The position numbers and the translations under genes were made by a program. A stretch of DNA of 26,450 nt from a virus: the IMG/VR virus record IMGVR_UViG_3300008107_000333, positions 1-26,450 of that record. One strand, 5' to 3'. Position 1 is the stretch's first letter, and every line of letters begins with the position of its first letter. Of the stretch, positions 1 through 26,450 are shown piece by piece. The notes under the pieces were generated by a model. The model had not been told where the DNA came from and searched no databases. It saw nothing but the letters and a program-made list of their open reading frames with translations.

Positions 1-60
1 AATAAGATTTTTCGTGAGAAGCGGCAAGTTCGGGTTGCAAGGAGGAGGACGAATGGATGA
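1..60 (+). CDS. 3' end of an upstream gene (partial, tentative)
   Basis: Frame 1 is open from the window edge to a TGA at 58-60 and would encode a basic C-terminus ending in RVARRRTNG. It overlaps the ATG of the next gene by 8 bases, the same kind of junction seen throughout the window. Only 19 codons are visible, so this may be chance. No function can be given. Confidence 0.3.
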   Translation, partial: NKIFREKRQVRVARRRTNG

Positions 61-256
61 GTTGAAGCTGATCGACACGAAGGCACTGGCTAGGCTTCTC
101 GATAAATCACCCAGTACGATCAAGCGTTGGCGGCGTGAAGGAAAGCTACCTCCACCGGGCACAGGATTTGGGAAAGATTACTGGACTGTAAAGCAGATTC
201 GAATTTGGTTGGACCAAAAGGGACTATTTGCGACCATGCCCCAAAATAGTGACTAG
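53..256 (+). CDS. Small helix-turn-helix protein, excisionase/AlpA-like
   Basis: A 67-residue protein that fits a MerR-superfamily winged helix-turn-helix. Residues about 5-30 (LIDTKALARLLDKSPSTIKRWRREGKLPPP) read as the helix-turn-helix, followed by a short wing and a C-terminal helix with W-x-V-K-Q-I-R-I-W-L. This pattern is typical of phage excisionases and AlpA-like regulators, which bind and bend DNA or control early and late transcription. The start at 53 is chosen over an upstream ATG-less extension because GGAGGAGG at 41-48 sits just 4 bases before this ATG. No integrase is visible next to it, so a purely regulatory role is as likely as excision. Family call is good; exact role is inferred. 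Confidence 0.7.
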   Translation: MDELKLIDTKALARLLDKSPSTIKRWRREGKLPPPGTGFGKDYWTVKQIRIWLDQKGLFATMPQNSD

Positions 257-323
257 CTAGCGAATTGCGAAAATGCATGATGCGTAGTGGGAATATTCTT
301 TTTCGATCCACTGAGGTATTGGC

Positions 324-638
324 ATGTACAGTTTTGAACCCAGGTTGCCGGTCAACTTTGTTCTTCAGTTGGTGAAGAATCTACGGTCAGGCGACTTTGA
401 TCGCGGTGACAATCTGCTTCTCGTCGGCGCTATCTCGGGTGAGATCGGTGCACTTCTGAAAACTGGTTTCGTTATCTCGCTTGGTGCGGAAGACGAACTA
501 CCGTCCACGATTGATGGTTGCTTGTTGGCACTCGACACGCTGACGACAGAAGACCCGACAGCAGCGTTTGACCCTTCGCTGTTGATTCCGATTGTCTTGA
601 AGTTGATTGAGCTATGGCTAGCTCGTCGAGGTGGCTAA
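324..638 (+). CDS. Hypothetical protein, hydrophobic C-terminal helix
   Basis: A 104-residue protein that I do not recognise. The middle is acidic and has a glycine-rich hydrophobic segment (LLLVGAISGEIGALLKTGFVISLG). The last 20 residues form a strongly hydrophobic helix ending in basic residues (SLLIPIVLKLIELWLARR), which could lie in or on a membrane. The ATG at 324 follows GAGG at 313-316. Its stop (TAA, 636-638) directly abuts the GTG of the protease gene, so the two are probably translated together. A membrane role in lysis is possible but unproven. The 67 bases before it hold no clear promoter. Confidence 0.6.
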   Translation: MYSFEPRLPVNFVLQLVKNLRSGDFDRGDNLLLVGAISGEIGALLKTGFVISLGAEDELPSTIDGCLLALDTLTTEDPTAAFDPSLLIPIVLKLIELWLARRGG

Positions 639-1556
639 GTGGATTACACAATCCCACCCGATACGATTTACAACAACGACCTGTTTGCAATGGCTCCTAG
701 GCTTTGGCACTGGACTTCTGAGCTAGCCGAAAAGGTTGGCAAGATTGCAACTGGCAAGTCGATTAAGATAGCGATCGGAGACACTGGCTACACGAAGCAC
801 GTTGATGGTCCTGAACCAGTCGCTGCGAAGTCGTTTATCTCGGGTCAGTCTGCACTTCGTGATGGCAACGGACATGGAACGCATTGTGCTGGAACAGCAC
901 TAGGACGCAATGGAATCGGTGTCGCTCCTGATGCTGAATTGATTGTCTTCAAGTGCCTAAGCGACCAGGGTAGCGGGTCATCGACTGGTATCGCAAACGG
1001 TATCCGATGGGCAGCCGAGCAAGGTGCGGATGTTATTAGTCTGTCTCTCGGTGGTGGTGGTTCGGACAACGAAACGAACCAGGCTATCGACTACGCTTTT
1101 AGCCTCGGGTGCATCGTGAACGCAGCCGCAGGCAACGCAGGCTACAACGGTTCAAACACGATTGGTTGGCCTGCACGATACAACGGTTGTCTATGCTGCG
1201 GTGCGTATCAAGCAAGTGGGCAGATTGCGAACTTCTCAAGCGGTGGGAAGGAACTTGACTGGGCTTGTCCAGGGCAAGACATCATCTCTTTTAGTAAGAA
1301 CGGTAGCGGCTACACGAGCATGTCAGGCACATCGATGGCAACTCCGTTTGGTAGCGGTTTGTTAGCGTGCATCGTCGAGGTGATGCGTCGGCAAGGAAAG
1401 CCACAATGGAAGGCTACGGATGCGGTTCGTGCCTTCTTTAAGGCGAATCTAAAGGACGCTGGTGCACCTGGTTTTGATCCAAGATTTGGTCACGGCATTC
1501 CTGTCGCTGACTCTCTGCTCCAATCGCTGCTGCGGTCGGAACTGTTATTGGCTTAA
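639..1556 (+). CDS. Subtilisin-like serine protease (peptidase S8)
   Basis: A 305-residue subtilase with the complete active site visible: Asp48 in IAIGDTG, His79 in GNGHGTHCAGT, oxyanion-hole Asn166 in AAAGNAG, and nucleophile Ser232 in SGTSMATP. The order and spacing are those of the S8 family, and the length matches a bare catalytic domain. I see no signal peptide and no propeptide, so it resembles intracellular subtilases and would need release by a holin or by lysis, or act in the cytoplasm or on virion proteins. It starts with GTG at 639 directly after the TAA of the preceding gene. Seven or so cysteines (for example NGCLCCG) are unusual for subtilases. Possible roles are digestion of a protein-rich host envelope, virion protein processing, or defence against host proteins; the sequence does not decide among them. 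Confidence 0.95.
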   Translation: MDYTIPPDTIYNNDLFAMAPRLWHWTSELAEKVGKIATGKSIKIAIGDTGYTKHVDGPEPVAAKSFISGQSALRDGNGHGTHCAGTALGRNGIGVAPDAELIVFKCLSDQGSGSSTGIANGIRWAAEQGADVISLSLGGGGSDNETNQAIDYAFSLGCIVNAAAGNAGYNGSNTIGWPARYNGCLCCGAYQASGQIANFSSGGKELDWACPGQDIISFSKNGSGYTSMSGTSMATPFGSGLLACIVEVMRRQGKPQWKATDAVRAFFKANLKDAGAPGFDPRFGHGIPVADSLLQSLLRSELLLA

Positions 1557-1582
1557 ATTCTATTTTCTAAAAAGGTGAAAAA

Positions 1583-2263
1583 GTGGGAATGATTACCGAA
1601 TTATCGTTACAAGAACAAGTCGTCATCGGCGGCGAAAAGATTGCTGTTCACAAGTGGCAATTGAACAACCAACATTTGCAACAGTTTTGCTATGTGGTTT
1701 CTCGGTTACAGATGGCAATCCTTGAAATGGATTCCAACAACTCCACAGGTCAGATGGTTGTTGCTGACTCCGAGGCTATCAACTCCGATTGGACTCGTGC
1801 CAAGCTGGAGTGGGACTTGGCGAAGAAGTATCGTAATCTGGCACCTGCAGCGCAAGAAAAACTCTTGACTGTATTGGCAATCACAGACAACGAACAACTC
1901 AGGACTGGCAATGTCAAGTGCCGTCGAGTCATCACCGCTCTTTCGACTCTGATGCAAAAGATTCTGTTTAGTGACTCTGCCAAACTCCAGTACGGAATTG
2001 GTGACCGAGACATCACACGATTCGAAGAGCACATGCTTTACGTTGAAGAGCTGTTGCTGACCTACGTTGGTAACGGAACAGAGTTGAATACTGGGATTTC
2101 CATTCCTGCTCACGAGCATCTCGGTGTTGTTGTTCCACCCATCAACATGCACGAAGCGCAAATCTCGGAACCATCCCCAGGCTCAGTTGGTACTCCAAGC
2201 AAGGATTATCCTGATACTCCTTCGACTGTGCCACCTTCTGGCAATTCAACTCCAGTTAAGTAA
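1583..2263 (+). CDS. Hypothetical protein
   Basis: A 226-residue soluble protein that I do not recognise. Residues about 1-60 look like mixed strand and helix, 60-170 are mostly helical (for example TRAKLEWDLAKKYRNLAPAAQEKLLTVLA), and the last 40 residues are a Pro/Ser/Thr-rich tail likely to be disordered (PSPGSVGTPSKDYPDTPSTVPPSG). The GTG at 1583 is preceded by AAAGGTGA at 1571-1578; an ATG at 1589 two codons further in is an equally possible start. It lies between the protease and the first secreted protein with only 7 bases before the next start, so it belongs to the same transcription unit. Confidence 0.7.
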   Translation: MGMITELSLQEQVVIGGEKIAVHKWQLNNQHLQQFCYVVSRLQMAILEMDSNNSTGQMVVADSEAINSDWTRAKLEWDLAKKYRNLAPAAQEKLLTVLAITDNEQLRTGNVKCRRVITALSTLMQKILFSDSAKLQYGIGDRDITRFEEHMLYVEELLLTYVGNGTELNTGISIPAHEHLGVVVPPINMHEAQISEPSPGSVGTPSKDYPDTPSTVPPSGNSTPVK

Positions 2264-2270
2264 TTACACT

Positions 2271-2969
2271 ATGAAACCCTTTTTGACGTTAGCAATATGG
2301 TCGCTTTGTTCGGTTGCGTTTGCGCAGGTCGAAGCGATTATTGTTGCACCAGATAAAGCACTGCCAGGAGAACTGGTGGTGCTTAACTCTAGCAAGTCGA
2401 AAGGGGACAATCACAAGTGGATTACACCTGAAGGAATCTCGACGGCACAAGCAGGATGCACGGCGATTGACTCGCAAGTATTCTTTGCAACTCCGCGAGC
2501 TGGCAGCTACACGTTCTATCTAATTGTCAGCGACAAGACGGCAGCGATTGACTACGCGAAGCATACGGTGGTGATTGGTGATTCGGTTATCAACCCTCCG
2601 AAACCTGAACCGCCGCCAGTCACTCAACCAGGCGACTTTGCGAAGCTGACGCAAATCAGCCGAGCGAACAGCTTAGCGTTGAACGACCCGAAGACGCGAG
2701 CTTCATTGTTAGCATCTCTGAAGCCTGTTGTTGCACAACTCAAATCGCTATGTGATTCGAATCAATGCCCAACTCTGGCCGCTGCACAATCTCGCTTTAT
2801 TGGCACGATGGAAGCTGTGTTACTGGCTCGCCCGCGAGGCGAATCGAGGGACGCAAATTGGGAAGAGGTTTGGCGACTGCCGAACGCTAAGTTTATTTCA
2901 GACTCGAAAATTACCAGCGTCACGACAGGCATTGCAGCCTATGACGCAATCGTGAAAGGATTGGAATAA
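2271..2969 (+). CDS. Secreted protein with PKD-like domain
   Basis: A 232-residue protein with a classical signal peptide: MKP, hydrophobic core FLTLAIWSLCSVAFA, likely cut before Q-V. Residues about 20-110 read as an immunoglobulin-like PKD domain, with P-G-E-L-V-V-L-N-S, a central K-W-I-T-P-E-G and the late Y-T-F-Y-L-I-V-S-D strand. A proline linker (NPPKPEPPPVTQPGD) leads to a helical C-terminal domain with two cysteines (LCDSNQCP). The ATG at 2271 is chosen because it gives the signal peptide; a longer reading from 2124 would run inside the previous gene. Export of a phage protein on its own signal is uncommon in tailed phages. A periplasmic role in wall binding or lysis is plausible but inferred. 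Confidence 0.75.
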   Translation: MKPFLTLAIWSLCSVAFAQVEAIIVAPDKALPGELVVLNSSKSKGDNHKWITPEGISTAQAGCTAIDSQVFFATPRAGSYTFYLIVSDKTAAIDYAKHTVVIGDSVINPPKPEPPPVTQPGDFAKLTQISRANSLALNDPKTRASLLASLKPVVAQLKSLCDSNQCPTLAAAQSRFIGTMEAVLLARPRGESRDANWEEVWRLPNAKFISDSKITSVTTGIAAYDAIVKGLE

Positions 2970-3217
2970 TGCTGAAAATCATCAACACGCTCATCGCTTT
3001 AGTCGTACTGAGTACGATTGGCTACTCGCAGGAAATCGAGTGTCAAAACGGTCGCTGTGACGTTGTTCGAAAAGCGGCATCTGTTGCGGTGGCTCCTGTT
3101 GTTGTCGCTGCCAATGTCGTCGAGGCTACGGCTGAAAACGTCAAGACAGTCGCATGCAAAGTGAAAGCGAAGCGAGTACCTCTACTCCAGAGATTCAGAA
3201 AGTTGTGCTGTAAGTGA
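2969..3217 (+). CDS. Small secreted cysteine-containing protein
   Basis: An 82-residue protein with an N-terminal signal peptide (MLKIINTLIALVVLSTIGYSQ, likely cut after YS-Q). The mature part has a C-x-x-x-x-C pair (IECQNGRCDVV), an alanine/valine-rich helix (about residues 35-62) and a basic end closing with two cysteines (RKLCCK). No lipobox is present, so it is not a clear outer spanin lipoprotein. It starts inside the stop of the PKD-like protein (TAATG) and its own stop overlaps the next GTG (GTGA), so three membrane-targeted products are made in series. Function unknown; a lysis or envelope role is inferred from the context. Confidence 0.65.
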   Translation: MLKIINTLIALVVLSTIGYSQEIECQNGRCDVVRKAASVAVAPVVVAANVVEATAENVKTVACKVKAKRVPLLQRFRKLCCK

Positions 3218-3519
3218 CAGTCGAACAGAACTCACTCACGGGCTGGATGTTGGCAGGTATTGCATCAGTGATAGCAACACTTACCTCAACTGTCGCATGG
3301 CTGTTCAAGCTTCGTGAGAACGAAAACGCAAAGCATATCGAAGGACTCAAGAACGAAGTCGCAACGATAAGCCTGAAAGCCGACAAGTGCGAAGTGGAAC
3401 GGGGTGATCTGAAAACGGAGTGTGCGTTGATGCGCGGAAAGATTGAAGTCTTAGAGACGAAGCTTGCGTTTATCGACGTCAACGGAACGAAGTACGCACA
3501 CAAGGACGATAAGAAATGA
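3214..3519 (+). CDS. One-pass membrane protein with coiled coil (holin/spanin-like candidate)
   Basis: A 101-residue protein with one transmembrane segment near the N-terminus (about residues 9-31, GWMLAGIASVIATLTSTVAWLFK) followed by a long charged helix with heptad-like spacing (about 32-92). This is the layout of an inner-membrane spanin or of small membrane-anchored partners of phage lysins, but I find no sequence motif that fixes the family. It starts with GTG at 3214 overlapping the previous stop, and its own stop overlaps the next start (ATGA at 3516-3519). Its position after two exported proteins supports a lysis cassette. It could instead be a membrane anchor of unknown function. Confidence 0.65.
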   Translation: MTVEQNSLTGWMLAGIASVIATLTSTVAWLFKLRENENAKHIEGLKNEVATISLKADKCEVERGDLKTECALMRGKIEVLETKLAFIDVNGTKYAHKDDKK

Positions 3520-3722
3520 CAAGCTTTTTTATCCCTCGCGGTCTGCGAATACGAGATACCGATAGTTCCGCAACAGGGATTGTATCCACGCTGGTAGTCA
3601 CCGATGGGACGCTAACGATTACCGACAGTACAGCGACATTGAACGTCCCAAGAATCACAGTCGGAACAGCGGCACCCAGCGGCGGAAACGACGGCGATAT
3701 TTACCTACAACACTCCCCTTAA
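3516..3722 (+). CDS. Small virion/tail-fibre-like protein
   Basis: A 68-residue protein rich in Thr, Ser and Val with alternating strand-like residues (VSTLVVTDGTLTITDSTATLNV). Its end, ITVGTAAPSGGNDGDIYLQ, matches the common phage fibre phrase 'VTVGTTAPSSPxxGDIW'. The ATG overlaps the preceding stop. It probably contributes a small beta-structured piece to tail fibres or the baseplate. The family resemblance is a motif-level judgement only. Confidence 0.6.
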   Translation: MTSFFIPRGLRIRDTDSSATGIVSTLVVTDGTLTITDSTATLNVPRITVGTAAPSGGNDGDIYLQHSP

Positions 3723-3736
3723 AGGAATAAAAAAGA

Positions 3737-4156
3737 ATGGCAATTCAGTTTAACGTTGCGACTCGCAACGCACGGCTTGATACGATTGAATCGACGAACG
3801 GAACATCTTGTTCGTTAGAGATTCGTTCGGGAACTGTTCCTGCAAACTGTGCAGCAACACGAACGGGAACGGTCCTTGCGACAATTAACCTTCCATCGGA
3901 CTGGATGGCAGCGGCGTCATCGGGTGCAAAAGCAATCGCTGGAACATGGCAAGATTTATCAGCCGATGCCACGGGAACGGCGGGCCACTTTTGCGTATAC
4001 AACTCGCAAGCTACGAAAGATGGAACGACTTGCTTTATCCAAGGCACAGTTACAGCAACCGGCGGAGGTGGTGATATGGAAGTTTCTTCGACTTCATTTA
4101 CCTCAGGTCAATCTTTCACTGTCAGCACGTTTACCCTGACTGACGGCAACGCTTAA
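3737..4156 (+). CDS. Putative virion structural protein
   Basis: A 139-residue, Thr/Ser/Gly-rich protein that looks all-beta, with four cysteines. The phrase MAIQFNVATRNARLDTIESTNGTS is typical of phage structural proteins annotated only as hypothetical in tail-fibre regions. AAAGGA about 11 bases before the ATG serves as a ribosome binding site. The 82 bases between this gene and the next (4157-4238) hold no hairpin or promoter that I can see, only AGAGG before the next ATG. Confidence 0.6.
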   Translation: MAIQFNVATRNARLDTIESTNGTSCSLEIRSGTVPANCAATRTGTVLATINLPSDWMAAASSGAKAIAGTWQDLSADATGTAGHFCVYNSQATKDGTTCFIQGTVTATGGGGDMEVSSTSFTSGQSFTVSTFTLTDGNA

Positions 4157-4238
4157 TTAGCAGCAATCAAAACAGAGATTGCCAAGCCTGAGTATCTAGA
4201 ATCATCGTAACACCAATGCCACCAGAGGCACAATAAAC

Positions 4239-5537
4239 ATGCTGCTAACTTCCACCAGCGATAAACTCCGATTGGTCACTGCCGTAGCTGGTGATGTTCG
4301 TGTGCAAGCTAGCTACGTGGATCTCTCCGGTAGCACAGTAACACCGGGTCGGCTCAACAGCTCGATTAGCACAGCAACCACGACGGATATAGTTGCAAGT
4401 CCTGCCAGTAGCACTCAACGGAAAATCAAGTACGTTTCTATTTGGAACGACTCCAGCAGTGCAACCAATTCCGTTACAGTGCAGCACACAGACGGAACGA
4501 CAGTTGTCGATATTTATGTCGTCAGTCTGCCGAGCCAATCTGGTTTGACCTACGTCGATGGACAGGGCTGGACTGTCATCGGCAATTCTCGACCGACCAA
4601 CATTCAAACCTTCAGTGCATCCGGCACTTGGAACAAGCCAACTAGCTTTAATGCGTCGGTGGTTTTAGTTCGCGTCTGGGGCGCAGGTGGTGGTGGTGGT
4701 GGAGGTTCCTCGCTTGCGACTGCGACAGTGACTAAAGGTGGAGGTGGCGGTGGTGGAGGATGTTTCGTTGAAAGGATATTTAGAGCATCTGACCTTGGAA
4801 ACGATGAGACTGTGACGATTGGTGCAGGCGGTTCTGTTGGTGCTGGTGGTACGGCAGGAGCAGCAGGTAGTGACGGTGGAATAGGAGGCAATACAACCTT
4901 CGGATCTCTTCTAACGGCCTACGGCGGTGGTGGCGGTCGGGGTGGGCAAATCTCGGCACTTGCAACCGGTGGCGGTGGAGGTGGCGGTGGTCACTCCGCA
5001 GGCACATCGGCAAGTGCTGCGGTTGGCGGCTCAGGCGGTCAGCCAGCGTCAGCAGGCCCCGGCTTCGACATGCAAGGCATCAACGGAACGATTGGTTCTG
5101 GCAGCACACATTACGCACCTCTTGGCGGCGGTGCTGGCGGAGGATCGTCCACAACCGCTGCTACCACGACGGGAGGCGGGGCGCTGTTCGGTGGTGGTGG
5201 TGGTGGCTCGGGAGGAGGTACGTCTGCGGTCCCTGCGGTCGTCGCCCCATCTGCTGGAGGCGGGCCTTCATCGAGTATTGGAACAGGAGGTGCGGCTGGT
5301 GCATCCGGCGGGCCTCCGACCGCAGGCGATGCAGGAGCACCAAGCAACGGACTGGTCGGTGGTGCAGGTGGTGGAGGTGGTGGTTCGACCGTTCAGGCTT
5401 CCACGAACGGAGCTGCAGGTGGTGCTGGCGGGCTTGGTGGTGGTGGAGGCGGTGGTGGTGGTCGTGGCAGCAATCCAGGACTTGGTGGTGCTGGTGGTGT
5501 CGGTGGTGCTGGATACTGTGTCGTAATCTCTTGGTGA
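4239..5537 (+). CDS. Glycine-rich tail fibre/adhesin-like protein, copy 1
   Basis: A 432-residue protein in two parts. Residues 1 to about 125 form a beta-sandwich-like module (SYVDLSGSTVTPGRLN, IKYVSIWNDSS, VQHTDGTTVVDIYVV) that occurs widely in phage virion proteins. From about residue 145 to the end it is glycine-rich, with many runs of 4-8 glycines, broken by short non-glycine stretches, ending in GYCVVISW. Such domains resemble the glycine-rich adhesin tips of phage fibres, where polyglycine helices pack together and variable loops bind the host receptor. Nothing enzymatic is visible. It is followed 3 bases later by a paralogue of the same layout. Family level call is good; receptor binding is inferred. 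Confidence 0.75.
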   Translation: MLLTSTSDKLRLVTAVAGDVRVQASYVDLSGSTVTPGRLNSSISTATTTDIVASPASSTQRKIKYVSIWNDSSSATNSVTVQHTDGTTVVDIYVVSLPSQSGLTYVDGQGWTVIGNSRPTNIQTFSASGTWNKPTSFNASVVLVRVWGAGGGGGGGSSLATATVTKGGGGGGGGCFVERIFRASDLGNDETVTIGAGGSVGAGGTAGAAGSDGGIGGNTTFGSLLTAYGGGGGRGGQISALATGGGGGGGGHSAGTSASAAVGGSGGQPASAGPGFDMQGINGTIGSGSTHYAPLGGGAGGGSSTTAATTTGGGALFGGGGGGSGGGTSAVPAVVAPSAGGGPSSSIGTGGAAGASGGPPTAGDAGAPSNGLVGGAGGGGGGSTVQASTNGAAGGAGGLGGGGGGGGGRGSNPGLGGAGGVGGAGYCVVISW

Positions 5538-5540
5538 AAA

Positions 5541-6836
5541 ATGTACTTAACCACAACCAGCGACAAAATCAGAGTCACGACGAGTTCAGCGAACAGCGTC
5601 CTAGTTCACGCTTCTTACGTGGACCTGTCTGGAAGTACGGTCACACCGGGCAGGCTTAACACCAGCATAGCAGCAGCAACCACAACTGATGTAGTCGTCA
5701 GCCCCAGTGGAAGCGACACCCGAGTTGTAAAGTTTCTATCGGTCTGGAACGACCATGCATCAGCGGCTCAGACAATTACAGTTTTGCACACAGACGGAAC
5801 AACTACAGCGGATTTGTGGAGTGGTAGTGTTCCTGCTCAGTCGGGATTGATATTCGACGACTCGATTGGGTGGAAAGTATCCAGTCCTTTTCCCTCGGCC
5901 GACATCCAGACTTTTGACTACCCAGGTGGGGATTGGATCAAGCCTACTGGTCCACGCACAGGATTAACTTTGGTACGGCTTTGGGGAGGTGGAGGTGGTG
6001 GTGCCGGCGGGGCCTCTCTTGCTACGGCAGCGGTCGCAAAAGGCGGCGGTGGCGGCGGTGGAGGCGGGTGTATCAGTCAGCTTTTCCTGACGGAAGAACT
6101 GCCTGACACCTTGCGTGTGAACATCGGTTTTATGGGGCTGGGTGGTGCTGGTGGGCTTGCAGGTGCAGCAGGCTTTTCCCCGACCTCTGGCGGCAATTCG
6201 GTTGTGCGATCCCCGACAACAATTTTTTTAACAGCCTACGGCGGTGCTGGCGGCATAGCAGGGCAGATTACAGCTACGGCTACAAGCGGCGGGACAGGAA
6301 GTGGAATCCACAACGTCACCGGAGTAGTGTCTGGTGTGGCAGCATCGGGGCAAGGGGTATCGGGCAGCAACTCAAGTGCATTCGGCCCTGCATGGGAAGG
6401 CGGCGGTGGGGGCGGCGGTTCAAACAACAGTGCGACCGTACCTTTGGTGACCGCAGGTGGCAATTCTCGATTTGGCGGTGGTGGCGGCGGCTCAGGCGGG
6501 TGTCACAGCAACGTCCCTGCCAACGTAGACGCATCGGCTGGCGGTGGCACTGGCAACAGTGTTGGAGCTACAGCGGGCGGGCTTGGCGGTGTAGCTGGCA
6601 CGAGCGGCGCATCTCCAACGGCAGGAGCAAACGGCATCGATACTAACGGCATCGTAGGTGGCACTGGTGGAGGTGGTGGAGGCACAACTGTCACAGCTTC
6701 AACGGCTGGAGCAAACGGTGGCAACGGTGGCAAGGGTGGAGGCGGCGGCGGCGGCGGCGGTGTCGGCATGAACCCCGGCATCGGCGGTGCAGGTGGCAAC
6801 GGAGGCAACGGCTACGGAATCATCATCTCATGGTAG
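5541..6836 (+). CDS. Glycine-rich tail fibre/adhesin-like protein, copy 2
   Basis: A 431-residue paralogue of the preceding gene with the same layout. The N-terminal module (SYVDLSGSTVTPGRLNTSI, VWNDHASA, VLHTDGTT) aligns along its length, and the C-terminal glycine-rich part ends in GNGGNGYGIIISW. The glycine runs are conserved while the loops between them differ (for example SQLFLTEELPDTLRVNIGFMGL against the ERIFRASDLGNDETVTIGAGG of copy 1). This is the pattern expected of duplicated receptor-binding tips that have diverged. Its stop overlaps the next ATG by 7 bases. Confidence 0.75.
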   Translation: MYLTTTSDKIRVTTSSANSVLVHASYVDLSGSTVTPGRLNTSIAAATTTDVVVSPSGSDTRVVKFLSVWNDHASAAQTITVLHTDGTTTADLWSGSVPAQSGLIFDDSIGWKVSSPFPSADIQTFDYPGGDWIKPTGPRTGLTLVRLWGGGGGGAGGASLATAAVAKGGGGGGGGGCISQLFLTEELPDTLRVNIGFMGLGGAGGLAGAAGFSPTSGGNSVVRSPTTIFLTAYGGAGGIAGQITATATSGGTGSGIHNVTGVVSGVAASGQGVSGSNSSAFGPAWEGGGGGGGSNNSATVPLVTAGGNSRFGGGGGGSGGCHSNVPANVDASAGGGTGNSVGATAGGLGGVAGTSGASPTAGANGIDTNGIVGGTGGGGGGTTVTASTAGANGGNGGKGGGGGGGGGVGMNPGIGGAGGNGGNGYGIIISW

Positions 6837-7027
6837 ACCGATGGGCATTACTCACAGCAGCAGGTCACGTCTTCAACGTGTGCGTTTGGGATGGGGTTGA
6901 AGTTTGGACTCCACCGAGCTTTTTGACTGTGATTGAGTGCCCTGACTACGCTGGCCCAGGTTGGCAATACGTCGATTTAGTGTGGTCTTTAATACCTCCT
7001 CCTCCTGAAGAAGGTGGGGGCGACTGA
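6830..7027 (+). CDS. Small hypothetical protein, possible fibre accessory
   Basis: A 65-residue protein rich in Trp and Pro (WALLTAAGHVFNVCVWDGVEVWTPP) with a C-terminal PPPPEEGGGD tail. The opening resembles small phage proteins that begin with an ordinary 'xxAxV.NvivwDG' strand-turn-strand and sit beside fibre genes. It overlaps copy 2 at its start (ATGGTAG) and shares one base with the next gene (TGATGG). Possible fibre chaperone or small virion protein; not recognised with certainty. Confidence 0.55.
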   Translation: MVDRWALLTAAGHVFNVCVWDGVEVWTPPSFLTVIECPDYAGPGWQYVDLVWSLIPPPPEEGGGD

Positions 7028-7872
7028 TGGCACGGATTGGGGCATTTGATCGACATCTAGAACCGTTAGCTTGGTGGGAAGTAGAACTGCTTCCTGCGGG
7101 TTGGTACGTCGATGAATTGCTCGTCGAGCCAGCGGCTGGTGGTGTTACAGGAACGGTAACACGCACGTTGGATGCGGCAACTTTGTCCTCGTCGGGCACG
7201 TTGGCAAGTGGGTTGACTGGTACGGTATCAGTTACGTTAGCCGATGCCACATTGTCTGGAACTGGTACAGTTTCAGCCGGTGCTTCTGGTACAGTATCTC
7301 GCACATTAGATGCAACGCTATCATCGTCGGGTACGGTTGCTGCCGGTGCGTCTGGAACAGTATCTCGCACGCTGGACAACGCAACACTATCCTCCACAGG
7401 TGGTGCGGCTGGCTCAGTAACAGGTTCAGTTTCGGCAACCCTGGCGGCTGCTACTTGCTCGTCATCTGGTACGCTTGCGGCTGGTCTAAGTGGTAGCGTC
7501 ATAAGAACACTGGATGCCGTTACTTCTTCAGCAACTGGCACAGTAACCAACGGTGCATCAGGTAGCGTCACACGAACCCTTGCGAACGCTACGCTAGCTT
7601 CAGGTGGTTCGTTAAGTGCCGGGCTAACGGCACAAGTAAACCGAGCACTAGAGTCGTGCGTTGTCTCCGCATCTGGTACGCTGGCAAGTGGGTTGACTGG
7701 TACGCTATCGGTTCAGCTTGCATCAGCTACACTGCAAAGCGGAAACATAGCAGTAGGTGGCTTGCGTATCAAAGTCGGCGGCGAGTGGAAGAATGCAAAT
7801 GCGTTTGTCAAAGTCACAGGCAGTTGGAAGAACGCAACACCTTTTGTTAAAGTCAGCGGGGTTTGGAAGTAA
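7027..7872 (+). CDS. Repeat-containing fibre protein with W-K C-terminal motifs
   Basis: A 281-residue protein. Residues 1-41 form a Trp-rich head (PLAWWEVELLPAGWYVDELLV). Residues 42-245 hold eight full units and one partial unit of about 23 residues with the pattern G-T-V-S-R-T-L-D-x-A-T-L-S-S-S-G-T-L-A-A-G-L-S, likely a stack of beta strands forming a shaft. The last 36 residues contain three short copies of V-x-V-x-G-x-W-K, a C-terminus common in phage tail proteins. It shares one base with the preceding stop. A fibre shaft is the best guess. Cysteine appears in only two units. No enzyme motifs are seen. Confidence 0.7.
   Translation: MARIGAFDRHLEPLAWWEVELLPAGWYVDELLVEPAAGGVTGTVTRTLDAATLSSSGTLASGLTGTVSVTLADATLSGTGTVSAGASGTVSRTLDATLSSSGTVAAGASGTVSRTLDNATLSSTGGAAGSVTGSVSATLAAATCSSSGTLAAGLSGSVIRTLDAVTSSATGTVTNGASGSVTRTLANATLASGGSLSAGLTAQVNRALESCVVSASGTLASGLTGTLSVQLASATLQSGNIAVGGLRIKVGGEWKNANAFVKVTGSWKNATPFVKVSGVWK
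7150..7761 (+). repeat. Tandem 69-bp coding repeat, eight full units plus one partial
   Basis: The coding sequence of the repeat protein contains units of 23 codons; the third is 22. Units are diverged at DNA level except for 23 identical bases shared by the end of unit 1 (7202-7224) and unit 8 (7682-7704), starting TGGCAAGTGGGTTGACTGG. The retained identity across 480 bp suggests recent recombination or gene conversion between outer units. Confidence 0.85.
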
Positions 7873-7875
7873 ACT

Positions 7876-8541
7876 ATGGCAATCGTAACCTACACCAACT
7901 CAAATCCTGGCACGATAGTAGATTGCTTTCCTGTCGCTGGCTCGCTCGCGAATTGGTTGACGCAAAAGGTAAGACTCACCGAAGGCACTGCACCAGATAC
8001 AGGACGCTGGACGGGTGATTTGTTCGCAGGCAACTGGGCAGTGTTTGAAGGTGGTACAACTCCAAGCAGTTTCTCGGCTAGCGTGGGTACGTTCTTTGTC
8101 GAAGCTATTTCGGATAGCCAAATCACGCTCTTGGACCCTGCTTGCGGTGAAGGTGTCAACCTGTCACATACGAGTCTCGTCAGGGACTTTACGATATTCC
8201 AAGGCGCTTACTGGGAGTCGGTGCCTATCTCGTTTGTCGATACGGCTGGCGTCTATATCGATTTAAGCCAAATCGTGTTTCGCGGGCAAGCACGAAGGGA
8301 CTTAGGTCCGTCCACTGGGATAGCTTACTCGTTCACGTTTACTGTTTCGATTGCAGACCCGAACAAGCATACTGTGACGGTCTCTCTTGCTGCGACAACG
8401 ACGGACGCTTTGACGGTCGGAAAAACGGTAAAAGATAAAGACTCGATTTTCTACTACGACTGGGAAGTGGTCGATACGCTTGGTCGTCCGCACAGATTCA
8501 TGAAGGGCAGAAATTTCATAGACAGGAACGCGACACGATGA
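7876..8541 (+). CDS. Hypothetical virion-associated protein
   Basis: A 221-residue protein that I do not recognise by family. It appears beta-rich, with aromatic strand patterns (GRWTGDLFAGNWAVFEG, AYWESVPISFVDTAGVYIDLSQIVFRGQARRD). The phrase FVDTAGVYIDLSQIVFRGQ..., followed by YSFTFTVSIADPNKHTVTVSLAATTTDAL and KDSIFYYDWEVVDTLGR, strongly resembles the small beta-domains of phage tail and baseplate upper proteins. The ATG follows the previous stop by 3 bases, and the stop overlaps the spike gene (ATGA). It may be an adaptor for the spike that follows. Confidence 0.6.
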   Translation: MAIVTYTNSNPGTIVDCFPVAGSLANWLTQKVRLTEGTAPDTGRWTGDLFAGNWAVFEGGTTPSSFSASVGTFFVEAISDSQITLLDPACGEGVNLSHTSLVRDFTIFQGAYWESVPISFVDTAGVYIDLSQIVFRGQARRDLGPSTGIAYSFTFTVSIADPNKHTVTVSLAATTTDALTVGKTVKDKDSIFYYDWEVVDTLGRPHRFMKGRNFIDRNATR

Positions 8542-10985
8542 GTTTTATCGAAGGTGAAATTACGGTTGAGTTCGGTGGTACTGTCGGACCTGCTGGGCCT
8601 GCGGGCAACGCTGTGCCGATTGCTGCTGGTACGGTGCTGGCTAATCCGAGCGGGGTGCTTGCGAATCCTGTGGGGGTGGATGCGGCTGGGATGAGGGACT
8701 TAATAGGCTTAGGATCACTTGCTAGAGTCTCAGACCGCATGGAAGTTGGATCAAACGCAGACCCTGTTAATCTTCGAGGGTTCGGATATGCGCGAGGAGA
8801 TAAAGGTCTTTGGTCAAACGGTGTTTATCCGCACGGTTCATCTGGGCAACCCGGCGTGACTTCGTTCGAAAACCCTGTCACTCGTCAAATGCTTGGAGAC
8901 GGAAGCGGCTATAGCTATGCGTTTGCAAAGAAGGTGGGTGGAGTAACAACCGACGTATGGACAATTGATGAAAACGGAAAGAACGTCCTCTCACTTACGC
9001 AACACTCAGGATATGCAACCGGATCACTTCCTGCGGCTGCATCAAACGAAGGTGGGCAAACCTACGATACGACTCTCGATGTTCCTGTTTTTTCTCAAGG
9101 AACAAGCTGGAAGCCTATCGTTAATCCATACGCAACAAGTTCTAGAGCCACAACAAACCTCAACACGTTACTAACTGCTTGGCAAGCTGACGCGGCGTGT
9201 CTGGAAATCGTTATAGATTCCCCAGTCGTCTGTAATACAAATGTGACGATATCGAAGCCAGTTCGCTTCCTGAGCGGAGGAACGATAACAGGAACCGCAA
9301 CGATTACGTTTTCAAATACGTTAGAGGCACCAAGCCACGACTTCATTTTCCAACAAACTGGTATTTCGTTTACCGGCGACGTTGTTGCTAGGATCTATCC
9401 CGAATGGTTTGGAGTGAACGGAACCACAGATAGTGCTTCATTTACGAAAGCCGTCAACGCCGCAGTGCAAAGCGGTGCCGTTTTACAGATCGACAGGGAT
9501 ATTGATCTTTCCGATTTAGCTTCGCCCATCTCCATTACTGGGTCAATACACCTAGATGGAACAGGCACAATTACGGGACCATCAACGAGCGTTGATTGCT
9601 TCGAAGTTGGAAGCACAAGCGGAGCAAAAATCACTTGCGACAATCTTTCGTTTAGCACCTTTAGTGCTGTGTTCAACTTCACGAACAACACTGCATCAAC
9701 ACCCTTCTCCTTGTCGTCTCGCTACGTCAAAACAAACAACACTGGACGTGGGCTTACTGGATCTGGAGGTGGTGTTTACTGGGATGCGGATTTTGTAATA
9801 ATCGTTGGTGCACAAATCAACAACGCTGGAAAACTTGCGGCCTCCACCAAGGCAATAGCAATCGATCTGTCGCTGCGAAATTGTCGATCTACATCGGTGA
9901 CAAATTGCACAATAACAAACGTCGGTTCAGTAAGTAACACGAATCAAGTTGGAGCTATTCAAGTAGACTTTAGCGGAACACCAGATCCTTCACAGGGTGT
10001 TACGATATCAGACAACCGTATCTACAACGTGGTTTCAGGTGGTAGTGTCGGTCAGGTGTTTGGAATTCTAGCTCTCAGTTGTCACGCTTCGATTGTTTCG
10101 AACGTAGTCGATACGGTTGTAGCTGATTCCAATTCATCGAGCCCTGAAGGTATCTACGTTAAGTGTTCGAAGTCTCTGATTAGTTCGAACATCGTGCTTG
10201 ATGTTGTTGGGTCCGAAGCAGTGATCAACATGAAGGGCGAGTTGACTGGAGATCTGAGTTCCGAGAAAAGCCTATGCACCGGAAATGCGGTGATGTTTCG
10301 GACGAACCCTGGGGCTGTGGCATCAACTGGCATTAACTTAGGGGCACCGAATATCCTGTGTTTAAATAACTATCTTATTGGGCTCAATCGAGGGATAACT
10401 GCCCTTTACAGTGCCGAGATCGTCGGAAACACGCTCGCTAACTTACGATCGATCGGAGTGGAAGTGCTTCCGGTGGTTGACAATACATTCGTTGTTGTGA
10501 AGAACAATACTTTCCGTAGCATTGGCGTAAGTGGTGCCAATTCCTGGGGCGTGTTTTACACGCTCAACGAACCTCTAACGGCTGCAATGCTTGAGGTGTC
10601 TAGCAACACTATGACGCAATTTGTTGGATCAGATCATTTTGGTTGTAGACTGTTTATGTTGTCCACTTCTGGAGGACTCGACAACCTAATTTTTGCTAAC
10701 AACATAGTAGCAAACTCCAACAACGGAATAAACGTCAACGCGGTCACTGGTGGGATAGTCAATACGATCTCTTGTGCTAATAACACAATACATGATGGAA
10801 CACCATATTCTAGTTCGGCTACTTCGGTGGCATCAACTATTCAAGGCAACACGTTAAATGGTTCGTTATGGTCTGGAAACGACAAGGGATCGGCAGTAGC
10901 TAACGCAACGGACGCGGCATCGGTAATTGCGAGGCTGAATGACTTACTGTCGCAACTTAGAACACGGAACGTGATAGCAACGTGA
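8538..10985 (+). CDS. Probable tail spike with right-handed beta-helix
   Basis: An 815-residue protein. The first 60 residues hold a short collagen-like stretch (VGPAGPAGNA) and a fibre-style adaptor (AAGTVLANPSGVLANP). Residues about 90-200 are mixed. From about residue 220 to 790 there are many spaced strands with asparagine ladders (SVTNCTITNVGSV, VTISDNRIYNVVSGG, CHASIVSNVVDTV, EIVGNTLANLRS, VVKNNTFRSIGV, LIFANNIVANSNNGINV), the signature of pectate-lyase-like beta-helices. IYPEWFGVNGTTDSASFTKAVNAA at about 288 is the usual entry to phage spike beta-helices. Spikes of this type bind and often cut host surface polysaccharide. Catalytic residues cannot be assigned from sequence alone. Confidence 0.85.
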   Translation: MSFIEGEITVEFGGTVGPAGPAGNAVPIAAGTVLANPSGVLANPVGVDAAGMRDLIGLGSLARVSDRMEVGSNADPVNLRGFGYARGDKGLWSNGVYPHGSSGQPGVTSFENPVTRQMLGDGSGYSYAFAKKVGGVTTDVWTIDENGKNVLSLTQHSGYATGSLPAAASNEGGQTYDTTLDVPVFSQGTSWKPIVNPYATSSRATTNLNTLLTAWQADAACLEIVIDSPVVCNTNVTISKPVRFLSGGTITGTATITFSNTLEAPSHDFIFQQTGISFTGDVVARIYPEWFGVNGTTDSASFTKAVNAAVQSGAVLQIDRDIDLSDLASPISITGSIHLDGTGTITGPSTSVDCFEVGSTSGAKITCDNLSFSTFSAVFNFTNNTASTPFSLSSRYVKTNNTGRGLTGSGGGVYWDADFVIIVGAQINNAGKLAASTKAIAIDLSLRNCRSTSVTNCTITNVGSVSNTNQVGAIQVDFSGTPDPSQGVTISDNRIYNVVSGGSVGQVFGILALSCHASIVSNVVDTVVADSNSSSPEGIYVKCSKSLISSNIVLDVVGSEAVINMKGELTGDLSSEKSLCTGNAVMFRTNPGAVASTGINLGAPNILCLNNYLIGLNRGITALYSAEIVGNTLANLRSIGVEVLPVVDNTFVVVKNNTFRSIGVSGANSWGVFYTLNEPLTAAMLEVSSNTMTQFVGSDHFGCRLFMLSTSGGLDNLIFANNIVANSNNGINVNAVTGGIVNTISCANNTIHDGTPYSSSATSVASTIQGNTLNGSLWSGNDKGSAVANATDAASVIARLNDLLSQLRTRNVIAT

Positions 10986-11164
10986 TGCCCCCTATGGCAA
11001 AAGGTACTATCAGCAGCACTCAAGGTCTATCGCGAGGGAACCCCCGCAACAAGACTACACACCGTCCACCAACGGGGGGTGGTGAAAATGTACAGCACAT
11101 CGAGCCAGCGACCTCCTTGCCCACTTTCGTATGTGTCCGCAAAACGGGGAGGTCAAATTTTTGA
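10982..11164 (+). CDS. Small hypothetical protein between spike and HNH genes (tentative)
   Basis: A 60-residue reading frame starting GTG at 10982 (overlap GTGA with the spike stop) and stopping at a TGA that overlaps the TTG start proposed for the HNH gene (TTGA). These two four-base overlaps match the other junctions here, which is the main argument that it is real. The product is basic and low in recognisable structure (ISSTQGLSRGNPRNKTTHRPP). The same stretch has a small hairpin (CCACC 11066-11070, GGTGG 11078-11082), and, being next to HNH and terminase, could instead be a packaging-site region. Another short frame starts at ATG 11088 after GGTGGTG. Low confidence. Confidence 0.4.
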   Translation: MMPPMAKGTISSTQGLSRGNPRNKTTHRPPTGGGENVQHIEPATSLPTFVCVRKTGRSNF

Positions 11165-11535
11165 GGTTTTGTAGGTGTGGAAAAGTTCTGAAAAACGGAG
11201 AAAGTTGCAAGGACTGTAAACCGGAAGCAAGGAAGACAAAGGAAAAAGGTTATGGATCGGATCATAGAGCAGCGAGCGAACGACACAGAAAAAACTATCC
11301 ATTGTGTGAAAGGTGCATAATGGTAGTTGGAGTCGAGGCCGCAAATATAAGCGAGCACATGCATCACATTATTGCAGTAAAAGACGATGAATCCAGGCGA
11401 ATGAACTTCGATAACTGGCTCGCTGTCTGTGTGCCGTGCCATGACATCCTGGAGGGTGATTCACTGGCAGGGTTAGAGGTTAAGCAGTGGAGCAATCAGC
11501 ACTATATTGACGCATTGAATGAAGGACTATCGTAA
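11161..11535 (+). CDS. HNH endonuclease beside terminase
   Basis: A 124-residue zinc-type HNH nuclease. The N-terminus has a zinc ribbon-like C-x-C ... C-x-x-C (FCRCGKVLKNGESCKDC). The HNH core reads LCERC, then EHMHHIIAV, then N-x-D-N-W-L-A-V-C-V-P-C-H-D, with both metal-binding CxxC pairs and the catalytic His pair present. In HK97-like phages, an HNH protein next to terminase stimulates terminase cutting at the packaging site. The TTG start at 11161 is chosen because GGGGAGG (11146-11152) sits 8 bases upstream and because it makes a TTGA overlap with the preceding frame; an ATG at 11131 has no such site. It ends in TAATG with the small terminase gene. Confidence 0.9.
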   Translation: MRFCRCGKVLKNGESCKDCKPEARKTKEKGYGSDHRAASERHRKNYPLCERCIMVVGVEAANISEHMHHIIAVKDDESRRMNFDNWLAVCVPCHDILEGDSLAGLEVKQWSNQHYIDALNEGLS

Positions 11536-12023
11536 TGGCAAGACCTAGAAAAGATCCCGCAGTATTAGAAGCGTCTGGAGCTTACGTAAAAGATCCGCAA
11601 CGCAGACCAAAGGACATGCCAAAGTATGTGCAAGGTGCACCAGACATGCCGGATATCGTTGCGGAAAACGCTAACGCAACATGGTATTGGAATTGGTGTT
11701 GCCAGGTGCTTGGTGATGCTGGAGTTTTAACAACGGCATGCGCTCCTTTACTAACCATGCACGCTTTAGACTGGGCTCAATTAATGTGGCTTTACTCGGA
11801 ATGCAAGGAAGGCAATGTAGCAACCGTTGGGGCGACAGGCGGACCTATCACTAAACCTGAAGCGACTCAGTTACACATGCACGCAAACAGATTTTTAAAA
11901 GAGCTTACCGAGTTTGGTCTTACTCCGGCTAGCAAGTCAAAGATCGTCGCGGTAGGAGGCAAAAAGGAATTTGATCCATTCGCTGAAATGCTGCTAAGGA
12001 GGATGGGACCAAAGCCAAACTAG
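11535..12023 (+). CDS. terS: Terminase small subunit (P27 family)
   Basis: A 162-residue protein of the P27-type small terminase family. It opens MARPRKDPAVLEASGAYVKDPQRRPKD, a basic DNA-contacting head typical of the family. The middle is helical (ATWYWNWCCQVLGDAGVLTTACAPLLTMHALDWAQLMWLY) and the end has the usual FLKELTEFGLTPASKSKI phrase. It recognises phage DNA and brings it to the large subunit. The ATG overlaps the HNH stop by one base, and one base separates its stop from the large terminase gene. Confidence 0.9.
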   Translation: MARPRKDPAVLEASGAYVKDPQRRPKDMPKYVQGAPDMPDIVAENANATWYWNWCCQVLGDAGVLTTACAPLLTMHALDWAQLMWLYSECKEGNVATVGATGGPITKPEATQLHMHANRFLKELTEFGLTPASKSKIVAVGGKKEFDPFAEMLLRRMGPKPN

Positions 12024-12024
12024 C

Positions 12025-13737
12025 ATGATCTGCTCTACACCAACAAAGCAACGTGTTCACAAGTACCTAGAGGATGTTCTCGACGGTTCGATCGTTGCTG
12101 GAAAGTTGGCTATTGCGGCGTGCAAGAGACATCTCGCAGACTTGGAACGAATCGGAAACGCAGATTTTCCGTACTACTTCGACGAGAACGAAGCGGACGA
12201 TATGTGTAACTTCTTTCCGATGGCATTGCGTCATTCAAAAGGTAGTAAGTTCGCTGGCCATCCGTTTCATCTGGAACCGTGGCAGTTGTTTATCGTGTGG
12301 AGTCTATACGGATGGAAACGAACCGCAGATGAGACGCGACGATTTCGGTATGCACATCTAAGCTTTGGACGCAAGAACGGAAAATCCACACTTGCGGCAG
12401 GTTTTGCGTTGATAGGTTTGGTAATGGATCGCGAGCCAGGTAGCGAAATTTACATTGCAGCAACGAAGAAGGATCAAGCCAAGTGTGTGTTCGACGAAGC
12501 TGTTCGCATGAGGACTTCTAACGAGTCCTTGAAAGGCATGGTAAAAAGCCACATAAACAGGCTTTTTGTTCCAGAAACAAACTCTTTTTGCTGCACAACT
12601 GCTAGCGATAAACCATTAGATGGACCGAATCCACACTACGTTATCTTCGACGAGCTGCACGCATGGCGCAAGCAGCATCGAAAGTATTACGACACGATGG
12701 TTACAGGTTCGGCATCTAGAACTCAGCCTCTCCAGATAGAGATCACAACATACGGAGACGATCAAAGTGAAATTTGGCTAGAGACGTTGCAGCTTTGCAA
12801 GTCTATATCACTTGGTAGCGTGGTCGATGAATCCAAATTCGTTTTTATCGCTGCGATCGATGACGAGGACGATCCGTTTAATCAAGACTGCTGGATTAAG
12901 GCTAATCCTAATCTAGGAATATCGGTTTCTTTGGACTACTTACAGCAACAAGCAACAGACGCAAAGAACAAACCAAGCTTCTACAAGACGTTTCTATCGA
13001 AGCACATGCAAAGGATCACAAGTTCTTCGCAACGTGCAATCGAAAAAGAAGTATGGGACTGTGCAAAATCGGAGTTGTCTGATTGGACCCAAGCGGATGC
13101 GATTGGCATAGGTATCGACGTTGGAGCGAGAGACGACTTTGCAGCCTATGGCACCTGCGCTAGGTTTCTGGTTGGAGAGGAAACTATTGTTGACGAGAAC
13201 GAAGGCGAAAAGGTTGTTCCGATCTATCGTTACGAAGTCAAAGCGAAAGCTTACATGGCATTCGATACCATTCGCGATTTGACTGTGGAACCATTCGCGG
13301 GTTGGATCTACAACGAGCACATGCATTCAGCACAGCAGCCGCTAATTAAGATGAGGACAGACATTCTCAACGAGATGGAAGAGTTTGGAATAACGACGGC
13401 AGCGTACGATCCTAGTAACGCAAAGCTTCTCGCAGAAGAAATAATTTCAGGTGGATTCCAGGCTGTCAGCATGGCACAAAAAGCTTATATGTTCAACGAA
13501 CCTATTCGCGAGTTTCTGCACTTGCTAAAGATTGGACGCATTAAGCACGACGGTCATCCTGTCCTGTCATGGATGGCAACCAATGCGATTATCGTTAAGG
13601 ACGCTGACGACAAGTGGCGTTTCGATAAGGGAAACTCTAATGATAAGATAGACATGATTGTGTCGGTTGTTATGGCGTTTCGTGTGTGTTGTTTAGCTCA
13701 GTCTAGGTATCTCTCAGCTCCACAGGTGTTGTTCTAA
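12025..13737 (+). CDS. terL: Terminase large subunit
   Basis: A 570-residue packaging motor. Adenine-binding entry lies at HPFHLEPWQLFIVWSLYGWK (about 79-98); Walker A-like GRKNGKST is at 115-122; Walker B VIFDELHAW with Asp209-Glu210; the coupling TTYGDD follows at about 241-246. The nuclease domain starts with GIGIDVGARDDFAA (Asp365 as first metal ligand) and includes AAYDPSNA and the late NDKIDMIVSVVMA with an acidic residue. It hydrolyses ATP to drive DNA into the prohead and cuts concatemers. The order HNH-TerS-TerL-portal-protease-capsid is the HK97 head order. It overlaps the portal start by one base. Confidence 0.96.
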   Translation: MICSTPTKQRVHKYLEDVLDGSIVAGKLAIAACKRHLADLERIGNADFPYYFDENEADDMCNFFPMALRHSKGSKFAGHPFHLEPWQLFIVWSLYGWKRTADETRRFRYAHLSFGRKNGKSTLAAGFALIGLVMDREPGSEIYIAATKKDQAKCVFDEAVRMRTSNESLKGMVKSHINRLFVPETNSFCCTTASDKPLDGPNPHYVIFDELHAWRKQHRKYYDTMVTGSASRTQPLQIEITTYGDDQSEIWLETLQLCKSISLGSVVDESKFVFIAAIDDEDDPFNQDCWIKANPNLGISVSLDYLQQQATDAKNKPSFYKTFLSKHMQRITSSSQRAIEKEVWDCAKSELSDWTQADAIGIGIDVGARDDFAAYGTCARFLVGEETIVDENEGEKVVPIYRYEVKAKAYMAFDTIRDLTVEPFAGWIYNEHMHSAQQPLIKMRTDILNEMEEFGITTAAYDPSNAKLLAEEIISGGFQAVSMAQKAYMFNEPIREFLHLLKIGRIKHDGHPVLSWMATNAIIVKDADDKWRFDKGNSNDKIDMIVSVVMAFRVCCLAQSRYLSAPQVLF

Positions 13738-15260
13738 TGGCAAATCCATTCAAGCATTTAATCGACTGGCTAGGGATAGAATACAGGGACAGAATAACCC
13801 CAAGCCAAGCTATGAGCCTTCCGCCTTTTTGGTATGGGGTGAACAAGATAACAGGCCACTGTGCAAGATTGCCGTTGTTTCTCAAAAGACAGCTTCCACG
13901 CGGCGGGCAAGACAAGCAAGAACAACACTGGGCGTATGATTTGCTTTTGACAAGGCCAAATGGATACCAGACTGCGGACACTTTCAAACAACAATTGACT
14001 GGTCACGCCATAATGTGGGGTAACGGTCGAGCTGTCATTGTCAATCGAGGTACACCATTTGCGGAGTTGATACCACTCCTTCCAGATAGAACTGGAACTG
14101 TAATGATGGATGGTGTGAAAATCCACGTTACTAAGCCGGAGAAGGAGGACAGGCTTTTGCTTTTCGAATCGGTAATGAATGATAGCCAGGGAACTATGAT
14201 GTTTCTAGATTCTGACGTTATCCATATCCAGGGTTTTGGATTTGATGGAGTCGAAGGGCTTTCGATGGTTAGCCAAATGAAAAGGACTTTAGGTATCCCA
14301 ACAGAGCAAGAATCCCACGCTTACAACCAAACGAAAAAAGGTTTCGTTGCCAAAATGATTGTAGAAGCTCCACCAGGAATGTTGACAAAGGAGGCAGACG
14401 CAAAAGAATGGATCGATGGATTCAATAAGGCAAACTCCAGCTCTGACAATGCTGGCCGTGCAGCTTTGTTGCGAAACGGAATGAAGGCAACCGCCTTATC
14501 AATGAGCAATTCCGATTCGCAGTTTTTAGAGCAACGCAGGTTTAGCCGACAGGACATAGTTTTGATGCTAGGGCTAGATGGTATGCCGGGAGACGGAGAC
14601 AGCCATAGCTATAATTCAAAAGTCATGGAGTCTCTAAATTACCTTGACACAGGACTCGCTCCTTGGTTGTGTAAATTCGAGATGCAAGTTGACGATAAAC
14701 TCTTGACGGCCAGCGAACGCCGCCGAGGTTTCTTCTCAATGTTCGACTTGTCGGAATTGCTGCGAACTGACCCAAAGACGCAAGCTGAGATCCACGCACT
14801 TCGATTAGCGAATCGAGTATTTAACGCAAATGAGTGCAGAGAGGAGCTAGGTCGCAACCCATACGTTGGTGGAGACGAGTACATCAACCCAGCAATCAGT
14901 CAATCAGATTCTGCAGCAGAGGAAAGAGCCGATACCAACGCCGTTGAGTCGCAACTAAAGCACATGGTGAGAGTTGAGTCTAAGAGAGTTATTCAGCACG
15001 CGAACGACAAGAATTTTTTATCTTGGATGGATGGATGGTACTCGGATTGGCAATCAACATTAGCGGACAAGCTAGAGGATTTAGGACTTAGCCGGGACGC
15101 AGCGGAAAAACACTGTGCGGAGTCTAAAAGACAACTAATCGAAGCCACGGAAAGCAAGCCAGATGAGTTTCGCAATACGTTGGAAAATTGCGTAAATACC
15201 TGGGAAAACAGGATTTTTTCTATCATAAACTACAAGGAAAACGAAAAATGCTTAACGTAA
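13737..15260 (+). CDS. Portal protein (HK97 type)
   Basis: A 507-residue portal protein of the HK97 family. Characteristic phrases are PPFWYGVNKITGHCARLPLFLKR (about 31-53), the clip-region segment around DLLLTRPNGYQTADTFKQQLTGHAIMWGNGRAVIVN, and FSRQDIVLMLGLDGMPGDGDSHSYNSKVMESLNYLDTGLAPWLCKFE. It forms the dodecameric ring at the head vertex through which DNA passes. The C-terminal 90 residues are charged and helical. It starts in the TAATG junction with the terminase and overlaps the protease gene by 13 bases. Confidence 0.93.
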   Translation: MANPFKHLIDWLGIEYRDRITPSQAMSLPPFWYGVNKITGHCARLPLFLKRQLPRGGQDKQEQHWAYDLLLTRPNGYQTADTFKQQLTGHAIMWGNGRAVIVNRGTPFAELIPLLPDRTGTVMMDGVKIHVTKPEKEDRLLLFESVMNDSQGTMMFLDSDVIHIQGFGFDGVEGLSMVSQMKRTLGIPTEQESHAYNQTKKGFVAKMIVEAPPGMLTKEADAKEWIDGFNKANSSSDNAGRAALLRNGMKATALSMSNSDSQFLEQRRFSRQDIVLMLGLDGMPGDGDSHSYNSKVMESLNYLDTGLAPWLCKFEMQVDDKLLTASERRRGFFSMFDLSELLRTDPKTQAEIHALRLANRVFNANECREELGRNPYVGGDEYINPAISQSDSAAEERADTNAVESQLKHMVRVESKRVIQHANDKNFLSWMDGWYSDWQSTLADKLEDLGLSRDAAEKHCAESKRQLIEATESKPDEFRNTLENCVNTWENRIFSIINYKENEKCLT

Positions 15261-15877
15261 ATCAAAAAACCGGCGAGATATTTCTTTATGGTACTGTTGG
15301 TGCTGGTTGGTTTGAGGATTCGTTTTCCTCGGTGGAGTTTGTGCAGGCACTTGCATCAATCGGGGACAAAAAGGCGATTATCAGGATCAACTCACCCGGA
15401 GGTGTCGCAGATGAAGGCATTGCAATTTACAACGCAATTAAGCGACACAAAGCTGGGGCCGAAACACACGTTGACGCATTGGCAGCTAGCGCCGCTAGCG
15501 TAATTGCGTTAGCTGGTGATACCAGAACGACGGCATCTGGTGCAAGGTGGATGATACACCGAGCTTTGACGCTGGATATCGGCAATGCTACGCAACTTCG
15601 CAAGACTGCCGACACGCTAGAAACATACGACAAGTCGCTCGTTGAAATTTATTCGCAGTACCTAAAAGGCGTGACTGACGTTATGGAGTTGCTAGAGGCT
15701 GAAACGTGGTACACAGGACCAGAAGCGTTGGCGGCTGGACTTTCTACAGCATCTGGTGGAACAACCAATGCAAAGCCGACTGTAGCTAGCTGGTTCAAGA
15801 ATCCACCAGCAGCATTGGTACAACAATCAAGACGGTCTCACGGTGCATATGCACGAGCAAGACTTTCCGCTATTTGA
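15248..15877 (+). CDS. ClpP-like prohead protease
   Basis: A 209-residue Clp-type serine protease. The NSPGG motif is at 48-52, the nucleophile is probably Ser81 in ALAASAASVIALAG (aligned to the AASMG serine of ClpP), and His104 is in RWMIHRA. The third residue of the triad cannot be assigned with confidence. Phages with this arrangement use the protease to trim the capsid protein and internal proteins in the prohead. The ATG at 15248 is chosen over an upstream in-frame start at 15188 because it gives the family's usual N-terminus (VNQKTGEIFLYG) and because GGAA lies at 15235-15238. The stop codon TGA is part of the -35 box of the promoter that follows. Confidence 0.92.
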   Translation: MLNVNQKTGEIFLYGTVGAGWFEDSFSSVEFVQALASIGDKKAIIRINSPGGVADEGIAIYNAIKRHKAGAETHVDALAASAASVIALAGDTRTTASGARWMIHRALTLDIGNATQLRKTADTLETYDKSLVEIYSQYLKGVTDVMELLEAETWYTGPEALAAGLSTASGGTTNAKPTVASWFKNPPAALVQQSRRSHGAYARARLSAI

Positions 15878-15903
15878 CAATCGACACAGATACGGTATAC
15901 AAT
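15874..15903 (+). promoter_or_regulatory. Predicted sigma70-type promoter for the capsid operon
   Basis: A perfect -35 box TTGACA (15874-15879) is followed after 16 bases by TATACA (15896-15901), or after 18 bases by TACAAT (15898-15903). The -35 overlaps the protease stop. The 11-mer GATACGGTATA (15889-15899) recurs at the second promoter near 26356, also overlapping its -10. Transcription would begin around 15908-15910, right before a hairpin. It separates capsid and tail genes from the terminase-portal genes for higher expression. Confidence 0.7.
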
Positions 15904-15910
15904 AAAAAAA

Positions 15911-15925
15911 GCGGTGGAAAACCGC
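15911..15925 (+). promoter_or_regulatory. Hairpin at the predicted 5' end of the capsid mRNA
   Basis: GCGGT pairs with ACCGC around a GGAAA loop, flanked by A7 before and A6 after. On the + strand there is no U tract, so it is not a terminator for the head genes; on the minus strand the same sequence is followed by seven Ts and could end antisense transcripts. Because it begins 1-3 bases after the predicted start, a 5'-end protective stem that stabilises a very abundant mRNA is the best guess. An 11-base direct repeat AATCGACACAG flanks it (15879-15889 and 15935-15945). Confidence 0.5.
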
Positions 15926-15963
15926 AAAAAATTTAATCGACACAGTTATCTGATTGCAACTCG

Positions 15964-16035
15964 TTAGCGGCAGTGGATGGCAAGCGTCGAACGTTACTAA
16001 GTGTTTCGTTCCTCGCTGGCATCACCAGCCGCTAA
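15964..16035 (+). promoter_or_regulatory. Folded leader upstream of the major capsid gene
   Basis: A 72-base segment is closed by TTAGCGG (15964-15970) pairing with CCGCTAA (16029-16035). Inside are GAACG/CGTTC (15989-15993 with 16007-16011) and GCTGG/CCAGC (16015-16019 with 16025-16029, sharing one base with the outer stem). The result is a multibranch fold reminiscent of a tRNA in size, but with no T-loop sequence, D-arm or proper anticodon loop. No gene longer than 30 codons fits here. It may be a cis-acting RNA element for capsid translation, or chance pairing. Confidence 0.4.
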
Positions 16036-16055
16036 TTTCGTTTGGTATGCCAGCA

Positions 16056-16071
16056 ATTTGCAAAGGCAAAT
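16056..16071 (+). promoter_or_regulatory. Hairpin containing the capsid ribosome binding site
   Basis: ATTTGC (16056-16061) pairs perfectly with GCAAAT (16066-16071) around the loop AAAG. The only Shine-Dalgarno-like sequence for the capsid gene, AAAGG (16062-16066), lies in the loop and first stem pair, and the ATG follows 3 bases after the stem. A tight presentation or masking of the site could tune capsid initiation. Confidence 0.5.
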
Positions 16072-16074
16072 CAG

Positions 16075-17430
16075 ATGAATTTGAAAAAACTCATCGCTGC
16101 AAAGCGTGCTGAGATTTCCAACCTCGTAAGCGAGGTGGAAGCTATTTCCGCGTTGACGGAAAAAGAAAACAGAGTCGAGACAGCCGAAGAAAAGGCACGT
16201 CTCGAAGAGATCACCAATAAGGGCGGTTTGCTTGACAAGCTGGGCGACGAAGTTGCTGCGATGGAGCAGCGTGTTGCCGTCATGGATCGGGCAGCCGCTC
16301 GCATGGCTCCTCGGATTCAAGAGCAAATCGAAGCTTCGGAGAGATCTAGCGAAGGCCATCAAGTCATCCGTGTGCCAGCACGAGCCAAGGCAGCAAGCAA
16401 GCTCAAAGCCTTCTCCGGTCCAGACGCAGAAGCGAACGCTTACGCATCAGGACAATTCATCAGAGCGACAATTGGCGGAAACCAACAAGCTCATCAGTGG
16501 TGCGTCGATCACGGCTTGCGTGTACAGAACGCAATGGGCGAAAACAATGATCTCCTCGGTGGTGTTCTTGTTATCCCTCAGTTCGAATCGGCAATCATCG
16601 ATTTGAAAGAAAGCTTTGGAGTTTTCGGGCAATACGTCCGAACGGTTCCGATGACTTCCGACCAATGGATCGGTCCACGTAGACTTTCTGGGTTGACTGC
16701 ATACGCAGTTACCGAAGCTCAGGAAATTACCCAATCCGATGCGACGATGAACCAGGTCAGCTTGACCGCGAAGAAATGGGGAACGCTTACACGGATCAGT
16801 AGCGAACTCAGCGAAGATGCGATTATTGCGATTGCTGACTTCTTGGCTCAAGAAATCGCTTACGCACACGCAGTGAAAGAGGATCAAGCCGGATTCCTTG
16901 GAGATGGTACTCCAACGCACAACGGAATCATGGGTCTTGCGAACCAATTGCTTGCCGGTTCAGTTTCTACAGCTGCGGCATCGCAAAACACTGCAGCATC
17001 TTTGACGATTGCAGTATTCCAAGATGCAGTCTCCAAGATTCCGCAATTTCCAGGCATCCAGCCACGTTGGTTTGTGCACAGTGCTGTTTACTGGAACGTA
17101 ATGGCACGGCTTCAGCTTGCAGCGGGTGGAAACAATGTTTCCGATCTAGGCAACGGGCCTGTGATGCAATTCATGGGCTACCCAGTCGTGTTCAGTCAAG
17201 CATTACCATCCACTGTCGGAGCAAGCACAAAGTTTGCTTACTTCGGTGACTTGTCGCTGGCCGCAACTCGTGGCGTTCGTCGTGGAATCTCGATTGCTGC
17301 TGATGCTTCGCGATACTTCGAATTCGACCAGACAGCGATTCGATCGACTTTGCGATACGACATCAATATTCACGAGCGAGGAACGGCAAGCGTTGCTGGT
17401 CCTATGGTTTCGCTAGTTTCCGCTTCGTAA
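16075..17430 (+). CDS. Major capsid protein (HK97 fold)
   Basis: A 451-residue HK97-type capsid protein. Residues 1 to about 105 form the charged coiled-coil delta domain (MNLKKLIAAKRAEISNLVSEVEAISALTEKE...) that acts as built-in scaffold and is normally removed by the prohead protease; the junction near AKAASKLKAF|SGPDA is a candidate cleavage area. The shell domain follows, with GGVLVIPQFESAIIDLKESFGVFGQYVRTVPMTSDQWIGPRR, the E-loop and P-domain phrases AKKWGTLTRISSELSEDAII, and LGDGTPTHNGIMGLAN. The ATG at 16075 is chosen because it begins the delta domain; a TTG further upstream at 16042 would only add sequence from the leader. No separate scaffold gene is visible, as expected when the delta domain is present. 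Confidence 0.95.
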   Translation: MNLKKLIAAKRAEISNLVSEVEAISALTEKENRVETAEEKARLEEITNKGGLLDKLGDEVAAMEQRVAVMDRAAARMAPRIQEQIEASERSSEGHQVIRVPARAKAASKLKAFSGPDAEANAYASGQFIRATIGGNQQAHQWCVDHGLRVQNAMGENNDLLGGVLVIPQFESAIIDLKESFGVFGQYVRTVPMTSDQWIGPRRLSGLTAYAVTEAQEITQSDATMNQVSLTAKKWGTLTRISSELSEDAIIAIADFLAQEIAYAHAVKEDQAGFLGDGTPTHNGIMGLANQLLAGSVSTAAASQNTAASLTIAVFQDAVSKIPQFPGIQPRWFVHSAVYWNVMARLQLAAGGNNVSDLGNGPVMQFMGYPVVFSQALPSTVGASTKFAYFGDLSLAATRGVRRGISIAADASRYFEFDQTAIRSTLRYDINIHERGTASVAGPMVSLVSAS

Positions 17431-17451
17431 TCAAAGAAAGAACAAACAACC

Positions 17452-17910
17452 ATGAATTTAATGCAACAATCAAAATACGTTCGGGCTATTTCCCCAACGG
17501 CGATCATTGACAACGCAAGCGCGACCGCTACGGTGATCGATTGCCGTGATTTCGATTACTGTACTATAGTTATCCAACTAGGTGCAACCGACATCGCAAT
17601 GACGGCCTTGAAGGTCGAATCATCGACTACTTCAGGTGGTGTCTATGCCGACATGACCGGTGCTACATTCTCTGGTGGAACTTCTCCAGACGGCACTGTT
17701 TTGGCGTTGCCATCTGCTACGGATGACAACCAAGTGTGTGTCTTTCAAATCGATTTGCGCGGAAAAAATCCATTCCTTCGCCTTGTCGCTACTTTTGGTG
17801 ACGGAACCGCAGGCGGTTTCATTGCTGCAGTAGCGATCCTTTCGAAAGCTCACTCCTCACCATTCACATCGGCAACGATGGCAGATGGCGATGTTTGTCG
17901 AGTTGTGTAA
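17452..17910 (+). CDS. Head decoration-like protein
   Basis: A 152-residue beta-rich protein directly after the capsid gene. The phrases DCRDFDYCTIVIQLGATDIAMTALKVESSTTSGG, LPSATDDNQVCVFQIDLRGKNPFLRLVATFGDGTAGGFIAAVAIL match a widespread phage protein that lies after the capsid and probably decorates the head or forms an early neck piece. It has no enzyme features. The start follows the capsid stop by 21 bases with a weak AAAGAAAG site. Its stop shares one base with the next ATG (TAATG). Confidence 0.75.
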   Translation: MNLMQQSKYVRAISPTAIIDNASATATVIDCRDFDYCTIVIQLGATDIAMTALKVESSTTSGGVYADMTGATFSGGTSPDGTVLALPSATDDNQVCVFQIDLRGKNPFLRLVATFGDGTAGGFIAAVAILSKAHSSPFTSATMADGDVCRVV

Positions 17911-18074
17911 TGAATCTAACTCTGATTCAAGCATGGAACGGCCTGCCAGTTGGTTTTCAACTGGTGGGCGTTCAGGCAGGGCAAGCAGAGTTAATGGTTC
18001 AGCGTGGATTGGCTGAGGTCTCAGGCGATCAGATTCACGATTCAAAGCAGAAACAACCGCGAAAACAAAAGTGA
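17910..18074 (+). CDS. Small head-region protein (54 residues)
   Basis: A short gene of 54 codons with an ATG sharing one base with the preceding stop and a TGA overlapping the next GTG (GTGA), so it is bracketed like its neighbours. The product begins MNLTLIQAWNGLPVGFQLVGVQAGQAELMVQRGLAEV and ends in a basic tail (KQKQPRKQK). The 'A..LV.RGLAE' strand-helix pattern is common in tiny phage proteins placed between capsid and head-tail connector. Function is unknown, and a neck or head-completion role is inferred from position. Confidence 0.7.
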   Translation: MNLTLIQAWNGLPVGFQLVGVQAGQAELMVQRGLAEVSGDQIHDSKQKQPRKQK

Positions 18075-18628
18075 ATAATTATCGTCCTTCCTTGGTTACT
18101 GGTCCTGCAAGAGAGCCGATTTCTATCGGACAGATAAAGCACCGAGTAAACTTGGCAATGGACGATGATTCGCACGATTGCTATCTGACTGATTTAGTTA
18201 AAGAGTGCCGTGAAGAAGTCGAATCGGACTGTGACATGCTGTGTTGCACGCAGACATGGCAACTTCAGACTGAAGCTATGGTAGATGGTTTGCAGCTTTA
18301 CAAGTCTCCAATCCAATCCGTGACATCAATTCAGTATTACGATACGGCTGGCACTGTGACCACTTTGCCAACATCGGTCTATTCTTTTGATTCCGTGAAT
18401 CGGAAGATATTTTTGAAACCAGACCAGATATTTCCAGTCACGCAAAAAAGATTTGATGCGTGGACTGTAATTTACGTTGCTGGATACACAACAGTTCCAG
18501 CCATCGTAGAAAAGGCTGTTTTATTGCTGGCGGAAAACTATTTTCTAGCGCGAGATCCGCAAAAGGAATCGGAGTTCCGTTCCTACAACAGGCTGATTGC
18601 AAAAATGCAGCGGAGTACCTATCCGTGA
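18071..18628 (+). CDS. Head-tail connector (HK97 gp6-like)
   Basis: A 185-residue protein of the gp6-like connector family. It opens with the family phrase PAREPISIGQIKHRVNLAMDDDSHDCYLTDLVKECREEVESDCDMLCCTQTWQLQTE, has a central beta part (YKSPIQSVTSIQYYDTAGTVTTL...YSFDSVNRKIFLKP), and ends with the helix PAIVEKAVLLLAENYFLARDP. It forms the ring docked under the portal. GTG start within a GTGA overlap; its own stop overlaps the next GTG in the same way. Confidence 0.9.
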   Translation: MNNYRPSLVTGPAREPISIGQIKHRVNLAMDDDSHDCYLTDLVKECREEVESDCDMLCCTQTWQLQTEAMVDGLQLYKSPIQSVTSIQYYDTAGTVTTLPTSVYSFDSVNRKIFLKPDQIFPVTQKRFDAWTVIYVAGYTTVPAIVEKAVLLLAENYFLARDPQKESEFRSYNRLIAKMQRSTYP

Positions 18629-18948
18629 GTAACGCAGCACTTAAAAGACATCGAATCGACGTAGAAGCACCAGTCGAGACGCAAGACGCAACTGGTGAAT
18701 CAAGAATTGAGTGGTACACCTACTTTGCGAAAGAACCTGCCGATTTCACTTCTTTGAGCGGAGTGGAATCGGTTCGAGGTAGGCAGCTCGAAGCACAAAC
18801 GAAAGCCACATTCAAAGTCAACTATCGAGATGGGTATACAACCAAGATGCGTATTTGTTTTGAGGGACGCATCTACGGAATAACGCATATCAACCCGATT
18901 GGAGTCATGCGACGCGAACTAGAAATCCTGGTGAACACAACAGCATGA
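18625..18948 (+). CDS. Head-tail joining / head closure protein
   Basis: A 107-residue protein of the head-tail joining (head closure) family: AALKRHRIDVEAPVETQDATGESRIEWYTYFAKEPADFTSLSGVESVRGRQLEAQTKATFKVNYRDGYTTKMRICFEGRIYGITHINPIGVMRRELEILVN is the usual small beta-barrel pattern with R-I-x-Y-x-G-R-I-Y-x-I. It stops the head opening and receives the tail. The GTG at 18625 is chosen for the GTGA overlap with gp6; a longer frame from 18460 lies within gp6 and is not credible. Confidence 0.9.
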   Translation: MSNAALKRHRIDVEAPVETQDATGESRIEWYTYFAKEPADFTSLSGVESVRGRQLEAQTKATFKVNYRDGYTTKMRICFEGRIYGITHINPIGVMRRELEILVNTTA

Positions 18949-19436
18949 CACTAGAAATTCAAATCAACTTCGACGAAGCACAGGTTGAAAAACTGTTGCA
19001 GATCCCTTTGTTGATGCGTCTCGCGCCCGCAGAGCGTGTCCTTAAAGCGATGGCAAAGCCAGTCATCGATAGAGCCAAATCTATCGCACCAAGCTCCAGA
19101 CGAAGCGGCACGCGAAAGAAGTGGAGCAAAAAATACAAAGACAATCCAAACTATCAAGAGGATTCTGGCAAGTACATTGGCATGAAGTATATCAAAACAG
19201 AACGTGGTGGCTTGATGATTGTCGGAGGTAAGTATCCAAGAGCCAACAAACAGAATTACGAAGCCGGCGACAAGCGAAAGATCGTCTACTGGGGAAAGAA
19301 AACCAGCAAGATCAAGCGAATCAATCCGAGCGAACGCTTCATGCAAAAAGCATTTGACGAAACACGAACGCAGCAAGTAACAGCCGGAAACGAGCAACTT
19401 GAAAAGGAAATGAGCAACACATGGCTAAAAACCTAA
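18945..19436 (+). CDS. HK97 gp10-like neck/tail protein
   Basis: A 163-residue protein with the gp10-like opening (VEKLLQIPLLMRLAPAERVLKAMAKPVIDRAKSIAPSSRRSGTRKKWSKKYKD) and ending (RINPSERFMQKAFDETRTQQVTAGNEQLEKEM). Family members are tail completion or neck proteins encoded between head closure and tail terminator genes. It is very basic in the middle (KNQNYEAGDKRKIVYWGKKTSKIKR-like segment). ATGA overlap at its start; it overlaps the next gene by 16 bases. Confidence 0.8.
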   Translation: MTLEIQINFDEAQVEKLLQIPLLMRLAPAERVLKAMAKPVIDRAKSIAPSSRRSGTRKKWSKKYKDNPNYQEDSGKYIGMKYIKTERGGLMIVGGKYPRANKQNYEAGDKRKIVYWGKKTSKIKRINPSERFMQKAFDETRTQQVTAGNEQLEKEMSNTWLKT

Positions 19437-19747
19437 GAGAATCGCAGGTCACGATTGCCAGTTCTGGCACGATATCGACAACCATCGCGATGGAAAACAA
19501 CAGAATTCCTATTGCTGTCGTGACTCCTGCGGCGTTGACTGGAACAGCTCTGACTTTTAACGCTTCATTTGATGGAGTGACGTTTTTCCCGGTTTACTAC
19601 GAGTCAACAGCTTACTCACTAACGACATCAACAAACCGATTCCATTCGCTAAATCGAGCAGCATTTGAGGGAGTCAAGTTTGTACAGATTGTCAGCGGTA
19701 CGGCTGAGGGAGCGTCACGAATTATCAGGGTGATAAGCGGCGAATAA
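19421..19747 (+). CDS. Small virion protein of the neck region
   Basis: A 108-residue beta-rich protein (TISTTIAMENNRIPIAVVTPAALTGTALTFNASFDGVTFFPVYYESTAYSLTTS) like the 'sandwich' proteins found in phage head-tail clusters. The pattern A-L-T-G-T-A-L-T-F-x-A-S-x-D-G-x-T-F-x-P-V-Y is familiar from phage structural proteins of unknown role. Encoded between gp10-like and tail completion proteins, overlapping the first by 16 bases and sharing one base with the second. Possibly a decoration or tail-tube-associated protein. Confidence 0.65.
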   Translation: MAKNLRESQVTIASSGTISTTIAMENNRIPIAVVTPAALTGTALTFNASFDGVTFFPVYYESTAYSLTTSTNRFHSLNRAAFEGVKFVQIVSGTAEGASRIIRVISGE

Positions 19748-20181
19748 TGGCAAGCGACGTTGGGAAAGCATTACGAACTAAGCTACTAGAAAGTTCAGCC
19801 TTGACTGACTTGATAGCAACACGATTTTATCCTGATGTTATTCCACAGAGTGCCGAACTTCCAGCAGTAGCTTACTACAAAATTTCGACAATCAGAGAAC
19901 ACACATTAGACAACTGCACTCGACTTGCTCACTCGCGTATTCAAGTCGATTGCTTTGCAGAAAAAGACAACGGAGGCAGGGACAGAGCGAACGACATAGC
20001 ACACGCTATACGCAACTCTGGGATCTGTGCTTTTCGAGGGACTGTTGATGGCATAGCAATCCAAGCTGTCGAGATCGATGACGGGGACTACTACGATAAC
20101 GATCCACCAACCGATGGGAATCAACAGCATCGGTACATTACTTCTTTAGATTTCATGGTTCACTATTTGGAGGCCGCATAA
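19747..20181 (+). CDS. Tail completion/terminator protein (DUF3168-like)
   Basis: A 144-residue protein matching the gp17-like tail completion family: DVGKALRTKLLESSALTDLIATRFYPDVIPQSAELPAVAYYKIS, then SRIQVDCFAEKDNGGRDRANDIAHAIRNS and the late D-Y-Y-D-N-D-P-P-T-D-G-N-Q-Q-H-R-Y-I-T-S-L-D-F-M-V. It caps the tail tube at the head-proximal end. It shares its first base with the preceding stop and its last with the next start (TAATG at both ends). Confidence 0.88.
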   Translation: MASDVGKALRTKLLESSALTDLIATRFYPDVIPQSAELPAVAYYKISTIREHTLDNCTRLAHSRIQVDCFAEKDNGGRDRANDIAHAIRNSGICAFRGTVDGIAIQAVEIDDGDYYDNDPPTDGNQQHRYITSLDFMVHYLEAA

Positions 20182-20570
20182 TGCCAGCACTAACATCACC
20201 AGCAGTCGGAAACGGTACCACGGTTTCCGGTTTGGGACAGACTACTTTCGTCAAGAAGGTAACTGGAGCCAAGGAAAAAATCGGTACTTTCGATACCACT
20301 GATCTTTCGACGACTGCATACAAGACTCTTGAAAAGCAAGACCTAGCAGACAACCCAACGGTTACTGTCGAGTGTTACCACATTGGATCCGCAATTTCCC
20401 TTGGTTCGGTTGGTACGTTCACAATCACCTATCCCTCTGCTGGTTCTTTTTCTGGGACTGCCATCGTAACAGCGGTCAACTATCCAGATGCCGAAAGCGG
20501 TTCAGCGATGATGTGCAGTTACGAGATTACATTTGACGGCTACACAGGACCAGCATTCACAGCGGCATAA
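20181..20570 (+). CDS. Major tail protein (tail tube)
   Basis: A 129-residue Thr/Ser/Gly-rich protein in the tail tube position. It opens with GNGTTVSGLGQTTFVKKVTGAKEKIGTFDTTDLSTTAYKTLEKQDLADNPTVTVECYH, typical of short siphovirus tube proteins whose strands stack into hexameric rings, and ends SYEITFDGYTGPAFTAA. No sheath gene accompanies it, so the tail is probably non-contractile. The assignment rests on position plus composition. Confidence 0.8.
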   Translation: MPALTSPAVGNGTTVSGLGQTTFVKKVTGAKEKIGTFDTTDLSTTAYKTLEKQDLADNPTVTVECYHIGSAISLGSVGTFTITYPSAGSFSGTAIVTAVNYPDAESGSAMMCSYEITFDGYTGPAFTAA

Positions 20571-20890
20571 TGAAAGTCGAACTCCAACAACACAGCGGGA
20601 TCCGATACGACGGTGAGACTGTCGTGTTCGATCAATGGCAAGTCTTTGCAACAGGGGCTAACGGAAACAGAGTCCTTGTAGGTTATTTGTCGCATGATGA
20701 AGAAATTCCATTGATGCTGGTAACCAATCAGCCAGTCAACATCGTGCGCGAGCTTGTTACCAAGTGCGAAGCGATCACGAAGCGAACTGTTCTACCTCCA
20801 ATGGAAATTGTCGAACCTCCAGAGATCGACAATTCCGCAGGGGAAGACGATTACACAGACGACGAAGAGGACGACCAGGATAATGATTAG
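20570..20890 (+). CDS. Hypothetical tail-region protein with acidic tail
   Basis: A 106-residue protein between the tail tube and chaperone genes. Residues 1-85 form a mixed alpha/beta domain (IRYDGETVVFDQWQVFATGANGNRVLVGYLSHDEEIPLMLV). The last 25 residues are almost entirely acidic (EDDYTDDEEDDQDND), perhaps a DNA- or protein-mimicking tail. It overlaps the chaperone start by 8 bases. Not recognised; an assembly factor is likely from position. Confidence 0.6.
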   Translation: MKVELQQHSGIRYDGETVVFDQWQVFATGANGNRVLVGYLSHDEEIPLMLVTNQPVNIVRELVTKCEAITKRTVLPPMEIVEPPEIDNSAGEDDYTDDEEDDQDND

Positions 20891-21239
20891 CCGAGATAAG
20901 TTTTTGGCACTCAAAGCGAAGCGATACTTGGACGTGAAGGTACTTGGAGAAGAATACCGAATCCAAAGCATGAGCGAAGCTGAGAAAGCAGACTACGAAA
21001 TTAAGCTGCAAGATAAGAAATCCGGCATGAGCTACAAAAAAGCCCGTGCATTGTTTCTGTGTCGTGTCCTAGTTGATTCTACTGGCGATCGATTGCTGCT
21101 TGATTCCGATTGTGATGGCGTCATGGCAATGGATGGCAAGATCACTTCAGCGTTGTACGGCGTGGCTCAGGATCATTGCGGATACAACGACGGAGACATT
21201 GAGGAGCTTGTAAAAAACTCCGAACCGGCAGCAGGCTAA
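20883..21239 (+). CDS. Tail assembly chaperone, short form (gpG-like)
   Basis: A 118-residue protein in the slot before the tape measure. MISRDKFLALKAKRYLDVKVLGEEYRIQSMSEAEKADYEIKLQDKKSGMSYKKARALFLCRVLVDSTGDRLL fits the tail chaperone pattern of 'sensor beta hairpin, x-x-E-x-x-x-Y-E, A-x-x-x-C-R-x-L-V-D-x-x-G-x-R-L'. It keeps the tape measure soluble until tube polymerisation. The ATG at 20883 is preferred to an upstream in-frame start at 20754, which would run through most of the preceding gene. About a few percent to a third of ribosomes would not stop here but shift frame at codons 111-112. Confidence 0.88.
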   Translation: MISRDKFLALKAKRYLDVKVLGEEYRIQSMSEAEKADYEIKLQDKKSGMSYKKARALFLCRVLVDSTGDRLLLDSDCDGVMAMDGKITSALYGVAQDHCGYNDGDIEELVKNSEPAAG

Positions 21240-21610
21240 GACTTGCTGCCAGACTTTGCTTTGCTTGGGGTATTGCAGACGTTCAGGGATGGCTAGAGGC
21301 GGTTCCGAAACGAGTCCTAGACTTCTGGGAAGCGTTCGATGCAGTAGAGCCGATCGGTGAAGCGTGGAAGCAATCAGCACAAACGCAGTGCCTTCTAGAA
21401 CGACAAATCGAACTAGAAGCAATGAAGATCGGGGCAAAATTTGAGCCTTCCACGTTCGAGCGCCACATGCCATCGCGGTACATGCCAGAGCCGAAGCGAC
21501 AACCGAAGCGAACGAAAAAGATAGCCAAGACGGAATTCGAAACACTTGGAGCCTCACTAGGGCTTGGAGCAGTAGTTAAAGCCAATGGGAACAACAATAA
21601 ATCTGGCTAA
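20883..21610 (+). CDS. Tail assembly chaperone, frameshifted long form (gpG-T-like)
   Basis: The full product comes from a -1 shift: codons 20883-21218, then 21218-21610, for 242 residues. The added domain reads LRTGSRLRLAARLCFAWGIADVQGWLEAVPKRVLDFWEAFDAVEPIGEAWKQSAQ, matching the T domain phrase 'F-W-x-A-F-x-x-x-E-P-x-G' seen in long tail chaperones, followed by a very basic tail (RQPKRTKKIAKTEF). This frame has no start of its own near its beginning; only a late ATG at 21422 that would give a 62-residue fragment. In phage lambda the G-to-GT ratio is essential for tail assembly. Its end overlaps the tape measure start by 26 bases. Confidence 0.85.
21212..21250 (+). promoter_or_regulatory. 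Programmed -1 frameshift signal
   Basis: The slippery heptamer A AAA AAC is at 21212-21218, in the correct phase for frame 0 codons GTA-AAA-AAC. After an 8-base spacer (21219-21226) comes a 9-bp stem-loop: GGCAGCAGG (21227-21235) with CTTGCTGCC (21242-21250), one G-U pair, loop CTAAGA. The zero-frame stop TAA (21237-21239) lies in the loop. Confidence 0.9.
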
Positions 21611-23405
21611 CATCGCTCTCGGTTTCGATGCGTCGAAGATTCAACGCGGGGTTGATTTATCGGCTGCTGAGATTCGAAAGCTGAACACTGCTTTCCAAAG
21701 TTCGATTTCTGGTGTCGATCGCTACAACCAAGAAATGCAGGTACTCGACAAGGCACGCAAGACGGGTGCATTGACTGCACAACGTGTTGTTGAGATTGAG
21801 GCAACTCTTGCGGCAAAGTACCAAATAGGAGTCCAAGAGGCTAAAGCAGCAGCCCGGGCGTCCGAAGAATTAGCAAGAGCCAGAGCGAAGCAAAATGAAG
21901 TTAGTGATGTAACCAAAAAGAAAGACGGCAGTGGTGCGGTTGGCGAATTAAAGAGCACTCTTGCACAATACGCAGGGCTTGCAGTTGCATTCCGAGGCGT
22001 GCAGGCAAGTATGAGCCTAGCCGCAACAGCTGAAAGCAACAGGATCTCTCTAGAAGTCTTAACTGGTTCTGTTCAAAAAGCCAGTTTCCTATTCGATGGG
22101 TTTATCGCGTTAGATCGATCATCTCCGTTGTCTCGGCAAGACTTCTCGAAGGCAGCACAGACGCTTGTAGGTTATGGTTTGGCTGCCGAATCGACTATGC
22201 CTGCATTGCGTGCTTTGAGTGAAGTTTCTGTTGGCAATGCAGACCGCTTCCAATCGCTTGCTTTGGCGTTCGGACAGGTACAAGCTAACGGAAGGCTGAT
22301 GGGGCAAGAAGTCCTCCAGATGGTCAATGCAGGCTTCAACCCATTGCAAGAAATTAGCCGAACGACTGGCATCAGTATGCTGGAGTTGAAAAAGCAAATG
22401 GAAGCCGGTGCAATATCCTCAGACATGGTTTCTGATGCCTTCAAATCAGCTACATCAGAAGGCGGAAGATTCTTCGAAATGAACGAGCGACTCAAGAATA
22501 GTGCCGCAGGTCAGTATGCGAAAATGAAGTCAGATGTGGAGTTGCTTGCGACTGAAATCGGCACGAATTTACTTCCAGCGGCAAAGGCTCTCATGGAAGT
22601 TCTTAGCGCTGGTGCCAATAACAAAGGGCAGGGCGGACTGCTTCCAGGAATCGCTACGGGTTTTTCATCGTTTGTAGAAGCTACTTTAGCAACTGCCCAA
22701 GACGCATTTACTAATCTTGATGAAAACTCTTACGGTACAAAACTAGAGGAGTTTTTGACAAGAATCGGAAGAGAAAATGGCGAAGCCTATATGGAGTCCA
22801 TTCGTCACGTTCTCACACCAGCAGAACAAGCCATTCGCGAAAAGAACATGGCTGCAAAGGCTGACACGGAACGCAAAGAGCTACAACGAATTGCCAACGA
22901 AGAAAAAGCTAAGCAAAGTGCTTTGGATCTGTATACGAAAGAACAGAAAGAGCTTCAGAGACAGCTAGATATTTTGCAACTGGGAACTGCGGAAGTAGAG
23001 TACCAGGAAAACTTGAAAAAAGGACTCAGCGAACAACAAGCTAGCGAACTGCGTGACCTAAAAGAAAAGCTTGATCTAGAAAAAAGCGTGACTGAGGATT
23101 TAGAGAAACGCAAAAAGATGGATTCTCAAACCAAAGAACGTATTCAAAAAGCTGAAAAGGACTTTGATAAACTAAAGTCCGAACTAAAGAACGACAACCC
23201 GAACAACATAGCCGCAGCAGTTGCCCCAGCTTTACGAGCTGGCAGCGTAGAGGCATACCGATTCCTTATGAACCAACGCAACGAAGCTGCCGAGATCGCA
23301 CAAGAGCAAGCGGATATTGCACGTGAGCAACTAGTTGTTCAACAACAGCAACTAGAAGCATTCCAGAACTCGCAGATGATCGGAATCGCAGGGAGGACAG
23401 CATAA
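21585..23405 (+). CDS. Tape measure protein
   Basis: A 606-residue protein that spans the tail tube and fixes its length; at roughly 1.5 angstrom per residue it implies a tail near 90 nm. Residues about 1-130 are helical and coiled-coil. Residues about 165-310 match the standard tape measure domain (LEVLTGSVQKASFLFDGFIALDRSSPLSRQDFSKAAQTLVGYGL..., VQANGRLMGQEVLQMVNAGFNPLQEIS, LKKQMEAGAISSDMVSDAFKSAT). A short hydrophobic/glycine part (about 325-370) is followed by a long charged coiled coil (about 405-560). The ATG at 21585 lies inside the end of the frameshifted chaperone. No lysozyme or peptidase motif is seen. Confidence 0.92.
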   Translation: MGTTINLANIALGFDASKIQRGVDLSAAEIRKLNTAFQSSISGVDRYNQEMQVLDKARKTGALTAQRVVEIEATLAAKYQIGVQEAKAAARASEELARARAKQNEVSDVTKKKDGSGAVGELKSTLAQYAGLAVAFRGVQASMSLAATAESNRISLEVLTGSVQKASFLFDGFIALDRSSPLSRQDFSKAAQTLVGYGLAAESTMPALRALSEVSVGNADRFQSLALAFGQVQANGRLMGQEVLQMVNAGFNPLQEISRTTGISMLELKKQMEAGAISSDMVSDAFKSATSEGGRFFEMNERLKNSAAGQYAKMKSDVELLATEIGTNLLPAAKALMEVLSAGANNKGQGGLLPGIATGFSSFVEATLATAQDAFTNLDENSYGTKLEEFLTRIGRENGEAYMESIRHVLTPAEQAIREKNMAAKADTERKELQRIANEEKAKQSALDLYTKEQKELQRQLDILQLGTAEVEYQENLKKGLSEQQASELRDLKEKLDLEKSVTEDLEKRKKMDSQTKERIQKAEKDFDKLKSELKNDNPNNIAAAVAPALRAGSVEAYRFLMNQRNEAAEIAQEQADIAREQLVVQQQQLEAFQNSQMIGIAGRTA

Positions 23406-24289
23406 TGCCAAGCGAAATAGTCAACAGTGAAGAAAGACGCGAGGGATCTGGAGCGATCGCACTCAACAACAACAAGCTAGTGTTCCGTAGCACTTGGAAT
23501 TTTCTTGTCCTCGCAAGCTCCACAAGCATTGGCCGCGAAGAAATCCTTCTCGGTACTCCAGGGCTTCCGATTGTCGGATTGGTTTACGGATTGACGCAGC
23601 AACGAGCCATATCGAAAGAAGCAAAACGTAAAAAAGAAAACCCGCTTTACTGGGACGTTACATGCCAATTTGAATCTGGTTCTGAAGAGCAGAAAGTAAG
23701 TCCAAGCAGTCCAGACTCCCCCGATCCTACAACGTGGATTCCTGTTTTCGTTATAGATTCGTTTGAGACAAAGCAAGTTGTAATCACAGAGGACTTTAGC
23801 GATCCTCCAAAAAAGATTGTTAACTTTGCGAAGCAGCCTTTCCAGGAACCGCTGCTTACAACAAAAACACTTTGCTCGTTTTCATTCGTCCAGTTCGAAG
23901 ATGCAGCACAAGACATTAACGAAATCATGGGGCGCAACGACAAGCTAAACGAAGCTGAGTTTGCAGGACGAGATGCCAGAACTCTAAAGCTAAACGTAAC
24001 AAGTGCGGGACTTGGATACTTCGGTGGATATCCTGCCTGGAGAGTAGCTTATCGCTGCACATACGATCCAGACACATGGGACGCTGAACTTTTAGAGGTT
24101 GGTAGCCAATACATCGACACAGCAGACGGAAACAAACTGAAGCCGTATCTGGACGATATACGCAGCCATCGTATGGTTGGAAAGTTGAACACGAACGGAA
24201 ACAAGTTGTCTGCGACTGCTGATCCGCTGACATCGAAATTCGTACCATATCCACAGCTCGACTTCAACGACTTCATCAGGTTATCCTAA
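23405..24289 (+). CDS. Tail protein, distal tail/baseplate candidate
   Basis: A 294-residue protein after the tape measure, the usual place of the distal tail protein. Strand-rich segments include WDVTCQFESGSEEQKVSPSS..., WIPVFVIDSFETKQVVITEDFS, FSFVQFEDAAQDINEIMGRNDKLNEAEFAGRDARTLKLNV, YPAWRVAYRCTYDPDTWDAELLEVGSQYIDTADGNKL. The last phrase 'V-x-Y-x-x-x-Y-x-P-x-x-W-x-x-x-L-L-x-x-G-x-x-Y' recurs in conserved but unnamed siphovirus tail proteins. Both ends share one base with neighbours (TAATG). Role inferred from position. Confidence 0.7.
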   Translation: MPSEIVNSEERREGSGAIALNNNKLVFRSTWNFLVLASSTSIGREEILLGTPGLPIVGLVYGLTQQRAISKEAKRKKENPLYWDVTCQFESGSEEQKVSPSSPDSPDPTTWIPVFVIDSFETKQVVITEDFSDPPKKIVNFAKQPFQEPLLTTKTLCSFSFVQFEDAAQDINEIMGRNDKLNEAEFAGRDARTLKLNVTSAGLGYFGGYPAWRVAYRCTYDPDTWDAELLEVGSQYIDTADGNKLKPYLDDIRSHRMVGKLNTNGNKLSATADPLTSKFVPYPQLDFNDFIRLS

Positions 24290-24636
24290 TGGCTGAAGAT
24301 TTAGTCTTATGGCAAAGAGCAGACAGCGACGAAGTGATTCGACGTGTGCTAGTAGAACCATCTGGAGCACCATTTCCAGCGATGCGATCCTATGGAGACG
24401 CTGAAGTTATCATCTGCTACACGACTGGCGGGGCTACTGGTAGATCGAGCACTACATTAGGAAAAGGGACAGCTACGAAGCGATGGTTAAGCGAGTCAGG
24501 AACAGATCGTATTCTCAACACGACAACCGACGAGGTTTCCTTCTTCAATCTCGCCGTTGAAACAGTTGGCGAAAACAAATACATCATGCTAGTCCGTATT
24601 GGTGCGGACTGGATTTGCATCTGGGAGGAGTGCTAG
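24289..24636 (+). CDS. Hypothetical tail protein
   Basis: A 115-residue protein of the tail-tip cluster. Strand-like runs (EVIICYTTGGATGRSSTTLGKGTATKRWLSESG, EVSFFNLAVETVGENKYIMLVRIGADWICIWEEC) suggest an all-beta domain of the kind used in baseplates. Not recognised. It starts in a TAATG junction, and its TAG shares one base with the GTG of the next gene. Confidence 0.6.
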   Translation: MAEDLVLWQRADSDEVIRRVLVEPSGAPFPAMRSYGDAEVIICYTTGGATGRSSTTLGKGTATKRWLSESGTDRILNTTTDEVSFFNLAVETVGENKYIMLVRIGADWICIWEEC

Positions 24637-25829
24637 TGCGACGCAAGCACATGACTGGATGCTGCTGTGTCGGTTGTTTGATTGGTGAAGACGACTTCAA
24701 CCGTGCGGATGCGAATCCACCGACGGGCGACTGGAGCGAAGTCAGTGGTGAATGGGAGATCGACAGTAACGAGCTAAACTGCATTACCGAAGGTCCGTTG
24801 ATTACCACAAACAGGCAGGCCGCTCCAGCACGATCAGGAAACGGATATAACTCTAGAATTGTGGTTGATCTTGTGATTCCAGCGAGCGGCGATGGCGAAT
24901 GGAAAATCATCACTGCCTACCGATCTAGCTTCGACTACAACTGGATACACCTAGAATACGACGGTACGACTGGAACATTGACTCCTACGTTTTACTTGAA
25001 CGCAACGGAGATCATGAGCACGACGACACACCCTGGCGGTGAGCTATGGACTCCCGATCCTGGTGTAAAATTCACAGTGGAAATCTGTTGTAGCTTCATT
25101 GAGTGGACGATAACAAACGTCGGTTTGCAGGGAGATATTATTTGGCATACGTGTGAGGACAGCGGACTAAATGCATTGCCTACATCCCCACTGGGAGGAC
25201 AGGGGTTGCTATTAGGTAGATTTGACAACTGGGCTCATTATATTCACTGGGAGAGTAACGCCGAATGTCCGCAATGCCAATGTTTTTGTTTAGATCCCGG
25301 AGACATTGACAACTATAAATGCCTGCCAGAGACATTGCATTTAGTGCTTACTCCAGATCAGGTAACTCCAGTATGCTCACTCGACACCATCGATATAGAT
25401 ATGTATCTTTCGGAACCTGACGTATCGGGTGCGACTCCAGTTTACAATGCAACTCCGATTCGAAAGCGTTGGTACTCGGAGTTGTTCGAGTGCGAGGGAG
25501 AAACGCTTTGGTTCATTCTAGTTTGCGACAACGACCATGCTTTAACACTCTCCCTCGTTCCGTACCCCAACTTAGACCCTGACGACAACAGCACTAACAA
25601 CGTATTCATCAGCGACGGAGTAAATTCCAAGTTCGTTTCTCCTACCTCTGTAGACTGTAATCCGATTACCATCGAATACGGAAGCATCGTCAGTGTCGGA
25701 GTGACGACTTGTGACATACTCGACGGCGAAGGAGTGCCTATTGGAACTGGTACGCGCCCTCTATGTTGCTCTGGTTGCTGGGCCGGAACACCACCGGCAC
25801 CCACATGGAGCGTGACGATAACAGAATGA
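24636..25829 (+). CDS. Cysteine-rich tail protein with jelly-roll domain
   Basis: A 397-residue protein with 21 cysteines, several clustered: CCCVGC near the N-terminus, ECPQCQCFC in the middle, LCCSGC near the end. Residues about 18-205 look like a lectin-type jelly roll (EDDFNRADANPPTGDWSEVSGEWEIDSNELNC, then YNSRIVVDLVIPASGDGEWKIITAYRSS, NWIHLEYDGTTGTLTPTFY, FTVEICCSFIEWTITNVG), the fold of LamG and similar sugar-binding modules. The rest is beta-rich. The GTG at 24636 follows GGAGGAG (24624-24630), and an ATG five codons in is the alternative. Likely a tail tip or receptor-contact protein. Its stop overlaps the next ATG (ATGA), pairing it with an Erv/ALR-like gene. Confidence 0.7.
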   Translation: MRRKHMTGCCCVGCLIGEDDFNRADANPPTGDWSEVSGEWEIDSNELNCITEGPLITTNRQAAPARSGNGYNSRIVVDLVIPASGDGEWKIITAYRSSFDYNWIHLEYDGTTGTLTPTFYLNATEIMSTTTHPGGELWTPDPGVKFTVEICCSFIEWTITNVGLQGDIIWHTCEDSGLNALPTSPLGGQGLLLGRFDNWAHYIHWESNAECPQCQCFCLDPGDIDNYKCLPETLHLVLTPDQVTPVCSLDTIDIDMYLSEPDVSGATPVYNATPIRKRWYSELFECEGETLWFILVCDNDHALTLSLVPYPNLDPDDNSTNNVFISDGVNSKFVSPTSVDCNPITIEYGSIVSVGVTTCDILDGEGVPIGTGTRPLCCSGCWAGTPPAPTWSVTITE

Positions 25830-26284
25830 GCATCAATCCATGTTTGTGTCCTATTGCGGGATTTTGCGACAGGCACAAGATACACAAGGGAGATCACTAC
25901 TTTCGCCTATGTCAAGAGAGGGAGGACTACCGCACGAAATGGGACGCAAATCGAGGTCCATCGCAAAAGAATCCTGAACTGCAAATCAAGCGTCACCAAG
26001 CAAAGAAAGACAGGCTAGAACAGTCTAGGGAGCTCTGGGAAGAGTTGCATCTTAAGAAGGGCGCTGATGCGAAATGGCTTGCTGAGTGGGTCAAGCGAAT
26101 ACCTAAGTTCGGATGCGCATGCCGCGAGGGTTTTGAGCTTATCCTGCGTAAGATTCCTCCCAGGTTCGACGACTGGCACAAGTGGACTTGGGAAGCACAT
26201 AACGCAGTCAACGCAAAGCTCGGCAAGCCTGAGATCACTTTCGAAAAAGCCTGCGAATTGTGGGGTTATTTATACCAAAGTTAG
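25826..26284 (+). CDS. Erv/ALR-like protein with N-terminal Cys/His motif
   Basis: A 152-residue protein in two parts. Residues 6-30 hold C-x-C-P-I-A-G-F-C-D-R-H ... L-C-Q, a possible metal or redox motif. Residues about 84-150 resemble the sulfhydryl oxidase fold of Erv1/ALR: G-C97-A-C99 at the start of a helix, W120 and W122, then H125-N-A-V-N-A-K-L-G-K-P135, which matches the HN-x-VN-x-x-LGKP signature that contacts FAD in Erv1/ALR. The redox pair is C-x-C instead of the usual C-x-x-C, so oxidase activity is not certain. It is coupled by ATGA to the 21-cysteine gene before it. It is the last gene of the cluster. Confidence 0.7.
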   Translation: MSINPCLCPIAGFCDRHKIHKGDHYFRLCQEREDYRTKWDANRGPSQKNPELQIKRHQAKKDRLEQSRELWEELHLKKGADAKWLAEWVKRIPKFGCACREGFELILRKIPPRFDDWHKWTWEAHNAVNAKLGKPEITFEKACELWGYLYQS

Positions 26285-26332
26285 CCCAGTTATTGAAAAC
26301 CGATAAATTCCGAAAATCTTTTCCTAAAGCTG

Positions 26333-26361
26333 TTGGCTACCGTATTCCGATACGGTATAGT
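26333..26361 (+). promoter_or_regulatory. Predicted promoter of the gene beginning at 26431
   Basis: TTGGCT (26333-26338; four of six consensus bases) is 17 bases from TATAGT (26356-26361). The 11-mer GATACGGTATA (26349-26359) over the -10 is identical to that in the capsid promoter. The region after it, before the ATG at 26431, can form two small stems (GCCGAC with GTTGGC including a G-U pair; CTCGA with TCGAG). The rest of 26285-26332 is AT-rich with no clear terminator. Confidence 0.55.
26338..26357. promoter_or_regulatory. Perfect inverted repeat inside the promoter, operator candidate
   Basis: TACCGTAT (26338-26345), four bases TCCG, then ATACGGTA (26350-26357): 8-bp arms with no mismatch, filling the space between the -35 and -10 boxes. 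A dimeric regulator bound here would block or control the promoter. Only the right half-site is present at the capsid promoter (15890-15897). Confidence 0.55.
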
Positions 26362-26430
26362 AACTACATCAGCCGACGATTGATCGGTTGGCCGCCTCGA
26401 CGGTTTCGAGCCTTGGGAGATTCGGAAATA

Positions 26431-26450
26431 ATGAGTTACGCAGCAATCGA
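26431..26450 (+). CDS. Start of a gene cut by the window edge
   Basis: An ATG at 26431 follows TTGGGAGA (26413-26420, 10 bases away) and a promoter 70 bases upstream. Only MSYAAI can be read, too little to assign a function. It starts a new transcription unit after the tail genes. Confidence 0.45.

Follow-up and report, generated by a model that had tools for sequence, protein, structure and literature searches.

Phage lysis is usually described in terms of endolysins that cut peptidoglycan. In holin-endolysin-spanin cassettes, genes for membrane/coiled-coil and exported proteins lie close to the beginning of the late block, and the same is true of the cassette described here; it departs from these systems in that a true protein protease takes the place of the peptidoglycan hydrolase, that there is no lipobox protein and that the pore former is putative. 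The protease shares its full Asp-His-Asn-Ser catalytic domain with subtilisin DY/Carlsberg and the intracellular serine proteases (MEROPS S8/PF00082; PHROG 3677), and like the intracellular subtilisins it has no signal peptide, but it is unlike these enzymes in that the propeptide is wholly absent and that its gene belongs to a fixed cassette with genes for a small helical, an exported PKD and a membrane protein. Subtilases are already known from phages: those of Moorella phage MTATph1 and of Bacillus phages SP-15, Goe3 and Goe8 also lack a signal peptide and are distant homologues (33-39% identity to our protein and 40-46% to a jumbo-type member). Their genomic settings, however, differ from that of the cassette, and neither its exported PKD protein nor its membrane/coiled-coil protein has a homologue in GenBank phages. 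In open-licence PMC papers we found no description of phage subtilases as lysins, of planctomycete phage lysis or of such a cassette, and the main text of a survey of lytic proteins from prokaryotic viruses (PMC12596118) mentions neither subtilisin nor planctomycetes.

The cassette lies in IMG/VR record IMGVR_UViG_3300008107_000333, the whole of which (26,450 bases) is called the window below. Its features are collected in Table 1.

Table 1. Genes and gene blocks of the window
Feature	Position	Strand	Remarks
Helix-turn-helix (excisionase/MerR-like) protein	14..256	+	PF12728 4.6e-7; PHROG 66 1.1e-8
Small 104-aa four-helix protein (predicted), hydrophobic C-terminal helix FDPSLLIPIVLKLIELWLARRGG	324..638	+	Stop abuts subtilase GTG
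Subtilase (S8, predicted), catalytic domain only	639..1556	+	GTG start, 305 aa; PF00082, PHROG 3677, PDB
226-aa protein, optional cassette member	1583..2263	+	Whole-record comparison
Sec-exported protein (predicted): signal-type N-terminus, PKD domain, Pro-rich linker, five-helix C-terminal domain	2271..2969	+	
82-aa protein, signal-type N-terminus, basic C-terminus, no lipobox	2969..3217	+	Homologues in G001-G004 and others
101-aa membrane protein: one TM, then coiled coil	3214..3519	+	A3 alignment; KD maximum residues 13-31
Tail-fibre/adhesin genes	3516..10985	+	Gly_rich_2; head/tail fibre PHROGs
Terminase, portal, ClpP head protease, capsid, tail tape-measure	11535..24636	+	Structural block

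The subtilase gene

The product of the gene at 639-1556 is, by its sequence, a member of S8 and a predicted protease. PF00082, the only Pfam family found in it, matches over all 288 profile positions (E 1.6e-43), and the Pfam search returned no muralytic catalytic domain; PHROG 3677 ('protease') matches at 2e-53, and the best PDB match is a subtilisin (1bh6, E 3.5e-45). Asp48, His79, Asn166 and Ser232 do not vary when the protein is aligned with nine homologues that are 67-99% identical to the window subtilase. A chance ORF or a wrong reading frame is ruled out by the Pfam and PDB matches and by these residues. The alignment with mature subtilisin runs from query residue 38 (chain residue 22) onward, the N-terminus of the window protein being the counterpart of that of the mature enzyme; the signal peptide and the propeptide of about 70 aa found in secreted precursors are absent, and the N-terminus has no hydrophobic stretch. 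An earlier, sequence-only reading of this DNA had described a complete S8 protease lacking both segments and had called such a protein rare in tailed phages, and both statements hold: tblastn matches were obtained in 31 of 50,697 GenBank phage records, every one below 60% identity. Among the 2.9 million contigs of IMG/VR, at least 106 stretches encode relatives of the window subtilase, and eight contigs carry close ones (67-98% identity).

Genes around the subtilase

Since the GTG start of the subtilase gene directly follows the stop of the gene at 324-638, the two are predicted to be translationally coupled. The small upstream protein was modelled as four helices (pLDDT 77), and a fold search with this model gave no structural match. 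By profile comparison, the small proteins from different phage types form one family: the family of the window protein, A9, is homologous to A10, which occurs in other phages (prob 94 and E 8.5e-8 in hhalign), and, more weakly, to A11, the jumbo-phage family (prob 82 and E 1e-5), while a direct comparison of A10 with A11 was not significant. The subtilases of Bacillus phages Goe3 and Goe8 (L390:5947-6927 and L391:5971-7017) carry a hydrophobic cationic tail at the C-terminal end (...FLFKLFLLLLSSRRGK and ...LLLFRLILLLLRNNKPRK, respectively), which recalls the C-terminal helix that window-type cassettes have on a separate small protein. Further upstream, the helix-turn-helix protein, a possible regulator of the cassette operon, has homologues at the same side of the cassette in G001, G002, G003, G004, G005 and G007.

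Downstream of the subtilase, the gene for the 226-aa protein is present in the window, G002, G006 and G007 and missing in G001, G003, G004 and G005; its product is 96-99% identical among carriers (99% between the window and G006) and has no Pfam or PHROG match. The sequence-only reading had also noted, in this block, a membrane/coiled-coil protein besides two exported ones, and we agree: the products of 2271-2969 and 2969-3217 have signal-type N-termini, and that of 3214-3519 has a predicted TM segment at about residues 13-31 followed by a coiled coil. The AlphaFold model of the larger exported protein (pLDDT 85) comprises a signal segment, a PKD domain, a linker and a helical domain. Its PKD beta-sandwich matches a collagenase PKD domain with Z 10.7 and an rmsd of 2.5 over 80 residues, and we regard the PKD assignment as solid; the PF22352 match (1.8e-4) lies under the curated cut-off of that family. 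The five-helix C-terminal domain carries a conserved W..WR (A2 alignment). Inspection of both exported sequences revealed no lipobox, and with none in the 82-aa protein no classical o-spanin is seen. The membrane/coiled-coil protein has an architecture like that of a holin or i-spanin, and its homologue at L048 weakly matches a PHROG 'holin' family (5e-4). In the candidate pore protein the amphipathic helix is short, and no PHROG holin family matches it.

Conservation and exchange of the cassette

Neighbour clustering of the best 80 of at least 106 subtilase stretches in viral contigs revealed a recurrent set around the subtilase, namely small helical, exported PKD and TM/coiled-coil proteins. 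As predicted from these sequences, the conserved cassette pairs the subtilase with three other proteins: one small and helical, one Sec-exported with a PKD domain, and one with a TM segment and a coiled coil. When loci were collected from the exported protein, a subtilase was present in 43 of 45, and when they were collected from the A10 small-protein family, in 22 of 23. Two of the exceptions, L221 and L417, are on one contig, ending just upstream; in the third, L239, a matrixin stands instead of the subtilase. The carriers are mostly uncultivated tailed phages. Exported proteins of the jumbo type (A4) were found at five loci only, all already in the set of subtilase phages.

The gene for the matrixin of L239 (M10, PF00413 3.6e-21) is the second one upstream of that for the exported protein. 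Like the window subtilase, the matrixin is encoded in the same kind of setting: it is a protease encoded beside an exported PKD and a small helical protein; unlike the subtilase, it is a zinc protease of unrelated fold, whose N-terminal domain is PG_binding_1-like and whose PRCGVTD motif resembles the MMP cysteine switch. The gene between the matrixin and the exported protein encodes a di-haem cytochrome c peroxidase (CCP_MauG 2.5e-54); matrixin and peroxidase lie at L239:1304-3104, on a tailed-phage contig. Of the 30 cassette records, 5 had matrixin matches, against none of 36 control contigs, three of the five being below the curated cut-off (weaker matches occur in G002, G017 and G022), and this points to a second class of true proteases associated with cassette phages. 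At L236:3302-4069, a gene for a matrixin-like metalloprotease lies directly upstream of the subtilase gene.

In a whole-record comparison, the structural genes of the window were common at the DNA level to G003 only, whereas the DNA that the window has in common with G006, G007, G001, G002 and G005 consists of parts of about 1-8707 and includes zero structural genes. Shared cassette and fibre DNA next to unrelated structural genes indicates that cassette and fibre genes are swapped as one unit between phages. G006, for instance, is a 70-kb phage that has the cassette and fibres in common with the window and, at the DNA level, not the structural genes; it also contains an ORF of 4,513 aa (17588-31129, L018:17588 to L019:11629). 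Within the fibre region of the window, 7027-7872 encodes a fibre-like protein with repeated GTVSRTLDNATLSS-type units, whose length ranges from 281 to >600 aa among relatives. In G003 the cassette is located between the early genes and the fibre-terminase block, a position similar to that of the lysis genes of lambdoid phages.

Some further genes of these phages deserve mention. At 25763-26284 the window encodes an Erv1/Alr-family sulfhydryl oxidase-like protein (PF04777 1.6e-7), which is unusual in a tailed phage; the match is stronger in G003 (1.5e-10), and homologues occur in G001, G006 and G007. At L022:11281-11972 of G003, a CsrA-like small protein adjoins a RimI-like GNAT acetyltransferase, of which G001, G006 and G007 have homologues.

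Search for lysins

No lysin is recognisable in the window, as the sequence-only reading had remarked: Amidase_2, Phage_lysozyme, M23, SLT and M15_4 were all unmatched. The window being a single 26,450-base record, this alone proves little. Among relatives, no endolysin was found in G003, in G007 or among the families listed for G006. The first of these is essentially complete (40.5 kb, with ends that overlap by 276 bp at 96% identity). A Pfam scan of 40 of its proteins gave 14 families and zero lysins, and a PHROG scan of 40 proteins gave no lysin among the 25 of 54 families listed; ten proteins of unknown function were without a PHROG match. For G007, none of 18 Pfam families is a lysin, and for G006 none of the 25 families listed out of 30.

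Across the 30 cassette records (1.95 Mb), the same five families were without any match. As controls we used 36 IMG/VR contigs of >25 kb, drawn by an arbitrary 15-mer and of completeness not known, which were searched with Amidase_2, lysozyme and M15_4, while M23 and SLT were applied to the cassette records only. Amidase_2 matched 4 of the controls, lysozyme 7 and M15_4 a single one, and 11 of the 36 contigs had at least one of the three; against 0 of 30 this gives a Fisher p of 6e-4, a value that is optimistic, the cassette records being related to one another. Such depletion is support for, not proof of, missing endolysins, and a lysin of an unrecognised family may exist in cassette phages. 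Relatives of the window-type terminase that lack the cassette were too few, too short or too distant for a gene-replacement comparison.

Possible hosts

The sequence-only reading had suggested that a protease working as a lysin would suit a host with a protein-rich wall, such as a planctomycete. This premise is outdated, since planctomycetes possess a peptidoglycan sacculus that is sensitive to lysozyme (PMC4432640). Among 392 planctomycete genomes, no close copy of the subtilase was found, the subtilases there being only distant, and the exported protein gave weak PKD matches only. A planctomycete prophage was rejected on these results and on the chromosomal settings of the subtilases inspected. 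The sole planctomycete lead is a 6.3-kb contig of a Gemmataceae MAG, on which a 38%-identical subtilase follows an exported protein near an HNH gene; from this sequence, a distant relative may infect the Gemmataceae group. For the window phage itself, the apparent link to a planctomycete host is weak. The chromosomal planctomycete subtilases that we looked at (L404-L410) are short, about 313-357 aa, mostly without a signal peptide, and several adjoin pilus-assembly or UvrA-like genes.

Discussion

We tentatively read the gene set at 324-3519 as a protease-based lysis cassette, that is, one that would breach the envelope, a reading that we think plausible while doubting it slightly more than we believe it. 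What the sequences suggest is a lysis- or envelope-directed module, short of a proven lysis system. Several lines of evidence favour the reading: the linkage of the subtilase to the exported and A10 proteins, the conservation of the small protein across phage types, the missing lysin families, the matrixins of cassette records, and the position of the cassette in G003 together with the weak holin match of the TM family. It is weakened by the candidate pore protein and the 82-aa protein, which lack a PHROG holin match and a lipobox, respectively. It must also be considered that a subtilase alone should not cut peptidoglycan, and that the Bacillus phages with a distant subtilase presumably have ordinary endolysins too. 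Of the earlier proposal that the protease acts as a lysin, the envelope-directed cassette and the absence of the tested lysin families thus stand, and the protein-rich wall does not.

In the scheme that we infer for the timing of lysis, membrane passage, the substrate and the role of each partner, the subtilase would be synthesised in the cytosol as no more than its catalytic domain. Access to the envelope would be governed, in a holin-, anchor- or silencer-like manner, by the small helical protein, whose C-terminal helix is hydrophobic, and by the membrane/coiled-coil protein. The Sec-exported PKD protein would have its site of action in the periplasm or at the outer membrane. There, as infection ends, the subtilase would digest envelope proteins; it would take both the genomic place and the role of endolysin-spanin genes. 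A wider proposal, which spans the subtilase, or the matrixin in one case, together with the coupled small helical protein and the Sec-exported PKD protein, is that in cassette phages true proteases have taken over from peptidoglycan hydrolases, that lysis is proteolytic and needs no classical endolysin, and that the genes concerned are mobile with the tail fibres; we hold this to be possible but distinctly doubtful.

Other readings place the protease elsewhere. It could be a surface protease, carried by the virion or released at lysis, that serves adsorption or the spread of progeny by digesting surface or matrix layers made of protein, much as capsule depolymerases do. The exchange of cassette and fibre genes as one DNA segment between phages of unrelated structural genes is in line with this, and the link to fibre genes is compatible with a surface role too. 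In the jumbo-like contigs L080, L084-L088 and L110, moreover, the subtilase sits among conserved genes downstream of what was judged from sequence to be a baseplate-J-like gene, and in Bacillus phages Goe3 and Goe8 its gene is near one for a poly-gamma-glutamate hydrolase. However, a surface role leaves unexplained both the missing lysins and the tight linkage to a Sec-exported and a membrane protein, and we consider it rather unlikely. Less probable in our view is that the subtilase works in the cytosol against host or defence proteins, with the small protein as its chaperone or inhibitor. The missing signal peptide and the coupled small upstream gene would suit such an enzyme, as would the resemblance (36-45% identity) to short planctomycete proteases encoded beside housekeeping genes and the location of the Moorella phage MTATph1 homologue among replication genes, but in window-type phages the subtilase is linked to envelope proteins and to the fibre-late block, and its co-occurrence with the exported protein is near-complete.

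It is improbable that the lytic enzyme is another member of the cassette, the exported protein with its five-helix domain being one candidate, and that the subtilase merely activates or assists it. The exported protein does nearly always accompany a subtilase, and its five-helix domain has barely been compared with known folds, PKD matches filling the structure-match list; yet neither Pfam nor PHROG links it to any lysin, and in L239 the exported protein is kept while a matrixin stands in for the subtilase, so that a protease is retained in both arrangements. Least of all do we expect a protease of virion morphogenesis. Phage heads are processed by proteases and the subtilase gene adjoins the late block, but a gene for a ClpP-type protease (15245-15877, PF00574 6.6e-22) already lies between the portal and capsid genes, which makes the virion maturation role raised in the sequence-only reading less likely and a head-maturation subtilase unlikely; besides, the cassette is common to phages with unrelated structural genes.

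If the lysis reading is true, these phages would use an undescribed route, in which a subtilisin-type protease helps to burst the host cell. A mobile cassette of a protease, an exported and a membrane protein, in phages from which the tested lysins are absent, would point to an alternative way of opening the envelope; it would also direct attention to hosts whose envelopes depend on protein and to a new supply of proteases that act on envelopes. Should its role lie at the virion surface instead, the cassette still defines a conserved protease module in uncultivated phages.
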